From NCBI RefSeq assembly GCF_000421105.1, contig NZ_ATWF01000001.1, positions 1,747,407-1,811,406 on the forward strand: a stretch of DNA of 64,000 bases. The letters are read 5' to 3'. Shown here piece by piece: positions 1-64,000 of this stretch. The notes under the pieces were generated by a model. That model had not been told where the DNA came from. It searched no databases and worked only from the letters and a program-made list of their open reading frames with translations. A program made the translations under genes and the position numbers. Each line of letters begins with the position of its first letter. The stretch's first letter is position 1. The stretch comes from Limisalsivibrio acetivorans (GTDB lineage: Bacteria; Chrysiogenota; Deferribacteres; Deferribacterales; Geovibrionaceae).

Positions 1-1773
1 AGTACATACGCCTTTGTCTACTGCCTTTTGTACTTCCTGAACCCTTCCTTCAAGGTTTGTAAAGCTTCCGTTCTTCTCAGCGTAGGTGGCAACGGGAATG
101 TATACGTTTCCTCTCTTTGCCGTTTCGCTCATGAAGGGGTCGGTAACCATAAAGAGTTCAAGGTGGCTGTACGCCCGCTCAATCTCGCTCCACCCTGTGC
201 GCACGGCAACGTTTTCACCGAGGCAGATGAGTGCTTTTACTGATTGATTCTCAAGACCCTTTCTGAGGTTAACACCCCTCTCGGTCTCTTTTAGGCCAGG
301 GCCAAATCCGTTTTTAGCTCCCATATCAAGAACACCCTGGGAGTTGTTCTTGCTCCTTGCGGCTACAAGCTTAAGAGAGGGATATGCCTTCTTAAGCTCT
401 TGTGCGTAGTAAAGATCCGCAGTGTTGTAAGGGCTGTAAACAACGACGGGGTTCTCGGCTCCCTTGAGAGCTTCTGCAGCTTTGGTTTTTCCAGCAACAA
501 GCTCGTCCATTGCTGCATAAACAGCGTCGGGGGTTCCGGTGTGCATCTCAGTAGCCACACGCTTAAGAGCGGTTTCGCTGGGATAGTACACGTAAAGACC
601 CGCATCATTCATCCTCGCCGCCTTGCGCACTGCAAGACCAAGGATGGGGTTTGATTCGGTTACATCTATATTGAGCGTAACAACACAGTCGCTGTTCTCG
701 ACATCCTCATAGGTAGCCTCAGGAAGCGATGTGGTAGGCTCAAGTGAGTATACGTTTGTGGTTCCGATAACCTCTCTTGCAAACTTCTGTGCAAGGAAGG
801 CTTCTTCGTTGGTAAGTCTGGGTGAAACAAGAACGCCGATGGCATCCGAACCATACTCGCTCTTGATGGCTCCGAGCTTCTCGGAAACGGTATCGAGTGC
901 CTGCTCAAAATCCACAGTCTCGAAATCGCCGTTCTTTCTGATCCTGCACTCTGTCTCACGCTCCATGCTGTTGATGAATTCAAATCCGAAACGACCCTTA
1001 GCGCAGAGATAACCATGGTTGGCTCCCTCTTCAGGTGCTTCGTTCATACGAAAGACTTCGTTACCTTCGTGGTCGAGCTTTATGTAGCATCCGCAGGAGC
1101 AGAGGCCGCATACAGAGTCTACCGATTCAAGGTTCCAGGGTCTGTTTTTGAAGAGATAAACCCTGTTGTTCAGCGAGCCCACTGGGCATACGCTGATACA
1201 CTGTCCGCAGAATTCGCAGTTCCAAGGCTGGTCGAAGGCGGTTCCGATCATCGTCTCCGTACCTCTGTTAACGAAGCTGATCGCCTGGATATTGACAACC
1301 TCGTCACAGATACGCACACAGCGTCCGCAGAGAACACAGCGGTCTATATCCCTTTCGATGAATGGGTTTGTGTGATCGACCTCGGTGTTGTTAGGCTCTG
1401 CATCGAAACGAACGTTTGTAAGCCCGGTCTCGTAGGTGAGATCCTGTAGTGTACATTCACCACCCTTGTCGCATACGGGGCACTCAAGGGGGTGGTTTAT
1501 GAGAAGAAGCTCCATAACGGTCTTTCTGATCTTCTGAAGCTTCTCTGTGTTTGTAAGGATTTCCATATCCGGTGCGGCGGGAGTGGTACATGCAGTCATG
1601 AGTCTGGGGTTACCCACAGCCTCGACAAGACATACCCTGCACGCTCCGAAGGGGTTCAGACGTGCATCGTGGCAAAGCACGGGGATATGCACCCCGGCCT
1701 TCTCAGCCGCCTGGAGGATGGTGGAATCCTTCGGTACTTCTACCTCTATTCCGTTTATCTTAAGATTTACCAT
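1..1773 (-). CDS. nuoG: NADH-quinone oxidoreductase subunit G, N-terminal 591 residues (cut by window edge)
   Basis: Peripheral-arm subunit of respiratory complex I that carries the electron-wire iron-sulfur clusters. The reading frame stays open to base 1, so the C-terminus lies outside. Visible in order: a [2Fe-2S] ferredoxin domain (C34, C45, C48, C62), the His-ligated cluster (H94, C98, C101, C107), two 4Fe-4S motifs (C146/149/152/156 and C186/189/192/196), then the start of the molybdopterin-oxidoreductase-like domain with an extra Cys group at C222-C229. I chose the ATG at 1773 because a GAGAGGA sits about 7 bases upstream; the in-frame ATG at 1779 is too close to it. It lies 15 bases after nuoF and belongs to the nuoA-G operon; nuoH onward would be left of the window. 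Confidence 0.95.
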   Translation of the reverse strand, partial: MVNLKINGIEVEVPKDSTILQAAEKAGVHIPVLCHDARLNPFGACRVCLVEAVGNPRLMTACTTPAAPDMEILTNTEKLQKIRKTVMELLLINHPLECPVCDKGGECTLQDLTYETGLTNVRFDAEPNNTEVDHTNPFIERDIDRCVLCGRCVRICDEVVNIQAISFVNRGTETMIGTAFDQPWNCEFCGQCISVCPVGSLNNRVYLFKNRPWNLESVDSVCGLCSCGCYIKLDHEGNEVFRMNEAPEEGANHGYLCAKGRFGFEFINSMERETECRIRKNGDFETVDFEQALDTVSEKLGAIKSEYGSDAIGVLVSPRLTNEEAFLAQKFAREVIGTTNVYSLEPTTSLPEATYEDVENSDCVVTLNIDVTESNPILGLAVRKAARMNDAGLYVYYPSETALKRVATEMHTGTPDAVYAAMDELVAGKTKAAEALKGAENPVVVYSPYNTADLYYAQELKKAYPSLKLVAARSKNNSQGVLDMGAKNGFGPGLKETERGVNLRKGLENQSVKALICLGENVAVRTGWSEIERAYSHLELFMVTDPFMSETAKRGNVYIPVATYAEKNGSFTNLEGRVQEVQKAVDKGVCT

Positions 1774-1788
1774 CTGCATATCCTCTCG

Positions 1789-3579
1789 TTAGTCTATTGC
1801 GTTGAACGGGCAGTTTACAATGCACTCACGGCACTTAACGCACTTGTCATGGTGTATGTATGCAAGCTGGCCCTTTTCCCATGTTATAGCATCAACGGGG
1901 CAGGCCTTCTTGCAGAGACCGCATTTCTTACATCTGTCCTCGGCCACGATGAACTTGATAAGCTCAGCACACTCCCTTGCGGGGCACTCGCTCTCATAGA
2001 TATGTGATTCGTACTCATCCCTGAAGTAGCGGATAGTAGTGAGAACGGGGTTGGGAGCTGTTTGTCCGAGACCGCAGAGTGATGATACCTTAATATCCTG
2101 AGCGATGGACTCAAGCTTCTCGATATCACCCTCACGCCCGTTTCCGGTCGTAATACGGTCAAGGATGTCAAGCATCGTCTTCGTTCCGATACGGCAGGGG
2201 ATACATTTACCGCAGGACTCCCTCTGGGTGAATGTGAGGAAGAACTGGGCAACGTTCACCATGCAGTTGGTCTCATCAAGAACAACCACACCGCCGGAAC
2301 CCATCATCGCACCAGCTGCGATGAGTGAGTCATAATCTATCGAAGTATCAAGGTGATCCGCAGTGAGACATCCGCCGGAGGGCCCGCCGAGCTGAACAGC
2401 CTTGAACTTTCTCTTTTTGGGGATACCGCCGCCAACCTCAAAGATAAGCTCCCTTACGGTAATACCCATGGGAACCTCAACAAGACCTGTGGACTTCACC
2501 TTTCCGGAGAGTGCGAAGATCTTTGTTCCCTTGGACTTCTCTGTACCGATATCTGCGTACCATTCTGAACCGTTAAGGATAATGAGAGGGAGGTTCGCAA
2601 AGGTCTCAACGTTGTTAACGTTTGAGGGCTTCTGCCAGAGTCCCTTAACTGCGGGGAAGGGGGGTCTGGGTCTGGGCATTCCCCTTTCACCCTCGATGGA
2701 TGCGATAAGAGCTGTCTCCTCACCGCAAACGAAGGCTCCCGCACCCTCTTTAAGCTTAAGGTGGAAACCGAATTCCTTTCCAAGAACACTGTCTCCGAGG
2801 TATCCTGCCTCTTCGGCATCGATAAGTGCCTTACGAACCCTCTTGATTGCAAGGGGGTACTCAGCACGGCAGTATATGTATCCGTCTGTACAGCCTATGG
2901 CATAGGCTGATATAAGCATTCCTTCTATAACTGCGTGGGGGTTACCCTCAATGATGGAACGGTCCATGAAGGCACCGGGGTCACCCTCATCTGCGTTACA
3001 GATAAGGTATTTTGTTTTGCCAGGTGTGTTTCGGCAGAAGGTCCACTTAAGACCGGTGGGGAAACCACCGCCCCCGCGTCCTCTAAGGCCAGCTTTCTTA
3101 ACCTCTTCGATGACATCTTCGGGCTTCATCTCGAGAACCTTCTTAAGGGCCTCGTAACCGCCGTGGGCTATGTAGTCCTCGAGGCTGTCGGGGTCTACCT
3201 TACCGCAGTCGTTAAGGACATAACGCTTCTGCTTGTCGTAGAAAGCGAAGTAGTCCTTCTTTGCGGCCCACTTGGTAACAACCTCTCCACCCACAATATG
3301 CTCTTCGATGATGGTGGGAACCATCTCATCGGTGACATGCTCATAGGTGACGGGGCCCTGTCCGGGTATGTATACATCAATAAGAACGTCACGTGCGCAA
3401 AGACCCCGGCAACCGGTCTGCTTTGCCTTGCAGTTACGCTCTTTCACATCTGTATTAGTAAGGCCTCTTTTCTCAAACTCCCTGTCAAGGGCGTCCATAA
3501 CAGCCTGACCGCCGGAGGCTACTCCAGCGGTTCCCATACAAACATGAACTTCAATCTGATCTGTTTTATATTCGCTCAT
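1789..3579 (-). CDS. nuoF: NADH-quinone oxidoreductase subunit F, long form with terminal ferredoxin domains
   Basis: NADH-oxidising, FMN-binding subunit of complex I. At 596 aa it is longer than a plain NuoF (about 430) because it has an N-terminal thioredoxin-like [2Fe-2S] domain (about 1-95) and a C-terminal 2x[4Fe-4S] ferredoxin (C550/553/556/560 and C580/583/586/590). The core has the NADH/FMN glycine motif GRGGGGFPTGLKW (about 167-179), CNADEGDPGAF and the N3 cluster ligands C456, C459, C462, C502. This architecture is also known from electron-bifurcating hydrogenase and formate dehydrogenase subunits, but the complete nuoA-G context says complex I. In the N-terminal domain the usual second cysteine of the C-x4-C pair appears to be Gly19 (C14, then G19, C57, C61). 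Confidence 0.95.
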   Translation of the reverse strand: MSEYKTDQIEVHVCMGTAGVASGGQAVMDALDREFEKRGLTNTDVKERNCKAKQTGCRGLCARDVLIDVYIPGQGPVTYEHVTDEMVPTIIEEHIVGGEVVTKWAAKKDYFAFYDKQKRYVLNDCGKVDPDSLEDYIAHGGYEALKKVLEMKPEDVIEEVKKAGLRGRGGGGFPTGLKWTFCRNTPGKTKYLICNADEGDPGAFMDRSIIEGNPHAVIEGMLISAYAIGCTDGYIYCRAEYPLAIKRVRKALIDAEEAGYLGDSVLGKEFGFHLKLKEGAGAFVCGEETALIASIEGERGMPRPRPPFPAVKGLWQKPSNVNNVETFANLPLIILNGSEWYADIGTEKSKGTKIFALSGKVKSTGLVEVPMGITVRELIFEVGGGIPKKRKFKAVQLGGPSGGCLTADHLDTSIDYDSLIAAGAMMGSGGVVVLDETNCMVNVAQFFLTFTQRESCGKCIPCRIGTKTMLDILDRITTGNGREGDIEKLESIAQDIKVSSLCGLGQTAPNPVLTTIRYFRDEYESHIYESECPARECAELIKFIVAEDRCKKCGLCKKACPVDAITWEKGQLAYIHHDKCVKCRECIVNCPFNAID

Positions 3580-3592
3580 CTAATAACCCCTA

Positions 3593-4147
3593 CTATTCTT
3601 CCTCTTCGTATTTGCCTGCGGCGTAGTCCCTGAAAATCTTTCTGGATTCTTCGGGGGTAAGGTTACCGTGGGTGTTGTCGTTAACCATGATAACCGGTGC
3701 CATACCGCATGCGCCGATGCAGGAAACTTCCTCAAGGGTGAACATTTTGTCCGGATCAGTCTCACCATCGTGGATTCCGAACTCCTCATTAACAACCTCG
3801 GAGATACGTCCGGAGCCGCTAACGTGACATGCAGTTCCTCTGCAAACCCTGATGACATACTTTCCTCTGGGCTTGGTGTAGAACTGTGCATAGAAGGTTA
3901 TAACGCCGTAGAGAACGTGTGAGGAGATGTTGAGATTCTCTCCAATACGCTCCACAACCTCGGGATAGAGGTATCCGTAGGCATCCTGAACCTTCTGAAG
4001 AACCGGGATAGTTGAACCTTTCATGCCTACGTATTCCTTGCAGATCGCATCGCACTTGGTCCAGTCGAGCTCTTCTGCTGTACGCTCCGGCTCTTCCTCT
4101 TCTATTTGTTGAGCTGTTTCTTCTACAGCTGTCTTATCTTCAGCCAT
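3593..4147 (-). CDS. nuoE: NADH-quinone oxidoreductase subunit E
   Basis: Thioredoxin-fold [2Fe-2S] subunit of the NADH-oxidising module. The cluster motifs are intact: CRGTACHVSG (C-x4-C) and CIGACG (C-x3-C). The N-terminal 30 residues are acidic and low in complexity (EEEEPERTAEELDW), and there is a short acidic C-terminus. A strong AAGGGGG lies about 7 bases before the ATG. It sits 13 bases upstream of nuoF and 11 bases after nuoD in the same operon. Confidence 0.96.
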   Translation of the reverse strand: MAEDKTAVEETAQQIEEEEPERTAEELDWTKCDAICKEYVGMKGSTIPVLQKVQDAYGYLYPEVVERIGENLNISSHVLYGVITFYAQFYTKPRGKYVIRVCRGTACHVSGSGRISEVVNEEFGIHDGETDPDKMFTLEEVSCIGACGMAPVIMVNDNTHGNLTPEESRKIFRDYAAGKYEEEE

Positions 4148-4158
4148 TGTATTCCCCC

Positions 4159-5346
4159 TTACCTGTCGATCTCACCGAGTACGACATCGTTCGTACCGAT
4201 GATTGCAACGAGGTCTGCAAGCATGTGTCCTTCTGCCATATGGTTAAGAACGCCGAGGTTTATGAAGGAGGGAGCACGTATCTTGAGCCTGTAGGGTCTT
4301 TCTTCCCCTTCGCTCACGATATAGAAACCGAGCTCACCCTTGGGAGCCTCAATACCCTGATAGGTTTCACCCTTCGGGGGTTTGAAACCTTTGGAGATGA
4401 GGTAGAAACGTCTGATGAGGGATTCCATCCTCTCGTAAACGTCCTCATGCTTGGGCATTGAAAGCCTGGGGTCATCGGTCATAACCTCGCCCTCGGGAAG
4501 GTTTGCAAGAGCCTGTTCAACGATCCTGTTGGACTCGCGCAATTCCTTTATACGCACCTTGTAGCGTGCATAGGTATCACCTTCGGGCTGTGTAGGAACT
4601 TCGAAATCGAATTTATCGTAGCAGCAGTAGCCTTCGTCCCTTCTGAGGTCGAAGTCGATACCGGCGCCTCTCATGAGGGGACCACTGGTACCGTAGTCCA
4701 TAGCGTCCTCTGCATTGAGGATACCGATGCCGATGGTTCTGCCTTTCCATATTCTGTTGTTTGTAAGAAGCCTCTCGTAGGTGTCTATAAGACTGGGGAA
4801 TTCCTTGATAAAGGATTCTGCCAGCTCAAAGAACTCCTCGGGCATATCCTGACGGATACCGCCTATGCGGATCCAGGATGATGTCATCCTCTGCCCTGTG
4901 GCGCACTCGAACATATCGAGAACCCTTTCACGCTCACGGAATGCGTAGATGAAGACTGTCATCGCACCGATATCGAGGGCGTGGGTGGCGATCCATACGA
5001 GGTGGCTCACTATTCTTGAGAGCTCTGTGAGGATAACCCTGAGATAGTCCCCTCTCTCGGGTATCTCAACGTTGAAGAATTTTTCAACGGCGAGACAGTA
5101 CGCAAGGTTATTTGAAAGGGGTGAGAGGTAGTCGAGCCTGTCGGTAAGAGGTATGAACTGATGATAGGTTCTGTTTTCCGCAAGCTTCTCCGTACCCCTG
5201 TGCAGGTATCCCACATCGGGATCAACTTTCACAATAGTCTCGCCGTCAAGATCGACAACGAGCCTGAGAACACCGTGAGTACTGGGGTGCTGAGGCCCCA
5301 TATTCACCGTGACTACTTCGGATACTTTGTTCTTTATATCTTCCAT
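4159..5346 (-). CDS. nuoD: NADH-quinone oxidoreductase subunit D
   Basis: 49-kDa-type subunit of complex I that forms part of the quinone-binding pocket. It has the family N-terminus NMGPQHPSTHGVLR and DVGYLHRGTEKL, and the C-terminus runs to VLGEIDR as is usual. The start is placed at the ATG at 5346 (MEDIKNKV), which follows GGAGAAGGAA; an in-frame TTG at 5358 exists but has no better ribosome site. It is encoded separately from nuoC, with a 20-base gap to the nuoC stop. About 395 aa, normal for the family. Confidence 0.96.
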   Translation of the reverse strand: MEDIKNKVSEVVTVNMGPQHPSTHGVLRLVVDLDGETIVKVDPDVGYLHRGTEKLAENRTYHQFIPLTDRLDYLSPLSNNLAYCLAVEKFFNVEIPERGDYLRVILTELSRIVSHLVWIATHALDIGAMTVFIYAFRERERVLDMFECATGQRMTSSWIRIGGIRQDMPEEFFELAESFIKEFPSLIDTYERLLTNNRIWKGRTIGIGILNAEDAMDYGTSGPLMRGAGIDFDLRRDEGYCCYDKFDFEVPTQPEGDTYARYKVRIKELRESNRIVEQALANLPEGEVMTDDPRLSMPKHEDVYERMESLIRRFYLISKGFKPPKGETYQGIEAPKGELGFYIVSEGEERPYRLKIRAPSFINLGVLNHMAEGHMLADLVAIIGTNDVVLGEIDR

Positions 5347-5366
5347 TTCCTTCTCCAATCCGTTCC

Positions 5367-5864
5367 TTACTTAGAGTACTTGATACCGAGGCCCTGCTCG
5401 TCGGTTTTGTTGAACCACTTCCTCTCTTTAAGGGGGAAGTCCTTACGAAGCGGGTGTCCTTCAAAGAAGTCGGGGAGGAGAACCCTTCTGAGGTCGGGGT
5501 GTCCTTCGAACTCGACTCCCACGAGGTCATACTGCTCTCTCTCCATGATGTTTGCACCCTTCCAGATCCCTGTGATTGTGGGGTAAACATTATCCTTCTT
5601 GGAGAGCTTTACGAAAACTCTGAGCTTGTTCTCGATGGAGAAGATGTTGTTTGTAACTTCGAATTTATCTTCTTTCTTGGGCCAGTGCACAGCAACAACA
5701 TCCACCATATACTTGAAGCTGTACTTTTCCTTGAGTGTAGTAAGAACATCGAGGTAGTCCGCCTCGTCCTTAACCCTGATGAAGTTACAGCCGAACTGCT
5801 CGTAGCAGTTCACTTTACCCTGAAAGTCCTGTTCAAGACTGCTTTTCAGTTCTTCGAATGTCAT
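5367..5864 (-). CDS. nuoC: NADH-quinone oxidoreductase subunit C
   Basis: 30-kDa-type subunit of complex I (165 aa). The conserved C-terminal block is present (YDLVGVEFEGHPDLRRVLL followed by DFFEGHPLRKDFPL). The start codon overlaps the nuoB stop as TAATG, implying translational coupling, and a CAGGGGGA lies upstream. It works with NuoB, D and I in the connecting module between the NADH module and the membrane arm. Confidence 0.95.
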   Translation of the reverse strand: MTFEELKSSLEQDFQGKVNCYEQFGCNFIRVKDEADYLDVLTTLKEKYSFKYMVDVVAVHWPKKEDKFEVTNNIFSIENKLRVFVKLSKKDNVYPTITGIWKGANIMEREQYDLVGVEFEGHPDLRRVLLPDFFEGHPLRKDFPLKERKWFNKTDEQGLGIKYSK

Positions 5865-6352
5865 TACGCATCCCCCTGCTTTCTAACAACCTTTTCGGTC
5901 ATAATCTTATCCTGCAGAGCAACGATGGCATCAAGAAGCGCTTCGGGTCTGGGGGGGCATCCGGGAATGAAGAAGTCCACGGGGATAACCTCGTCAACAC
6001 CCTGTACAGTTGAGTAGGTATCATATATACCGCCGGAAGTGGCACAGCTGCCCATGGCGATAACCCACTTAGGCTCGGGCATCTGCTCGTAAACCTTTCT
6101 TACAACGGGGGCCATCTTTCTGGTAACCGTACCGGCAACGATCATAACATCGGACTGACGGGGCGTCGCACGGAAGATAACACCAAGACGGTCGAGGTCG
6201 TGCTTTGCAGCACCTGTAGCCATCATCTCAATGGCGCAACAGGCAAGACCAAAGGTTACAGGCCAGAGCGAAGACTTCCTCGCCCAGTTGATAACATTGT
6301 CAACCGTAGTTGTTAGCACATTATCTGGCAGTTTGTTGTCTATTAGACCCAT
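5864..6352 (-). CDS. nuoB: NADH-quinone oxidoreductase subunit B
   Basis: Subunit carrying the terminal N2 [4Fe-4S] cluster that hands electrons to quinone. It has the tandem-cysteine motif [10 protein letters not shown] and the distal GSCATSGG and [10 protein letters not shown] cysteines. 162 aa, normal length. The ATG is preceded by AAGGAG and lies 10 bases inside the 3' end of nuoA, a typical complex I operon overlap. Confidence 0.97.
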
Positions 6353-6696
6353 TCTAAAGCTCCTTTCCTCCAGGCATAGAAATATCCGAAAATGAGGATT
6401 ACAAGAAACAGTATCATCTCTATCAGTCCATACAGGCCAATCATGTCAAATGACACTGCCCAGGGAAACAGGAAGACCGTTTCCACGTCAAAAATGACGA
6501 AAAGCATGGCTATTATATAGAATCTGACATTGTACCGTTTACGGGCGTCACTGAACTCGGGCATACCACATTCGTACACTGAGTTCTTAACTTTACCGTA
6601 TTTACGGGGACGCACAATACCGCCAACTACCATAGTGACGGCACCAATAAGACCGGCGATCAAAAACATTAAAGCTACTGGCAAATATTCGTTCAT
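6343..6696 (-). CDS. nuoA: NADH-quinone oxidoreductase subunit A
   Basis: Small membrane subunit of complex I with three transmembrane helices (about residues 5-27, 60-80, 86-106). It has the conserved loop [12 protein letters not shown] between helices 1 and 2. The start was placed at the ATG at 6696 ([10 protein letters not shown]), right after GAGGTGTGGT; the reading frame extends 11 codons further upstream without a ribosome site. It is the first gene of the nuo operon. Confidence 0.94.
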
Positions 6697-6729
6697 ACCA
6701 CACCTCTGTATTTTGTATACAGTATGCAA

Positions 6730-6758
6730 GACTTATCACACCCCGACATACCTGTCAA
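6730..6758 (-). promoter_or_regulatory. Possible nuo operon promoter
   Basis: Reading the minus strand, a perfect TTGACA (plus-strand 6753-6758) stands upstream of nuoA. The matching -10 is poor: the 17-base spacer leads to TAAGTC, and GATAAG is near. About 35 bases separate it from the nuoA start. A weak call resting mainly on the -35 box and its position. Confidence 0.35.
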
Positions 6759-6834
6759 CAAGAAACATTGTTTTAACAAGCGTCGACAGACACATCGGCC
6801 TACAGCGATAAACCTATAATGCCTATAGGTTATC

Positions 6835-7782
6835 TCAATGGCTAGAGGAGCGCTTCAGGGCGCCTTCCAGAACCGCCATATCTTCGGGCAGGGGGGCCGA
6901 AAAATCAAGCATATTTTTGTCAAACGGGTTTCTGAAGATCAGCCGGGCCGAGTGCAGAGCCTGTCTCGGCATTTTGAAACCGGTGTTATGTTTTGGGCCA
7001 TACACCGAATCTCCCAGTATAGGGAAGCCCAGATGCTGCATATGAACCCTTATCTGATGGGTTCTCCCGGTGTGGATCTTCACTTGAGCCTTAAAGGCTT
7101 TACCGTATTTTTCAACAACAGTTATGTCGCTGAGTGCGTTTCTTCCATCCTCCCGGACAGTCATCCTTTTCCTGTCCACGGGGTGCCGGCCTATGGGCGC
7201 ATCCACCCTTTTCTCAATGAAACCGGGATTACCGAAGCAGAAAGCAGTATACAGCTTCTCCACTTCCCTATTGAGGAACAGGGCGGAGAGCTTCTCCCGG
7301 GCATCCCTGTTCTTCGCCACAACTAACAGCCCCGAGGTGTCCTTGTCAAGCCTGTGGACTATACCGGGGCGGAATTCGTTTTCATCATTGATACTGTACC
7401 TGTATAGTATTCCATTAACAAGGGTATTATCGGGCGATCCCGGGGCGGGATGCACGGTTATTCCGGGTGGCTTATTGATTATCAGTAAGTTCTCCTCTTC
7501 ATGGACCACATCAAAAGGTACATCCTGGGGTTCGAGGTGCGGGAGCTCTTCATGGGGTATCTCTACCCTTACACTCTCTCCCCCCTTGATCTTGGCGGAT
7601 TTTGAAACGATCCGGCCGTTCACCTCCACAAAACCCTCATTAATAAGCTCTGCGGCAAGACTCCGGCTTCTGCCGATCCTCGATGCGATAAGGACGTCAA
7701 GGCGGACACCACGCTCCTCGGCGGTGAACTCGAATGTTTCATCTATGTCATCCGAAAAACGCAAATCCAGCTCCCCATACAT
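6835..7782 (-). CDS. RluD-family 23S rRNA pseudouridine synthase
   Basis: Converts specific uridines of large-subunit rRNA to pseudouridine. An N-terminal S4 RNA-binding domain (about 25-75, RLDVLIASRIGRSRSLAAEL) is followed by the RluA/RluD catalytic domain with HRLDKDTSGLLVVAKN (the Asp is the nucleophile) and GRTHQIRVHMQHLG. 315 aa, normal for RluD; RluA/RluC/RluD specificity cannot be settled by eye. The ATG at 7782 has no clear Shine-Dalgarno, while a TTG at codon 7 follows GGGGAG, so the true start may be six codons inside. It is transcribed divergently from rpsF. Confidence 0.9.
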   Translation of the reverse strand: MYGELDLRFSDDIDETFEFTAEERGVRLDVLIASRIGRSRSLAAELINEGFVEVNGRIVSKSAKIKGGESVRVEIPHEELPHLEPQDVPFDVVHEEENLLIINKPPGITVHPAPGSPDNTLVNGILYRYSINDENEFRPGIVHRLDKDTSGLLVVAKNRDAREKLSALFLNREVEKLYTAFCFGNPGFIEKRVDAPIGRHPVDRKRMTVREDGRNALSDITVVEKYGKAFKAQVKIHTGRTHQIRVHMQHLGFPILGDSVYGPKHNTGFKMPRQALHSARLIFRNPFDKNMLDFSAPLPEDMAVLEGALKRSSSH

Positions 7783-7800
7783 TTATATACTGCATATAAA
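7782..7800. promoter_or_regulatory. Inverted repeat at rluD start
   Basis: TTTATAT-actgc-ATATAAA, a perfect 7+7 inverted repeat touching the rluD start codon. With the nearby CATATA-c-TATATG (7826-7838) it makes two AT-rich dyads in the 128-base divergent rluD/rpsF region. They could be operators or just AT-rich promoter sequence. Confidence 0.3.
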
Positions 7801-7821
7801 ACAGCCCCGTCCCTTTTTACG

Positions 7822-7850
7822 TTGACATATACTATATGTATTGATAAAAA
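7822..7850 (+). promoter_or_regulatory. rpsF-ssb-rpsR promoter
   Basis: TTGACA (7822-7827), a 17-base spacer and TAAAAA (7845-7850). The spacer contains the perfect dyad CATATA-c-TATATG. It lies about 60 bases upstream of the rpsF start, leaving room for a leader. Confidence 0.5.
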
Positions 7851-7910
7851 GGTCAACTGCCTTGCTGCAGGAAGAATAGACCTGCGGCTATAATCCATAA
7901 GGAGGAAAAA

Positions 7911-8450
7911 TTGAATACCTATGAAACTGTGTTCATAGTTCGCCCTGACGCATCTCAGGAAGAACTGGACAAAAACGTTGAGTTCTACAAAGGACTCATT
8001 GAGCAGAATGGCGGCGAGATCATCAAGGTCGAGCCCTGGGGCAAGCTTCACCTCGCCTACGAAATCAGAAACTCCAAGGAAGGACACTACTTCCTCATCC
8101 AGTACAACGCAGAGCACGACTTCAACGATGAACTCGAAAAGCGTTACCGCTTCAACGAGGACATCCTCAGAAGCGTTGTAGTCAAGATCGACGAGAAGAA
8201 GTTCAAGCTTAAGCCCAAGAAGGACCCGACCCCCAGACCCGACCGCAGAGGCGGCGGAAGAGGACGTGACGGCAGAGACGGAAGAGATAACAGGGACAAC
8301 AGGGACAGAAACCCCAGAAGACCCAGAGATGACAACGACAGCAGAGACAACAGATCAGCTGACAGACCCTCCGAGAGACCTGCTGAAAACACGGAAAAGA
8401 AAGAAGCTCCCGAAAAGAAAGAGGCTTCCCAGGAAAAGAGCGCGGAGTAA
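7911..8450 (+). CDS. rpsF: 30S ribosomal protein S6 with long charged tail
   Basis: Ribosomal protein S6, a small-subunit platform protein that pairs with S18 (encoded two genes on). Residues 1-100 are the S6 fold (NTYETVFIVRPDASQEEL at the N-terminus). Residues about 101-179 form a low-complexity tail, first rich in Arg/Asp/Gly (repeated GRDGRD and NRDNRD), then Lys/Glu/Ala. Bacterial S6 is usually 95-135 aa, so the tail is unusually long. The start is a TTG 6 bases after a strong AAGGAGG. First gene of rpsF-ssb-rpsR. Confidence 0.95.
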   Translation: MNTYETVFIVRPDASQEELDKNVEFYKGLIEQNGGEIIKVEPWGKLHLAYEIRNSKEGHYFLIQYNAEHDFNDELEKRYRFNEDILRSVVVKIDEKKFKLKPKKDPTPRPDRRGGGRGRDGRDGRDNRDNRDRNPRRPRDDNDSRDNRSADRPSERPAENTEKKEAPEKKEASQEKSAE

Positions 8451-8483
8451 TCCCGCACAACACACATTATATAAAGGTGAAAC

Positions 8484-8942
8484 ATGGGCTCTTTGAACAA
8501 GGTTATCCTGCTAGGCAATGTAACGAGAAACCCTGAAGTCAGGTATGTCCCCGGTAAGGATCTTGCCGTGGCGAAATTCGGTCTTGCCGTAAACAGAAGA
8601 ACTCGAGAGAGAGAAGAAACCTGCTTTATTGATATCGTCGCCTTCGGTAAAACCGGTGAGATCTGCGGCGAATATCTCAGCAAGGGAAGCCCTGTTCTCA
8701 TCGAAGGTCGTCTTTCCTTCAACACCTGGGAGCAGGAAGGGCAGAAGCGCAGCAAGCACGAAGTTGTTGCTGAGAATGTCCAGTTTGTTTCCAGCCGGGG
8801 CGGTGATTCCGGCGGTGGCGGCGGCTCTTACGGAGGCGGTTCCTCATCCGGCGGCTCAGGCAGCTACGGCGGTTCAGGCGGCTCTGGAGGCTCAGGCGGT
8901 TCCGGCGGTGATGACTTCAACGAAGACGACATACCCTTTTAA
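8484..8942 (+). CDS. ssb: Single-stranded DNA-binding protein
   Basis: Binds ssDNA in replication, recombination and repair. An OB fold covers residues 1-110 (LNKVILLGNVTRNPEVRY, then CFIDIVAFGKTGEI). A Gly/Ser-rich linker follows, and the protein ends in the acidic tip DDIPF that docks partner proteins. 152 aa, normal. It lies between rpsF and rpsR, a classic arrangement. Confidence 0.97.
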   Translation: MGSLNKVILLGNVTRNPEVRYVPGKDLAVAKFGLAVNRRTREREETCFIDIVAFGKTGEICGEYLSKGSPVLIEGRLSFNTWEQEGQKRSKHEVVAENVQFVSSRGGDSGGGGGSYGGGSSSGGSGSYGGSGGSGGSGGSGGDDFNEDDIPF

Positions 8943-8964
8943 CACCATTTAAGGAGATATAGAA

Positions 8965-9195
8965 ATGGCTGTAATGAAAAGAAGATTTCAGAGAAAGAAG
9001 GTTTGCAGATTCTGTGCAGAAAAGATAGATATCGACTACAAGGATGCCAAGCTTCTCAGAAGCTTTGTAACCGAAAGGGGCAAGATTATGCCCAGAAGGC
9101 TTACAGGAACATGCGCAAAGCACCAGAGGCAACTCGCCTCCGCTGTTAAAACAGCACGTTCCATTGCGCTTCTCCCCTTCGCACTCGATAAGTAA
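8965..9195 (+). CDS. rpsR: 30S ribosomal protein S18
   Basis: Small-subunit protein S18 (76 aa). It has the CRFC pair and [10 protein letters not shown], i.e. a cysteine-containing form that may bind zinc. AAGGAG precedes the ATG. It ends just before a strong terminator. The usual next gene, rplI (L9), is not found here. Confidence 0.97.
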
Positions 9196-9205
9196 ACAGA
9201 TATAC

Positions 9206-9233
9206 GGGGAGCTTTGCCAAGCTCCCCTTTTTT
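9206..9233 (+). terminator. Rho-independent terminator after rpsR
   Basis: Perfect 9-bp stem GGGGAGCTT / AAGCTCCCC with a 4-base loop, followed by six T. It closes rpsF-ssb-rpsR. Confidence 0.9.
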
Positions 9234-9241
9234 AATTAGAT

Positions 9242-10141
9242 ATGAGCATAATATACCTTCCGCTAGCAAGCCTGGCTCTTTTCGGAGCGAACATATTTTA
9301 CCCCAGTATGGGGATACTTCTCAGTCTGTTTGCACCCCTGCTCCTCCTGTTATATCTTGTGGATGAGCGCAGGGAGAAGCTTTCAGACATTATCTCCGCC
9401 ACCGCACTCATAGTATCGGCCTACTTCTTCCCCATCATGGCGGGATATTATGCGGTTATGGTTCTCTTCACTGCCTACTTCATACTCTACTGCAACCGGA
9501 ACAACCTTTACCCGAACTGGCTCCCTGTGGCGGGTTCCCCTATACCCATATTCCTTGTGGCGGCCTTTGTGGTGTATCTGCTCCCCGACAGCCGTGATAT
9601 GCTCATAGATATCGTCAAGCAGCTGCTCACAAACATGACCGAGGCGGTTAAACAGTCGCCGAATAACGAGGTTCCAGAGCACTATATAGCCGTCCTGGAG
9701 CAGAACATAGACCAGGCCGCTCGTTCCGCTGTATTTATATTTCCGGGCCTGAACTACTCCTTTGTGTCACTTATCGCCTATTTCACCATGAACTTCTTCC
9801 TCAAGATGAAGAAAAGCGAGCATATCCCCTTCAGGCTACCCGACAACGCCGTATGGATAATGATCGCAGGAGTGGCGTGCTTCTTTATAGGAGGCGAGAT
9901 ACCACGCTCTATCGGGATGAACACCCTGCTCATATTCACATCCCTATATTTCTTTCAGGGGTTTGAGATTGTCCGCTTCTGGCTCGGCCGCTTTAATGTG
10001 TTCCCCCTGATAAAGGCTATCCTTTATATACTGATATTCAGCCAGTTTACCCTTATAATCCTAATAGCCCTTCAAGGGCTCTTCAGTATCTGGTTAAACA
10101 TGTACCCAAGGCCGGAGGAAGAAAAAACGGAGGAGGACTAG
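9242..10141 (+). CDS. DUF2232-type membrane protein
   Basis: Polytopic inner-membrane protein (299 aa) with about eight hydrophobic segments. Position after rpsR and the overall pattern match the DUF2232/YybS family commonly found in the rpsF-ssb-rpsR-rplI neighbourhood; its function is not established. The central stretch around residues 125-160 is soluble, with the charged sequence NMTEAVKQSPNNEVPEHY. The ATG lies only 8 bases after the terminator and has no visible ribosome site, so the start or the transcription route is uncertain. Confidence 0.7.
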   Translation: MSIIYLPLASLALFGANIFYPSMGILLSLFAPLLLLLYLVDERREKLSDIISATALIVSAYFFPIMAGYYAVMVLFTAYFILYCNRNNLYPNWLPVAGSPIPIFLVAAFVVYLLPDSRDMLIDIVKQLLTNMTEAVKQSPNNEVPEHYIAVLEQNIDQAARSAVFIFPGLNYSFVSLIAYFTMNFFLKMKKSEHIPFRLPDNAVWIMIAGVACFFIGGEIPRSIGMNTLLIFTSLYFFQGFEIVRFWLGRFNVFPLIKAILYILIFSQFTLIILIALQGLFSIWLNMYPRPEEEKTEED

Positions 10142-10145
10142 AGAA

Positions 10146-11087
10146 TTGATCGGCAAGAAGACCGCAACCCTCATCTCCGTAAACACGGCCTTTCTACTTG
10201 CAGTAATCAAGCTCATCGGCGGATTCTGGACGGGCTCTGTATCCGTACTATCCTCCGCCATGGACTCTCTGCTTGATATCGGCTCCTCCACCATAAACTT
10301 CTTCGCCATCAGAAAGTCCGAACAGCCCCCTGATAAGGACCACCGATTCGGCCACGGCAAATACGAGCCCTTCGCCGCCTTCTTTCAGTCTATTATTATC
10401 AACCTCTCCGGCGCATACATACTCTATCAGGCTTACAAAAAGTTCACCGGCGATGAGCCAATCAAGGGCCTGAACTACGGCATATATATAATGATATTCT
10501 CTCTCGCCGCCACCCTTGCCCTTGTGATTATGCTCCGTGCGGTGGGCAGGAGAGAGAAATCGCCTATCCTCAAGGCGGAGGCGATACACTATGAAATCGA
10601 CCTGCTCACAGGGGGCGGGGTACTCGCCTCACTATTCCTTGTGAAGTTCACCGGGCTCGTTTTCTTCGATCCGCTCATCTCCGTAATCATCGCCCTGAAA
10701 ACTATGTACTCGGCGACCTCACTCGGAAAAACGGTCTCTAAAGATCTTCTGGACGAGGCATTAAGCCCTGAGGATATGGATAAAATAATCGGTGTACTCA
10801 GGTCTTATAAATGTGTTATAGTCGGTCACCACAACATCAGAACCCGTAGCAGCGGCCCTGAGAAGTTTGTGGATATGCATATAAACGTCAGTAAATATCT
10901 CACAGTGGACGACGCCCACTTCATAGCGGACTGCATCGAAAAGGATATATCAGAACAGCTGGGCGGAGCGGATGTGACAATCCATATCGAACCGTGCATC
11001 CCCGAAGAGGGGAATGAGCGCTGTGAGACTGTATGCAGTGATGAAATGCATGAAAGTATAGAAAAACTAAGAAAATCAAGGGGGTAA
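10146..11087 (+). CDS. Cation diffusion facilitator (CDF) family transporter
   Basis: Proton-coupled efflux of divalent metals (Zn2+, Fe2+, Mn2+ or Cd2+). Six transmembrane helices in the N-terminal 200 residues include SSAMDSLLDIGSS and DHRFGHGKYEP, the D-x3-D and H-x3-D/H type metal-site motifs of helices 2 and 5. A cytoplasmic dimerisation domain follows (about 210-290, DMHINVSKYLTVDDAH), and the C-terminal extension has three Cys. The start is a TTG about 9 bases after GGAGGAGG, 4 bases after the DUF2232 gene. Metal specificity cannot be read from sequence alone. Confidence 0.9.
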   Translation: MIGKKTATLISVNTAFLLAVIKLIGGFWTGSVSVLSSAMDSLLDIGSSTINFFAIRKSEQPPDKDHRFGHGKYEPFAAFFQSIIINLSGAYILYQAYKKFTGDEPIKGLNYGIYIMIFSLAATLALVIMLRAVGRREKSPILKAEAIHYEIDLLTGGGVLASLFLVKFTGLVFFDPLISVIIALKTMYSATSLGKTVSKDLLDEALSPEDMDKIIGVLRSYKCVIVGHHNIRTRSSGPEKFVDMHINVSKYLTVDDAHFIADCIEKDISEQLGGADVTIHIEPCIPEEGNERCETVCSDEMHESIEKLRKSRG

Positions 11088-11091
11088 CTCA

Positions 11092-12321
11092 ATGAGTCAG
11101 TTCATGGAAAACCTTATTGCCGAAAGACTCGGCGGAAAAATGTTCGGTAAAGACACGAACATCTACAAGTTTGAGAAGATCAAAAGAGCGAAGCGTGCAG
11201 CAATGGATGCAAATCCCGGCACCGAGCTCATCGATATGGGTGTGGGCGAGCCCGATCAAATGGCCCATGAGGATGTACGCAAGATCCTCTGCGAGGAAGC
11301 AGCCAAGAGAGAGAACCGCTTCTACTCCGACAACGGTATACAGGAGTTCAAGGACGTCGCAGCAAAGTATATGAAGGACCGTTTCGGTGTTGAAATAAAC
11401 CCTGAAACCGAGATAAACCACAGCATAGGCTCCAAGCCCGCCTTCGCCTTCGTTCCCTTCACTATGATAAACCCCGGCGATGTTGCACTTATGACCGTCC
11501 CCGGATACCCCGTTGCAGGGTCCATAACAAAATACCTCGGCGGCGAGGTTTATAACCTCCCCCTCACAAGGGAGAACAGCTTCCTCCCCGATCTCGACGC
11601 AATCCCTGCGGACGTGCTCAAGAAGGCTAAATTCCTCTACCTCAACTACCCCAACAACCCCACAGGGGCACTTGCTCCCGTATCCTTCTATGAGAAGGTT
11701 GTTGAGTTCGCCAAGAAGAACGATATCGCCGTTATCTCCGATGCGGCCTACATAGAGCTTACCTACGGCGAGGACCAGCCCTCCTTCCTCAGCGTCCCCG
11801 GCGCAAAGGATGTGGGTATCGAGATCCACTCCCTCTCCAAGAGCTACAACATGACAGGCTGGAGAATGGCCTTCGTATGCGGTAACGAGCACCTTGTTAA
11901 GGCGTTTGCCACAGTGAAGGACAACAACGACTCCGGCCAGTTTATCCCGATACAGAAAGCATCCGCATACGCCCTTGAGCATCCCGAGCTCATCAAAGAG
12001 ACGAGGGAGAAGTATGCAAGAAGGCTTAAGGGGCTCGCTGAAGTTCTCAGAAAGAACGGTTTCGATGTGGATGAGCCCAAGGGAACATTCTACCTCTACT
12101 TCGGCATCCCCAAGGCAACCAAGAAGGGGCGTGAGTTCAAGAGTGCAGAGGAGTTCTGCGACTATCTCATCAGAGAGAAGCTCATAAGCTCCGTTCCGTG
12201 GGATGATGCGGGCAACTTCCTCCGCTTCTCCGCAACCTTCACGGCAGACACCGTAGAAGAGGAGCAGAAGATCATCGGCGAGATCGACAAGCGTCTCTCC
12301 GACGAAGAATTCGTATTCTAA
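11092..12321 (+). CDS. dapL: LL-diaminopimelate aminotransferase
   Basis: PLP-dependent fold-type I aminotransferase (409 aa) that makes LL-diaminopimelate from tetrahydrodipicolinate in one step, feeding lysine and peptidoglycan synthesis. Seen: an N-terminal DMGVGEPDQMAH, IGSKPAFAFVPFTMINPGD, YPNNPTGA, and the PLP-lysine motif SLSKSYNMTGWRMAF. These match the DapL group better than generic aspartate aminotransferases. A GGGGG precedes the ATG by about 6 bases, 4 bases after the CDF gene, and a strong terminator follows. Confidence 0.87.
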   Translation: MSQFMENLIAERLGGKMFGKDTNIYKFEKIKRAKRAAMDANPGTELIDMGVGEPDQMAHEDVRKILCEEAAKRENRFYSDNGIQEFKDVAAKYMKDRFGVEINPETEINHSIGSKPAFAFVPFTMINPGDVALMTVPGYPVAGSITKYLGGEVYNLPLTRENSFLPDLDAIPADVLKKAKFLYLNYPNNPTGALAPVSFYEKVVEFAKKNDIAVISDAAYIELTYGEDQPSFLSVPGAKDVGIEIHSLSKSYNMTGWRMAFVCGNEHLVKAFATVKDNNDSGQFIPIQKASAYALEHPELIKETREKYARRLKGLAEVLRKNGFDVDEPKGTFYLYFGIPKATKKGREFKSAEEFCDYLIREKLISSVPWDDAGNFLRFSATFTADTVEEEQKIIGEIDKRLSDEEFVF

Positions 12322-12347
12322 AAGTGCTTTAGTTCATAAAACGGGTT

Positions 12348-12380
12348 AAACCCCGGTCGAAAGGCCGGGGTTTTTCTTTT
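12348..12380 (+). terminator. Rho-independent terminator after dapL
   Basis: Stem AAACCCCGG / CCGGGGTTT with an 8-9 base loop, then a T-rich tract. It lies between the convergent dapL and racemase genes; the T tract fits the plus strand. Confidence 0.88.
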
Positions 12381-12387
12381 TGCGACC

Positions 12388-13083
12388 CTAGTCTTCCAGA
12401 GCAAACTCCACAGCCGCATCGGCATGGATCGCCGTGGTATCAAAAAGATCCAGCTTGGTATCCTCCTGATTGACCAGCATGCCTATCTCCGTACAGCCGA
12501 GGATCACACCCTCCGCCCCACGCTCGGCAAGGTCGTCAATAATATCTATGTACCTTCTGCGTGATTCATCCCTGGTTATCCCCATGCAGAGTTCTTTGTA
12601 TATAACATCGTGCACAATTTTACGGTCGTTTTTGGTGGGTGTTATAACGTTAAGGTCGTGGACATCTTCAAGGCGCCCTTTATAGAACTCCTGCTCCATG
12701 GTGAAGGCTGTTCCGAGAAGACCCACAGTCTTGATCGCCTGCCTTCTCACAGCCCTTCCTGTGGCGTCGGCTATGTGAAGAAGCGGTACATCAACGCTGT
12801 CCTCTATGGCGGGGGCGACCTTATGCATAGTGTTCGTGCATATAACGATAAAGTCCGCCCCGGCACGCTCCAGCTTCATGGCCGAGCGGCTGAGCATCTC
12901 ACCCATCCTCCCCCAGAGCCCCTCGTTCTGAAGGCGTTCTATCTCATGGAAGTCTACGCTGTACATGAGGATCTCTGCCGAATGCAGACCGCCAAGACGC
13001 TCACGCACACCTTCGTTGATAAGCTTGTAGTAGTTTACAGTGGACTCCCAGCTCATCCCCCCGAGCATACCTATCTTCTTCAT
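12388..13083 (-). CDS. Aspartate/glutamate racemase family protein
   Basis: PLP-independent amino acid racemase (231 aa) using two cysteines as acid/base. N-terminus KKIGMLGGMSWESTVNYY; the catalytic cysteines are in VICTNTMHK and ILGCTEIG. This matches the YgeA/RacX/aspartate racemase branch rather than MurI. A candidate -10 TATAAT (plus strand 13105-13110) and GGAGAGA lie upstream. Substrate not determined by sequence. Confidence 0.87.
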   Translation of the reverse strand: MKKIGMLGGMSWESTVNYYKLINEGVRERLGGLHSAEILMYSVDFHEIERLQNEGLWGRMGEMLSRSAMKLERAGADFIVICTNTMHKVAPAIEDSVDVPLLHIADATGRAVRRQAIKTVGLLGTAFTMEQEFYKGRLEDVHDLNVITPTKNDRKIVHDVIYKELCMGITRDESRRRYIDIIDDLAERGAEGVILGCTEIGMLVNQEDTKLDLFDTTAIHADAAVEFALED

Positions 13084-13224
13084 GGTCTCTCCTTATTATC
13101 AGATATTATAACAGTCCGAAGCGGATAAAGCATTAACGTATTGCTGACAATATTCTGGATTTTTGATAACAACTCCGTCCTATAAGTAAAGGATTTGAAA
13201 ACCGTTAATATATGGAGAGATGCC

Positions 13225-15465
13225 ATGATTAAGCTTTCTAGAAGATCCTTTATCAAGACAGTCAGCGTAGCTGCAGCAGGAACAGCCTTCAACCTCAGCC
13301 TAACCGGCTGCGGCGGCTCGGGTGATGAGTACGAAACGGACACCTCCCTCTTTCCCCAGTCGGTGGTTTCCGGAGATCCCAGGGAATCAAGCGTTATCCT
13401 CTGGACAAGGATAGACGCATCCAAAACCGGCGAGGATGCACCCGAGCTCTCCCTGCAGGTAGCAACGGACAGCAAGTTCGACAACCTCGTACTTAACACC
13501 TCCGGTCTCTCAACATCCGCCGATACCGACCACTGCGTTAAGGTTAAAGTGACCGGCCTCTCCCCCTACACCACATACTATTACCGCTTCATATACGCAA
13601 AGGACGACCAGTACAAGAAATACACCACTAGAACAGCCCGCACAAAGACAGCCCCCTCCGCCGATGCAGACGTTGAGGTTAAGTTCACATTCCTCAGTTG
13701 TCAGGACTATATAGGCAGATACTACAACTCCCTCAAGCACCATGTGGACAACCTCACAGATATCGATTTCGTTGTATACCTCGGCGACTACATCTATGAA
13801 ACCACCGGCGACCCCCAGTTTCAGGCACTTGAAGGTCGCAAAATAAACTTCAGCGACACATCAGAATCCGTTCAGCTGGGCAGCGGGGAGAGCTCATACT
13901 ACGGTGCATACTCCGTTTCAAACTACCGCGACATATATAAAACATACCGTACAGACTCCGTTCTCCAGCGTTTCCACGAGCTCTTCCCCATTATCGTAAT
14001 CTGGGACGACCACGAATACTCCGATGACTGCCATGCAGAAACAGCCACCTACTTCGACGGGCTCAAGGATGAAAAGGACCTCCTCCGCAGGCAGAACGCC
14101 GAGCAGGTATTCTACGAATTCATACCCGTGGACAATACGGAGAGTGGCGGACAGTTCGAAACCTCCGATGCAAAGCTTATCGGCGGTGCAGAGCATAAGG
14201 GTATCTACCGTGATTTCCGCTTCGGCAAACACCTTCATCTCGTTCTTACAGACTACCGTTCCTTCCGCCCAGACCACCTCATCCCCGAGGATGCCTTCCC
14301 CGGAAAGATCGTTATGGACAAGGCCGCCCTCATCTCCGTTTTCGATGGTATATACGGTGCGGGAGCAGGTGAAGGTGTATACGAAAGCATGAAAGCGGGA
14401 TTTGGCCCCTATGTGGATATGACCCTTTCTCCATGGGACGCATACGCACCCGCACTGATCCCCACTCTCTCCGCCTCATACCAGCTCGAAGGCCTTGCCC
14501 AGGCAGAGGCGGACACAAAGGCGGCTTCGGATCTCTCCGAAAAGGTGAGCGCCTATGTATTCAACATGCTGGTAGATGCATATAACTCCCAGGCGGCTCA
14601 GCTCGGACTTGATCCCCTCCCTAAAATAGATGACAACACCTACAACAACATCCTCGACAGAGGAGTGGCATACCTGCACCTCGGCAAGCAGGGTAACTTC
14701 TCCGACATCGGCTCACGCTACGGCGTTCTCAAGGCAACCTTCGACCTTTACACAGCATATGCGTACATGAGCGATATGATGGCAGGCAAAACACCCGAAA
14801 ACGTCTTCGGCGACATCCAGCAGGCATGGATAGATTCCACACTCACCGCAAGCGATGCTTCAAACATATGTTTCGCAAGCTCCGTTTCCACAAACTCACT
14901 CGTATGGGATCTCACATCCCTCGATATCCCTGCGGACTTCAAGCAGATGTTCTACGCCAACGTCGACCACTGGGACGGCTTTCCCAATAAACGCAAAGCT
15001 CTCATCGAACAGCTCAGCATGCTCAGCCCCAACACCTTCATAATCGCAGGGGATATCCACGCCTCCTACGTAGGCAAGCATACCGGAACCAACGGAACAG
15101 CCGTTGCTGATTTCACAGGAACCTCCGTATCCTCCAAAACCTTTGTGGGCATGGTGGAGAATGTTGCCGAGGTTATCCTCTCCTCCGGCGCCTTCACAGA
15201 GGAACAGGGTGATGCTGTGCGTGAAACACTGATAACAAACCTCGACCAGACGATGATGACGGCGAACCCCTCAATGGTTTACGCAAACTCCTACGACCAC
15301 GGCTATGTAACCGTAACAGCAAACGGCGAAGGTGTTCAGGCGGACTATGTACTCATCAGCAAGGATGCGATTACGGAAAACTACTACAGCAGAATGGACG
15401 AACTTGAAGATATGATCGCAAAGAAGAGCTTCCTTTTCTCTGACAATAATGTAACCGAGATCTGA
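13225..15465 (+). CDS. PhoD-like alkaline phosphatase, Tat lipoprotein
   Basis: Secreted metallophosphatase/phosphodiesterase (746 aa). The N-terminus carries a twin-arginine signal, SRRSFIK, then a hydrophobic stretch ending in the lipobox LTGC, so export folded by Tat and lipid anchoring are likely. PhoD-family motifs: GDPRESSVILWTRID, the metal-site sequences YLGDYIYE and WDDHEYSDDC, LTDYRSFRP and AGDIHASYVG. Longer than Bacillus PhoD (about 550 aa) because of an insertion around residues 380-530. I prefer the ATG at 13225, preceded by GGAGAGA, over the in-frame TTG at 13195. Role inferred: phosphate release from phosphoesters outside the cytoplasm. Confidence 0.9.
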   Translation: MIKLSRRSFIKTVSVAAAGTAFNLSLTGCGGSGDEYETDTSLFPQSVVSGDPRESSVILWTRIDASKTGEDAPELSLQVATDSKFDNLVLNTSGLSTSADTDHCVKVKVTGLSPYTTYYYRFIYAKDDQYKKYTTRTARTKTAPSADADVEVKFTFLSCQDYIGRYYNSLKHHVDNLTDIDFVVYLGDYIYETTGDPQFQALEGRKINFSDTSESVQLGSGESSYYGAYSVSNYRDIYKTYRTDSVLQRFHELFPIIVIWDDHEYSDDCHAETATYFDGLKDEKDLLRRQNAEQVFYEFIPVDNTESGGQFETSDAKLIGGAEHKGIYRDFRFGKHLHLVLTDYRSFRPDHLIPEDAFPGKIVMDKAALISVFDGIYGAGAGEGVYESMKAGFGPYVDMTLSPWDAYAPALIPTLSASYQLEGLAQAEADTKAASDLSEKVSAYVFNMLVDAYNSQAAQLGLDPLPKIDDNTYNNILDRGVAYLHLGKQGNFSDIGSRYGVLKATFDLYTAYAYMSDMMAGKTPENVFGDIQQAWIDSTLTASDASNICFASSVSTNSLVWDLTSLDIPADFKQMFYANVDHWDGFPNKRKALIEQLSMLSPNTFIIAGDIHASYVGKHTGTNGTAVADFTGTSVSSKTFVGMVENVAEVILSSGAFTEEQGDAVRETLITNLDQTMMTANPSMVYANSYDHGYVTVTANGEGVQADYVLISKDAITENYYSRMDELEDMIAKKSFLFSDNNVTEI

Positions 15466-15474
15466 TTCTGACAG

Positions 15475-15502
15475 AGGGGAGTAGACCTCCCCTGCTCTTT
15501 TT
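15475..15502 (+). terminator. Terminator after phoD-like gene
   Basis: Stem AGGGGAG / CTCCCCT (7 bp) with a 5-base loop, then GC-TC and five T. Confidence 0.7.
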
Positions 15503-15516
15503 GTGGATAATCATGC

Positions 15517-15550
15517 ACACCCCCTGCTATCATTATGATAAAGGGGGTGT
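15517..15550 (+). promoter_or_regulatory. Hairpin enclosing the ribosome binding site of the PPK2 gene
   Basis: ACACCCCC (15517-15524) pairs perfectly with GGGGGTGT (15543-15550); an inner ATCAT-t-ATGAT can pair inside it. The 3' arm is the Shine-Dalgarno, ending 2 bases before the ATG at 15553, so the folded RNA would hide it. Confidence 0.6.
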
Positions 15551-15552
15551 TT

Positions 15553-17016
15553 ATGTTTGAAGCTGTAGAACTTGGACAAAAGGTTTCCAAGAAAACTTTC
15601 GAAAAGGAGCTTCCCGAACTCCGCACACGTCTGATAAGAGCCCAGAACGCCTTTCAGTCCTATAAAGGCCCTCTTATGGTCATATTCCACGGGCTGGACG
15701 GCGCAGGTAAGGGTGAGCTCATGAACTATATCGGCGGGCTGATGGATCTGCGAGATATCGAGATTAACACCTTCTGGAAGGAGACCGAGGCGGAGAGCAA
15801 GCGTCCCCCATTCTGGAAATACTGGATGTCCATACCCCAAAGGGGGCACATAAGCTTCTCCTTCGGCGCATGGTATACAGGGCCGATGCTCTCCCTCGTT
15901 AAGAACGAAACAGATATACCCGTCTTTGAGAGGCAGATGAAAAGGGCCGCCCGCTTCGAGGAAACCCTCGCCAATGACGGTGCTATAATACTCAAGTTCT
16001 GGTTCCATCTCAGCAAAAAATCGGCCAAGGGTAAGCTCGATGTACTCAAGAAGAAGTACGGAAAAGGTGATATATATGACCGTGCCATGTGGCACAGGGA
16101 GAAGTACGACGCCATTGTGAACGCCGCCGAGCGGGGGATCAGAATAACAGACTCCGCCTCATCCAGATGGCATCTTGTGGAAGCGGATGACAAATGGCAC
16201 CGTACAAAGAAGGTTCTGGAGATTCTCACCGGAACCATGGAGGCCGCCCTCAAGAAGGAGGAGGCAGGGGTCTCCGCACAGCCCCCAGGCAATATAAACA
16301 GTGCACCCCCCGTGCTCTCCCGTATAGACCTCAGCAACTCCCTCGATAAAGGGGAGTATAAGAAATCCCTCGCCAAGCATCAGGAGAGGCTTAACACCCT
16401 CGCATGGGAGGTCTATAACCAGGGGAAATCGGTCATCGCCATGTTCGAAGGGTGGGATGCCGGCGGAAAAGGGGGCGCCATCCGCAGGCTTGTTCAGGGT
16501 ATGGATATCAGACTGGTAAGCGTACATTCGGTGGCCGCTCCCACCCGAGAGGAGATAGCCCACCACTATCTTTGGCGCTTCTGGCGTGATATACCGAGAG
16601 AGGGTTTCATCTCCATCTACGACAGATCGTGGTACGGCCGTGTTCTTGTGGAGCGTGTGGAAGGCTTTGCCTCTCCGCAGGAGTGGGGGAGGTCCTACGA
16701 GGAGATCAACGACTTCGAGGAACAGCTCACCGAATCGGGGATTATCCTTCTGAAATTCTGGATGCACATAAGCCCCGAGGAACAGCTGAAACGCTTCAAG
16801 CAGAGGGAGGAACTCCCCTGGAAGCAGTATAAGATAACCGAAGAAGACTACCGGAACCGAGAGAAATGGGAGCTCTACGAGGATGCGGCGAACGAGATGA
16901 TCGCCAGAACCTCCACAGGCTTTTCCCCTTGGACACTCGTTGCCGGAGATGATAAAAGATATGCACGAATAAAGGTAATGGAAACATTTTGTGAAAAACT
17001 GGAGGGATCACTGTGA
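15553..17016 (+). CDS. Polyphosphate kinase 2, double-domain (polyphosphate:AMP phosphotransferase type)
   Basis: Transfers phosphate between polyphosphate and nucleotides. Two PPK2 domains are fused (about 20-235 and 270-487), each with a Walker A (GLDGAGKGE and GWDAGGKGG). The second domain keeps DRSWYGRVLVERVEGF, the lid/Walker B region; in the first the equivalent is FSFGAWYTGPML, so the first is probably structural. This tandem form is known as class II, AMP to ADP (PAP). 487 aa from the ATG at 15553, chosen for the GGGGGTGT upstream; an in-frame ATG at 15535 has no ribosome site. The neighbouring phosphatase suggests phosphate metabolism. The stop overlaps the next start (GTGA). Confidence 0.92.
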   Translation: MFEAVELGQKVSKKTFEKELPELRTRLIRAQNAFQSYKGPLMVIFHGLDGAGKGELMNYIGGLMDLRDIEINTFWKETEAESKRPPFWKYWMSIPQRGHISFSFGAWYTGPMLSLVKNETDIPVFERQMKRAARFEETLANDGAIILKFWFHLSKKSAKGKLDVLKKKYGKGDIYDRAMWHREKYDAIVNAAERGIRITDSASSRWHLVEADDKWHRTKKVLEILTGTMEAALKKEEAGVSAQPPGNINSAPPVLSRIDLSNSLDKGEYKKSLAKHQERLNTLAWEVYNQGKSVIAMFEGWDAGGKGGAIRRLVQGMDIRLVSVHSVAAPTREEIAHHYLWRFWRDIPREGFISIYDRSWYGRVLVERVEGFASPQEWGRSYEEINDFEEQLTESGIILLKFWMHISPEEQLKRFKQREELPWKQYKITEEDYRNREKWELYEDAANEMIARTSTGFSPWTLVAGDDKRYARIKVMETFCEKLEGSL

Positions 17017-17825
17017 ACACCTATATCGACTATTTGAAGGTTTATGTATACCCCTACGCTGTGGACATCCTCGCTGCACTGCTGATCTTTTTTATCGGAA
17101 GGATGCTCATACGGAAGATATCCGATCTGGTATACAAAATGATGCAGAAGAGCAAGCTCGATGAAACACTGGCGATATTCCTTAAGAATATACTCTATAC
17201 AATACTCTTTGCCGCAATAATAATCGCCGCCCTTAACAAGTTGGGCATACCCACCGCCTCCCTTGTTGCTGTTCTCGGTGCCGCAGGTCTGGCCATCGGC
17301 CTCTCCCTTAAGGACAGCGTGTCAAACTTCGGTGCCGGCGTTCTTATCATAATGCTCCGCCCCTTCAAGGCTGGCGACTTCGTTAATATAGCCGGCCAGA
17401 TGGGTGTTGTGGAAAATATACAGGTCTTCCAGACCGTGCTTAAAACATTCGACAACCTGACTATTTACATCCCCAACTCCACCATTATGGGAACGGAGAT
17501 CGTTAACTACACCGCCAGAGAAACCCGCATGGTGAACCTTATCATAGGCATAAGCTACGATGACGATATCAAGAAGGCCCGTGATATTATGATGGAAACC
17601 ATGGCCGCCCATGAAAACACCCATGACGATCCCGCACCGGTAACAGGGGTTCTTGAGCTTGGCGACAGCTCCGTAAACATCTTTGCACGCTCCTGGGTGG
17701 ACACACCTAACTGGTGGCAGACCAAGACCGATCTCCTCCAGCAGATCAAGGAGAACCTTGAGGCCGGCGGCATAACAATACCCTTTCCCCAGATGGATGT
17801 TCATATACAGAAAGAGGAAGTCTGA
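17013..17825 (+). CDS. Small-conductance mechanosensitive channel, MscS family
   Basis: Tension-gated channel that releases solutes on hypo-osmotic shock (270 aa, close to E. coli MscS at 286). Three N-terminal transmembrane helices; the third is the Gly/Ala-rich pore helix (VAVLGAAGLAIGLSLKDSVS), then the beta domain (RPFKAGDFVNIAGQMG) and the alpha/beta C-terminus ending PFPQMDVHIQK. GTG start in a GTGA overlap with the PPK2 gene, so the two are co-translated. Confidence 0.95.
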   Translation: MNTYIDYLKVYVYPYAVDILAALLIFFIGRMLIRKISDLVYKMMQKSKLDETLAIFLKNILYTILFAAIIIAALNKLGIPTASLVAVLGAAGLAIGLSLKDSVSNFGAGVLIIMLRPFKAGDFVNIAGQMGVVENIQVFQTVLKTFDNLTIYIPNSTIMGTEIVNYTARETRMVNLIIGISYDDDIKKARDIMMETMAAHENTHDDPAPVTGVLELGDSSVNIFARSWVDTPNWWQTKTDLLQQIKENLEAGGITIPFPQMDVHIQKEEV

Positions 17826-17827
17826 CA

Positions 17828-18898
17828 TTGAGAGTTCTCCACGTTGACACGGGGAGGGAATGGCGGGGTGGACAGAGGCAGGCCCTCTTCCTCCACCGCA
17901 GACTCCCCGCACTGGGAATAGAAAGCTTCCTCGCACCGAGAACCGGTGGGGAGCTTGCAAGGATGGAGCCCGGCTCATACCCTCTCCCCTTCAGGAGCGA
18001 GGCGGACCCTTCGTATATACTCAAGCTGAACAGGCTCACAAAAGAGCTCAAACCGGATATTGTACACTCCCACGACAGCCACTCCCTCACCCCGTGCATT
18101 GCGTGTACATACCTGAGCCCTTCGGTGAAGCTGGTACATACAAGACGAGTGGATTTCCCCCTAAAGAAGAAGATGTTCAACAAATACCTGCATCCCAGAG
18201 TGCACCCCGTTGCCATATCCCGAGCTGTGGCGGATATAATGATAAACGGGGGGGTAGACAGGGAAAAACTGCGGATAATCCACAGCGGTGTAGAGCTGAA
18301 CCACGGCATCGATGAAGCTCTTCGTGAAGAGCTCCGGCAGCTGTGGCTACCGGATGCTGACTTCACATTCGGAAGCCTTGCCAACTTCGCCGATCATAAG
18401 GATTACCCCACACTCCTAAAAGCATTCTCCCTATACGCAGAAAAAAGCGATAAAGGTAAACTACTCCTCGTGGGTGACGGCCCTCTTTTTGATGAAATGA
18501 AGGAGCTGGCCTCAACACTTCCGGGGTTTGACAGGATGATCTTCACAGGCTTCTCCCCTCACGTACATGAGATGCTGTCGCTTATGGATCTCTTTGTTAT
18601 AACCTCTAAAACCGAAGGACTCTGCACCACGATCATCGATGCCATGAACTCACACCTCCCCGTCCTCGCCACTGAAGCCGGCGGCATACCGGAACTGGTT
18701 AAGGACGGGGTAAACGGGCTCCTCTGCCCCGTGGGGGATGCTGAGTGTCTCGCCTCGGCAATGGAGAGACTGGTGAACAACGAAGGATTCAGAGGGGAGC
18801 TTGCAGACAATGCCCCCTCCACTGCGGCGGATTTCTCCGCTGATGCCATGGCTTCAAAATACGCTGAATATTACCGTGAGCTCGTAAACGGAGGCTGA
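17828..18898 (+). CDS. Glycosyltransferase family 4 (GT-B)
   Basis: Predicted retaining sugar transferase (356 aa). N-terminal Rossmann domain starting MRVLHVDTGREWRGGQ; the C-terminal nucleotide-sugar-binding domain contains the LLVGDGPLFDEMKEL region, SKTEGLCTTIIDAM (E-x7-E type motif) and ATEAGGIPELV. TTG start 2 bases after the mscS stop, preceded by AGAGGAAG. Substrates unknown; lipopolysaccharide or envelope glycan synthesis is an inference from the family. Confidence 0.88.
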   Translation: MRVLHVDTGREWRGGQRQALFLHRRLPALGIESFLAPRTGGELARMEPGSYPLPFRSEADPSYILKLNRLTKELKPDIVHSHDSHSLTPCIACTYLSPSVKLVHTRRVDFPLKKKMFNKYLHPRVHPVAISRAVADIMINGGVDREKLRIIHSGVELNHGIDEALREELRQLWLPDADFTFGSLANFADHKDYPTLLKAFSLYAEKSDKGKLLLVGDGPLFDEMKELASTLPGFDRMIFTGFSPHVHEMLSLMDLFVITSKTEGLCTTIIDAMNSHLPVLATEAGGIPELVKDGVNGLLCPVGDAECLASAMERLVNNEGFRGELADNAPSTAADFSADAMASKYAEYYRELVNGG

Positions 18899-18900
18899 CA

Positions 18901-19977
18901 ATGCGTGGTCTTTACGTCCATATTCCCTTCTGCCGTAGCAAATGCCCTTACTGTGCGTTCTACTCCATCGATGGATTCACCGGGCAGCTGGCCGGGGAAT
19001 ACACCAATGCTCTCATAAGGGACTTTGAGTCAATAGAAAACAAGGACTTCGACACCCTGTACATCGGCGGCGGAACTCCCTCCATGCTCCCATACAAGGA
19101 TCTGGAACGCCTCCTCAAGGCATTGCCGGGCAACGGAGCAGAGGAGTTCACCTTTGAGATGAACCCCGATTCAGCCGATGAGGATACGCTCAGAATGCTC
19201 GGTGATCATGGCGTAAACCGGATTAGCCTAGGCTGTCAGAGTACGGATAACGAGGTATTGAAGCTTCTTGGGAGGGTGCATGATCGTGACGATATATTCA
19301 AAGCGGTTGACATGGTAAGGAGCCTGACCTCTAAGGCGGATCTTAACCTCGATATTATATACGACATACCCTCAGTGCCCCAGGGTATAATCAGCACCTC
19401 ATTAAATGACATAACATCCATGGAGCCGGAGCACATATCCGCCTATTCGTACTCCTTCGACACAGGCCACCTGCAGAACCTCCCCGGCTGGGAAACCGAG
19501 GAACAGTACCTTGCTACTAAGTCGTTTCTTCTTGACAAAGGCTACGAAAAATACGAGATATCAAACTTCGCAAAGCATGGGCACAGAAGCCTGCACAACA
19601 TAAACTACTGGAATCTGGGTGACTTCTGCGGCATCGGGGCATCGGCGTGGTCGCTTCATAACAAAGCGGACAGGCGTGTCCACTCGGGCAGGCAGGAGAG
19701 CGTGGAGGACTACATAAATGACCCCCTCAACTTCGGCGAAGTCAGCACAACCGAAGGGACAGACCTGCCTAAGGAGAATGTCATCTTCGGACTGCGGATG
19801 CTGGACGGTGTAAATATCGCAGAAATTACTGAACGCTGGGGGGACTTCGATGGTCTTTTCAAGCAGAGGATAGACGAACTTATCAAGGAGGAGCTGCTGC
19901 AATGGAAGGAAGAAAATCTAGCCGTAACAGAAAAAGGGGAGCTTTTGCTGGACTCTGTGCTGGAGCGGCTCTGGTAG
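18901..19977 (+). CDS. hemW: HemW-like radical SAM protein (oxygen-independent coproporphyrinogen oxidase family)
   Basis: Radical SAM protein of the HemN/HemW family. Cluster cysteines C11, C15, C18 in HIPFCRSKCPYCAFYS; then the glycine-rich GGGTPSML and LGCQSTDNEVL. At 358 aa it is HemW-sized, shorter than HemN (about 450). HemW is viewed as a heme chaperone for respiratory enzymes, not a coproporphyrinogen oxidase; a tetraheme cytochrome gene overlaps its 3' end. Starts 2 bases after the glycosyltransferase. Confidence 0.9.
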   Translation: MRGLYVHIPFCRSKCPYCAFYSIDGFTGQLAGEYTNALIRDFESIENKDFDTLYIGGGTPSMLPYKDLERLLKALPGNGAEEFTFEMNPDSADEDTLRMLGDHGVNRISLGCQSTDNEVLKLLGRVHDRDDIFKAVDMVRSLTSKADLNLDIIYDIPSVPQGIISTSLNDITSMEPEHISAYSYSFDTGHLQNLPGWETEEQYLATKSFLLDKGYEKYEISNFAKHGHRSLHNINYWNLGDFCGIGASAWSLHNKADRRVHSGRQESVEDYINDPLNFGEVSTTEGTDLPKENVIFGLRMLDGVNIAEITERWGDFDGLFKQRIDELIKEELLQWKEENLAVTEKGELLLDSVLERLW

Positions 19978-20243
19978 TTTTCTTTGCATTATCAGGCTCT
20001 GTGGATGCGGGCTGTGCTGGTGACTGCATGACCTGCCACGCCGAACTAAAAGGTACACCCGAACACAAGGTCCTTGAAACCTGTATCAAGTGCCACGAAC
20101 CCGCCGATTCAAAACCGGCACTCCCCGGCATGGCATCATCGGACGGATGCGGAACACGCTGTTTCGACTGTCATAGCCAATGGCCCCAGGACGGCTGGCA
20201 TGCGGAGCTCGAAAACTGCATAAAATGCCACCCTCCCCGTTAA
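19902..20243 (+). CDS. Small tetraheme c-type cytochrome
   Basis: 113 aa. N-terminal basic region and one hydrophobic segment (about 13-33), a signal peptide or anchor, then four CxxCH heme sites: CMTCH (42), CIKCH (61), CFDCH (87), CIKCH (106). Likely a periplasmic electron carrier. The start lies 76 bases inside hemW in another frame, but is well supported by AAGGAGGAG 8 bases upstream and by the heme motifs. Not assignable to a named cytochrome family by eye. Confidence 0.85.
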   Translation: MEGRKSSRNRKRGAFAGLCAGAALVVFFALSGSVDAGCAGDCMTCHAELKGTPEHKVLETCIKCHEPADSKPALPGMASSDGCGTRCFDCHSQWPQDGWHAELENCIKCHPPR

Positions 20244-20280
20244 ACGCCGGATAGACTCTGCAGAAATATCCAAGAAACTA

Positions 20281-20305
20281 TTATTCCCTTTATCTGAGGG
20301 AGTAA
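20281..20305. other. Hairpin in the hemW-cytochrome / Nudix intergenic region
   Basis: TTATTCCCT pairs with AGGGAGTAA (9 bp with one T-G) around a 7-base loop, between the ends of two convergent units. No T tract follows, so it is not a standard terminator. Confidence 0.35.
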
Positions 20306-20354
20306 GGCAACGCTCCATCCCTTGAAGCGGGACAGTACTCTGGGGGATGTTTCT

Positions 20355-20891
20355 TTAAAGCGTGCTGAGGTATATTGCCAGTGCACCAAGGGTTATACTG
20401 TGGTTTATCCCGCCGTTTCTGGCGAGCTCCTTAACCTCATCAAGGCTGAGCTCAACGGGCTCCACATCCTCAAAGGGATCGGGCTGCATCATCCCCTTCG
20501 CTTCGCAACCCTCGGCCAGATATGCGTGGCAGTCGTTGGTAAGAAAGGCAGGGTTCGGCTTAACAGAGCCGAGGCGGCTTAATCTGCCGGATATATAACC
20601 CGTCTCCTCCTCCAGCTCTCTGGGGGCACCCTCCGCCGGGTCCTCTCCCATATTAACCGCTCCGCCGGGGAATTCCAGAGTTACCTCATCGGTTCCCACC
20701 CTGTATTGGCGAACAAGCACAAGCTTCCCCTCTTCGGTTACGGGCACAACGATTACCCAGTCCTTCATACGAACAACGGAGAAGGGCATGGAATCACCGG
20801 CGCCGTCGAAGTGATAACGCCGGTGTTCCACACTCAAAACTCTATCGGAAAACTTCTCCTCTATACCGAGGAGCTTCCATCTTTCTCTCAT
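20355..20891 (-). CDS. Nudix hydrolase (ADP-ribose pyrophosphatase-like)
   Basis: Hydrolyses a nucleoside diphosphate linked to X (178 aa). The Nudix box G-x5-E-x7-REL-x-EE-x-GY is complete (GAVNMGEDPAEGAPRELEEE region, about residues 95-118). A downstream GMMQPDPFEDVEPVELSL resembles ADP-sugar hydrolases. Its ATG directly abuts the stop codon of the upstream gene (TAG then ATG), so the two are translationally coupled. Confidence 0.88.
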   Translation of the reverse strand: MRERWKLLGIEEKFSDRVLSVEHRRYHFDGAGDSMPFSVVRMKDWVIVVPVTEEGKLVLVRQYRVGTDEVTLEFPGGAVNMGEDPAEGAPRELEEETGYISGRLSRLGSVKPNPAFLTNDCHAYLAEGCEAKGMMQPDPFEDVEPVELSLDEVKELARNGGINHSITLGALAIYLSTL

Positions 20892-21242
20892 CTAGAATAC
20901 TATTCCGCTTCCGCCGCTGTCTCCCCCCTGTCCGGGGTTCATTCCGCCAAGATTGTCCATGCTGGGGGTAATGCGGATGTTGCTCTTTGTCTCGATGTAT
21001 TTGTTTTTAAGATCCTCAGGAAGGCTGTTGTACTCATAGAGTATCTTGTCCGCATCGATACTTCCGCCCGCCTCTTCCTCGTAGGGGAAGCCGAAGGGGA
21101 GAAGAGCTATCTGCATGCCGGAGTTGCCAGCTGGGATAGCCTGTACACTCACAACCTCTGTGAGCTTATTATTCTCTTCATCATACTGGGCAATAATTGT
21201 ATCGCCGCTAACAAGTTTTACGAATTTGATATCTTCACTCAT
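20892..21242 (-). CDS. Hypothetical protein with small beta-barrel-like N-terminus
   Basis: 116 aa, not recognised. Residues 1-50 (DIKFVKLVSGDTIIAQYDEE) look like a short beta-rich barrel of Sm-like style, and residues 70-98 are helical and charged; the end is Gly/Ser-rich (GGMNPGQGGDSGGSG). Start at the ATG at 21242, 5 bases after AAGGAG; a GTG two codons upstream is less likely. Coupled to the Nudix gene. Confidence 0.75.
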   Translation of the reverse strand: MSEDIKFVKLVSGDTIIAQYDEENNKLTEVVSVQAIPAGNSGMQIALLPFGFPYEEEAGGSIDADKILYEYNSLPEDLKNKYIETKSNIRITPSMDNLGGMNPGQGGDSGGSGIVF

Positions 21243-21360
21243 GTCCACTCCTTAATATTTATATGGAAAAAAGCACGGAGGCTCTTTATAGAAGAAACAA
21301 TAAATAACGTACAGTTCGCTTCCGCAACCGTTTATATATATATTTGAATAAAATTTCAAC

Positions 21361-21394
21361 GCATTTACCCCGATTCGGGGGTATCTTTAAATGC
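21361..21394. other. Nested hairpin upstream of the ferredoxin gene
   Basis: GCATTTA (21361-21367) pairs with TAAATGC (21388-21394); inside it CCCC-gattc-GGGG forms a second stem. It lies in the divergent region between the hypothetical gene and the ferredoxin promoter, about 30 bases before the -35 box. It could be a protein site or RNA structure; there is no terminator tract. Confidence 0.4.
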
Positions 21395-21424
21395 AAGATA
21401 GGGTGGATACAGATTATTTTTCTG

Positions 21425-21650
<226 letters not shown>

Positions 21651-21678
21651 GCGGTACTTTCGAACGACGGATTTAACT

Positions 21679-21707
21679 GCCCCGTTCTTATGTTCGGGGC
21701 TTTTTTT
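21679..21707 (+). terminator. Terminator after ferredoxin
   Basis: GCCCCG / CGGGGC stem with a 10-base loop followed by seven T. Confidence 0.87.
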
Positions 21708-21737
21708 GAACCAAAAATACTACACTGGAAGTAGGAT

Positions 21738-22406
21738 ATGGGACTAATAAAAACCATTAAAGAAGAACTAGATACGATATTTCAGAGGGACCCTGCGGCG
21801 AGGAGTATTCCGGAGGTAATTTTCTGTTATCCGGGCTTTCATGCAATACTTTTCTACCGTCTCGGCCACTGGTTCTGGGTAAGAAAGCTATACTTCCTGG
21901 GACGTTTTACCTCCCACCTCGGTAGATTCTTCACCGGCATTGAGATTCATCCCGGAGCAACCATCGGCAAGCGCTTTTTCATCGACCACGGCATGGGTGT
22001 TGTGGTTGGCGAAACAGCGGAGGTCGGTGACGATGTAACCCTATATCAGGGCGTCACCCTTGGCGGAGTAAGCCTCAAGAAGGAGAAGCGCCACCCCACC
22101 ATCGGAGACAACGTTACCGTGGGTGCCGGCTCAAAGGTCCTCGGACCCTTCACCGTGGGCGAAAATGCCAAGATCGGCTCCAACTCCGTTGTGGTAAAAG
22201 AGGTTCCCCCGAACACAACAGTGGTGGGAATCCCCGGAAGAGCTGTGGGGCAGAAGAAGGACGCCGTACAGGAGGCCCTCGATCACGACAACCTCCCAGA
22301 TCCTGTAGCAAAGGCGATATCATGCGTTGTGGACAGGGTTGTGGAGCTTGAAAAAGAGATCAATGTATTGAGAGACAGGCTGAAAGACTATGAAGATAAC
22401 GACTAA
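21738..22406 (+). CDS. cysE: Serine O-acetyltransferase
   Basis: Acetylates serine to O-acetylserine, the cysteine precursor. Left-handed beta-helix hexapeptide repeats ([36 protein letters not shown]) with the catalytic His in the DHG motif, and VGIPGR near the end. 222 aa matches the short EpsC/CysE type. The 3' end overlaps the next gene by 17 bases; cysE-rrf2-iscS is a common cysteine/Fe-S operon. Confidence 0.95.
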
Positions 22407-22827
22407 AAGCAGGTATGCAATCCGTGCCATATACTCATTGGTAATGCTCGGAGGGGACACTGAGCCGGTTGCACTGACACAGATAGCCGAGCATGAAACC
22501 ATATCCAGAAAATACCTTGAGCAGATCTTTATCCAACTCAAGAAAGGAAATATCGTTACAGGCTCAAGAGGCGCAGGCGGAGGCTACGTTCTCGCCCAGG
22601 ATGCTAAGGATATCACATGCAAGGATATCGTCATCGCCATGGACGGCCCTATAAACCCCGTAGACTGTACGGACAGCGAAAACTGCGACAAATATTCAAC
22701 ATGCGCTATTAACTGGTTCTGGATGGGACTGAAAAAAAATGTTGATAATTACCTCGAAAGTATTACGATAGACGACCTTAAGAAACAATCTGTCGGAGGA
22801 AATTATGGCGATTTACCTAGACTATAG
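22390..22827 (+). CDS. Rrf2-family transcriptional regulator (IscR/CymR type)
   Basis: 145 aa winged-helix regulator. The HTH covers about residues 1-65 ([19 protein letters not shown], then [11 protein letters not shown]). Three cysteines, C93, C99, C105, match the IscR [2Fe-2S] ligand spacing, so it may sense Fe-S or cysteine status. It overlaps cysE by 17 and the desulfurase gene by 23 bases, hence it likely regulates this operon. Confidence 0.92.
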
Positions 22828-23956
22828 CGCAACCACACCCACTGACAGGCGTGTATTTGACGCTATGGCTCCCTACTTCTGCGAAAAGTTCGCCAACCCT
22901 TCAAGCATACATGAGATGGGTCGGGCGATACGCGAGGATGTGGAAAAAGCAAGGAAGACCGTGGCAGACTTCATAAACTGCGAAGCACATGAGATAGTCT
23001 TCACTGCAAGCGGAACCGCTTCGGACAACCTCGCTATCAAAGGTATGGCCGAAGCGAAGAAGGGAGAGGGGAAGCATATTATAACCTCCTCCATCGAACA
23101 CAAGGCTGTCCTTGAAACTGCCAAAAACCTCGAAAAGTCAGGCTTCGAAGTGACACTCCTCCCCGTAAACAGAGAGGGTGTTGTCTCCGTTGAGGATTTC
23201 AAGAATGCCCTGCGTGAGGACACCATCCTCGTATCTGTCATGATGGTGAACAACGAGGTGGGAACCATACAGCCCGTTCAGGAGATTGCGGAAATATGCC
23301 GTGAAAAAGGGATCATCATGCACACCGATGCCGTGCAGGCACTCGGTAAGCTCCCCATCGACGTGGGCGAGCTCGGTGTTCACATGCTCACTTTTTCAGG
23401 CCATAAATTCAACGCTCCCAAAGGTATAGGCGTTCTTTACATCGAAGAGAACCTTAAGGATGAGATAATCCCCATCGTTTGCGGTGGCTCCCAGGAATAC
23501 GGACTACGTGCTGGAACTGAGAACGTTCCCAACATCGTGGGAATAGCAAAAGCGTGCGAGATTCTCAAAAGCGAGATGAAGGAAGAGGTCGAAAGGGTTC
23601 AAAAACTCAGAGAGCTCTTCGAAAAACGTATTACCGATGAAATCCCCAATACATACATCAACGGCGGCGGAGCCCCCAGAGTATGCGGTGTTTCAAACAT
23701 AGCCTTCCGCCATATCGAAGGTGAGGCACTGATGATCTACGCAAGCGAGGTATGCTGCTCCACTGGAAGCGCATGCACCTCCGACAGCGTGGACGCTTCC
23801 CATGTGCTCTACGCCATGGATATAGACCCCGTAGACACCCACGGAAGCCTCCGATTCAGCTTCGGACGCTTCACAACCGAGGATGAGATAAACAGGGCAT
23901 GCGACATACTCAGAGACAGCGCAGCGAAGCTGAGGGCTATGTCCCCCCTCGCCTGA
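22805..23956 (+). CDS. iscS: Cysteine desulfurase, IscS/NifS family
   Basis: PLP enzyme (383 aa) that removes sulfur from cysteine for Fe-S clusters and thiolation. N-terminus [12 protein letters not shown]; the PLP-lysine motif is SGHKFNAPKGIG; the persulfide cysteine is in CSTGSACTS, in the longer loop of group I enzymes. Translation starts inside the rrf2 gene. The scaffold gene iscU does not follow; an MFS transporter does. Confidence 0.94.
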   Translation: MAIYLDYSATTPTDRRVFDAMAPYFCEKFANPSSIHEMGRAIREDVEKARKTVADFINCEAHEIVFTASGTASDNLAIKGMAEAKKGEGKHIITSSIEHKAVLETAKNLEKSGFEVTLLPVNREGVVSVEDFKNALREDTILVSVMMVNNEVGTIQPVQEIAEICREKGIIMHTDAVQALGKLPIDVGELGVHMLTFSGHKFNAPKGIGVLYIEENLKDEIIPIVCGGSQEYGLRAGTENVPNIVGIAKACEILKSEMKEEVERVQKLRELFEKRITDEIPNTYINGGGAPRVCGVSNIAFRHIEGEALMIYASEVCCSTGSACTSDSVDASHVLYAMDIDPVDTHGSLRFSFGRFTTEDEINRACDILRDSAAKLRAMSPLA

Positions 23957-23966
23957 CAAGAGATCA

Positions 23967-25139
23967 ATGACAAAAGAACATATAGAAGACCCTAAGGCCC
24001 GGCGCAGGATATACGCCGGGCTTGTTTCGTTTTACTTCCTCCACTTCGCAACGCTGGGCACGATGTTCCCCTATGCGGGCTACTTCTTCCGCTCACGTGA
24101 GCTTACAGGTACGGAGATTGGTCTATATCTGTCCATCTTCCCACTGATCCGTTTCCTGTTCACATCCAAATGGACGGATCTGTACACGGCATCCAACCAC
24201 AAGCAGGCCTTCTTCATGGGCTCGGTACTCCTCTCCGCTGTTGCCATTATACCCCTCAAATTCGTGATGAGCCCTGTGCTCACAGCGCTCTGCCTGGCCT
24301 TTTTTGCCATAAACAGGGTCGGAGTTGTGCCCGTTGTGGACAACATAAGCATGACCTACAGCGAGGTTACCGGAACACCCTACGGAAAGATGCGTCTTTA
24401 CGGCTCCATCGGTTTCATCTTCTCCGCTGTACTGACGGGCAAAGCATTAGACATCTACGGCGCAGATGCCTTCATCTTTGTCTTCGCAGGACTCGGGATA
24501 CTCTCATCCATAACAGTTCCCATGCTGAGCCTGCAGGTATGGTCCGTCACCTCCAGAACAAGGGTGCGCCTCGATCCAGACAACAATATCCGTTTGCTCC
24601 TCTTCGTTCTTGTGGCGTACATGCTCACATTCTCCTTCCACAGCAACTTTTTCAACGTTCTGATGGATGAGGCGGGCTACCCACAGGCCTATGGCGGCTA
24701 TATGTGGGGAGTTGGAGTAACCTTCGAGGTGGTGGCGCTCTATTTCTCCGGCTGGCTCACTAAGAAATACAGCGCAAGGGATATAATCGCATTCTCCATA
24801 CTTATGGCCGCTCTGCGTTTCGGGATAATAGCATATACACAGGACCTCTACCTGCTCTACTTCGCAAACAGCCTCCACGCCTTCACCTTCGGAACATTCC
24901 ACCTCGGCGTCCTCACATACCTGCGCAGGGTACTCCCCCGGGAGAAACAGCTCAGGGCGCAATCCCTATACGTAAGCTACGGCTTTGGACTCGGCGTTGT
25001 TCTCGGCTCCCTCATCTCTGGCGGAATCTTCGACATCGCCGGAAGCTCAGGAGTGTTCGCAGCAGCCTCCGTAATAGCCCTCATATCCGCCTTCAGCGTT
25101 ATGTACTGCAGGCGTGATGAGCCCTTGCCAAGCTCATAA
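23967..25139 (+). CDS. Major facilitator superfamily transporter
   Basis: 390 aa with about 12 hydrophobic helices. Looks like the MFS_1-like/HcaT-LacY-related group (TDLYTASNHKQAFFMG in loop 2-3, EVTGTPYGKMRLYGSIGF at helix 4). Substrate unknown. It starts 10 bases after iscS and may be in the same transcript, but no functional link to sulfur metabolism is visible. Confidence 0.85.
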   Translation: MTKEHIEDPKARRRIYAGLVSFYFLHFATLGTMFPYAGYFFRSRELTGTEIGLYLSIFPLIRFLFTSKWTDLYTASNHKQAFFMGSVLLSAVAIIPLKFVMSPVLTALCLAFFAINRVGVVPVVDNISMTYSEVTGTPYGKMRLYGSIGFIFSAVLTGKALDIYGADAFIFVFAGLGILSSITVPMLSLQVWSVTSRTRVRLDPDNNIRLLLFVLVAYMLTFSFHSNFFNVLMDEAGYPQAYGGYMWGVGVTFEVVALYFSGWLTKKYSARDIIAFSILMAALRFGIIAYTQDLYLLYFANSLHAFTFGTFHLGVLTYLRRVLPREKQLRAQSLYVSYGFGLGVVLGSLISGGIFDIAGSSGVFAAASVIALISAFSVMYCRRDEPLPSS

Positions 25140-25152
25140 AAAAGGCTATAAT
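25125..25152 (+). promoter_or_regulatory. Promoter at the start codon of the 83-aa gene (possible leaderless mRNA)
   Basis: TTGCCA, 16-base spacer, perfect TATAAT (25147-25152). The expected transcription start about 7 bases on coincides with the ATG at 25159, and that ATG has no Shine-Dalgarno. Confidence 0.6.
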
Positions 25153-25158
25153 TCTCTT

Positions 25159-25410
25159 ATGAAGAAGCAGAACGAACTTCTCAAGGAACTCGAAGAGGCG
25201 GCAGGGAAGCTTAATATACGCCTTAGATACGAAAAAACCAAAGCAAGGGGCGGTCTATGCCGTATAAACGATGAAACAGTAATTATCATAGACCGCAACG
25301 CATCACCCATCTACAAAACGCAGGTTATAGCCGAATGCCTGAGAGGCTTCGATCTGGACGATGTTTTCCTCAGCCCGAGAGCACGAGAAGCCATAGAAAC
25401 AGCCGATTAA
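25159..25410 (+). CDS. Small conserved-looking protein of unknown function
   Basis: 83 aa, highly charged: a coiled-coil-like helix at 3-17 ([16 protein letters not shown]), a beta-rich middle ([18 protein letters not shown]) and a helical C-terminus. Not recognised. The frame is open further upstream into the MFS gene, but the ATG at 25159 sits exactly where the promoter predicts the transcript to begin. It precedes nth by 4 bases, so it probably shares the nth transcript. Confidence 0.75.
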
Positions 25411-25414
25411 TGCC

Positions 25415-26071
25415 ATGCACCCCTCCATCGAAGAGATATACGAGGCACTGAGATCCGCCTATAAGGATCTTGAAAAACCATCCATAACGCAGATATCCGA
25501 AGACAACGAAGGTGACCCCTACCGTGTCCTCATAAGTACAGTGATCTCACTCCGCACCAAGGACGAGGTCACCGTAACAGCCTCCCGAAAACTGTTCGAG
25601 CACGCAGATTCACCCGAATCGATGCTGAAACTCAGCGAGGAAGATATAGCAGAGCTGATTTATCCCGCCGGTTTCTACCGTAACAAATCAAAATCCATCA
25701 GGGAGATCTCCCAAAGACTCATTGAAGACTACGGCGGTGAGGTGCCCGATTCCATAGATGAACTGGTTAAGCTCAAGGGCGTTGGAAGGAAGACGGCAAA
25801 CCTTGTCCTTGTGGAGGGCTTCAGGATACCCGCTGTATGCGTGGATACCCACGTTCACCGAATCTTCAACCGCCTCGGCTACGTAAGCACCAAAAATCCC
25901 GACCAAACCGAAACCGCACTAAGAGAGAAACTACCAAAGGAATACTGGATAGATGTGAACGAGATGATGGTCACCTACGGTAAATATATATGCAAACCGG
26001 TATCACCACTCTGTTCATCTTGTAAACTGGAAAAGAGCTGTGCTAAAATCGGCGTTACACGGTGGAGGTAG
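25415..26071 (+). CDS. nth: Endonuclease III
   Basis: DNA glycosylase/AP lyase for oxidised pyrimidines (218 aa). Helix-hairpin-helix [13 protein letters not shown] with the catalytic Lys, followed by [13 protein letters not shown] with the catalytic Asp. The C-terminal [4Fe-4S] motif C-x6-C-x2-C-x5-C is intact ([17 protein letters not shown]). No clear ribosome site; translation may depend on the preceding gene. Confidence 0.95.
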
Positions 26072-26075
26072 TTAA

Positions 26076-26531
26076 TTGGGCCATAAAATAGACGAAAAAG
26101 ACCGCATGATCATAAATATACTCCGGAAAAACGCCCGTATATCCTATGCGGATATAGCGAAAAAGATGGGTATGAAATCACCCTCAGTTATCGAACGCAT
26201 AAAACGTCTTGAGAACGAAGGGATTATCTCCGACTACAACATATCCGTAGACTACAAAGCCCTCGGGTACGACATTCTCGCCTTTATAGGCGTATATATC
26301 GACAACGCCGAACACATCGAAGAATTCGAAAACACACTCAACACCCAGCTCGAAGAGGTGGTGGGATGCCATCACGTCACAGGTGAGTACACCATGATCC
26401 TCAAGGTGGCCACAAAGAACACCGAAACCCTCAGCGACATGATCAAAAAGCTAAGGGATATGCCGGGTGTTACCAAGACAAACACGATGATAGTTTTCTC
26501 CACCATAGTCGAAAGGTCGCGTCCGGTTTGA
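26076..26531 (+). CDS. Lrp/AsnC-family transcriptional regulator
   Basis: 151 aa. N-terminal HTH (DEKDRMIINILRKNARISYA, then SPSVIERIKRLENEGII) and C-terminal RAM ligand-binding domain (VVGCHHVTGEYTMILKV). Typical feast/famine regulator size. TTG start after GGTGGAGG. Its stop overlaps the next start (TTGA). Ligand and targets unknown. Confidence 0.93.
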   Translation: MGHKIDEKDRMIINILRKNARISYADIAKKMGMKSPSVIERIKRLENEGIISDYNISVDYKALGYDILAFIGVYIDNAEHIEEFENTLNTQLEEVVGCHHVTGEYTMILKVATKNTETLSDMIKKLRDMPGVTKTNTMIVFSTIVERSRPV

Positions 26532-27313
26532 CGAAAGTAAGTACAGTCATACCCGTATACAACCGCCCCCTCCACATTCGTGATGCCGTTGAGACAGTTC
26601 TCGCCCAGCATTACAAAGATAACGAGATAATCGTTGTGGATGATGCCTCCGATGCAGGTGTATACCGCTCCCTCAAGCCCTATCTCCCCCTCCTGCGCTA
26701 CATCAGGCTCGACAGGAACTCCGGTGTAAGCGCAGCAAGGAATGCCGGCATAGTCGAGGCAAATGGTGAATACATCGCCTTCCTCGATTCCGATGACCTC
26801 TGGCTCCCCTTCAAGCTCAGGAATCAGATACCCCTCATGGAGCAGGAGGGTACCGCCATCTCCCATACGAACGAGTTCTGGTTCCGAAAGGACCGCTTCA
26901 TCAATCAGGGTAATAAGTTCAAACGATACGGAGGCTTTATATTCGACAAGATCCTTGATATCTGCCGGATCAGCCCTTCATCCCTCTGTGTTCGGGCGGA
27001 TGCCTTCAGGCGATGTGGGATGTTCAATGAGGATATGCGAGTTTGCGAGGACTACGAATTCTTCCTTCGCATCTGTGCAAAAGAAAAAGTTTCCTACCTT
27101 GAACTTCCTGCGGTTATTAAAAGAGCTGTAACAAATGATCAACTTTCCACCACCATCAAACACATAGAATCCATACGCTTACTTGCACTTCTCAATTTTT
27201 TAAACCATAATGGGGAATTGCCGAGCTCATTAAAGCGCAAGGCTATGCAAGAGGTTAACCGCAAGTGGGGCATCGTAAGGTCGGGCATATCGAAGGGTAT
27301 GACGGCATCTTAG
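26528..27313 (+). CDS. Glycosyltransferase family 2, C-terminus formed by repeat DNA
   Basis: Predicted inverting GT-A glycosyltransferase (261 aa). VSTVIPVYNRPLHIRDAVET and VVDDASDAGVYRS at the N-terminus, and the metal-binding DxD region AFLDSDDLW around residue 83. The last 11 residues or so (from about KWGIVRSG) are encoded by the first copy of the 82-bp repeat array, so the native end may have been replaced. TTG start in a TTGA overlap with the Lrp gene. Confidence 0.88.
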   Translation: MTKVSTVIPVYNRPLHIRDAVETVLAQHYKDNEIIVVDDASDAGVYRSLKPYLPLLRYIRLDRNSGVSAARNAGIVEANGEYIAFLDSDDLWLPFKLRNQIPLMEQEGTAISHTNEFWFRKDRFINQGNKFKRYGGFIFDKILDICRISPSSLCVRADAFRRCGMFNEDMRVCEDYEFFLRICAKEKVSYLELPAVIKRAVTNDQLSTTIKHIESIRLLALLNFLNHNGELPSSLKRKAMQEVNRKWGIVRSGISKGMTAS

Positions 27314-27624
27314 GGAGTCCGGGCATCTTGGCGGATCGGCGGGTGCGAAGGTTTTCGTAGGGTCGGGCATATCGAAGGCTATGACGGCATCTTAGGAAGT
27401 CCGGGCATCTTGGTGGATCGGCGGGTGCGGAGGTTTTCTTAAGGTCGGGCATACTAAAGGGTATGACGGCATCTTAGGGAGTCCGGGCATCTTGGCGGAT
27501 CGGCGAGTGCGAAGGTTTTCGTAGGGTCGGGCATATCGAAGGCTATGACGGCATCTTAGGGAGTCCGGGCATCTTGGCGGATCAGCGGGTGCGAAGGTTT
27601 TCGTAGGGTCGGGTGTCTCGAAAT
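27279..27624. repeat. Tandem array of 82-bp repeats
   Basis: Four full copies beginning at 27279, 27361, 27443 and 27525, each exactly 82 bases and differing at only a few positions, plus an 18-base partial copy at 27607. Each unit contains three related sub-motifs of the form GGGCATnT...GG. 82 is not a multiple of 3, so no frame repeats. There are no spacers, so it is not CRISPR. The rest of this 506-base gene-free stretch (27625-27819) is AT-rich; only the promoter region of the following gene is expected there and no other structure stands out. Confidence 0.95.
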
Positions 27625-27819
27625 AGAAGGCCTCTTGCAAAGCGAATTAAAACAACTTGTGATGCTACTCTATTTTCTCTGGCTAGCTTTCTCAGAAACT
27701 CAGCCTCCGCCACCGTCAACAGCAGGCTTTGCGGAGAAAATAATTATACTTATCAGAGCTTAACAAAAAGAGCTTTCGGCCGATTAGTATAGGGAGAAAT
27801 CCCGGGTATTGGTAAGGTT

Positions 27820-29772
27820 ATGAAAAGATTAGGTATTATTGCAGCTGTGCTGCTCTCTGTTTCATGTGCAACAACTGGCGTTAAAAATGACGCATCAGAT
27901 AAAGCTCCCCAAGCGGAGCCTGTAAAACAGGTTTCCTCTGATAATGAGACCGAGCAGAGGGCCGAGATAGAGATTGAGTTCCCTGAGTTCACATTCCTCG
28001 GAGAGGAGTTAAGGAACAGGGAGCTGGACTACGCCCTCCTTGAACCGGGCAAGCCCGACTTCAGTATAGAGAATATCACCCACGACCGCTACGACTACGA
28101 TGAGATCCCACTCGTGATGAACAGCCGCTTCGACTACTACGTGAAGCGCTTCGCCGAGGATATACCTAATGTTTTCCAGAAATGGCTCGAACGCTCAAAC
28201 CGCTATCTTTATCTTGTTAAAGAAATCCTCCGCCGTGAGGGTGTGCCGGACGAGCTGGCTTACCTCCCCTTCACCGAAAGCGGATTCAACCCCACTGCAC
28301 GCTCACGAGCCGGCGCAAGCGGCATGTGGCAGTTCATGAGGGGCACTGGCAAGGTCTACGGACTGGACGATAACTTCTGGATGGATGAACGCAGGGACTT
28401 CGAAAAAGCCACCACAGCTGCCGCAAGGCATCTTCGTGATCTGCATGAAGACCTTGGCGACTGGTACCTCGCCATGGCCGCCTATAACGCCGGCATGGGG
28501 AAGGTTCTACGTGCCATCCGCAGATACGGCACCAGAGACTACTACAAACTCGTACGCTACCGTTACCTTAAGCGTGAAACTAAGGACTACGTGCCCAAAT
28601 ACATGGCTCAGCGTTACCTTTTCTGCAACTACAAGCAATTTGGATTTGAAACCCCCGTGGAAGAACCGCTGAACTTCCGTAAGGTAAAGGTAAACTCCCA
28701 GGCCAACATGTACGTTATCGCAAAGCTGGCCGGTGTGGACTACGATGTCCTTACTGATCTCAACCCCGAACTCAAAACCCCCGTAACACCACCCATGGAT
28801 GAATACTACATCCGCGTGCCCTACGGAACCGAAGAAAAAACACAGGAACAGATCGCAAAAATGAGCCCCGAAGAGCTCCTTCAATACAGGGTATACTACG
28901 CAAAAAGGGGGCAGCGACTAAGCACCATAGCACGAAAGTTCAACATGCCGGTTGAGGACATTCAGGCGGCAAACGGGATATACTACAACAGAATAGTGGT
29001 AAGCACCCCCCTGTTCATCCCTGTACTAGAACATTTCGATCCCGAACTTAACCGCAACTTCGTAAAGGATCTCAAGAGATACAACCCCAGGGTACACACC
29101 GTACGCCGTGGGGACACTATGTACGGCATTGCCCATAAATACGGCCTCTCCCTGTACGAGCTGATGTCCATGAACAGGAATATCAACCCCCGAAGGATCC
29201 GCCCCGGACAGGCTGTAATAGTATCAGTGGACTACAAAAGGCCCAAAAAGCACTACGTACCATCCAAAAAGAGCTACAACTACACAGCCTCAAAAAAGAA
29301 CGTGGACGGTAAAAAGAAGGTTCACAGGGTCAGAAGCGGTGAGAATCTCTGGAATATCGCCAGAGCCTATGGAACCTCCGTAAGCTCCATAAAGAGCCTG
29401 AACGGCCTTGCTGGCAACACCATCAAGCCCGGCGAAACCCTCGTTATCGCAAGCACAAAGGACTCAGCACCCAAGACAGTTGTGAACCACACCGTAAGAA
29501 GGGGTGAGAGCCTTTGGGATATCGCCACCGCCTACGGAACAACCGTAAACGACATAAAACAGCAGAACGGGCTTCGTACAAACACTATACAGCCGGGTCA
29601 AAAGCTGAATGTTAAGGGTAACTCCATAAAGCAGAGGATGCACACCGTTCGAAGGGGGGATTCCCTTTGGGAGATAGCCCAGCGCTACGGAACAACTATC
29701 AGCGCCATACGCAGGGCAAACAGACTGCAGAGCAACACGATACAGCCCGGAAGCGTGCTCGTCATAGACTAA
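27820..29772 (+). CDS. Membrane-bound lytic murein transglycosylase D-like lipoprotein with five LysM domains
   Basis: Cleaves peptidoglycan glycan strands in the periplasm (650 aa). Lipoprotein signal with lipobox LSVSC. SLT domain about residues 130-250: catalytic Glu in LPFTESGFNPTARSRAGASG, plus GMWQFM and MAAYNAGMGKV. LysM repeats start near residues 363, 426, 504, 560 and 606 (each with the HTVRRGDSLWEIA-type opening). MltD of E. coli has fewer LysM units and is about 450 aa, so this is an enlarged cell-wall-binding version. Its end overlaps convergent coaE by 4 bases. Confidence 0.92.
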   Translation: MKRLGIIAAVLLSVSCATTGVKNDASDKAPQAEPVKQVSSDNETEQRAEIEIEFPEFTFLGEELRNRELDYALLEPGKPDFSIENITHDRYDYDEIPLVMNSRFDYYVKRFAEDIPNVFQKWLERSNRYLYLVKEILRREGVPDELAYLPFTESGFNPTARSRAGASGMWQFMRGTGKVYGLDDNFWMDERRDFEKATTAAARHLRDLHEDLGDWYLAMAAYNAGMGKVLRAIRRYGTRDYYKLVRYRYLKRETKDYVPKYMAQRYLFCNYKQFGFETPVEEPLNFRKVKVNSQANMYVIAKLAGVDYDVLTDLNPELKTPVTPPMDEYYIRVPYGTEEKTQEQIAKMSPEELLQYRVYYAKRGQRLSTIARKFNMPVEDIQAANGIYYNRIVVSTPLFIPVLEHFDPELNRNFVKDLKRYNPRVHTVRRGDTMYGIAHKYGLSLYELMSMNRNINPRRIRPGQAVIVSVDYKRPKKHYVPSKKSYNYTASKKNVDGKKKVHRVRSGENLWNIARAYGTSVSSIKSLNGLAGNTIKPGETLVIASTKDSAPKTVVNHTVRRGESLWDIATAYGTTVNDIKQQNGLRTNTIQPGQKLNVKGNSIKQRMHTVRRGDSLWEIAQRYGTTISAIRRANRLQSNTIQPGSVLVID

Positions 29773-30410
29773 ACAGCTTCCGGATTGTCTCGCTTAATAC
29801 GGTTTACAGCCTTCTCCATCATACGCAGAAGGGTGTAAACCCTATTCACGTCCTCCCTCGTTTCATCGAGGGTTCCTGAATTGTTTATAATATAGTCCGC
29901 ATAGCGGATTTTATCGCTCATAGGCATCTGGGAGGCCATTATTCTAAGTGCCTCCCTTTCGTTAATCCCGTCCCGCTCCGAAAGCCTTTCGAGCTGGGTT
30001 ACCGGATCACTGTAGACAACTATCAGCGCATCGAACCTCTTATAGGTTCCCTTCTCAACACTGAGGGCGGCCTGGGTTATGATAAAAGCCTTATCGTCCT
30101 TACCCTTTATCTCCCCCACAAGCTCGTCCTCCCTGCGGAGGATATGCGGATGAACTATCTTCTCAAGTGCGAGCCTGCGCTTTTCGTTGCCGAATACGAT
30201 ACCCTTAAGTGCGGCACGGTCTATCTCACCGTTCTCGTCAAGGATCTCGCTACCAAACTCCTCGACAACCCCGGCGTATGCCCTTCCATCCTTCGCCATT
30301 ACCTCACGGCTTATGGCATCGGCATCAATACTGTAGCAGCCGAGCTCCTCAAACATCTTCGCCACGGTGCTTTTCCCTGTGGCGATATTACCAGTTAGTC
30401 CAAGATACAT
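29769..30410 (-). CDS. coaE: Dephospho-CoA kinase
   Basis: Last step of CoA synthesis. P-loop GLTGNIATGKSTVAKMF at the N-terminus, DADAISREV, and the C-terminal NSGTLDETREDVNRVY. 213 aa, normal. The last gene of a five-gene minus-strand run, 2 bases after the YkgJ-like gene. Confidence 0.95.
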   Translation of the reverse strand: MYLGLTGNIATGKSTVAKMFEELGCYSIDADAISREVMAKDGRAYAGVVEEFGSEILDENGEIDRAALKGIVFGNEKRRLALEKIVHPHILRREDELVGEIKGKDDKAFIITQAALSVEKGTYKRFDALIVVYSDPVTQLERLSERDGINEREALRIMASQMPMSDKIRYADYIINNSGTLDETREDVNRVYTLLRMMEKAVNRIKRDNPEAV

Positions 30411-30412
30411 TC

Positions 30413-30679
30413 CTACTCCGGTTGTTCATCACAGCCGTAGATTCTGCGCATTATACCAACCCTCTCCTCCTCATCCAGAGTAGAGAGGAGAACACACAGC
30501 TCATCCGGTCTGTACCCCCGGCATCCCCAGGGGCGATTTTCGTATATGGAGCATTTGCGCTCCGATGTAAGGTGGGAACATGGCTCACCAGCCCTCTTCC
30601 CAATCTCTTTTATATCAAAGGCGATACAGCACGCACCGCACATAAGGCACTCTATTCTGCTGTCATCCCTTGCGGACAT
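30413..30679 (-). CDS. YkgJ-type Cys-cluster protein
   Basis: 88 aa small protein with the CxxCxxCC signature near the start (CLMCGACCIAFD) and further Cys in CSHLTSERKCSIYENRPWGC. This is the YkgJ/putative zinc- or iron-chelating family (Fe-S cluster suspected; function unknown). Overlaps the upstream hydrolase gene by 17 bases. Confidence 0.88.
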   Translation of the reverse strand: MSARDDSRIECLMCGACCIAFDIKEIGKRAGEPCSHLTSERKCSIYENRPWGCRGYRPDELCVLLSTLDEEERVGIMRRIYGCDEQPE

Positions 30680-31421
30680 GGTTCCTTAATACGCCGATTC
30701 CTTCCACCTCAACCTCAACAACATCGCCGTCCTGAACAGCGCCGACTCCGGGGGGTGTACCCGTGGCTATTACGTCACCCGGCAGAAGGGTCATAATCTC
30801 TGAGATGAAGGAGATGAGTGTCGGTATATCGAAGATCATCTGCTCCGTCGTACCGTCCTGCTTCGTCTCGCCGTTAACTCTGGTCTGCACCCTTTTGCTT
30901 CGCCAATCCATATCCGTCTCAATAAAGGGGCCGAAGGGGGCAAAGGTGTCAAAGGATTTCGCTCTGGTGAACTTCCCTTCCTCCTTCTGGATATCCCTTG
31001 CTGTGAAATCGTTCAGTGCGGTATAGCCGAAGATAAACTCCTCCGCCTTCTCAGGTTTAACGTTCTTGCAATGCTTCCCGATCACAACACCGAGCTCACC
31101 TTCGTAGTCCACCTGGGAGCTTGAGGGGGGATACTCGACAACACCCTCGTGGCTATTCACAGCCGTGGAGGGTTTCAGGAATATAAGCGGAGTTTCGGGA
31201 ACCTCGTTGCCTAGCTCCTTCGCATGGGCGGCATAGTTCCTCGCCACGCAAACAACCTTTGAAGGGAGCACAGGGGGGAGGAACTCGATATCATCAAGCG
31301 AGTGTTCTTCCTCAGTTATTACGTATTCCTCAAAGAATGAGCCCTGAACACGGCGAACCTTGCCGTCCACCACAGCACCCTTTTTCTCCACCTTTCCATC
31401 TCTGAATCTAAGAAGTTTCAT
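30663..31421 (-). CDS. Fumarylacetoacetate hydrolase (FAH) family protein
   Basis: 252 aa metal-dependent hydrolase/decarboxylase. Conserved blocks: VVCVARNYAAHAKELGNEVP, PLIFLKPSTAVNSH, the metal-site DYEGELGVVIGKH, and GDVIATGTPPGVGAV. The family includes acylpyruvases, oxaloacetate decarboxylases and 2-hydroxyhepta-dienedioate isomerases; the exact substrate is not evident. Overlaps the cca-type gene by 14 bases. Confidence 0.9.
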   Translation of the reverse strand: MKLLRFRDGKVEKKGAVVDGKVRRVQGSFFEEYVITEEEHSLDDIEFLPPVLPSKVVCVARNYAAHAKELGNEVPETPLIFLKPSTAVNSHEGVVEYPPSSSQVDYEGELGVVIGKHCKNVKPEKAEEFIFGYTALNDFTARDIQKEEGKFTRAKSFDTFAPFGPFIETDMDWRSKRVQTRVNGETKQDGTTEQMIFDIPTLISFISEIMTLLPGDVIATGTPPGVGAVQDGDVVEVEVEGIGVLRNHVRKG

Positions 31422-32574
31422 CTATCCTGCTCCCGTATTCCTTTCTAATGTAGCCTTCGGCTTTACTTCGACCCTCAAGCTCACCGGAGGCCAGTGCCTC
31501 CTTAACATCCTGCAGGATCTCGCCGAAAAGAGGACCCCTCTCCACGCCGAGCTTCATAAGCTCCTCGCCGCCGAAGGAGTCCGCCAGTTCAGGCTTTATA
31601 TCCTCTTCAGCATTTTTTAGCTCACTGCTGAGGGTCTCATCAAACCCGTTCATACTGAAACAGATATTCAGTATACCGGCCGTTTCACGGCGGTTATTAT
31701 ACACAAAGCGCCTCAACTTCGCCACATCTAAACCATCCTCTCTCAGTTTAAGAAGCGCCTTAGCTCTCTCCGCAAGCATAACAGCCCGTTTCATGGAACG
31801 CACCGGATAGCTCAGCCCCTGCATTATATCCTTTCCATTCCGCTGACTACCAAAGAGCGCAGCTGATACATAATCAAACCGCTCAGCTCTATCCGCCAGC
31901 TCAAAGGCGGCGCAGGCTGTCTCCACATCATCCTTCGAAACTTCGGATACAAGCTCCCCCATCAGACCGCCGGCAAGCATCCCCCGCAGAGCCTCCGGTG
32001 CATTATCACCATAGAACAGCTTGCGGAGCTCCTCGAATATGCGCTCACTGGCCGTATCCCCTATGAGTTCGGCCTTCTCCGTCATCATCGCCAGCGTGGA
32101 CTCCTCAAGGGACAGCCCGTGCTGGGCGAGGAATCGGAAGCCCCGTATTATGCGTACCGGGTCATCATCAAAGGCTCTATCATAGACACGGCGGAGTATC
32201 CCCCTGTCCAGATCGCTTCTATCTCCAATGAGCTCACCCGATGAGTTATAGGCTAGGTTGTTTATGGTGAAGTCCCTCAGCGCAAGGTCCTCCTCGATAT
32301 TCTCTCCACGGGGGGCGGAGACATCGATTATAAGACCGTTAACCGAGAGACGCACGTTGTCCTTAAACTTTACAGCGGTACATTTCAGCTTTTTCTTAAG
32401 AAAGAATGCGAATTTTTCATAGGAACACCCGAAGGGAACGGTATCGATATCCGATGCCTCCCAGCCGGAGAGGGCATCACGCACGCATCCCCCCACAAAG
32501 TATATATCCGCTCCGAAATCCGCCGCCGCACTAACTATTTCACCCGAGAGCGGAAGATTGTCGAGGGATATCAG
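31408..32574 (-). CDS. CCA-adding / poly(A) polymerase family tRNA nucleotidyltransferase, probable CTG start
   Basis: Class II nucleotidyltransferase (388 aa) that adds CCA (or part of it) to tRNA 3' ends. The head domain begins YFVGGCVRDALSG, then the metal-binding DIDTVPFG, and the RDFTINNLAYN and DDPVRIIRGFRFLAQHGL motifs. The Asp pair is spaced DID as usual. The only in-frame GTG (32496) would cut away the conserved VGG lead-in; translating upstream gives 26 more residues that fit the family. The first codon compatible with a ribosome site is CTG at 32574, 4 bases after GGAGG, overlapping the upstream stop as CTGA. Confidence 0.85.
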   Translation of the reverse strand: MISLDNLPLSGEIVSAAADFGADIYFVGGCVRDALSGWEASDIDTVPFGCSYEKFAFFLKKKLKCTAVKFKDNVRLSVNGLIIDVSAPRGENIEEDLALRDFTINNLAYNSSGELIGDRSDLDRGILRRVYDRAFDDDPVRIIRGFRFLAQHGLSLEESTLAMMTEKAELIGDTASERIFEELRKLFYGDNAPEALRGMLAGGLMGELVSEVSKDDVETACAAFELADRAERFDYVSAALFGSQRNGKDIMQGLSYPVRSMKRAVMLAERAKALLKLREDGLDVAKLRRFVYNNRRETAGILNICFSMNGFDETLSSELKNAEEDIKPELADSFGGEELMKLGVERGPLFGEILQDVKEALASGELEGRSKAEGYIRKEYGSRIDETS

Positions 32575-33161
32575 AACACCTCCGGCTTGCAGATAATCCG
32601 CCGGATCTTCATGTCCTGTATAAATGTATTCTGATAAGCCGCCCTGAGAAGCAGAGCGGTATCCGCACCTTTGGAGGTTCCGGCTATTGCTATAACGTCT
32701 TCATGGATATCGGGTATCCTCCCGCCGTCCGCCGCCATAACGGCCACCTCAACGCAGGTTTTAAGCCCTCTTCCGAAGAGCCTCAAGGTTTCGGCAACGA
32801 TCTCCGGAACGCCTATCCCCTGCCACTTGATCCGGAAGGATCTAGTTATGGAACTGAGGGCGTGGGTCCCTGTATGCACATCGAAGCCCATGCTGTGCAG
32901 CTTTGTTAAATTTTCTTCATTCATCATGTGTTCGTTGGGTTTATGGAACCCTTCGTGGTATCTTACGGCGATAAGCTTGCCGCCGTAGCCGAGGCGGTCT
33001 GCCGTATCCTTTAGCTTAAAGGCGGTTTCGCCTGTGGACGTTGCCACAACGATGGCCTGCACAGATTCCTTAACAGCGGTCTGCACAGCTGTTTCAAGGG
33101 CTTTTTCCGTATTGACAGCCCCCGCCTCGCTAAAATAAACTGTATCTTTGGTTTCAAACAT
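32571..33161 (-). CDS. Pyruvate-kinase alpha/beta (C-terminal)-like domain protein
   Basis: 196 aa. Resembles the stand-alone PK C-terminal domain family: FSEAGAVNTEKALETAVQTA, IVVATSTGETAFKLKD and IAGTSKGADTALLLR. It has no pyruvate kinase catalytic barrel, so it is not a pyruvate kinase; function unknown. The ATG at 33161 follows GGAGGTTGGT. It leads the minus-strand run to coaE and is divergent from the phosphodiesterase gene 25 bases away. Confidence 0.82.
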   Translation of the reverse strand: MFETKDTVYFSEAGAVNTEKALETAVQTAVKESVQAIVVATSTGETAFKLKDTADRLGYGGKLIAVRYHEGFHKPNEHMMNEENLTKLHSMGFDVHTGTHALSSITRSFRIKWQGIGVPEIVAETLRLFGRGLKTCVEVAVMAADGGRIPDIHEDVIAIAGTSKGADTALLLRAAYQNTFIQDMKIRRIICKPEVF

Positions 33162-33186
33162 ACCAACCTCCGGGGAGAATAATATT

Positions 33187-33672
33187 ATGAGGATCCTGAT
33201 TATATCCGACACCCACACAGATTCAACAGAAAAACTCCCGAAGGTTATTCTGGAGGAGGCCGCAAAGGCCGATACAATCCTGCATGCGGGGGATATTGAC
33301 AACTACCAGCTCATTAGAGAACTGAAAAGTATTAACCCTTCGGTCTATGCAGTTAGAGGCAATATGGACGAGGGACTGGGTGACGGCTCGCTCCCCGCAA
33401 CGAGGCAGATGAGCTTTGAAGGGGTTTTAATAGGCATTGCCCACGGGCACGGTAGCCCCTTCGGCCTTGAAAACAGGCTGTTGTATCTTTTCCCCGATGC
33501 GGATATAATCGTCTACGGTCATACCCATAAACCATTCTGGGGTGAAATCGGCGGTGTATATATGCTTAACCCCGGAAGCCCCACAGCAAACAGATACCAG
33601 AACAGCGGAAGCTACGCCGTTCTCACCATTGATGAAAACGGGTTCAACGCTGTAATCCATATTATTGAATAG
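33187..33672 (+). CDS. YfcE/MJ0936-type metallophosphoesterase
   Basis: 161 aa single-domain phosphodiesterase. Metal-binding motifs: ILIISDTHTDS, LHAGDIDN, VRGNMDEG, IAHGHG, VYGHTHKP. Starts at the ATG at 33187 preceded by GGGGAGAA. Substrate unknown for the family (phosphodiesters in vitro). Confidence 0.92.
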   Translation: MRILIISDTHTDSTEKLPKVILEEAAKADTILHAGDIDNYQLIRELKSINPSVYAVRGNMDEGLGDGSLPATRQMSFEGVLIGIAHGHGSPFGLENRLLYLFPDADIIVYGHTHKPFWGEIGGVYMLNPGSPTANRYQNSGSYAVLTIDENGFNAVIHIIE

Positions 33673-33684
33673 AAGGGAATGATA

Positions 33685-35037
33685 ATGAAAGTTGCTATTA
33701 TAGGAGCGGGCAGCTCCGGAATCACTGCCGCCTACATGCTGATGAAGCATGGCGGCATTCAGGTTGACCTTTACGAAAAAGGAAACGATATAACAGTAAG
33801 GGACCGCAAAGAGGTTATGAGCGGATTCGGCGGCGCCGGTGCATACTCCGATGGAAAGCTTACACTCACCACAGAATACGGCGGCTGGCTTACTGACTAC
33901 ATGGCTGAAAGCAAGCTGGAAAGGCTTATTGATGAAGCGGATGATATATGGAAGACGATCAGCGGCGTCCACGAGATAGATTCAGCTGGAAACTATGAAA
34001 AGATCAAGGATCTCCAGTACCAGTGCAGCCGTGAAAACCTGAAGCTCTATCCTGCAAAGATACGCCACCTCGGTACGGACAACTGCCTCCTCTTCATCCA
34101 GCGCATGTCCGAGATGTTCCGTGAGTCGGAGAACGTAAACCTTATCTGCAACGCCGAGGTACTCGATTTCATCGTTGAGGACGACAGGGTTGTGGGTCTT
34201 CGTGTCCTTGAGGACGGCGAGGAGAAGGAAAAGCATTACGACAAGGTAATCAGCGCAGTGGGCAGAAGCGGAAACAGCTGGATGCAGGAGATGGTTCGCA
34301 AATACACCATGGACTACGAGCTGAACCCCGTTGATATCGGCGTCAGAGTCGAGGTCCCCAGGGCTGTTACGGACAACTTCACAAACGAACTTTATGAGTT
34401 CAAGATAAAGTATTTCACCAGAGAATTCGAGGATGAGGTCCGCACATTCTGCGTTAACCCCGGTGGATTTGTCTCCATAGAGAAGAATAAGAACGATCTG
34501 CTCACCGTTAACGGACACAGCTACAAGAACAAAAAGAGCGAGAACACCAACTTCGCCCTGCTCGTATCTACAAAATTCACCGAACCCTTCGACGAGCCAC
34601 TTAAGTACGGCATGCACATCGCCGCACTCTCAAACATGCTCGCAGGGGGCAACAGCGTTATCGTTCAGCGTTTCGGTGATCTAACCAGAGGGCGCCGCTC
34701 CACGGACAGCAGGATACGCAAGAACTTCGTAACCCCAACCCTCAAGGATGCGATGCCCGGTGATCTCTCCTTCGTGCTCCCATACAGGTATCTGCACAAC
34801 CTCATCGAAACCATCGACCACCTCAACGCAGTTATGCCGGGGATGAGCGATCCCAACACGCTCCTCTACGGTGTGGAGGTCAAGTTCTATTCCGTTCGCC
34901 TTAAGGTCGGCTCCAACATGCGCTCCAAGGATCTTGAAAACCTCTACTGTACAGGGGACGGAGCTGGACTCACAAGGGGCATTATACAGGCATCGGTCTC
35001 CGGCCTTATTGCGGCGAAGGATATAATCGGGGAATAA
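33685..35037 (+). CDS. FAD-dependent dehydrogenase (COG2509-like)
   Basis: 450 aa flavoprotein. N-terminal dinucleotide fold VAIIGAGSSGITAAYML and the family block GFGGAGAYSDGKLTLT; the C-terminal FAD part is YCTGDGAGLTRGIIQASVSG. Uncharacterised family of BaiN/HI0933-like oxidoreductases. I prefer the ATG at 33685, 6 bases after AAGGGA, over the ATG at 33679. Follows the phosphodiesterase by 12 bases. Confidence 0.87.
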   Translation: MKVAIIGAGSSGITAAYMLMKHGGIQVDLYEKGNDITVRDRKEVMSGFGGAGAYSDGKLTLTTEYGGWLTDYMAESKLERLIDEADDIWKTISGVHEIDSAGNYEKIKDLQYQCSRENLKLYPAKIRHLGTDNCLLFIQRMSEMFRESENVNLICNAEVLDFIVEDDRVVGLRVLEDGEEKEKHYDKVISAVGRSGNSWMQEMVRKYTMDYELNPVDIGVRVEVPRAVTDNFTNELYEFKIKYFTREFEDEVRTFCVNPGGFVSIEKNKNDLLTVNGHSYKNKKSENTNFALLVSTKFTEPFDEPLKYGMHIAALSNMLAGGNSVIVQRFGDLTRGRRSTDSRIRKNFVTPTLKDAMPGDLSFVLPYRYLHNLIETIDHLNAVMPGMSDPNTLLYGVEVKFYSVRLKVGSNMRSKDLENLYCTGDGAGLTRGIIQASVSGLIAAKDIIGE

Positions 35038-35051
35038 TACCTGACATCACC

Positions 35052-35079
35052 TTGACTGAATACCGCACGTTTTTATGTT
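35052..35079 (+). promoter_or_regulatory. Promoter of the D-lactate dehydrogenase gene
   Basis: TTGACT, 16-base spacer, TATGTT, followed by AT-rich sequence and a GAGAGGTG ribosome site. Confidence 0.6.
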
Positions 35080-35101
35080 ATATAACCATGAGAGGTGAAC
35101 G

Positions 35102-36106
35102 ATGAAAACAGCGGTATTCAGCACCAAGCCCTACGATATGGAGTACCTCGGCAGAGCATTTCAGGATGCCGGTATCGAGCATGAATTCTTCGAAGCGAGA
35201 TTGAGGAAGAAGACGGCAAAGCTTGCCAGAAACTTCGAGGCTGTGTGTATCTTCGTGAACGACACGGCGGATGCTGAGGTTCTTGAGGAGCTCAGCGGTT
35301 TCGGAATAAAGCTTGTAACCCTCCGCTGTGCCGGATTCAATAACGTGGATCTCAAGAAGGCAGAGGAGCTTGGGATAAAGGTTACCCGTGTTCCGGCCTA
35401 CTCCCCATACTCCGTGGCAGAGCACACCATCGGCCTAATGCTCAGCCTCAACAGGCACTTCCACAGGGCGTTCTGGCGTGTGCGGGAGGCAAACTTCTCC
35501 CTCGACGGACTCATGGGATTTGATATGCACGGCAAAACCGTTGGCGTTATCGGAACGGGCTCCATCGGAAGGGTGGTCTGTAGAATCCTCAACGGCTTCG
35601 GCATGAAGGTGCTGGGATATGATATATACGAGGATGAGGAGCTTAAAAAGCTGGGCATCACCTATACGGATACTGAAACGATATTCAAAGAATCGGACAT
35701 TATAACACTGCACACACCCCTGACCCCCGAAACGAAATATCTTATCAATGAGAACACCCTCGCCATGATGAAGGAGGGCATAATGCTCATAAACACAAGC
35801 CGTGGAGGGTTAGTGGATACTAGAGCCGTTATCTCAGCACTCAAGAGCGGCCGGATAGGCTCCTTAGGCCTTGATGTTTACGAGGAGGAGGGGGATCTCT
35901 TCTTTGAGGACCTCTCAGACTACATCGTACAGGATGACGTTTTCATGCGCCTGCTCACCTTCCCAAATGTTCTGATAACAGGGCACCAGGCCTTCTTTAC
36001 TACAAATGCCATGGAGGCGATCGCAGAAACAACAGCACAGAACATAAAGAGTCTTGAGGTAGGAAGGGAACTCGAAAACAGTGTTACAACGGAGAAGACA
36101 GCCTAA
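35102..36106 (+). CDS. D-lactate dehydrogenase / 2-hydroxyacid dehydrogenase
   Basis: NAD-dependent reduction of pyruvate to D-lactate or a similar 2-oxoacid (334 aa). NAD-binding GVIGTGSIGRVVCRIL; catalytic residues in LRCAGFNNVDL, the INTSRGGLVDT block, DVYEEEGDLFFEDLSD (Glu) and GHQAFFT (His). The closest pattern is fermentative LdhA. The end overlaps the convergent PPTase gene by 4 bases. Confidence 0.9.
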   Translation: MKTAVFSTKPYDMEYLGRAFQDAGIEHEFFEARLRKKTAKLARNFEAVCIFVNDTADAEVLEELSGFGIKLVTLRCAGFNNVDLKKAEELGIKVTRVPAYSPYSVAEHTIGLMLSLNRHFHRAFWRVREANFSLDGLMGFDMHGKTVGVIGTGSIGRVVCRILNGFGMKVLGYDIYEDEELKKLGITYTDTETIFKESDIITLHTPLTPETKYLINENTLAMMKEGIMLINTSRGGLVDTRAVISALKSGRIGSLGLDVYEEEGDLFFEDLSDYIVQDDVFMRLLTFPNVLITGHQAFFTTNAMEAIAETTAQNIKSLEVGRELENSVTTEKTA

Positions 36107-36741
36107 AGGATACTCCCGAGAATCCTGAAATCCACAGCGGCATCTTCAGTTGTGCAGAGGGTTATTATATACCCGTCAATGTCAAGGTGGGTGAGCTTGT
36201 AGTCTGTGTCCAGGTAGCGGACATAGCCGGGATAGACACAGGCATCGGACAGCGGTTCCCTGAGCCCCGTTCCGGCTGCCTTCATGGCGGCTTCCTTCGC
36301 TGTCCATAGCCTCAAAAACCGGAGGCCTGCCTCACCCTCCCCCTCTGCCAGGATGTGGGTCAGTTCCATCTCTGTGAGATAGTCCTCAAAATCCTCCAGT
36401 TCAATATCCCGTATCCGCTCCGCATCAATGCCAATCTCCCCTTTATTAACGCACCCTGCAGCGGCAAATCCTTCGGTATGGGTAATGCTGAAATCGGGGA
36501 AGCCATGGATAAAGGGCTTACCGGATTCCCCTTTCTCGATTTTGTCTAATATTGAAGTGTCACCATTGAGTATATGGGTCAAAAGGAGCCTGGAGGAGGC
36601 GTAGTTAATCTTAGGGGCATCCCTCTTAAAGCGGGCGCACCTCTGGCGTGCCGATGGGGGGAGCTTTTCCAGCATCTTCACAAGCTCCCCGTTCAGCGAT
36701 GTTTTGTATCCTCTGATTAAAGCTAGTGCCGGTTTTTCCAT
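36103..36741 (-). CDS. 4'-phosphopantetheinyl transferase, Sfp type
   Basis: Loads phosphopantetheine from CoA onto the carrier-protein serines (212 aa). Family motifs: FSITHTEGFAAAG, GIDAE (Mg site) and LWTAKEAAMKA. Two-domain Sfp-like size, unlike the about 120-aa AcpS. It is the last gene of the NRPS/PKS operon and most likely activates T1, T2 and the ACP. Starts on the base after the stop region of the small membrane ORF. Confidence 0.92.
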   Translation of the reverse strand: MEKPALALIRGYKTSLNGELVKMLEKLPPSARQRCARFKRDAPKINYASSRLLLTHILNGDTSILDKIEKGESGKPFIHGFPDFSITHTEGFAAAGCVNKGEIGIDAERIRDIELEDFEDYLTEMELTHILAEGEGEAGLRFLRLWTAKEAAMKAAGTGLREPLSDACVYPGYVRYLDTDYKLTHLDIDGYIITLCTTEDAAVDFRILGSIL

Positions 36742-36903
36742 TCAGGCCCTGACCTTCTTGTCGCCCGAAGCGAGAAGAAGGATAACCCCCATAACAGGGG
36801 TTAGAAGCAGGGAGGCGAAGAAATAGCCCCAGAACCCGAACTTTTTGTTAATACCGAACATTCCCACAGCGATACATATGCATAGATAGAGAAAGAAGCT
36901 CAT
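36742..36903 (-). CDS. 53-aa two-helix membrane protein
   Basis: Not recognised. Two hydrophobic segments (about residues 2-17 and 25-46) separated by a basic loop NKKFG, with a basic tail DKKVRA. It begins 3 bases after the DUF697 stop and ends 1 base before the PPTase ATG, so it fills the gap exactly, which supports a real gene. The ribosome site is weak (AAGAAGTAAG). Confidence 0.65.
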   Translation of the reverse strand: MSFFLYLCICIAVGMFGINKKFGFWGYFFASLLLTPVMGVILLLASGDKKVRA

Positions 36904-36906
36904 ATC

Positions 36907-37407
36907 TTACTTCTTGTCCGCCGCGGCTCTTGCAACCTTCTGCCCGGTTTTGAATTCCTCTTCGAAATGCTCCCTTACACTGCCGGGGTCGAAGCTGAGG
37001 AATGTTCCGCCTGATTCGAAGTGCTGAACAAAAACCCTGCCCACTGCATACGTTGAAGCGCCGGCAACGATAGGCATTCCGAGTGCGCCAACGGTTGTAC
37101 CCACAACGGGAACCGCCTTTAAAAGACTTGCTACGGGTAAACCGAGGCCTGCGGGGATGAGTCCGCCCACGAGGGAGCTGAGGATGTTCTTAACACGATC
37201 CTTCTTGAAGGGGATGCCGTAGAACTTGGCAAGCTTGTTGAGCATATCGATCTGAACGCCCGTAACACCAACAAAGTCTACAACGGGAATAGGGACGAGA
37301 CCAACACCCATGGCGGCATAAACGTGCTTCTTGACAGTTTCGTCCGCCTTCTCCTTGCGCTCCTCAAAGCTGAGGGTCTCAAATACTGTTTTTTCTGCTG
37401 TTTCCAT
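36907..37407 (-). CDS. DUF697-like membrane-associated protein (copy A of the cluster)
   Basis: 166 aa. Pattern of DUF697/YcjF-type domains: an amphipathic helical region, VPIPVVDFVGVTGVQIDMLNKLA, then two Gly/Ala-rich hydrophobic helices (about 76-128) and VFVQHFESGGTFLSFDP. Function of the family is unknown; such domains are often coupled to dynamin- or Era-like GTPases, none of which is seen here. Start at the ATG at 37407 after GGAGG. It is a clear paralogue of the gene at 52787-53281: both share VP-VD--VTGVQ and QH-ESGG-LSFDP. Confidence 0.8.
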   Translation of the reverse strand: METAEKTVFETLSFEERKEKADETVKKHVYAAMGVGLVPIPVVDFVGVTGVQIDMLNKLAKFYGIPFKKDRVKNILSSLVGGLIPAGLGLPVASLLKAVPVVGTTVGALGMPIVAGASTYAVGRVFVQHFESGGTFLSFDPGSVREHFEEEFKTGQKVARAAADKK

Positions 37408-37466
37408 AACAACCTCCGATTTTTTTATTCTAAGCAACAATCCGTCTATTATATTTTTTAATATCT

Positions 37467-40400
37467 CTACAACCTTACCAGTATACTTTGCAATATGCCA
37501 ACATTCTTTTCTATGTGACCGCTCCTGAGCATTTCAGGGTGCTCTCCGCTCCCTTCGTAAACCGTGAAGCTCGGGGTAAGCTCTTCCCACCCCTCCTTCG
37601 ATACCTTAAAGGGAATATCAAGCTCCATCTCATTTCCTCTAACGTAGTGTATCGGGGCGTTTACTGGCTCCTCTTCGTATCGGGAGTCCATATACCTGTC
37701 GAAGTGCTCTATCGCTTTCAGGAGGCTTTCCCTGTTCTCCGTCTTAAGATATCGTTCATCCACCATCGCAAGATATTCCTGCGCGTTATTACGGTACTCC
37801 TCATCGCTGAAGCTGAACGTCTCATACCTGCGGTAGTTGTCTATGAAGATCATAGCATCTATTTCCCTTCCCCGCTTCTCCAAAACACGTGCAACCTCGT
37901 AGGCGAGATTCCCCCCAACGGAAAACCCGAGGAGTATGAGCCCGTCTTCGGGCTGAATCGATTCCGTAATGTCCGCAAAGGCCTCGGCCGGATTGTCAAA
38001 TGCTTTATAGTTAAAGGAATAGAAGCTGAAGCCATCGATAAGCTTTGCGATATCATAGTAGGTGTAGCCGTATACAGTTCCGGGAGGAAAGCAGATCACC
38101 TTCCGCTCCCCATCCTCCTTGAGGACAAGGATATCATCATCCTCGCCGGTGCTCACTTTCTCCTTCTGAAACAAAAGCTTATCTATATATCTGGCCATAT
38201 CGGCAATGGTCTGCTTCTCGAAAAGCTCATTGAAAGAGAACTTAATGCCGAACCGCTTCTGCAGGTCTTCATGGATGCCGAGGGATGTAATGGAATCTCC
38301 GCCAAGATCCTCATAATCATCGTAAAGATCCAGCGTATCATACCCAAGCTCTTCCCCCCATACGGCGGCTATTATCCTCTGGGTACTTGTGAATTCCTCA
38401 GCACCCGTGAGCTCAATATCCCCAAGCTCATCCCCGGCAATCTCATCGGAGGTGAAGTACGTCTCCCTTATCCTGCTCCCCTCCATCAGGAGGGTCTTGT
38501 TGGGATCCGTGCTTTTCCCAACGGCGGTGTATGACGATTCGGGTATACTGTCGAGGCACAGCTTCGCCTCCAGATTACTAAGAGGGGCAAAGGATTCATC
38601 ACGCACCACCTCAACGCCTGCGGCCATACCAACATCCTTCCACTCTGTCCACGCCAGTGATTTTATCCTTCCGGCTTCATCCCTTTCTGCAAGGGAATCT
38701 AGGAAGGCGTTTGCCGCTGCATACCCCGCCTGTCCGGGTGCTCCCGTGATGGCGGAAAGGGAGGAGGCCAGTATTGTGAAATCCGTATCGCTGAATACCT
38801 CGCATATGTTAAGCGCACCCCTTACCTTGGGTGCAAGGGTTTTTCTGAACGCATCTATATCTGCCGAGCTAAGGAACTTGTCCTCTGCTGTTCCTGCGAA
38901 ATGAAATACTCCGGCAAAGCGGCCGTAGCCATCTTTGAGTTTTTGTACATCTCTGATAACGCTCACATCCGCCGCTTCGGTGAAGATTCTGCATCCGTTC
39001 TTCTGAATCCTGCGCAGTGCAGAAACAATCCTGAATGATCCATCTTCGAGGGTAAGCAGAGCGTCCCATTCTTTCTCATTCGCAAAGCCGGAGCGTGAGG
39101 CGAGCACAATGTCGCAGTTTGCCCTTTCGGATATGTATTCCGCCATGAACAGCCCTATCCCGCCAAGTCCGCCAGTTATAAGATACCTCTCCCCATCGTT
39201 CAGTGGTAGAGGGCCACCTGACTGCTCTTCAGCGAGTATCTCCCGCTCAATACGGTCACCGTTAACACGAAGGCGAAAACCCTCCACATCAAGGAGCTGG
39301 AATAGGTCTTCCGGTTTCTCATCCTGTATTTGCACAAAGCTGTACCTTGTGTTTGGTCTCTCCAACTCAAAGGCTCTGCCGATGGCAGCTGCAGAGGAAT
39401 GCAGAGGAGCTGAGGGCTCCCTTCCGGCGATGATGAGTTCCAGCTCACCGTCACCCGTAGATGCAAGGGAGGAGAGAAACATAAAAAGCCTGTCCAGTGT
39501 ATGTTCCGGCTCGATAAAAATATCGGGGAGCGTATATACGATTCGCCTGTTCCGGGTTGCATAGAATTTTCTCACAAAGCTCTGGAGGTTGTCTTTGGAG
39601 ATGCGCTCCACCCCTACGGGTGCTTCGTAGTCATCCCAGCAAACAGATTTCACATCCTCTCCAACATCACCGGGCTCACCTCCGAAAAAGCAGAGTACCG
39701 GCTGTGTATCTCCCTGCGGTTCAAAGGCTCCGGCATCGCACCACTGCTTGACATGGAAGTAACCCGCCGCCCCTCCACGGCTTCGCATCATCGTATAATC
39801 ATCTATTTCCACAACGACATTGCCATCGGTGTCCGTAACTTTTACATCGAAATAAGCATACCTGTCATCCGAGCCTTTCAGGCGGGAGAACGCCAGACAG
39901 TCGGGCGGAACCGTGCCGAAGACCTTCATCTTCGGGAAGAGAAGCGGTATACACTCTCTTGCTTCCCTATGGAAGTTGAAGCCGATATCCGAGACTGGAG
40001 GATAACAGGGGTATTCCTGCGCAAGGGGTCTGTACTCGGGAAAAACTGAGATTATGCATCCGCATCCATCCGCACCCTCTCCTGCGTACTCAAGGCAGTC
40101 CCATTTATCGCTTACAGAAACATCCCCATACATTTGGTTAAACTCCTCCCTCAGGGCATAGGGCTTTGGAAATTCCTTTTTTATATCGGTACGGGGCATC
40201 CGGCTGGGCTTCTCATCAAGCACTTCTATGCGCCACTCCGCCACTGTGCGCCATTCGCCGTTGTGGCAGTACTCCAGCACACAGTGCTCACCCCTATCCC
40301 CGGGATGGACTGTGACCACAATCTCTACCTCACCCTCGTTAGGAACCTCAAGGAAGTGGTTCAGGCGCAGATCCCTCACAAGCTTCGGTTTGTCTCCGTA

Positions 40401-42404
40401 TATCCGCCATGCCAGCTCAAATACCTGGTCCACTACTGAAGACCCTGAGAGAACCCGTTTCCCTCCTATTTCGTGGTCACTGAATATCCATGATGAGGAG
40501 TATCCGGCGCTCGCCCTGTATGTGGAGAATCTTCCTGTTTTTATTACCTCGTGGTCAAAGAGGCTGAAACGTTTACTTTTCTGCTTTCTGCCGAACCAGT
40601 GTCTATCACGTTCGAAGGGGTAAAGGGGGAGATGAACCCTTCCGGCACTGGTGAGTTCTGCGGGGAAGAGGGGTTCGGCTCCGCCCGCATAGATATCAAG
40701 AATCTCCCTTACTGAATGAAGCTGTCCGTCCCTGAGCATGGCCGCAAGCTCTTCCCCCTTCTCTCTGGCCTTTGCCGGGGTTATACAACCATCCTCATTG
40801 CGCCTCTTGTCCCTAACGATGCGGTGTGAACCGGAAGCCTGCTGATAATCAATATTCATGAAGGTATCAGAGGTGCTTCTATACTCCCTGTCCGCATAGA
40901 TATATCTATGCTCAAAGTGCTCCCTTCCGCCAAGGAGGGTTGCCGACACCTCTGCGGGGTGGAGATCATGCTCTTTTACGTACCTATCCATACTTTCCGT
41001 AAGCCTTTGAAGGGCTTCCGGTGTCTTTGCGGAGAAGGTGAACAGATAGGGTTTACTCTCCTCCGTAATCCTCCGCCTCTCCGGAGGGGTTGCAAGTGTT
41101 ACATGCACATTAGTACCGCTCAGACCGAAGGAGCTCACCCCTGCATAAAGCTCACCGTCACCAAGCCCAGTGTGTTCGCCGGTTGGATACACTGGTGCGT
41201 TATCGAAATCAATCTGGGGGTTCGGGCGGCTAAAATGTACAGTTCCGGGATATATCCTGTGGTACAGTGAGAGTGCCCCCTTTATAAGCCCCAGCAGTCC
41301 GGCGGCGTTATCTGTGTGTCCTGCATTAGATTTAACCGAGCCCACGGGGCAGATACCCCTTTTATCCGTATATGTTTCAAAGGCCTTTGCAAGCCCCTCT
41401 ATCTCTATGACATCTCCGATTTTCGTTCCGGTTCCGTGGGCCTCTATGAAAGACATCCGGGAGGGGTCTATCCCCCCCTGTTTCCATGCATCACGTATAA
41501 CATCCGCCTGCACCTCAGCATCGGGTGCGGTTATATTCTGGGAGCGACCGTTCTGGTTTATCCCGCTCCCCTTGATTACGGCATATATGCTGTCGTTATC
41601 CCGAACGGCTTTATCAAGGGGCTTAAGGAACACGGCCACCGCCGCCTCCCCGCCCCCTGTGCCGTCAGACATCTCATCGAAGGGCCTGGTTCTGCCGTCT
41701 GCGGATTCGACCTCTGTTCTGTTTATGCTCCTCAAAGGGGCCAGAACCAGCTTACATGCACCCGCTATGGCAGTCTCACACTCACCCCTGGATATGGAAA
41801 CGCATGCGTTATGCACAGCTGTGAGTGATGAAGAGCAGGCGGTGTCCACCACAGATGCCGGACCTTTCAGGTTGAGGAAATGGGAGATCCTCGCCGCAGT
41901 CATGGAGGGGGTGAGAAGCTCGAGAAGCGTGTTCGGATCATCAATATCCGAAACCACACGCTCATATGTGTTGAAGCTTCCGTTTCCGCCGATGAAAACC
42001 CCTGTCCTACTCCCGTATATGGCTCTACCTGCATAGCCCGCATCCTCTGCGGCGTGCCACGCTGTCTCCAGAAGGATCTTCTCCTGCGGGTCCATGAGGG
42101 AGGCCTTTTGCGGAGGGATCCTGAAAAAGCGGCTGTCGAACTTGTCATGGTCCTTGAGATAGGCAAGCTCCAGAAAATCGCAACCGGCTGTGTCTACTAT
42201 CATCTTAGTATCACGAACCCTCTCAATGCTGGGTGGTGTTACAAAATCACGCCTATCCATCAGGGCTTTCCAAAACTCATCCGGGCCGGTACAGTCACCA
42301 ATGCGGATGCCTATGCCGATAATGGCAACCTCGCCCCTCTGCTCTTCGTTCTCTATTATCAATTCAGGTTTTTCACTCTTATCTATATCCAGAAGCTTCT
42401 TCAT
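37467..42404 (-). CDS. Type I polyketide synthase, KS-DH-KR-ACP-TE, no AT domain
   Basis: 1645 aa module that extends and releases the NRPS product. Domains: KS 25-440 (C190 in DTACSSSL, H323 in EAHGTGT, H363 in NAGHTD); a post-KS linker 445-605 with no acyltransferase motifs; DH about 612-880 (H644, D806; the usual HxxxGxxxxPG has Ser for Pro); KR about 1000-1265 (TGGLGGIG at 1077-1084, S1215, Y1228, N1232); ACP 1340-1410 (S1371 in LGGDSI); type I thioesterase 1430-1645 (S1495 in GFSVG, D1522, H1622). No AT means malonyl must come from a separate enzyme (trans-AT style). Expected chemistry: one C2 extension, ketoreduction, perhaps dehydration, then release. The start overlaps the NRPS stop by 4 bases. 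Confidence 0.95.
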   Translation of the reverse strand: MKKLLDIDKSEKPELIIENEEQRGEVAIIGIGIRIGDCTGPDEFWKALMDRRDFVTPPSIERVRDTKMIVDTAGCDFLELAYLKDHDKFDSRFFRIPPQKASLMDPQEKILLETAWHAAEDAGYAGRAIYGSRTGVFIGGNGSFNTYERVVSDIDDPNTLLELLTPSMTAARISHFLNLKGPASVVDTACSSSLTAVHNACVSISRGECETAIAGACKLVLAPLRSINRTEVESADGRTRPFDEMSDGTGGGEAAVAVFLKPLDKAVRDNDSIYAVIKGSGINQNGRSQNITAPDAEVQADVIRDAWKQGGIDPSRMSFIEAHGTGTKIGDVIEIEGLAKAFETYTDKRGICPVGSVKSNAGHTDNAAGLLGLIKGALSLYHRIYPGTVHFSRPNPQIDFDNAPVYPTGEHTGLGDGELYAGVSSFGLSGTNVHVTLATPPERRRITEESKPYLFTFSAKTPEALQRLTESMDRYVKEHDLHPAEVSATLLGGREHFEHRYIYADREYRSTSDTFMNIDYQQASGSHRIVRDKRRNEDGCITPAKAREKGEELAAMLRDGQLHSVREILDIYAGGAEPLFPAELTSAGRVHLPLYPFERDRHWFGRKQKSKRFSLFDHEVIKTGRFSTYRASAGYSSSWIFSDHEIGGKRVLSGSSVVDQVFELAWRIYGDKPKLVRDLRLNHFLEVPNEGEVEIVVTVHPGDRGEHCVLEYCHNGEWRTVAEWRIEVLDEKPSRMPRTDIKKEFPKPYALREEFNQMYGDVSVSDKWDCLEYAGEGADGCGCIISVFPEYRPLAQEYPCYPPVSDIGFNFHREARECIPLLFPKMKVFGTVPPDCLAFSRLKGSDDRYAYFDVKVTDTDGNVVVEIDDYTMMRSRGGAAGYFHVKQWCDAGAFEPQGDTQPVLCFFGGEPGDVGEDVKSVCWDDYEAPVGVERISKDNLQSFVRKFYATRNRRIVYTLPDIFIEPEHTLDRLFMFLSSLASTGDGELELIIAGREPSAPLHSSAAAIGRAFELERPNTRYSFVQIQDEKPEDLFQLLDVEGFRLRVNGDRIEREILAEEQSGGPLPLNDGERYLITGGLGGIGLFMAEYISERANCDIVLASRSGFANEKEWDALLTLEDGSFRIVSALRRIQKNGCRIFTEAADVSVIRDVQKLKDGYGRFAGVFHFAGTAEDKFLSSADIDAFRKTLAPKVRGALNICEVFSDTDFTILASSLSAITGAPGQAGYAAANAFLDSLAERDEAGRIKSLAWTEWKDVGMAAGVEVVRDESFAPLSNLEAKLCLDSIPESSYTAVGKSTDPNKTLLMEGSRIRETYFTSDEIAGDELGDIELTGAEEFTSTQRIIAAVWGEELGYDTLDLYDDYEDLGGDSITSLGIHEDLQKRFGIKFSFNELFEKQTIADMARYIDKLLFQKEKVSTGEDDDILVLKEDGERKVICFPPGTVYGYTYYDIAKLIDGFSFYSFNYKAFDNPAEAFADITESIQPEDGLILLGFSVGGNLAYEVARVLEKRGREIDAMIFIDNYRRYETFSFSDEEYRNNAQEYLAMVDERYLKTENRESLLKAIEHFDRYMDSRYEEEPVNAPIHYVRGNEMELDIPFKVSKEGWEELTPSFTVYEGSGEHPEMLRSGHIEKNVGILQSILVRL

Positions 42405-45400
42405 ATAACCTTACCTGCCGCATCAAGGATCCTGACGTATACATCACACATCCGCAGAGCCTCGTCACGCTTGATCCTCTCGGAGAAAACCGCCCGCATA
42501 CTGCTCTGTTCCGGCTTAAAAACGATACCAAATACCTCCGCCAGCCTGTCCATATCTCCATCACCTATGAGGACAACGGGCAGGATACCCTCAATAACTG
42601 CATCACCGTATCTCAGGCACCTCTTTAAACCTTCCTCTACGGAGGCTATCAGGCCGTCCATGCTTTCTGCATCATCAAAATCGACGTTGTTCCAACAGAG
42701 GACATCCCCTTTTACGGAGCCGGCAGGAGCCCGCTCCATACCGTAAAGCTCGGCAAAAAGGTATGCCAGAGTTGCAACCCCTTCCCCTTCGCTAAGATTC
42801 GCCCTTCCATTCATAGGAGCACTCAGCCGGAGGAGGCCGCCCGCCCTCGTTTCTCTAATGTCATCACTAAGGGGGATACCCTCTATACGAATCTTCTCAC
42901 CCTCAATACTTAATCGCAGTCTATCAGCCTGAGATGCGATTGTGCTGAAACGGAAAAGCTCCGCAAGGCGGAAAAGATCGGGGTACTCCTTCTGGAGCCT
43001 GCTGTGGAGCCTGACCAAGAGAACGGAGTTACCCCCTGCCTCGAAGAAGGTCTCCTCGGCAGAGAGATCATCATGACCAAGAACACCTTTCCATATATCG
43101 AAGACAGCCTGCTGGTATTTATCATCCAGCGGCTCCCCCCTGCCCTCTTCAGCGGCAACGGGCATCTTCGAAAGAGCCTTCCTGTCCGCTTTTCCCCCGG
43201 GGGTAAGGGGTATTCTTTCCAGTTTAACAAGCGCCGCCGGCACCATATAGCCAGGGATAAGGGAGTACAGGGCATCCTTTACGGCAGTCGTTTCCGGCTC
43301 ACCCGCATAGAAACCGGCGAGCTCAGTCATACCACCCCTTTCAAAGGGGACAACAGCGGCGGAGGAAACACCTTTAATATTGAGGAGTGCGTTCTCCACC
43401 TCGTTCGGTTCGATGCGGTATCCCCGAACCTTAACCTGATCATCGCTCCTTCCGGCGAACTCTATCTCTCCACGCTCGCTCCAGCGACCCACATCACCTG
43501 TACGGTATACTCTTTTACCGTCTATCTCGATAAAAGCTGTGGAGCTCTGCCCGGCATAGCCCATGCCCACACATGCCCCGCCGAGGTATATACCACCGTA
43601 TATCCCTGTCCCGCAGGGGTTGAGGTTCTCATCAAGAATCTCTGCAGTTGTGTTTATCGAGGGTGTGCCAATGGGGAGCACCGCCGGATAATCCACGCCT
43701 CTTTCCGCCTGAAGCTTTACAGACTCCACGGTGCATTCGGTTGGTCCGTAGCAGTTAACAACCTCCACATCGGGATGAGCATTCATAAACTGCTCCACAA
43801 GCCCTGAGGAAACGGCCTCCGAGCCGATGAGCATACGCCTGAGTGCGGGGAGTTCCGTTTCGCATGTCCCAGCTGAGATCAGCATGGAGAGTAGTGAGGG
43901 GGAGTTATCCATAAGGGTGACACCCTTATCACGTATATACTCAAGGAGAAGCTCCGCATTTAGCACAAGGTCGTCGTGGGGCATCAACAGAGTGTGACCG
44001 CATGCAAGGGCAGAGCACACCTGCTTCACAGAGACATCAAAGGCTCCGGAAACGCTGACCATCTCCCTTACGGGTGACTCAATACCTGCATAGCTCTCCA
44101 GCTCTGTCATATAAACAAGGTTTCGCAGGTTGTCATGGGAAACACGAACCCCCTTCGGCGTACCAGTGGTTCCAGAGGTGAATATATAGTATGCACAGTC
44201 ACCCGTCTCTACCGGTTCGGCATTTATCCTAGGCAGTTCCCGGCAGTTTACGGCCATCTGCCTGAAGCTCAGCGGAACATCGGTTCCGGCTATTATCAGC
44301 TCCACCCCTGCGGTCTTTGCTATATAAGCAAGTCGCTCCTCGGGGTGGTACGGTGTCATGAATGTATAGGAGGCGCCGCTCATAAGTATCCCGAGCATAC
44401 CTGCGGCGAGGATCTCGTCCCTCTCCGCCATGAGAGCCACGGTGTCGCCGGTTCCAAACCCCCTTTTGACTATCTCCGCACAAACTGCCATCGCATCTGA
44501 GCATAGCTCGCCGTAGGTTACGGTTCGTTCGGTAGTGACAACGGCCGGTCGATCGGGGTGCTTCAGCCCGTTCTCCAGGAACCTGTTGCGGAAATCGAGT
44601 ACAGGGAGCTGTGCAGGCCTGCCAACGGAAAGACCTCTGAGCCTTTCGAGCTCATCCTCGGGAATGTAGTCTAGGAAGGCGGTGCGTTTTTCGGGTGCAT
44701 TAAGGGCGGATCTCAGGAAAATCTCAAGATGATGCGCAGTCCGTTCTGCAGTGGAGAGCTTGAAAAGCTCGGTGGAAAACTCAATGTCCAGCCTCAGGGA
44801 ATCACCCGAACGGCTGAAGAAGAATGTCATATCAAAGAGCGAAGAGGAGGTCTCAAGCCCCCTCGTTTTCAGTTTGAAGCCGTCCCCCTGCATCTCTTCA
44901 GAAACGGTATCCTGCAGGATCATCATGGTATCGAAGAGGGGCTGACGGTTTGCCTTTCTTGGTATATCAAGCTCATTCACAATGGCATCAAAGGCACAGC
45001 TCTGGTGATCCTGCGCCTCCGCCACGGTGTTTTTAACCCTTGCTAGCAGGTTCATAAAGCTGTCATCCCTGCTGAAGGCCACCCTCAGCGGGAGTGTATT
45101 TATGAATATCCCGATGGTGTTCTCCACATCGGGGTGGAGCCGGCCCGAAACGGGTGTGCCGATAACCGTATCCCTGCTTCCTGTGTATCTGTACAAAAGA
45201 CCGTAAACCGCTGTGAGCAGGAGGGTATATGGTGTCGCTCCCAGTCTGGCAGCCCTCTCCTCAAGTTCCTTCCAGCTTACTGACTCGAATATCCTGTGAA
45301 TGGATCTTCCTTTAAAGCCCATAACCTCCGGTCTTGGGAAATCCGCAGGGAGTTCAAGCTCAGGAATATCGCCGGAGAATCGTTCCAACCAGTAATCCCT

Positions 45401-48400
45401 GTCTCTGGCGGCGAAACCGCTCAGCATCTCATCCCCTAGCCAACTGGCAAAGGAGGCGTAGTCCGCCTTTAATTCCTTAAGCTTAGGCTCATCCCCCATG
45501 GACAGGGCTGTGTACCTCTCAAGAACCTCCTCTATAAGAAGTTGGAGCGACCAGCCGTCGGATATAATATGGTGCATAACCACAGAGAGAACGCTCTCTT
45601 CGGAGGATTTGAATATGTTAACCCTTATCAGGGGGGGCTTTGTTATATCGAAGGGCTTCGCTGTCTCTTCCTTTGTTTCAAGATCCAGCTCTTCTGTATG
45701 TATAACCTTAACATCTATAACGCACTTTTCTGCAACATGCATAATGGGCTCATGGGGGTCTGCAAAGCTACGAAGTGCGTCATGCCTCCTAGCCGCACCG
45801 GTGAACGCCTCGGAAAGAAGGGCGGGATCCAGCTCCCCCTCTATACTGAACTGTAGAGGCATATTGTATGCAGAGCTCCCCCCCTCCATTCGGGAAAGAA
45901 CCCAGACCCTCCTCTCGGAGGCTGTCATATCCCGCTCCGCTCCATACTTAATGGATGGGATAGAGCTGAACATCCGGACGTTCCTCTGCTTTATTATATC
46001 TGCGATTCCGCCCACTGTAGGGCTTGCGAAGAACTCCTTGAGCCCCACCTTAGTGCCGAACTCCTTCTGTATCCTGCCCATGACACGAACAGCGCCGAGG
46101 CTGTGCCCGCCAAGCTCAAAGAAGTTTGCAGAAGCGGAGGATACAGCAATGCCCAGCACATCGGCGAAGATCTCTCCAACGGTTTTATCTACACCTTCCA
46201 AAGGCTTCTCGGTATCTCCACCATGCTTATCCCTCTCGGGGTAAGGCAGAGCGTTCCGGTCGATCTTCCCGCTTGCATTCAGTGGAAAGGACTGCATGTG
46301 CGTATAAACTGAAGGGATCATATAAGGGGGTAACTTGCGGCCAAGGGCTCTTTTAATATCCTCAGCAGGAAGCTCCTCCGGAGCTGTATACCAGGCGGCG
46401 AGATACTTTGCCCCATCTTCACCAAGGGCATCCGCAACGGCGGAATCGATTCCCTCAACAGTTTCAAGGGTTCTAGCCACCTCTTCGGGTTCAACCCTGT
46501 GCCCCCTTATCTTAACCTGTGCATCCCTTCGGCCAGTGAAAACAAGGCTGCCGTCGGGGAGCATACGACCCGTATCGCCAGTTCGGTACATCCTACCCCC
46601 TTCAAAGAAGGGATCGGGCACAAACTTCTCTGCAGTCAGCTCATCTCGGTTAAGGTAACCGAGTGCCACACCAGCTCCGCCGACACATATCTCCCCCACC
46701 GAGCCTGGGGGGAGGGGCTGGAGATTTTTATCCAGTATGTAGATACTTCCGTTGGGTATGGCACGCCCAATGGGAATGAGTCCACCTTCGTAGTCCGCCG
46801 GAACCTCATGCCAGCTTGCGCAGACGGAAATTTCCGTCGGACCGTAGGCGTTTATATATCTCAGACGGGAGGAATACCTGTGGACATCCCGCTCAATGGG
46901 AGCCTCACCCGCCGTAATAAGCGTTTTAAGCCATGGGAAATCTGCACCTTCAAGGCTGTTCAGGTAGGATGGGGGGAGGGTAGCAACGCTCACCTTCTCG
47001 TGCCTCATAAGCCTTATGAATCGCTCCGGTTCGAGAATTGTCTCCCTGTCTGCAACTATGAGGGAGGCACCGGACAATAGCGCCATGCCTATCTCGGACA
47101 TGGAGGCATCGAAACCGAGGGAGGCGAATTGCAGAACGCGCTCTCCGGCTCCGGCTCCCCATGCAGCAGCTTGGGCAGTTACTGTGTTTACGATCCCCCT
47201 GTGGGGTATGCAAACACCCTTCGGTCTTCCTGTGGTTCCTGATGTGTAAATTATATATGCCGGGTCTTCAGGACTGAGACCCTCCAGAATGAAGTTCTCG
47301 TAACGGTTCTCTGTTATGTTGGGGGTATATACGGGCACCCCGCCTGTGTCGAGATCCCTGTCCGCAACTATACACCTTGCCCCGCAGTCCTCCAGTATGT
47401 ACTTTATCCGCTCTTCGGGATAAACGGGATCTATGGGGACATACACACCGCCGCAACGGAATATGCCCAGTATTACGGCAGGGGAGACGGCGTTCCTCTC
47501 GGAAAGATAGGCGACCCTGTCACCGGGCTTAACTCCGTATTCCACGGCCAGCACACCCGCTATTCCGGAGGAGAGCGTTTCTACCTCTTTATATGTAAGC
47601 CCTAGGCCGACACATCGTACAGCCTCCGCATCGGGCGTTTTTACAGCCTGCTCAAAGAAAATCTCCTCGAAACGCTTATCGGGGATACTCTTCTTGCTCC
47701 CTATGATTGCGCAGTACTCCTTCTCCGGCATGATCCTTAGCTCGTCCAGTGCCTTGTCGCCGCCGAGGGACACATCCAGAAACAACGCTTCGAAACCTCT
47801 GGCCAGATGCTCCGCCTCCTCGTCGGGGATAACAAAAGGATTGTAGTTGAAGAAGATGTTTACATCACCGTCATCGTATTCATCCACCTCTATGGAGAGG
47901 CTCTCCTCCCTCGCTCCCGTGTCCAGAGTGAACATGCTCATGGGTGAGCCACCGAAGTTCTGGTTATAGCTAAGCTTTCTGTAAACAAAGGTTATGTCAA
48001 ACAGGTTCCCTGTGAAGCCCTCCTTTGTACGGCAATCCTTAATGATCTGCCCCAGCGGATAGCGCTGGTATCTATAGGATGCTCTCAGCTCCTTGCTTAC
48101 AGCCAGTGCAAGCTCAAGGAAGCTCCAGTCCGGCTCTATCTTTATGCGCAGGGGCATCATGCTCATAAACATACCTGAAGTGTTTCGGAACTTCCGGTTG
48201 TTCCTGTTAAGGATAGGCATGCCGATAACAATATCATCCTGCCCCTTGGTGCGGTAAAAATAGGCATAGCTAACAGCCAGAAGGAAATGGAAGGAAGTTA
48301 TATCGTTCTCCGCACAGATGCGGAGCATGTCGTTGTAGCAGTAGCGCTTCATGCTTAGTGTGAGACGTTTGGTCCCGAGGGTATCCCGTTCACTAAGGCC

Positions 48401-49045
48401 GCTCTTGGAACCTGTGAAGGAGATGGGCTCAGGTAGATCGGCAAACTTATCGTTCCAGAACTTTGCCCCCTTTTCAAAACCCGGGGATGAGAAATACTTC
48501 TCATCATCCTCCACAAAATCACGGTAGTTGAGGATATCCTTTTCGGGTGTCCCTCCTGCCAATAGAGTATTGTAGAAGCTGGTCAGGGTGTCTGTGAAGA
48601 GCATGTGACCGAAGGCGTCGTTTATTATATGATGAAACTTTGGATACCATACCCAAAGCTCTTCATCCACCTTTATGAGAACATCCGCTCCAAGGGGGTA
48701 ACCGTCGATGGGAACGGGGTTCTTAAAATCGTCCATAACCCAGTCGATGGCCTCCCTGTAGGCACTGGGTGAATCGGAAAAGTCGATAATCGTAGGAGGA
48801 TAAAGCTCGTGTCCAGTACTCTGCATAACACCGTCAGGCGTGTACTCAAGTCTGGTCAGAAACGCATCGTGAACACCCAGGGCAAGCCTGTGTGCTTTCT
48901 TGAAAAGTTCGACATCTACGTGCCCCCTTATGGGCGCAAAGCCTCCCATATTATATTTCGGAGTGGGACCGTACAGAAGTGAGTCAACATAGATAGCCTC
49001 CTGCGGAGAGGAAAGCCTGTAGTTGCCGGACATATCAGCCTCCAT
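42401..49045 (-). CDS. Nonribosomal peptide synthetase, C-A-T-C-A-T plus unassigned C-terminal region
   Basis: 2214 aa, two amino acid modules. C1 8-440 (HHIINDA, H139/D143) stands at the N-terminus, so it probably joins an acyl or aryl starter to residue 1. A1 455-940 (YIIYTSGTTGRPKG; ten-residue code read as DASTIAAVCK, close to published Phe and Tyr codes). T1 952-1020 (S982). C2 1030-1470 (HHIISDG, H1159/D1163). A2 1485-1965 (code read as DVKDISCVEK, no confident match; polar). T2 1975-2046 (S2007). Residues 2047-2214 match no domain I know and may dock with or feed the PKS KS. No epimerase or terminal TE, consistent with hand-over to the PKS gene that overlaps its stop. Confidence 0.95.
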   Translation of the reverse strand: MEADMSGNYRLSSPQEAIYVDSLLYGPTPKYNMGGFAPIRGHVDVELFKKAHRLALGVHDAFLTRLEYTPDGVMQSTGHELYPPTIIDFSDSPSAYREAIDWVMDDFKNPVPIDGYPLGADVLIKVDEELWVWYPKFHHIINDAFGHMLFTDTLTSFYNTLLAGGTPEKDILNYRDFVEDDEKYFSSPGFEKGAKFWNDKFADLPEPISFTGSKSGLSERDTLGTKRLTLSMKRYCYNDMLRICAENDITSFHFLLAVSYAYFYRTKGQDDIVIGMPILNRNNRKFRNTSGMFMSMMPLRIKIEPDWSFLELALAVSKELRASYRYQRYPLGQIIKDCRTKEGFTGNLFDITFVYRKLSYNQNFGGSPMSMFTLDTGAREESLSIEVDEYDDGDVNIFFNYNPFVIPDEEAEHLARGFEALFLDVSLGGDKALDELRIMPEKEYCAIIGSKKSIPDKRFEEIFFEQAVKTPDAEAVRCVGLGLTYKEVETLSSGIAGVLAVEYGVKPGDRVAYLSERNAVSPAVILGIFRCGGVYVPIDPVYPEERIKYILEDCGARCIVADRDLDTGGVPVYTPNITENRYENFILEGLSPEDPAYIIYTSGTTGRPKGVCIPHRGIVNTVTAQAAAWGAGAGERVLQFASLGFDASMSEIGMALLSGASLIVADRETILEPERFIRLMRHEKVSVATLPPSYLNSLEGADFPWLKTLITAGEAPIERDVHRYSSRLRYINAYGPTEISVCASWHEVPADYEGGLIPIGRAIPNGSIYILDKNLQPLPPGSVGEICVGGAGVALGYLNRDELTAEKFVPDPFFEGGRMYRTGDTGRMLPDGSLVFTGRRDAQVKIRGHRVEPEEVARTLETVEGIDSAVADALGEDGAKYLAAWYTAPEELPAEDIKRALGRKLPPYMIPSVYTHMQSFPLNASGKIDRNALPYPERDKHGGDTEKPLEGVDKTVGEIFADVLGIAVSSASANFFELGGHSLGAVRVMGRIQKEFGTKVGLKEFFASPTVGGIADIIKQRNVRMFSSIPSIKYGAERDMTASERRVWVLSRMEGGSSAYNMPLQFSIEGELDPALLSEAFTGAARRHDALRSFADPHEPIMHVAEKCVIDVKVIHTEELDLETKEETAKPFDITKPPLIRVNIFKSSEESVLSVVMHHIISDGWSLQLLIEEVLERYTALSMGDEPKLKELKADYASFASWLGDEMLSGFAARDRDYWLERFSGDIPELELPADFPRPEVMGFKGRSIHRIFESVSWKELEERAARLGATPYTLLLTAVYGLLYRYTGSRDTVIGTPVSGRLHPDVENTIGIFINTLPLRVAFSRDDSFMNLLARVKNTVAEAQDHQSCAFDAIVNELDIPRKANRQPLFDTMMILQDTVSEEMQGDGFKLKTRGLETSSSLFDMTFFFSRSGDSLRLDIEFSTELFKLSTAERTAHHLEIFLRSALNAPEKRTAFLDYIPEDELERLRGLSVGRPAQLPVLDFRNRFLENGLKHPDRPAVVTTERTVTYGELCSDAMAVCAEIVKRGFGTGDTVALMAERDEILAAGMLGILMSGASYTFMTPYHPEERLAYIAKTAGVELIIAGTDVPLSFRQMAVNCRELPRINAEPVETGDCAYYIFTSGTTGTPKGVRVSHDNLRNLVYMTELESYAGIESPVREMVSVSGAFDVSVKQVCSALACGHTLLMPHDDLVLNAELLLEYIRDKGVTLMDNSPSLLSMLISAGTCETELPALRRMLIGSEAVSSGLVEQFMNAHPDVEVVNCYGPTECTVESVKLQAERGVDYPAVLPIGTPSINTTAEILDENLNPCGTGIYGGIYLGGACVGMGYAGQSSTAFIEIDGKRVYRTGDVGRWSERGEIEFAGRSDDQVKVRGYRIEPNEVENALLNIKGVSSAAVVPFERGGMTELAGFYAGEPETTAVKDALYSLIPGYMVPAALVKLERIPLTPGGKADRKALSKMPVAAEEGRGEPLDDKYQQAVFDIWKGVLGHDDLSAEETFFEAGGNSVLLVRLHSRLQKEYPDLFRLAELFRFSTIASQADRLRLSIEGEKIRIEGIPLSDDIRETRAGGLLRLSAPMNGRANLSEGEGVATLAYLFAELYGMERAPAGSVKGDVLCWNNVDFDDAESMDGLIASVEEGLKRCLRYGDAVIEGILPVVLIGDGDMDRLAEVFGIVFKPEQSSMRAVFSERIKRDEALRMCDVYVRILDAAGKVI

Positions 49046-49065
49046 GTCATATTAAAAAAGGGTGT

Positions 49066-50241
49066 CTAGTTTAGTGAGCGGTTATACTCCGGCTTCAGCT
49101 CATTCAGAATAATCTCCCTGTCCCCCTTAACCTGCATAAGGTAGAATGGACGTTCTAGAACCTCGCCATTGGGGGAGAAGCGGTAAAAACCGTTCACACC
49201 GTTATACATCTCTATATATCTAAGAAAGTATGATAGATTGAGCGGCTCGAAGGAGCCTGTGGTTCTTATGGAATCGGCAAGCATGTGCAGAGTATCATAG
49301 GCTGTTGCTGCATATGCATCGGGTTTTACGCCGTATTTCTGCCTGAATTTTCTGACGAATACCTCATTTTCAGGGTCATCTGAATAGGGGTCGTAGTATG
49401 TAAAATACATGGAATCATCGAGGGCGTTCCCCGCTATCCCCCTCATCTTATCAACGGCAGTAAACGCCGCCGCATAGGGGAGGGTTACCCCCATATCACG
49501 CATATCACGGATAAAATAGCCTGCCCATGGCTCATAGCCGGTGAGGAACACGAGATCGCAATCCTCGCTCTTCATATCATGAATTATTTCGTGGAAATCA
49601 TACTCCCATCGGAAATAGGAGCTGTTCCGGCAGATGTCCATATCGTAAAGATCCATATAGTATTTGAAATGAAAGGCGAGATCCTGACCGTACTCATCCT
49701 CCTGCGTCACTATATAGATACGTTTATACCCCTGTTCCGCCAAGGTTTTGACCATCTTCTCAGCTATCATTTTGGTGTTTACGCTGGTACGGACAAAATA
49801 CTCGAAGTCGTGACCGGAAAGAAAGGCGCCGAATGCTCCCGTGTCCAGGAAAAGGAGCTTGGCCTTCTCATACCCTATGGATGTTTCCGCCGCTATGGAG
49901 CTGTCGTAGTGCCCTATCACAGCAAGCATATCCTTTGTCCGGATAAATCCATCCGCAGCACTTCTCGCCTTGTTCTTGTTTGAGGCGGTATCCTTTATCA
50001 CAAGACGCATCTTCCTGCCGAGAACCCCAATGGAGTTGATCTCCTCCACCGCCAGCTGTATACCCTCAAGGAAGAGGTCGTTATTGGTTGAAAAAGGCCA
50101 GACTACACCCACTTTAAACTCTGTGAGGTTGTCGTTTTTTAATGCCTGGGTCCTCATCTCGCCATAATCCATAGGCGTTCTGAGATCGCTTATTATAAAA
50201 TAGAGCAGAACCAGACCGAGTATGTATGCAGTTATCCTCAT
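49066..50241 (-). CDS. Membrane-anchored periplasmic binding protein, LivK-like (type I fold)
   Basis: 391 aa. One N-terminal transmembrane segment (residues 3-20) without a clear lipobox, then a two-lobed ligand-binding fold of the branched-chain amino acid receptor type: VGVVWPFSTNNDLFLEGIQLAVEEIN, DTASNKNKARSAAD, VIGHYDSS, and YAATAYDTLHML near the end. No LivHMGF permease genes lie nearby, so it probably serves as a sensor or scaffold rather than an import receptor. It is 20 bases upstream of the NRPS gene, inside the cluster. Confidence 0.85.
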   Translation of the reverse strand: MRITAYILGLVLLYFIISDLRTPMDYGEMRTQALKNDNLTEFKVGVVWPFSTNNDLFLEGIQLAVEEINSIGVLGRKMRLVIKDTASNKNKARSAADGFIRTKDMLAVIGHYDSSIAAETSIGYEKAKLLFLDTGAFGAFLSGHDFEYFVRTSVNTKMIAEKMVKTLAEQGYKRIYIVTQEDEYGQDLAFHFKYYMDLYDMDICRNSSYFRWEYDFHEIIHDMKSEDCDLVFLTGYEPWAGYFIRDMRDMGVTLPYAAAFTAVDKMRGIAGNALDDSMYFTYYDPYSDDPENEVFVRKFRQKYGVKPDAYAATAYDTLHMLADSIRTTGSFEPLNLSYFLRYIEMYNGVNGFYRFSPNGEVLERPFYLMQVKGDREIILNELKPEYNRSLN

Positions 50242-50253
50242 AGGCTGACTAAC

Positions 50254-51132
50254 CTATTTCCCCAGGATAAGGGGCAGACCTTCGTCACCCGCACCTATAA
50301 CAACGATCTTGGAGTTGTCGGACTTTGCAAGCTCCTTCGTTGCCATAATGCCCTGCCACTGCAGGATCTTATCATCGATACTCTCTGAAAGTAGTCTGTT
50401 GTAGTTCTTAAGACCTTCAGCCTCGAACTGCTTCCTCGCCGCCTCCTTCTTGGCAACGGAGAGCCTGTATTCGTACTCCTGATCCAGCTGCTGCTGGGCC
50501 AGCTTCGATTCGATAGCTGCGGAGATCTTCATCGGAAGACTTATCCGCTCTATGGGTACATAATCCAGGGCGATGAACCTTGACTCCAGCCTCGCCTTGG
50601 AGAGTGCGGAGACCCTGTCCTGGATAAGTTTCTGGGTCGTATATATATCCTCCGGCTTGTTCTGGCCTATCACTGTTCTGATAACCGAACGCACCTCGGG
50701 GAATATGATCGTCTTCGGGTAATCCGGTCCCACACGCTGGTGTAGCATGGGGAGGAGCGGTATGTTCGGATAGTATATAACGGAGTATTCAACCTCAATG
50801 GTGAGGCCGTTGAGGGTGAGCACCTTGATGGTATCGCTTATCTTCTGCTTGCGGACGCTGTAAACATACATCTTATTGAAGGGCCATATAACGTGCAACC
50901 CCTCGCCGTATATCCGGTTCACCACAGTACCGCCGCCGAAACGCCGCCAGAGAACACCCTGCTCACCAGGCTTTATGGATATAAATATCATATCAAAGTA
51001 GAAGATCACGACGAAAATGGCGATAAACAGGAGTATTACAAAATAGGGCTTCTGGTTCTTCATAAACTTCCTGAACCTTTTGAAGGCCCCCTCCTTTATC
51101 TCTGCTATTTCATCCATTCTTTCTTCGTTCAT
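50254..51132 (-). CDS. SPFH/band-7 (prohibitin-like) membrane protein
   Basis: 292 aa. One transmembrane helix (about 30-52), then the SPFH domain (about 52-200: ISIKPGEQGVLWRRFGGG, GEGLHVIWPFNKMYVYSVR, LTLNGLTIEVEYSVIYYP) and a charged coiled coil (about 205-260, rich in Ala/Glu/Lys/Gln). Such proteins form membrane rings or microdomains and hold proteases or transporters. Finding one between the exporter and the NRPS is unusual. Its start overlaps the exporter stop by 4 bases. Confidence 0.88.
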   Translation of the reverse strand: MNEERMDEIAEIKEGAFKRFRKFMKNQKPYFVILLFIAIFVVIFYFDMIFISIKPGEQGVLWRRFGGGTVVNRIYGEGLHVIWPFNKMYVYSVRKQKISDTIKVLTLNGLTIEVEYSVIYYPNIPLLPMLHQRVGPDYPKTIIFPEVRSVIRTVIGQNKPEDIYTTQKLIQDRVSALSKARLESRFIALDYVPIERISLPMKISAAIESKLAQQQLDQEYEYRLSVAKKEAARKQFEAEGLKNYNRLLSESIDDKILQWQGIMATKELAKSDNSKIVVIGAGDEGLPLILGK

Positions 51133-52790
51133 CCTTCACTCCGTCCGTTGCTAATCTCGGTAACTTGACCGAAGTCCATGGAGAGAACCCTGTCCGCTTC
51201 GCTGAAATAGCGATCGTCATGGGAAACGGCGATAACTGTTTTACCACGCTTCTTAAGCTCCGGCACAAGTGTATAGTAAAAATATCTCCTGAAGTGGGGG
51301 TCCTGATCCGCCGCCCATTCGTCAAACACATAGATCTCTTTGTCTTCCAGATATGTAACAATCAGAGCCAGACGCTTGCGCTGCCCTGTGGATAGATTCA
51401 AGTTTGTGAAGCCGCTGTCTTTGAAATCCGTCTTATGATCTATCTCCATAAGCTCCAGAAGCTCTTTCACCTTTTCTGGGTTGACCTGTTGCATGCCGTA
51501 AAGCTTGCTGAAAAGGTGGAACTCGGCGAAGATCACGGAGAAGAGTTCCCTGTAGCTCTGGGAATTCTGCCTCGTAACCTTCGTATCATCAAGCAGAATT
51601 TCACCCTCATCGGGGAAATAAAGGGCAGTCATGAGCTTCATCAGCGTTGTCTTACCGCTTCCGTTTCCTCCGACAATAAAGAGCACTTCACCCCTGTTTA
51701 TCTCGAAATCGAAGGGGCCTGCTGTGAAGGAGGGTGCACCGTCCGGGTCTTTGTATGAGAAGATCAGCTCCTTAAGCTTGATCTTATCGAAGTTCTCCGC
51801 ATTCTCTATCTTATCATCGGAATCAATATCCTCTCCCTTCACAAGAGTATCTATCTTGTCCTCAAGGCCGTAGATATTATTCACCGACAACTGAACCTCG
51901 GAAAGGATGGGGATCTGCATAACCGTGTTGGTTAGCGGTCCTATCAGGAAAAGTATAGCTGTAACCACCTTAACGACGGTATCGCCGAACTCGTTTGATA
52001 CGGCGGGCATGATAAAGACTATCGTTCCGATTAGTACGTAGAAGAACGTCTCTGCAAAAACATAGTTATTTGCAAACTCAAGCATCACGTTCGCTCTGGT
52101 GCGCCGAACACCCCCTGAACGCTTACGGAAATGGCTGCGAACATCAACACTCTTCGCCCTGTTCATCTTAAGCTCTTTGAAGCCGCTGAGGACATCGGTT
52201 ATCGTGTCAAAGAGCGCATCCTCCTCCTGGGAGGATTCATACAGGTTCTGCTCCAGTGTCTTCCGGTTGCGCAGATATATATATGTAGCGAAAAGGATCA
52301 TGGACATGCTTATCAAAAAGGCCGGAATGGAGATAAAGGCGATATAAAGCACTGTGAACATAACCATAACCGAGGACTGTGCCGCCATGAAGATGGAGCG
52401 CATGTTCTGGGATATGGAGGAGGTTTCCCTGCTTATTCGTGTGTAAATATCCGAATCGCCAATGGTCTCAAGGGTTCTTAGATCACACTTGAGAACCTTG
52501 TCCACAAGCCTCGTGCGGACCTTGTCCACCGCCTCCTCTATGATTTCGCTGGAATGATAGAGGAGGTAGCGAAGGGAGTAAATGAACATCCCTATACATA
52601 GTGCGAAGTACAAAAAGTATTTAGGATCAGGCTTTTGGAGGAAATCCGGAGAGATTGCCTTGTTGACCACAGCGAGAAGGAGAGCGTTGGATATACCCGA
52701 CAGGGCGGTCATAATGACCAGCTTCCTGTCTACCCCGCTCGATTCTCTTTGAAGGAACTCTACGGATTTACTGGCAAAGTAGTCTTTCAA
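51129..52790 (-). CDS. Cyclic-peptide-type ABC exporter (SyrD/PvdE-like)
   Basis: 553 aa half-transporter: six transmembrane helices (about 1-310) fused to an ATPase domain with Walker A GGNGSGKTTLMKLM, signature LSTGQRKRLAL and Walker B YVFDEWAADQDP, and the H-loop AVSHDD. The LSTGQ signature and DEWAADQDP are typical of the SyrD/PvdE group that exports nonribosomal peptides. Likely exports the cluster product or an intermediate to the periplasm. Overlaps the upstream DUF697 gene by 4 bases. Confidence 0.93.
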   Translation of the reverse strand: MKDYFASKSVEFLQRESSGVDRKLVIMTALSGISNALLLAVVNKAISPDFLQKPDPKYFLYFALCIGMFIYSLRYLLYHSSEIIEEAVDKVRTRLVDKVLKCDLRTLETIGDSDIYTRISRETSSISQNMRSIFMAAQSSVMVMFTVLYIAFISIPAFLISMSMILFATYIYLRNRKTLEQNLYESSQEEDALFDTITDVLSGFKELKMNRAKSVDVRSHFRKRSGGVRRTRANVMLEFANNYVFAETFFYVLIGTIVFIMPAVSNEFGDTVVKVVTAILFLIGPLTNTVMQIPILSEVQLSVNNIYGLEDKIDTLVKGEDIDSDDKIENAENFDKIKLKELIFSYKDPDGAPSFTAGPFDFEINRGEVLFIVGGNGSGKTTLMKLMTALYFPDEGEILLDDTKVTRQNSQSYRELFSVIFAEFHLFSKLYGMQQVNPEKVKELLELMEIDHKTDFKDSGFTNLNLSTGQRKRLALIVTYLEDKEIYVFDEWAADQDPHFRRYFYYTLVPELKKRGKTVIAVSHDDRYFSEADRVLSMDFGQVTEISNGRSEG

Positions 52791-53281
52791 GCCTGCTTCT
52801 CTTCTCCGCTTTCCTGGTTCTTCTCCTTCTCAAGATCCTCTGCGACTTTCTTTCCTTCCTCGAAATACTCTTTGTAGTAGTCCTTTACCTTATCGGGGTC
52901 GAAGGAGAGGAGGGTTCCGCCGGATTCATAGTGCTGGATAAAAACCTTGCCAAGAGCATAGGCCGAAGCACCGGAGAAGATGGACATGGAAAGACCGCCA
53001 AGTATGCTTCCCACAACGGGAACCATTTTAAGAATACTTCCCACAGACCCTCTTGAGAGTGAGTTGGGGATTATGGAGCCGAGGAGCGATGCGATTATCG
53101 CCTTCCCTTTGGACTCGGAGAACTCCACATCATCATAGTATTTGGAAAGGTCGGAGAGCATCTTGAGCTGAACGCCGGTCACTGCGGCGAGATCAACAAA
53201 GGGTACGGGGATGAGCCCTGCGCCCATTGACCACCACATATAATTACGAACCGTTTTCATAGCCTGAAACTGCTTGTCCAT
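52787..53281 (-). CDS. DUF697-like membrane-associated protein (copy B of the cluster)
   Basis: 164 aa, first gene of the NRPS/PKS operon. N-terminal MKTVRNYMWWSMGAGLIPVP, then VDLAAVTGVQLKMLSDLSKYY, a hydrophobic Gly-rich middle and FIQHYESGGTLLSFDP, with a Lys/Glu-rich tail. Paralogue of 36907-37407. Start at the ATG at 53281, 8 bases after AAGGAG. Function unknown. Confidence 0.8.
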   Translation of the reverse strand: MDKQFQAMKTVRNYMWWSMGAGLIPVPFVDLAAVTGVQLKMLSDLSKYYDDVEFSESKGKAIIASLLGSIIPNSLSRGSVGSILKMVPVVGSILGGLSMSIFSGASAYALGKVFIQHYESGGTLLSFDPDKVKDYYKEYFEEGKKVAEDLEKEKNQESGEEKQA

Positions 53282-53315
53282 GTCTGAAACTCCTTTTTGA
53301 TTTTGACTGCTTTTT

Positions 53316-53321
53316 ATTGTA
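53316..53321 (-). promoter_or_regulatory. Possible -10 box of the NRPS/PKS operon
   Basis: On the minus strand TACAAT lies 34 bases upstream of the first gene. The -35 region (GTTTTC at 17-base spacing) is poor, so an activator or another sigma factor is possible. The intergenic DNA up to 53569 also contains the 10-base palindrome GCTATATAGC (53510-53519); nothing else recognisable. Confidence 0.3.
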
Positions 53322-53569
53322 GCACTTATTATCAAGAAGAAAACCCGAAATTGTCATAGAATATACAGAAATACGAGCGGTATACGATCGGAGCACTCCC
53401 TGCGGTGTGATTCCGTGAACTACGTTCAATAATGCATGTTTACAACTGTTATCAATAAGATAAGCTAAAGGTCAGACCAATCAAGCATGACGATACTGCT
53501 TAATTTCTAGCTATATAGCACTATACGGCATACACCCATTTTCAGCAGTATTCGTTTTGTTAAGCCCCA

Positions 53570-53902
53570 TCATGCCTTAATCCCATTTCTCCGCCGCTGT
53601 TTTTTCATGGTAGCCGCATAATCCAGATATATTCGAAAGTCATCATAACTTTTGCCATAGATTCTCACAAACCCGGCAAGTAATGGAGCCGGAGGAACAC
53701 CCTCCCGGCTGAAGAAGCCCATGCATTCCAGTTGCGAGGTATAAAACGAATACTGCTCATCAGCGGGAAAGAGTGTGCCAGCACTGATTTTTTTAATTTT
53801 TTTTAAATCACTTTTCATCACGATAATTTCTATCCGCACCACCAATCCGACCGTACTGAAATGAACGAAGCGAAACATAGTGTGATTTTTACAATACTTC
53901 AT
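53570..53902 (-). CDS. Small protein, possibly a partial XRE-like HTH regulator
   Basis: 110 aa from the ATG at 53902 (GGGGTG 8 bases upstream), or 82 aa from an inner ATG at 53818. Residues about 55-90 (SQLECMGFFSREG, then PPAPLLAGFVRIYGKS) recall helices 3-5 of XRE regulators, where 'iErG..pPs..lL...a..yG.s' is the usual pattern. The first HTH helices are not convincing. It lies directly upstream of, and in line with, the NRPS/PKS operon. Codon use is rougher than that of its neighbours. Could also be spurious. Confidence 0.4.
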   Translation of the reverse strand: MKYCKNHTMFRFVHFSTVGLVVRIEIIVMKSDLKKIKKISAGTLFPADEQYSFYTSQLECMGFFSREGVPPAPLLAGFVRIYGKSYDDFRIYLDYAATMKKQRRRNGIKA

Positions 53903-54052
53903 GGGTTTTCACCCCAAGCATACGACTATTAACTATATAACGGCGTAATTGCCTAGAATATAGGAGTTTCTGCAACCATATTTTCTGACAAATGCCTTCA
54001 TTTAACGCCTGGATAATCTCATTTTTACCTCTATCTCTCCCTGAATAGTGTT
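53903..54052. other. AT-rich intergenic stretch
   Basis: Part of a 288-base gene-free region between the small minus-strand gene and the glutamine synthetase. No terminator or gene is visible in this part; the remainder holds the palindrome and promoter listed next. Confidence 0.5.
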
Positions 54053-54064
54053 TTGTGTACACAA
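54053..54064. promoter_or_regulatory. 12-bp perfect palindrome upstream of glutamine synthetase
   Basis: TTGTGTACACAA, about 40 bases upstream of the predicted -35 box. The size and symmetry suit a dimeric regulator. The factor is unknown. Confidence 0.5.
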
Positions 54065-54104
54065 TTATTTATATTTAAGCACCCTTTTTAATAACCCGTT
54101 GATT

Positions 54105-54132
54105 TTGCATATATGAAATATCGTGTTATGAT
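54105..54132 (+). promoter_or_regulatory. Promoter of the glutamine synthetase gene
   Basis: TTGCAT, 16-base spacer, TATGAT. A small dyad GGGTT-ttt-AACCC (54144-54156) follows near the predicted start of transcription. Confidence 0.5.
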
Positions 54133-54190
54133 TATTGTTTACAGGGTTTTTAACCCATTATTATTTTAATCTAAGCAGGAGTGCTGAAAG

Positions 54191-55507
54191 ATGAATGCAA
54201 ATGATTACGACGGAATCAAATACCAGCTGGAGGACGCCTTCTCCACACGCATCTTCTTCAAGGATTTGCACGGAAGGATGAAAACTGTAAACATTAATCC
54301 CGATGATATCGGCGATATTATTGAAAACGGCGTAGGTATCGATGGCAGCTCCATACCGGGCCTTGCCACTGTTGATAACAGCGATCGAGTGCTGAAGCCC
54401 GTCCCCGAGAGCTTCCGTTTGGTGGATTTCGGCGATGTTAAGATAGGCTTCTTCGCCGGCTCCGTGTACGAACAGGACGGCTCACGCTCCGGACTGGACC
54501 CAAGATACATCCTCGAAAAGGCAGTAGATACTGCATCTGAGGAGTTCGGGTTCAGGTTTATAACAGGACCGGAGCACGAGTTCTTCCTTTTACAGGATGA
54601 TGAATTCGGAGAGGATATCCACTCAGACGCACTCGGCTATTTCAGCTCCGCACCCACAGATGCGGGGGATGCTGTACGTCAGGATATAGTCAACATCCTT
54701 GCTGAATGCGGGATAAAATACGAAAAAACCCACCACGAGGTAACCTCATCCCAGCATGAAGTTAACCTTGAAGCTGGCGATCCTCTCAGCATGGCGGACA
54801 GGACACTCCTTTTCGAGTTTGTAACCAAAGAGGTGGCCGCTAGACACGGTCTGCATGCAACGTTTATGTCAAAGCCCTTCACAGGTGAGAATAGAAACGC
54901 ATTTCATATCCATCTATCCATACTCGACAATGTCGGGGACAACATATGCCATGATCCAGACAAGGAATATGGACTAAGCGAAACACTCATGCACTTCATC
55001 GGCGGGGTAACGGATAAGGCGAGGGAGATCTCCATCCTGCTGGCCTCCACAGTCAACTCATACAAAGCCTATGTGCTGGACAAGGAAGCACCTGTGATCC
55101 GTGGGTGGGGGCTTAGAAACCGCAGCTCTATGGTCCGGATACCCCATGCGAAAAGCACCAAAGCCACACGCATGGAACTGCGCTGTGCAGACCCTGCGGG
55201 GAATGTGTATCTCCAGTTTGCCGGGCTAATCAATGCCGGCCTTGAAGGCATACGGAAAGGAACCGGCGCAGGAAAGCCAGACTCCGGCAGTACGTATAAG
55301 AAGTCATCGGGCAGGAAGGTTTACGACAGAAAGTATCTCCCCAGGGACTTCTTCGAAGCGCTCATGGAGGCGGAGAGAAGCGGTTTCCTCAAAGGGATGC
55401 TCGGCGAGGAGCTTTACAAAAACTATATGACGCTCAAGGTTAATGAGTGGGAGGAATACCGGACCACTATCACTGATTTTGAGCATAACAAATATCTAAG
55501 TATTTAA
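54191..55507 (+). CDS. glnA: Glutamine synthetase, type I
   Basis: ATP-dependent amidation of glutamate (438 aa). N-terminal beta-grasp with GVGIDGSSIPGL; catalytic domain with GPEHEFFLL, HEVTSSQHEVNLE, GENRNAFHIHLS, NSYKAYV and RIPHAKSTKATRMELRCADPA. The C-terminus (GRKVYDRKYLPRDF) does not show the NLYDLP adenylylation site of the beta subtype. AGCAGGAG precedes the ATG. It shares a transcript with the aminomutase gene 11 bases downstream; a terminator follows that gene. Given the partner, beta-glutamate is a conceivable alternative substrate. Confidence 0.9.
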   Translation: MNANDYDGIKYQLEDAFSTRIFFKDLHGRMKTVNINPDDIGDIIENGVGIDGSSIPGLATVDNSDRVLKPVPESFRLVDFGDVKIGFFAGSVYEQDGSRSGLDPRYILEKAVDTASEEFGFRFITGPEHEFFLLQDDEFGEDIHSDALGYFSSAPTDAGDAVRQDIVNILAECGIKYEKTHHEVTSSQHEVNLEAGDPLSMADRTLLFEFVTKEVAARHGLHATFMSKPFTGENRNAFHIHLSILDNVGDNICHDPDKEYGLSETLMHFIGGVTDKAREISILLASTVNSYKAYVLDKEAPVIRGWGLRNRSSMVRIPHAKSTKATRMELRCADPAGNVYLQFAGLINAGLEGIRKGTGAGKPDSGSTYKKSSGRKVYDRKYLPRDFFEALMEAERSGFLKGMLGEELYKNYMTLKVNEWEEYRTTITDFEHNKYLSI

Positions 55508-55518
55508 GGGAGGAAAAT

Positions 55519-56598
55519 ATGCCTGATACTGAATGGAAAGAACAATTAAAGAACTTTGTTAATACTAAGGAAAGGGTTCAGAAATTCATCAACCTCACCG
55601 AGGCTGAGGAAGAGGCCATCGACAACATGAAAACAACATGGGGAACAACACCCTATTTCGCCTCACTCATGGATAAGGATGACCCCAACTGCCCCATAAG
55701 AAGGCAGATCGTACCCAACCGTCTCGAGATGGAAAACACCTTCGGAATGCAGGACTATCTCGTCTGGAAGGAGAACCGTGCAACGGAGGAGAAACGCCCC
55801 GACACCATCGCAAGACAGTATACGGACAGGGTCGCCTTCACCGTATCCCAGTTCTGCGGCATATACTGCCGTCACTGTTTCCGCAAGGAGCTTGTGGTGG
55901 ATCAGGATCTCAAGTTCAGCTTCGATGTGGACGAGGGGATCAGATGGATCGCAGAGCATGAGGAGATCAGAGACGTTCTCGTAACAGGCGGCGATCCCCT
56001 GCTCTTCTCCGATGATAAGCTGGAATACCTCATCCGCAAGCTTGAGGAGATCCCCCATGTGGAGATGATACGCTTCGGCTCAAGGGCACCCGTTGTGCTC
56101 CCCCAGAGGGTAACACCCGGTCTCAAGAAGGTTCTCGAAGGAAACAGGCGTGTGCCGATCTGGCTCAACACGCAGGTTAATCACCCGAAGGAGATCACCG
56201 AGGAGACAAAGAAGGCTGTCTACGGGCTTATGACAAGCGGCGTTAACGTGGGTAATCAGGCGGTTCTGCTCAAAGGGATCAACGATGACGTACCCACGTT
56301 CAGAGAGCTCCACCAGAAACTGCTCCGCACAAGGATACGCCCCTACTATGTATTCTACTGCGAACCCGCACCCGGTATCGACCACTTCCGTACCCCCGTG
56401 GAGAAAGGCGCTGAGCTTATACGGGATGCCATCAGAGGGCACACCACAGGGCTCGCACAGCCGATGTACGCCATCGCAACTAATATCGGCAAGATTCCGC
56501 TCATGCCCGATTACTATATCAAAGGGAAGGACGACGAGTTCTATACCCTCTGCAACTACAAAGGTGAAACAACGAAGATACCTAACATACCCGAATAA
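55519..56598 (+). CDS. KamA-family radical SAM aminomutase with altered substrate residues
   Basis: PLP- and radical-SAM-dependent 2,3-aminomutase (359 aa). Cluster C113, C117, C120 in SQFCGIYCRHCFRK; TGGDPLLFSDDKLEYL; C-terminal RTPVEKG, RGHTTGLAQP and GKIPLMPDYY with the PLP lysine K325. By my alignment the two aspartates that bind the lysine side chain in clostridial lysine 2,3-aminomutase (D293, D330) are here E282 and A320. Glutamate 2,3-aminomutase has Lys and Asn at those sites, so the substrate is uncertain. No acetyltransferase ablB is near. AAGGGAGG precedes the ATG. Confidence 0.85.
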   Translation: MPDTEWKEQLKNFVNTKERVQKFINLTEAEEEAIDNMKTTWGTTPYFASLMDKDDPNCPIRRQIVPNRLEMENTFGMQDYLVWKENRATEEKRPDTIARQYTDRVAFTVSQFCGIYCRHCFRKELVVDQDLKFSFDVDEGIRWIAEHEEIRDVLVTGGDPLLFSDDKLEYLIRKLEEIPHVEMIRFGSRAPVVLPQRVTPGLKKVLEGNRRVPIWLNTQVNHPKEITEETKKAVYGLMTSGVNVGNQAVLLKGINDDVPTFRELHQKLLRTRIRPYYVFYCEPAPGIDHFRTPVEKGAELIRDAIRGHTTGLAQPMYAIATNIGKIPLMPDYYIKGKDDEFYTLCNYKGETTKIPNIPE

Positions 56599-56601
56599 CA
56601 A

Positions 56602-56627
56602 AAAAGCCCCCGAAAGGGGGCTTTTAT
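56602..56627 (+). terminator. Terminator after the aminomutase gene
   Basis: AAAAGCCCCC-gaaa-GGGGGCTTTT, a perfect 10-bp symmetric stem; could work on both strands. The next 150 bases to the DksA/TraR gene contain nothing recognisable. Confidence 0.92.
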
Positions 56628-56776
56628 TTGATTAGACTCACCATTTTTTCACCTGGATTCAATAATTAAGTGCAACTTTTAAGTAGTGGTCAAAAGAGGT
56701 GGTTTGACCCCAAAAGCACCCCATAAGTTTTTACTATAAACAGTCAAACACGAAATAAGCGATGAATCCGATAATG

Positions 56777-57133
56777 TTAACGCTCATTCATGCATTGTAT
56801 GCAGATGACTGCTTCGGGTACGAGGCGGAGTCGTTTCATAGGTATCGGTTCTTCACACTCGGTACAGAGGCCGAAATCTTCGTCTGAGTCGACCCGCTTG
56901 AGTGCTTCCTTGAGTCTTCCGAGGCGTGCTTTTTTTGTATTGAGGCTACGTTCTGCGACTCCGGCGGCCTGCATCGCTTCGAGGCGGGAGAGTCTGCCGA
57001 TGGCGGTATCGGGCACGATGGGTGATTGGCCGTCCTTCCCTGCGTTGATCTCGTTTTCAATGGATTCGATCATCTCTACGATGATACTTCGGATTTCCTC
57101 TTTTTGTTCCTTGCTTAATTCGTCCATCGGCAC
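56777..57133 (-). CDS. DksA/TraR-family zinc-finger protein
   Basis: 118 aa. A long helical N-terminal region (about 5-80), then the zinc finger CTECEEPIPMKRLRLVPEAV with a second pair CIQC. Probably binds RNA polymerase like DksA/TraR, or is a YocK/YteA-like relative. Starts at ATG; the ribosome site is not obvious. Divergent from the methyltransferase. Confidence 0.88.
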   Translation of the reverse strand: MPMDELSKEQKEEIRSIIVEMIESIENEINAGKDGQSPIVPDTAIGRLSRLEAMQAAGVAERSLNTKKARLGRLKEALKRVDSDEDFGLCTECEEPIPMKRLRLVPEAVICIQCMNER

Positions 57134-57220
57134 AGTTTAGTGGAAATATCCGCCTATGCAAGTTGAAATGCACGGGCTCAGCGATATTGATTATTCGGGG
57201 TGATTTGGTATATTGGCGTG

Positions 57221-57868
57221 ATGGACAAGGATAAATTCTCTATAACTGATACTGTTTTGATGGATTATACCCCTCTGAAGGGTGATGTGGCTGAGATCGG
57301 CTGCGGTGAAGGCCGGATGACCCGTGTTCTTGCGGATATCAGCCGTGGTTTGAAAGCCGTTGAGCCAGATCGCTCTGCCATTGAAAAGGCGAAGGCTGTT
57401 CTCCCTGATATCGAATTCTACTGTAGAAGTGCCGAAGATACAGGGCTTAACAGCTACTCGTTCGATGTTGTGCTTTTCAGCCTTAGCTTTCACCATGTCA
57501 GCGATATGGAGTCTGCCCTTTCCGAGGCGTTCCGGCTTTTGCGCACCGATGGCGAGATAGTATTGATCGAGCCGGAGGAGAACTGCGAGCTGATGAAGAT
57601 CTGCGCTGTATTTGACATAGAAGAGAGCAGACGGCTTTACGAAGCGAAGAAGTGCATGAGTATCTATGATGCGGATTTTTACCCGCTACGAACCTTTGAG
57701 CCCGTTTGGGAATTCGCCGATGCTGATGAGCTGCACCGTTGGCTGGAGGATTATTACGGCGGAACGGAGGAACAGCACCTTGAGGTGGACAGGCTGCTCG
57801 GTGATAAAGTGAAAGATTCTCCCCTACTGCTCGATGACAGGCTGACACTTATTTCAGGAAGACTCTAA
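57221..57868 (+). CDS. SAM-dependent methyltransferase, class I
   Basis: 215 aa. Rossmann-type motifs: VAEIGCGEGRMTRVL (motif I), AVEPDRSAIEKAK (acidic residue after strand 2), FDVVLFSLSFHHVSD and LRTDGEIVLIEPE. Small-molecule-type methyltransferase; substrate unknown. Starts at the ATG at 57221, with only a weak ribosome site. Confidence 0.85.
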   Translation: MDKDKFSITDTVLMDYTPLKGDVAEIGCGEGRMTRVLADISRGLKAVEPDRSAIEKAKAVLPDIEFYCRSAEDTGLNSYSFDVVLFSLSFHHVSDMESALSEAFRLLRTDGEIVLIEPEENCELMKICAVFDIEESRRLYEAKKCMSIYDADFYPLRTFEPVWEFADADELHRWLEDYYGGTEEQHLEVDRLLGDKVKDSPLLLDDRLTLISGRL

Positions 57869-57941
57869 CCCATAAAGTATTGTTGAGGATGCTTATATCC
57901 GATTAGAATTGTAGCAATTTACTTACTTTACATAGCTTTCA

Positions 57942-57969
57942 TTGACTGAGTGACACGCCATGTTAAGAT
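57942..57969 (+). promoter_or_regulatory. Promoter of the cytochrome c oxidase operon
   Basis: TTGACT, 16-base spacer, TAAGAT, 30 bases upstream of the cytochrome c start. Confidence 0.5.
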
Positions 57970-57998
57970 TGATAAAGGTTATTGAAAAGGAGTGTGCT

Positions 57999-58304
57999 AT
58001 GAAACATTTATTAATTGCAACAGCCCTCATTATTTTTATTGGTATTTCAGCCTTCGCCGCCAGCGGAGCAGAAGAACTCTACAAGAGCAAATGCATGAGC
58101 TGTCACGGTGCAGATGGTACAAAGGAAGCCCTAGGAACCAGTGCGCCCCTTAAGGGACAGTCCGCCTCTGATATCCTTAGCAAGCTTAAGGGCTATGCTG
58201 ACGGAAGCTACGGAGGAAGCAAGAAGGTTATCATGAAAGGGCAAGTGGGCAGGCTCAGCGAAGAGGAGCTTAAGTCACTCGCCGATTACATCGCCACATT
58301 CTGA
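57999..58304 (+). CDS. Monoheme cytochrome c, class I
   Basis: 101 aa with a cleavable signal peptide (about 1-20, ending ISAFAA). Heme site CMSCH, then the conserved C-terminal LADYIATF and a Met ligand in the KVIMKGQVG region. Probably donates electrons to the oxidase encoded downstream. AAAAGGAG lies 6 bases before the ATG. Confidence 0.93.
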   Translation: MKHLLIATALIIFIGISAFAASGAEELYKSKCMSCHGADGTKEALGTSAPLKGQSASDILSKLKGYADGSYGGSKKVIMKGQVGRLSEEELKSLADYIATF

Positions 58305-58309
58305 TAGCC

Positions 58310-59269
58310 ATGAAGCCTAAACTCTTATTGAGCACTTTCCTGCTTTTTCTCCTTATAGCTGTGTCCTCACCAGCAGAAGAGCATGACCATGCTATGGACA
58401 ATACCTCAATGGACGGGCATAGCACCATGGACAACGCTTCAATGGAACACAAAAACATGAACCATGAAGCGATGGAGCACGAAAACATGGACCATGAAGG
58501 TCATGAAGGCATGGATATGGAGGATGAAGGGCATGTCCATCAAGAGATAACCGAGGAGGAAAAGAAGGAGCTCAACGTTGGCATTACGGAAAAGCTGGGT
58601 CAGCAGGCGGCTCTTGATGCTGTATTCAAGGACTCCGAAGGTAATGAGATTCGTTTTGGAGATCTTCTGGAGCAGCCCGTTCTTGTGGCCCCTGTTTATT
58701 ATTCCTGCCCAAACGTTTGCAACTTTCTGCAGAGCCGGCTGGCACAGATCCTTCCTGATATAAAGCTGGAGCCCATCGAGGATTATAAGATGATTTCCAT
58801 TAGCTTCGATGAGTATGACACACCGGAGATTGCCGCCAACAAGAAGAAGAACTACTTCAAGGCTATGGACAACAACTATCCCAAGGATGGATGGCTGTTT
58901 CTCTCCGGTGATAAAGAGAATATCGACCTCTTTATGGATTCCATCGGCTTCCGTTTCGACAGGAGGGGTAAGGATTTTGTCCATGCAGTGACAACCGTTG
59001 CCATATCACCAGAGGGGAAGATAGCAAGGTATCTTTACGGTACCGATGTGCTCCCCTTTGAGTTTACCCTGGCAGCCACCGAGGCGGCTGAGGGGAAGGT
59101 GGGGCTTTCTGTTCAGAAGCTTGTCCGCTTCTGTTTCAGCTACGACCCGCAGGGGCAGACATACGTCTTTAACATACTGAGGGTAACGGCGGTGGCCGTT
59201 ATCGGATTTATTATAATATTTGTCGCATTCCTCTATTTCGGCGGCAAAAAAAGTAAACGAAGGAAATAG
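58310..59269 (+). CDS. Sco1/SenC copper chaperone with His/Met-rich domain
   Basis: 319 aa. Signal peptide, then about 60 residues dominated by His, Met, Glu and Asp (repeated DHEGHEGMDM-like and HKNMNHEAMEHE units), likely copper-binding. The thioredoxin-fold Sco domain has YSCPNVCNFL (CxxxC) and the distal His in DFVHAVTTV. A C-terminal transmembrane helix (about 288-312) anchors it. Role: Cu(A) assembly for oxidase subunit II encoded in the same operon. Confidence 0.9.
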   Translation: MKPKLLLSTFLLFLLIAVSSPAEEHDHAMDNTSMDGHSTMDNASMEHKNMNHEAMEHENMDHEGHEGMDMEDEGHVHQEITEEEKKELNVGITEKLGQQAALDAVFKDSEGNEIRFGDLLEQPVLVAPVYYSCPNVCNFLQSRLAQILPDIKLEPIEDYKMISISFDEYDTPEIAANKKKNYFKAMDNNYPKDGWLFLSGDKENIDLFMDSIGFRFDRRGKDFVHAVTTVAISPEGKIARYLYGTDVLPFEFTLAATEAAEGKVGLSVQKLVRFCFSYDPQGQTYVFNILRVTAVAVIGFIIIFVAFLYFGGKKSKRRK

Positions 59270-59272
59270 TTT

Positions 59273-60886
59273 ATGGATAATGCTGTGAAAGCGCAACCAA
59301 ACTTCTTCGAGGAGAAGCGGGGGATACTCTCCTGGATTTTTACCACCGACCATAAGCGGATCGGGCTTATGTACCTTTACCTCGTACTCGCCTTCTTCAT
59401 CGTCGGCGTGGTTCTTGGTCTTCTTATCCGTATGGAGCTTATTGCACCCGGCGAAACGATAATGAAGGCCCAGAGCTACAACGCCGTCTTTACCCTGCAC
59501 GGGGTGATCATGATCTTCATCGTGGTTATCCCCAGTATACCGGCGGCCTTCGGCAACATTCTGCTCCCCATACACATTGGAGCGGAGGATGTCGCTTTCC
59601 CGAGGCTGAACCTGCTCTCGTGGTGGCTATATGTCATAGGTACAGTCTTTGCCCTCATCTCCCTTTTCACAGGGCAGGGCCCCCCAGATACAGGGTGGAC
59701 GTTCTATGTGCCGTTCAGCGAATTCACCACAACGAACGTGAGCGTGGCGGTGTTTGGAGTATTTATCCTCGGTTTTTCATCGATTTTGACAGGGCTTAAC
59801 TTTATCACAACGATACACCGCCTCCGTGCACCGGGGATGAACTGGACAAGGATTCCACTTTTCGCATGGTCACTCTACGCAACTGCTTGGATACAGGTTC
59901 TTGCCACGCCTATTCTGGGTATAACCGTACTGCTCGTTATGGCGGAAAGGATACTCGGCGTCGGGCTTTTCGATCCCGCCAAGGGTGGTGATCCGATCCT
60001 GTATCAGCATCTTTTCTGGATATACTCGCACCCGGCGGTTTATATAATGATCCTCCCCGCCATGGGTGTTATAAGCGAGATCATCCCCGTTTTCGCAAGG
60101 AAGCATATCTTCGGCTACAAGATGATAGCGTTTTCAAGCCTCGCCATCGCCTTTGCCGGTTCCCTCGTGTGGGCGCATCATATGTTTACCAGTGGAATGA
60201 GCGATACGGCGGTACTGATCTTCTCGTTCCTGACGTTTATCGTTGCGATACCATCGGCTATCAAGGTCTTTAACTGGACCGCTACGCTGTATAAGGGCTC
60301 CATATCCGTAAGAACACCTCTGCTCTATGCCCTCAGCTTTATATTCCTTTTCTCCGTGGGTGGTCTGGCAGGGCTTCTACTCGGCTCCGCTGGAACGGAT
60401 GTGCACCTGCACGATACGTACTTTGTTGTCAGCCATTTCCACTACGTAATCTTTGGTGGAACGGGCTTCGGACTGTTTGCGGCGATGCACTTCTGGTTTC
60501 CGAAGATCTACGGTCGCATGTATAACGAGCGGATCGCAAATATCGCATGGCTCATACTTTTTGTGGGCTTTAATGTTCTCTATTTCCCACTTTACGTCAT
60601 AGGTTTGCAGGGGATGCCAAGGCGATACTACGACTATCTCCCCCAGTACACCGGAGGACACTTTATCTCCACCGTTGGCTCATGGATAGTTGCTGTGGGA
60701 CTGTTGATAATGTTTGTGAACATCTTCCATGGAATGCGTAAAGGGCCCAAGGTGGGCAGAAACCCCTGGGGCGGAGCAACACTCGAGTGGTTTGTTCCAT
60801 CTCCGCCGCCGCTTCTCAACTTTGAAGAGGAGCCGGAGGTCACCAGAAGCCCCTATAACTACAAGGGGGTAGAGCCTGATGAGTAA
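59273..60886 (+). CDS. ctaD: Cytochrome c oxidase subunit I
   Basis: Catalytic heme-copper oxygen reductase subunit (537 aa, 12 helices). Low-spin heme His in FTLHGVIMIF; WIYSHPAVYIMILP with the Cu(B)-His and cross-linked Tyr region; HHMFTSGM; HDTYFVVSHFHYV. The residues GSAGTDVHLHDTYF are of type A. The start overlaps nothing upstream (3-base gap to Sco); the end overlaps subunit III by 8 bases. Confidence 0.96.
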   Translation: MDNAVKAQPNFFEEKRGILSWIFTTDHKRIGLMYLYLVLAFFIVGVVLGLLIRMELIAPGETIMKAQSYNAVFTLHGVIMIFIVVIPSIPAAFGNILLPIHIGAEDVAFPRLNLLSWWLYVIGTVFALISLFTGQGPPDTGWTFYVPFSEFTTTNVSVAVFGVFILGFSSILTGLNFITTIHRLRAPGMNWTRIPLFAWSLYATAWIQVLATPILGITVLLVMAERILGVGLFDPAKGGDPILYQHLFWIYSHPAVYIMILPAMGVISEIIPVFARKHIFGYKMIAFSSLAIAFAGSLVWAHHMFTSGMSDTAVLIFSFLTFIVAIPSAIKVFNWTATLYKGSISVRTPLLYALSFIFLFSVGGLAGLLLGSAGTDVHLHDTYFVVSHFHYVIFGGTGFGLFAAMHFWFPKIYGRMYNERIANIAWLILFVGFNVLYFPLYVIGLQGMPRRYYDYLPQYTGGHFISTVGSWIVAVGLLIMFVNIFHGMRKGPKVGRNPWGGATLEWFVPSPPPLLNFEEEPEVTRSPYNYKGVEPDE

Positions 60887-61478
60887 TATTCATAAGGATT
60901 ACGAAGGCGCAAAGCTCGGTATGTGGCTCTTCTTGTTTACGGAGATTCTACTCTTCGGCGGAATGTTTCTGCTCTATGCCATATATCTCGCCAAATTCCC
61001 CTCGGAGTTCCATAAAGGGGGGGATGAGCTGGATGTTGTTATCGGCGGGGTCAATACCGTTGTCCTTCTCATAAGCTCCTTCTTTGTGGCTATATCGATA
61101 ACGGCCATACGTCTTGGTAATAAAAAGGCGTGTCTCAGGTATGTGTATATAACCATAGCCTGCTCGCTTATTTTCCTCGTAAATAAATTTTTCGAATGGA
61201 AGGCAAAGTTCAGCCACGGAATATACCCCGATTCGGAGCATCTTAAGGAATTGAGCCAGGGTGAGAATATATTCTACGGCCTTTACTTCCTGATGACCGG
61301 CCTCCACGGCCTGCATGTAATAATCGGTGCCGTTGTTCTGGGGTTTGCCGTATATTTTATTCAGCGGGATAAGATCAATAAGGAGGATTTTGTATTCCTC
61401 GAGAACGGTGGCCTTTACTGGCACCTTGTGGATCTTATCTGGATATTCCTTTTTCCGCTGTTTTATCTTGTGTTGTGA
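60879..61478 (+). CDS. ctaE: Cytochrome c oxidase subunit III
   Basis: 199 aa, five-helix form. KLGMWLFLFTEILLFGGMF near the start, GLHGLHVIIGAVVLG and the terminal WHLVDLIWIFLFPLFYL. Shorter than the seven-helix mitochondrial type, as usual for caa3-type oxidases. Confidence 0.95.
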   Translation: MSNIHKDYEGAKLGMWLFLFTEILLFGGMFLLYAIYLAKFPSEFHKGGDELDVVIGGVNTVVLLISSFFVAISITAIRLGNKKACLRYVYITIACSLIFLVNKFFEWKAKFSHGIYPDSEHLKELSQGENIFYGLYFLMTGLHGLHVIIGAVVLGFAVYFIQRDKINKEDFVFLENGGLYWHLVDLIWIFLFPLFYLVL

Positions 61479-61487
61479 GGTGATTAT

Positions 61488-61781
61488 ATGAGTGCGAACG
61501 AACAGCATATACTTAGTTACAAGAAGGCGTTTATCGTCCTTGTCCTGCTTCTCATCCTCACCGGGCTAACGGTGGTTATGGCTGAGGTGGACCTGGGCTA
61601 TCTTAACGTCGTGGTTGCCCTTGCCCTCGCAACAAGCAAGTCACTTCTGGTTATCATGTATTTCATGCACCTACAGTATGAGAGGCCGTACCTTAAGGGG
61701 GTTGTTTTCATGACATTCCTTCTGCTTGCGATATTCATCGGATTCACCTTCTTCGATGTGTCTTTCAGGGGAGGTTCATAG
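61488..61781 (+). CDS. ctaF: Cytochrome c oxidase subunit IV
   Basis: 97 aa, three transmembrane helices, LALATSKSLLVIMYFMHLQYE motif region typical of the prokaryotic subunit IV. Directly abuts the subunit II gene (stop then ATG). Confidence 0.9.
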   Translation: MSANEQHILSYKKAFIVLVLLLILTGLTVVMAEVDLGYLNVVVALALATSKSLLVIMYFMHLQYERPYLKGVVFMTFLLLAIFIGFTFFDVSFRGGS

Positions 61782-63005
61782 ATGAATCCAGTTGCAGATA
61801 CTGTAAGCAAGGTGGACACGGCGTTTATATTCATCTTCAGCGTGTCCTTTATAATACTTTTTATAATAACGTTCCTTATGGTGTTCTTTGTTTTCAAATA
61901 CCACAAGAGCCGCCATCCGGAACCTGCCGATATAGAAGGCAATGTTTTGGCAGAAACCCTTTGGACCGTGATCCCCATCTTTATCGTTGCGGCGATGTTC
62001 TACTACGGCTGGGAGGGGTACAAAGCCCTGCGTGAGGCTCCAGAGAATTCGATGAACGTTAAGGTCGAGGCAAAGATGTGGTCTTGGAAGTTTATCTATC
62101 CGGACGGCAAAACCAGCCGTGACCTTTACGTACCAGCCCATACACCCGTTAAGCTGGAGATGACATCACTCGACGTTATACACAGCTTCTATGTGCCAGC
62201 TTTCCGCATCAAGATGGATACGGTCCCGGGGATGGAGACATACACTTGGTTCCGTTCCGGCGAGCCGGATGAGTATGACATACAATGTGCGGAATACTGC
62301 GGTGTGCGTCATGCCTTTATGCTCAGCAAGGTGTATGTGCTCCCCGAGGATGAATACCAGGAATGGAAAGAGGAAGGGAAGGAGCCCGAAAAGAAAGGTC
62401 CCGACATCTCCGTTCTGATGGATTACGGCTGTGTTGACTGCCACAGCATGGACGGTTCCGAGCTTGTGGGCCCTACCTTTGAGGATATCTACAACCGGGA
62501 GACCGTTGTGGTTCTTGAGGACGGGACAGAGAAAACCGTCAAAGCGGATGAGGAATACCTGAAACGGGCGATCCTCCAACCAAATGCAGAGGTTGTTAAG
62601 GGTTACGACCCGATGATGCCATCCTATGAAGGCTCGCTCAATGAGGGTGATCTCGAGCGCATGATCGATGTTCTCACAGGTAAGCAGGAAGAGGAGAAAC
62701 AGGAGCCGAACCTTGTGGAGCTCGGCAGACAGATAGCCGAAAACGAAGGCTGTACCGGTTGCCATTCCACCAATGGAGAGATCTACGCAGGACCCACATT
62801 CAAAGGACTCATGGACAGAGAGGTCCTTGTGGAAAAGGATGGTAAGGATATGACCCTGACCGCCGATGCGCGCTATATTATCAGCTCCATCAACAATCCC
62901 GGCGAGCACATCGTAAAAGGGTATGACAACATAATGCCAGCCTACGATTATCTTGAAGAGAAGCAGATGAAGGCGCTCATCGAGTACCTCAGCACGCTTA
63001 AGTAG
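61782..63005 (+). CDS. ctaC: Cytochrome c oxidase subunit II with two fused cytochrome c domains
   Basis: 407 aa. Two N-terminal helices, the cupredoxin Cu(A) domain with DVIHSFYVPAFRIKMD and CAEYCGVRHAFM, then two tandem cytochrome c domains with CVDCHSMDG (about 216) and CTGCHSTNG (about 319). The two c domains are clearly related (GPTF, then a Tyr/Ala-rich helix and VKGYD--MP-Y), a tandem duplication. Ordinary caa3 subunit II has one such domain. Order I-III-IV-II is not the commonest. Confidence 0.93.
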   Translation: MNPVADTVSKVDTAFIFIFSVSFIILFIITFLMVFFVFKYHKSRHPEPADIEGNVLAETLWTVIPIFIVAAMFYYGWEGYKALREAPENSMNVKVEAKMWSWKFIYPDGKTSRDLYVPAHTPVKLEMTSLDVIHSFYVPAFRIKMDTVPGMETYTWFRSGEPDEYDIQCAEYCGVRHAFMLSKVYVLPEDEYQEWKEEGKEPEKKGPDISVLMDYGCVDCHSMDGSELVGPTFEDIYNRETVVVLEDGTEKTVKADEEYLKRAILQPNAEVVKGYDPMMPSYEGSLNEGDLERMIDVLTGKQEEEKQEPNLVELGRQIAENEGCTGCHSTNGEIYAGPTFKGLMDREVLVEKDGKDMTLTADARYIISSINNPGEHIVKGYDNIMPAYDYLEEKQMKALIEYLSTLK

Positions 63006-63010
63006 GTGAA

Positions 63011-63865
63011 ATGAATCATATAAAGCTGTACAGGCCCGCCGTCAGTTTGGCGGTGGGTCTGGCGGCCCTTGCGGGGTCGATGTACCACATTTTTCCGCTC
63101 AATCTTTCCGCATATCTGGTATGCCTCTGTGCTGTTTTACTCTCAGCGGGTTGTTCGGCTCTGAACCAGTATCAGGAGCGGGATGCGGATGCCCTCATGG
63201 AGCGCACCATGGATAGGCCTATCCCCTCTGGAAGGCTTGCTCCGGGTATAGGTCTGGGGATAGCAGTTGTGCTTATCCTGCTTTCACTGTGCGGTCTTTA
63301 TGTCTTCGGCGGATTGCCCGCATTCCTTACGGGTACAGGGGTTACGATAGTGTATAACTTTGTATACACTCCCCTGAAGCGCATAACGCCATATGCACTA
63401 CTGATCGGTTCCACAGCTGGAGCGGCACCGTTTTATATCGGATGGGCGGGAAGCGGCGGCGCACCCTTCGACTATCGGATCATGGTGTTTGTGATTCTCT
63501 TCTTTTTATGGCAGACACCCCATTTTGTTTTGCTCGCCGCAAGATACTACGATGAATACGAAAAGGCAGGTTTTTTGACCCAGAAAACCGCATCTGGATA
63601 CCTGAAACGAAGGCTCATGCTCGTTTGGACGATCGCATACGCAAGCATGATAGCTCTCGCCGCCGCTGGAGGAGTGTTAACAAACGATGCCGTGCGCATC
63701 CTCGCCGGGGTAACCGCCATCGGCTCTGCTGTTTACGTCTCTATAGACGGACGAAAAACCTTCGCCGTCCTCAACGCCTCGATAATGATCGTCTGCGCAC
63801 TGGCGGTTGTGGATAAGATACTAATGAATAATGGCGATTTAATCGTGCGCCTGTTTGGTTATTAA
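63011..63865 (+). CDS. ctaB: Protoheme IX farnesyltransferase (heme O synthase)
   Basis: UbiA-family membrane prenyltransferase (284 aa) that makes heme O for the oxidase. The Asp-rich motif in NQYQERDADALMERTMDRP and the second in YNFVYTPLKR; about nine helices. The ATG follows AGGTGA. The last gene of the oxidase operon; the 135 bases after it to the window end are AT-rich with no gene visible. Confidence 0.94.
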   Translation: MNHIKLYRPAVSLAVGLAALAGSMYHIFPLNLSAYLVCLCAVLLSAGCSALNQYQERDADALMERTMDRPIPSGRLAPGIGLGIAVVLILLSLCGLYVFGGLPAFLTGTGVTIVYNFVYTPLKRITPYALLIGSTAGAAPFYIGWAGSGGAPFDYRIMVFVILFFLWQTPHFVLLAARYYDEYEKAGFLTQKTASGYLKRRLMLVWTIAYASMIALAAAGGVLTNDAVRILAGVTAIGSAVYVSIDGRKTFAVLNASIMIVCALAVVDKILMNNGDLIVRLFGY

Positions 63866-64000
63866 TATTTGAACATGTAGCTATCCTTGATTCCTTGGGG
63901 GTTATTGAACAATGTTGTCGACATTCTTTCAAAAAATATTATGTTGATAGCTTAGCACAATTGTTACTTAATGGATGAATTATAATTATCTAATTCTTCT

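Follow-up and report, generated by a model that had tools for sequence, protein, structure and literature searches.

The MIRU of mycobacteria are intergenic tandem repeats that are dispersed at many loci and may touch stop codons. Some integrative elements enter the 3' end of a gene and restore it. Of 88 Yersinia pestis VNTRs, 10 are reported to run over an ORF's stop codon; according to that study, a change in copy number at these loci should matter little for the ORF, and such loci varied little (PMC3689786).

The array described here lies in a window of 64,000 nucleotides from Limisalsivibrio acetivorans, across the stop codon of a gene for a GT2 family glycosyltransferase. It is an ordinary local bacterial minisatellite of a known class, seen here in one strain, with 4.2 contiguous tandem copies of 82 bp, 91% matches, and a stop codon within the repeat. 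Its one unusual point is that the end of the GT2 gene appears to have been preserved by the repeat rather than rewritten. Like the MIRU, the array is built of tandem units, each tens of bases long, that lie between neighboring genes on one strand, and it touches a stop codon; its unit, however, occurs at one locus, whereas MIRU are dispersed at many. Likewise, the integrative elements that restore a 3' end share with it a gene tail at both borders, which here reads IVRSGISK in copy 1 and FVGSGVSK followed by a stop in copy 5; however, no recombinase was seen, no element was found elsewhere, and the unit is a tandem one of 82 bp. Such an element is not indicated: of its features, the tail at both borders is present, while the ORFs that touch the stretch, other than the flanking genes, are overlap frames of 31–82 aa. 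The array is of the same kind as the stop-overlapping VNTRs of Y. pestis, with which it shares head-to-tail units, a stop codon inside the repeat, and an ORF that stays readable upon copy change. In contrast to the units of 1–60 bp reported there, the unit here measures 82 bp, and the GT2 array has a copy of the gene tail at both ends and is known from one strain (PMC3689786). A literature search brought up no description that we recognized as closer than these VNTRs, which is not proof of absence.

Structure and occurrence of the array

The array extends over 27273–27622 and comprises four 82-bp copies and a partial copy of 13–22 bp. TRF delimited it at 27273–27613, with a period of 82, 4.2 copies, 91% matches, and a score of 591. 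Within the array, 236/259 bases were identical at lag 82, 166/177 at lag 164, and 92/95 at lag 246, the identity at lag 164 exceeding that at lag 82. The array is also the top lag-82 stretch of the window (224 of 246 bases identical), and the runner-up 246-base stretch outside it, at lags of 40–300, reached 126 matches within the LysM repeats encoded by the gene that follows. TRF and the lag identities thus bear out the earlier note, made from the sequence alone, which had described four contiguous near-identical 82-bp copies and a partial one. The span it had given, 27279–27624, holds a real array but misses the true start by about 6 bases, and the three GGGCATnT motifs that it had counted per unit amount to two exact motifs and one CGGCATCT in each of copies 1, 2, and 4, and to a single exact motif plus CGGCATCT in copy 3.

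Table 1 Features of the GT2 locus, in window coordinates
Feature	Position	Strand	Remark
GT2 family glycosyltransferase gene, 261 aa	26528–27313	+	ends in array copy 1
IVRSGISK codons	27272–27295	+	conserved orthologous tail in copy 1; from alignment with 19 orthologues
Repeat copy 1, 82 bp	27273–27354	+	encodes GT2 C terminus and stop
GMTAS-stop codons	27296–27313	+	sole array-specific part of the GT2 end
Repeat copy 2	27355–27436	+	type B (unit site 6 is G, site 25 is C)
Repeat copy 3	27437–27518	+	type A (unit site 6 is A, site 25 is G); the most diverged of the four
Repeat copy 4	27519–27600	+	type B
Partial copy 5	27601–27622	+	limited to the gene-tail portion of the unit
TAG after copy 5, in gene phase	27624–27626	+	probable former GT2 stop (inference)
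Remainder of enlarged spacer	27627–27819	.	nothing recognized
MltD-like lytic transglycosylase gene, SLT and LysM domains	27820–29772	+	Pfam; same neighbor in relatives

Eleven sites vary among the four full copies. Unit sites 6 and 25 alternate in the order A-B-A-B along the array, and the remaining variable sites are private to copy 2, 3, or 4. This variation, together with the position of the array inside a 2.38-Mb contig of a three-contig assembly, makes it very improbable that the repeat is an assembly artefact, which the earlier note had named as a possible refutation. The number of copies in the assembly could still be wrong.

When the genome was searched for other arrays of the unit, as the earlier note had proposed, the unit was found in one place only at a significant E value. 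The 11 other genome matches cover 15–22 bases and are at chance level, which argues against a dispersed repeat family of the MIRU or REP type. No match was obtained at E 0.001 in 58 other genomes, the 59 genomes in all containing no genus mate or second strain. Among 49 other genomes of the phylum, searched at E 0.01, G014, which belongs to the same order, gave a single match of 29 bases at 86% (E 0.0056), which was judged to be due to chance. At blastn sensitivity, neither plasmids nor phages contained a match to the unit, and the viral contigs lacked any exact 30-base match. It is very improbable that the 82-bp unit represents, now or in the past, a minute insertion sequence aimed at the conserved 3' codons, a mobile minisatellite whose own copy of these codons would spare the protein.

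Two arrays with a period of at least 60 and at least three copies were present in a 400-kb sample of the genome, so mid-size arrays are not unique to the GT2 locus. One of them (L063, approximately 4200–4700) is a CRISPR-like array in which a repeat of about 28 bp (TTTCTAAGCTGCCTGTGCGGCAGTGAAC) recurs unchanged at 60-bp intervals, with unique spacers. The other (L057, 7287–7667) is a dispersed repeat element with the core GTAACGGAAGTAAGCGGAGCGAAGGCTTTGCC, present there as three tandem copies of 129 bp with 98% matches; the element, which is sometimes tandem, has 36 genome matches at up to three mismatches, none of them in the window, and its reversed control has 0. For the GT2 array itself, a CRISPR array was rejected, as the whole 82-bp unit is conserved and there are no unique spacers.

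The conserved tail of the glycosyltransferase

The GT2 protein matches Pfam PF00535 (E 1.9e-30), and its C terminus reads ...RKWGIVRSGISKGMTAS. Its stop codon, TAG at 27311–27313, lies inside copy 1, as the earlier note had placed it; the residues encoded within the array number 13 (27272–27310) and not about 11. A search over 59 genomes (our own and 58 others) gave a GT2 match at E 1e-10 in 52 of them. Loci were retrieved for 20 GT2-bearing genomes, our own among them, and the 19 orthologues from the others were aligned; identity to the same-order orthologues is mostly 46–57%. A scan of genome contigs returned four distant GT2 relatives and no close one. TRF detected no array at the 19 orthologue loci and gave one unrelated row.

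At the columns of IVRSGISK, the aligned orthologues end in IVKSGLIK, IVQSGIKR, IVKKGIDK, IVASGLSK, and similar sequences, with weaker versions such as IISYRVKN and IISPFI. Of the 96,584 8-mers that the window yields when translated in six frames, IVRSGISK scored highest against the orthologue columns, and it ranked first with the profile of all 19 orthologues as well as with that of the 11 same-family ones. Seventeen of the 19 orthologues stop 0–2 residues past the last tail column, and the other two, at L016 and L028, extend 6 and 8 residues past it. In the orthologue at L016 (same-family genome G006), an in-frame TAG also lies about 20 codons ahead of the conserved end; either the gene is disrupted or the sequence contains an error.

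These alignments bear on the view of the earlier note that the array rewrote the gene end, its repeat DNA making the C-terminal residues. The stop in copy 1 fits this view, as does GMTAS, which is specific to the array and without counterpart in most orthologues. However, orthologues without an array share the IVRSGISK-type tail, so only GMTAS is new, and the claim is contradicted for the remaining eight of the 13 residues. Homologues with the same ending and no array, which the earlier note had itself named as counterevidence, thus exist for most of the claim in the form of IVxSG-type tails. Rewriting is therefore mostly wrong as a description, and we consider it very unlikely as the origin of the gene end. 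The repeat unit rather holds gene-tail sequence, and the direction of events is closer to the reverse of rewriting. Even GMTAS could be a native GT2 tail, because 2/19 orthologue tails run 6–8 residues longer.

The far end of the array and its origin

Each 82-bp unit consists of the last ~8 codons of the gene (~24 bp) and ~58 bp of other sequence. Partial copy 5 begins with 13 exact bases (27601–27613) and continues with nine bases (27614–27622), of which 6/9 match copies 1, 2, and 4 in register and 3/9 match copy 3, with no clear match further on. In the phase of the gene, copy 5 reads FVGSGVSK and is followed immediately by TAG. When the flanks are joined, that is, the gene just before copy 1 and copy 5, the result is ...QEVNRKWGIVGSGVSK-stop, also written ...RKWGIVGSGVSK-stop, or ...IVGSGVSK-stop. 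As judged from the alignment, this is the ending of most orthologues, so the TAG is probably the former GT2 stop, for which the evidence is moderate.

This step leans on a short, degraded copy. A match of at least 6/9 to the nine-base segment is found at 1.2% of the positions in the window; when the 9-mer was slid over the downstream DNA, at least 6/9 was reached at 5/198 positions, the real one included. Outside the array, four 8-mers of the window equal or beat FVGSGVSK under the 19-orthologue profile and eight do so under the same-family profile, whereas none equals or beats IVGSGVSK, which has the native first residue.

Overall, we consider it likely that the locus is a local, single-locus minisatellite that grew on the 3' end of the GT2 gene, with a tail-bearing unit, a former stop at 27624–27626, and a doubling of pairs. 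The gene would once have terminated at that TAG, and a 58-bp stretch would have come to sit with a copy of the tail on either side. The resulting unit may then have doubled to give an A-B pair, whose members are told apart by unit sites 6 and 25, and the 164-bp pair may have doubled again to ABAB by replication slippage or unequal recombination. This passage from unit to pair to doubled pair is, we infer, the simplest reading of the differences between copies. The copies after copy 1 would be neutral spacer, because translation ends in copy 1.

A plain tandem duplication, in which GMTAS is native, 82 bp of tail and 3' flank were duplicated in place, and the last copy decayed or was deleted, is possible but distinctly less probable. 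It requires no foreign segment, the edge copies of tandem arrays often decay, and the longer tails of 2/19 orthologues agree with it. However, the 58-bp part is missing past copy 5, where 13–14 of 60 bases agree in register, as expected by chance, and an in-phase TAG is located just where 17/19 orthologues stop.

With the tail at both borders and translation ending in copy 1, the sequence implies that GT2 would keep a near-native C terminus at any number of units, zero included. The earlier note had remarked that 82 is 1 mod 3, which is true as arithmetic but is not why copy number spares the gene; copy number leaves the gene alone because the stop is in the first copy. The locus offers a small, clear case of a tandem array across a stop codon without damage to the protein, harmless because each unit brings the tail of the gene with it, and it cautions against calling residues "repeat-derived" merely for being encoded within a repeat. 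Should its copy number vary, the locus could be used as a marker for strain typing. On its own, its significance is small.

The enlarged spacer and its RNA and coding potential

An AsnC-like gene precedes GT2 at 19/19 loci, and an MltD-like gene follows it at 10/11 same-family loci and at 1/8 of the others; at the eleventh same-family locus, L016, the contig ends soon after the GT2 stop. The gap between GT2 and the MltD-like gene is 506 bp here versus 63–97 bp at the 10 same-family loci, a range obtained with the lipoprotein-like start for L017 and L024; the first start codon gives 11 and 23 at these two loci. The 506 bp are made up of 300 bp of array past the stop and a further 206 bp, which have no other significant match in the genome. 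Against the orthologue loci, these 206 bp gave two short matches, one of 26 bases (E 0.003) and one of 40 bases (E 0.13). The likely sole physical effect of the array is a longer, G-rich untranslated spacer ahead of the MltD-like gene.

The enlarged gap raises the idea that the array is a regulatory spacer, or a functional RNA, that alters expression of the MltD-like gene, and the folding energy of the array is low relative to plain shuffles (MFE z −3.67). Because the repeat is tandem, the control for folding must be tandem as well, and 7/60 tandem arrays built from a shuffled unit with equal divergence folded at least as well; the fold signal was dropped on this account. In addition, no Rfam family matched the window at gathering scores, promoter and terminator matches were at shuffle level, and neither strict nor loose G-quadruplex patterns occurred. 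A functional RNA or regulatory spacer is very unlikely, and there is no sign of a structured RNA or a new coding function and no evidence for a small RNA, which the earlier note had suggested looking for. Besides the flanking genes, the ORFs touching the stretch are antisense or overlap frames of 31–82 aa, which look like by-products of the repeat. The longest, an 82-aa open frame on the minus strand (window 27392–27640), is left by the array and is probably such a by-product too.

Follow-up and report, generated by a model that had tools for sequence, protein, structure and literature searches.

A barnesin-type NRPS-PKS locus in Limisalsivibrio acetivorans with an acyltransferase-less PKS module and FabD as its probable malonyl source

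Results

We analyzed a 64,000-nt stretch of the Limisalsivibrio acetivorans genome (contig NZ_ATWF01000001.1, positions 1,747,407 to 1,811,406), hereafter the window, and found an operon in which an NRPS gene is followed by a gene for a PKS module lacking an acyltransferase (AT). We read this locus with high confidence as a barnesin-type trans-AT NRPS-PKS cluster, most likely the published gvb cluster, in which FabD would load malonyl and the product would contain a vinylogous amino acid. The features on which this reading is built are collected in Table 1.

Table 1 Operon genes and PKS domains, with positions in the window and residues of the PKS protein
Feature	Position	Strand	Evidence
4'-Phosphopantetheinyl transferase (PPTase), BrnI-like	36103..36741	(-)	PF01648 3.3e-13; AusB-like 42.8 bits
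DUF697 protein, downstream of PKS	36907..37440	(-)	PF05128 2.2e-15
AT-less PKS module, BrnF-like, 1645 aa, KS-linker-DH-KR-ACP-TE	37467..42404	(-)	Pfam domains, active-site motifs
Thioesterase (TE), residues 1435-1627, GFSVG at residue 1493	37524..38102	(-)	Pfam, motif
Acyl carrier protein (ACP), residues 1345-1407, GGDS at residue 1368	38184..38372	(-)	Pfam, motif
Ketoreductase (KR), residues 1074-1256, TGGLGGIG and GYAAAN	38637..39185	(-)	Pfam, motifs
Dehydratase (DH), residues 636-877	39774..40499	(-)	Pfam, motif
No-AT stretch, residues 445-605: KS flanking subdomain and linker	40590..41072	(-)	PF22621/PF22336 linker matches; AT profile blank at E ≤ 1; end-to-end alignment with AT-less KSs
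Post-linker motif LPLYPFERDRHW, residues 592-603, characteristic of modules without an AT	40596..40631	(-)	Alignment, motif search
Ketosynthase (KS), residues 25-391; Cys190/His323/His363 triad motifs DTACSSS, EAHGTGT and KSNAGH all present	41232..42332	(-)	Pfam, alignment, motifs
NRPS, BrnE-like, 2214 aa, C-A-PCP-C-A-PCP and C-terminal tail	42401..49045	(-)	Pfam; A-domain pocket residues
Periplasmic-binding-protein-like gene, in place of the brnBCD transporter genes	49066..50241	(-)	PF13458 7.6e-45
SPFH/Band 7 protein	50254..51132	(-)	PF01145 1.5e-27
Cyclic-peptide-type export ABC transporter	51129..52790	(-)	TIGR01194, 371.7 bits vs family cut-off 286.2
DUF697 protein, first gene of the operon	52787..53335	(-)	PF05128 1.4e-8

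The PKS module lacks an AT and has an ordinary linker

An earlier note on this DNA had described the PKS as a module without an AT or a GHSxG motif, and Pfam, a custom profile and a motif search all agree with it. PF00698, the AT family, is absent from the Pfam matches of the 1645-aa protein (E ≤ 0.1). The custom profile, for which seven ATs of the cis, trans and discrete kinds were used, gave no match in the window (open frames of at least 250 aa, E ≤ 1). The protein contains no GHSxG motif, its one GxSxG being that of the TE at residue 1493. The Pfam search and the custom profile were also used to look for a degenerate AT in residues 445-605, and none was detectable there.

The note had further described a long linker in place of the AT. 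The linker is there and holds no AT, but its length is ordinary for AT-less modules. It consists of the KS flanking subdomain and a LPLYPFERDRHWF motif that lies 152 aa past the KS end, compared with 128-170 aa between KS end and YPF motif in most AT-less reference KSs in which the motif was found; the exceptions are Paenibacillus sonchi modules, with 197-269 aa. Past the KS domain, Pfam places KAsynt_C_assoc, the KS C-terminal extension, at residues 394-481 and a CurL-like/RhiE-like KS-AT linker at residues 453-502, and the linker aligns to its end with the AT-less KSs of bacillomycin D (BamA), Niallia, epifadin and Paenibacillus. The linker is the normal stretch of an AT-less module and not an unusual insert.

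The DH is matched by Pfam in two halves (residues 636-706 and 813-877), PKS_DH_N at 28.1 bits and PS-DH at 22.8 bits, the latter just under its cut-off. Its His motif, HEIGGKRVLS, is divergent in that the canonical final Pro is replaced by Ser, and a candidate for the second Asp was assigned by eye in PPVSDIGFN. With the DH diverged in this way, by the Ser for Pro and by a half that scores under the Pfam cut-off, it is uncertain whether dehydration would be complete.

The KS groups with AT-less KSs

Placed in trees of trans-AT and cis-AT KSs, as the earlier note had proposed, the window KS groups with AT-less KSs and not with the cis-AT clade. The trees, of 46 and 79 rows, come from "quick" searches without bootstrap, and their supports are SH-aLRT values. 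The 46-row tree puts the window KS in a group of 12 that are all AT-less (support 99). In the 79-row tree it lies in a clade of 31 rows (support 98), of which 29 are AT-less, two are open-ended, being cut by contig or ORF ends, and none is cis-AT. Most cis-AT rows form a separate group (support 100) that also contains three rows scored AT-less. The window KS sits on a long branch (1.0-1.1), and the trees fix no exact sister inside its group. A phmmer search against the PDB gave KSs such as PksL as the top matches, which we take to be trans-AT proteins, and the cis-AT CurL ranked ninth.

The clade is mainly from Bacillota, of the iturin/bacillomycin and epifadin types, with the addition of a KS from Tistrella and one from another genus of the same family (genome G006). 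Among 51 Deferribacterota genomes, an AT-less KS of this type occurs in two, that of the window and G006; the KSs of G049 and G015 in the same set belong to cis-AT modules. G049, from another class of the phylum, carries a cis-AT PKS cluster, in which one further KS is not followed by an AT (L043, L044). When the whole PKS was searched against 385 relatives and distant genomes, no close full-length homologue was found; the best matches are 35-44% identical and span the KS and linker, at most reaching the start of the DH. A single-protein scan of genome contigs, run with idiosyncratic patterns on a set in which the window's own genome is possibly not included, gave no match, and a scan with a KS alignment returned Bacillota as the best of the matches listed, with no Deferribacterota among them.

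Several clusters with KSs in this clade resemble the window cluster in part. BamA, of the iturin/bacillomycin D hybrid of Bacillus, shares the AT-less KS clade, the linker and the YPF motif, whereas its cluster has a dedicated discrete AT (BamD) that the window cluster lacks. The epifadin cluster of Staphylococcus epidermidis (EfiB-E) is likewise a hybrid NRPS/trans-AT PKS cluster with AT-less KSs of the same clade and with PPTase and ABC genes, but differs in its dedicated AT, EfiB, and in several iterative PKS modules (PMC11310079). The hybrid trans-AT cluster of G006 (L041, L042) is larger and has an AT-less KS that lies near the window KS in the trees, together with the Tistrella KS. Unlike the window cluster, it contains its own iturin-type discrete AT gene, more NRPS modules and a methyltransferase embedded in an A domain.

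FabD is the only AT gene found in the genome

The earlier note had seen no discrete AT gene in the window and had supposed that malonyl comes from elsewhere, perhaps from FabD. Its first point holds, and more strongly for the whole genome (2.97 Mb in 3 contigs, 99.99% complete), in which the proposed search for a stand-alone AT found FabD alone. Because PF00698 and a discrete trans-AT profile (E up to 10) each match one and the same gene genome-wide, FabD is, by homology, the sole malonyl transferase of the genome. The gene lies in the fatty-acid operon plsX-fabH-fabD-fabG-acpP-fabF-rnc, named from reading the translations, ~74 kb beyond the end of the window. Compared with FabDs from three relatives in the family and order, the protein shows 60-66% identity, and in a tree it groups with these FabDs (support 100/100) and away from the dedicated trans-ATs. 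A dedicated discrete AT gene, which is usual in trans-AT PKS clusters but not obligatory, is absent from the window cluster.

Taken together, the AT-less KS clade, the lack of a degenerate AT and FabD as the lone AT gene make trans-AT biosynthesis fed by FabD the best reading, as the note had suspected. With the FabD role published for brn (see below), we consider that FabD very probably loads the PKS ACP in this host.

The operon matches the published layout of barnesin-type clusters

The operon spans positions 36103-53335 and is ordered DUF697, ABC exporter, SPFH, binding protein, NRPS, PKS, DUF697 and PPTase. The pocket residues of the first NRPS A domain are D-A-S...A...V-C and those of the second are D-V-K...C...V-E, some positions being read by eye; set against A-domain specificity codes, these pockets appear Tyr-like and Arg-like, respectively. 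Past the last PCP, the NRPS has a tail of ~170 aa (42404-42913) with no Pfam match, which may serve for docking to the PKS. Also encoded within this biosynthetic operon are two DUF697 proteins and one SPFH/Band 7 protein.

Barnesin was first reported by Rischer et al. 2018, as cited in PMC13096860. The brn cluster for barnesin A in Sulfurospirillum barnesii and its homologue gvb in 'Geovibrio sp. L21-Ace-BES' are ~20 kb in size and comprise an NRPS (C-A-PCP-C-A-PCP), an AT-less PKS (KS-DH-KR-ACP-TE), the transporter genes brnBCD and the PPTase gene brnI (PMC13096860). A starter C domain was reported for brn/gvb, the BrnE A domains are reported as Tyr and Arg domains, and both clusters are predicted to use an aromatic residue first and a basic one second (PMC13096860). 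No AT is encoded in the clusters, and in nearly every search of the S. barnesii genome FabD (Sulba_0581) was the only AT returned (PMC13096860). Barnesin A was made in E. coli by brnE, brnF and brnI, and leaving out Sulba_0581 lowered its amount only slightly, which the authors attribute to complementation by the E. coli enzyme; the reconstitution indicates that FabD is the trans-AT (PMC13096860).

The window cluster has the same NRPS and PKS domain orders, a cyclic peptide transporter (TIGR01194 above cut-off) and its own PPTase (PF01648), and, as with brn, the cluster encodes no AT and the genome has none besides FabD. While brn belongs to the Campylobacterota, the window comes from the Deferribacterota, the phylum of Geovibrio; the phylum is also indicated by a genome of the same order (G012), whose contig C1 matches plasmid DNA of Calditerrivibrio nitroreducens with 100% identity over 8 kb. 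Compared by published description, the window cluster and gvb showed no difference. Since the operon parts are the same and the pockets appear Tyr-like and Arg-like, the window cluster is very probably gvb itself, an identity drawn from architecture and phylum.

Beside the cluster, on the other strand (54191-56598), lie a glutamine-synthetase-like gene and, following it, a KamA-family aminomutase gene, the latter resembling arginine/glutamate 2,3-aminomutases with scores under the family cut-offs; the pair might supply a beta-amino acid for use as osmolyte or precursor. Farther along (59273-60886) is subunit I of an aa3-type cytochrome c oxidase (TIGR02891, above cut-off), although anaerobes make up most of what is known of this phylum. 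Rfam gave no match in the window.

Discussion

A pathway along the lines of barnesin A can be proposed for this locus. A presumed starter C domain, of the subtype reported for brn/gvb, would place a fatty acyl group on the Tyr-like first residue, and the second NRPS module would join a basic, Arg-like residue. Housekeeping FabD would then put malonyl on the PKS ACP, and the AT-less PKS would extend the chain by one malonyl-derived C2 unit. Reduction by the KR and dehydration by the DH would introduce an alpha,beta-double bond and so create a vinylogous amino acid, and the lipodipeptide that carries it would be freed by the TE. The likely product is thus a protease inhibitor resembling acyl-Tyr-(vinylogous Arg). 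The same machinery, FabD loading included, might instead give another product, with residues other than Tyr and Arg or with a beta-hydroxy or beta-keto group left in place. The divergent DH would fit this, as would pockets assigned by motif and partly by eye, but gvb and brn are treated as homologous, with an aromatic and then a basic residue predicted in both (PMC13096860), and we regard such an outcome as unlikely.

The source of malonyl and the history of the PKS can also be read in other ways. Many close KS relatives, and G006 in the same family, keep dedicated ATs in their clusters, which would be in line with a dedicated malonyl transferase, diverged or non-homologous, that is encoded elsewhere in this genome and loads the ACP in place of FabD. 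We consider this very improbable, given that PF00698 and the discrete-AT profile (E ≤ 10) match FabD alone in a genome that is 99.99% complete. As related clusters often have their own AT (BamD, EfiB and that of G006), it is formally possible that the window cluster has lost its function. Another reading takes the PKS to be a cis-AT enzyme degraded after AT loss, and the cluster to be dead or recently converted; the lack of a remaining dedicated AT and the divergent DH are compatible with it. However, the KS falls among AT-less and not cis-AT KSs, the linker length and end motif are as in AT-less modules, and the catalytic motifs other than those of the DH are intact in unbroken ORFs of 1645 and 2214 aa. 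We find this history scarcely credible, and the KS tree led us to reject descent from a degraded cis-AT enzyme. The reading that we retain is the barnesin-type trans-AT cluster supplied by FabD.

The earlier note had seen here trans-AT biosynthesis in a lineage where it is not well known. This claim of novelty does not stand, as gvb of a Geovibrio-related strain and the role of FabD have already been published (PMC13096860). The cluster type is real but already known, because brn/gvb clusters of this kind, with barnesin A as product, are described, and the main lesson is contained in the 2026 barnesin paper (PMC13096860). It is possible, though we hold it to be doubtful, that the FabD-fed lipodipeptide of this organism, from a phylum with AT-less KSs of this type in two of 51 genomes, differs from barnesin A in its acyl chain, residues or reduction state. 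Vinylogous amino acid protease inhibitors are a product class of drug interest. The locus would provide a second natural setting, in a phylum other than that of S. barnesii, in which FabD serves both fatty-acid and polyketide synthesis, and the single AT of the genome makes this question clean to test.
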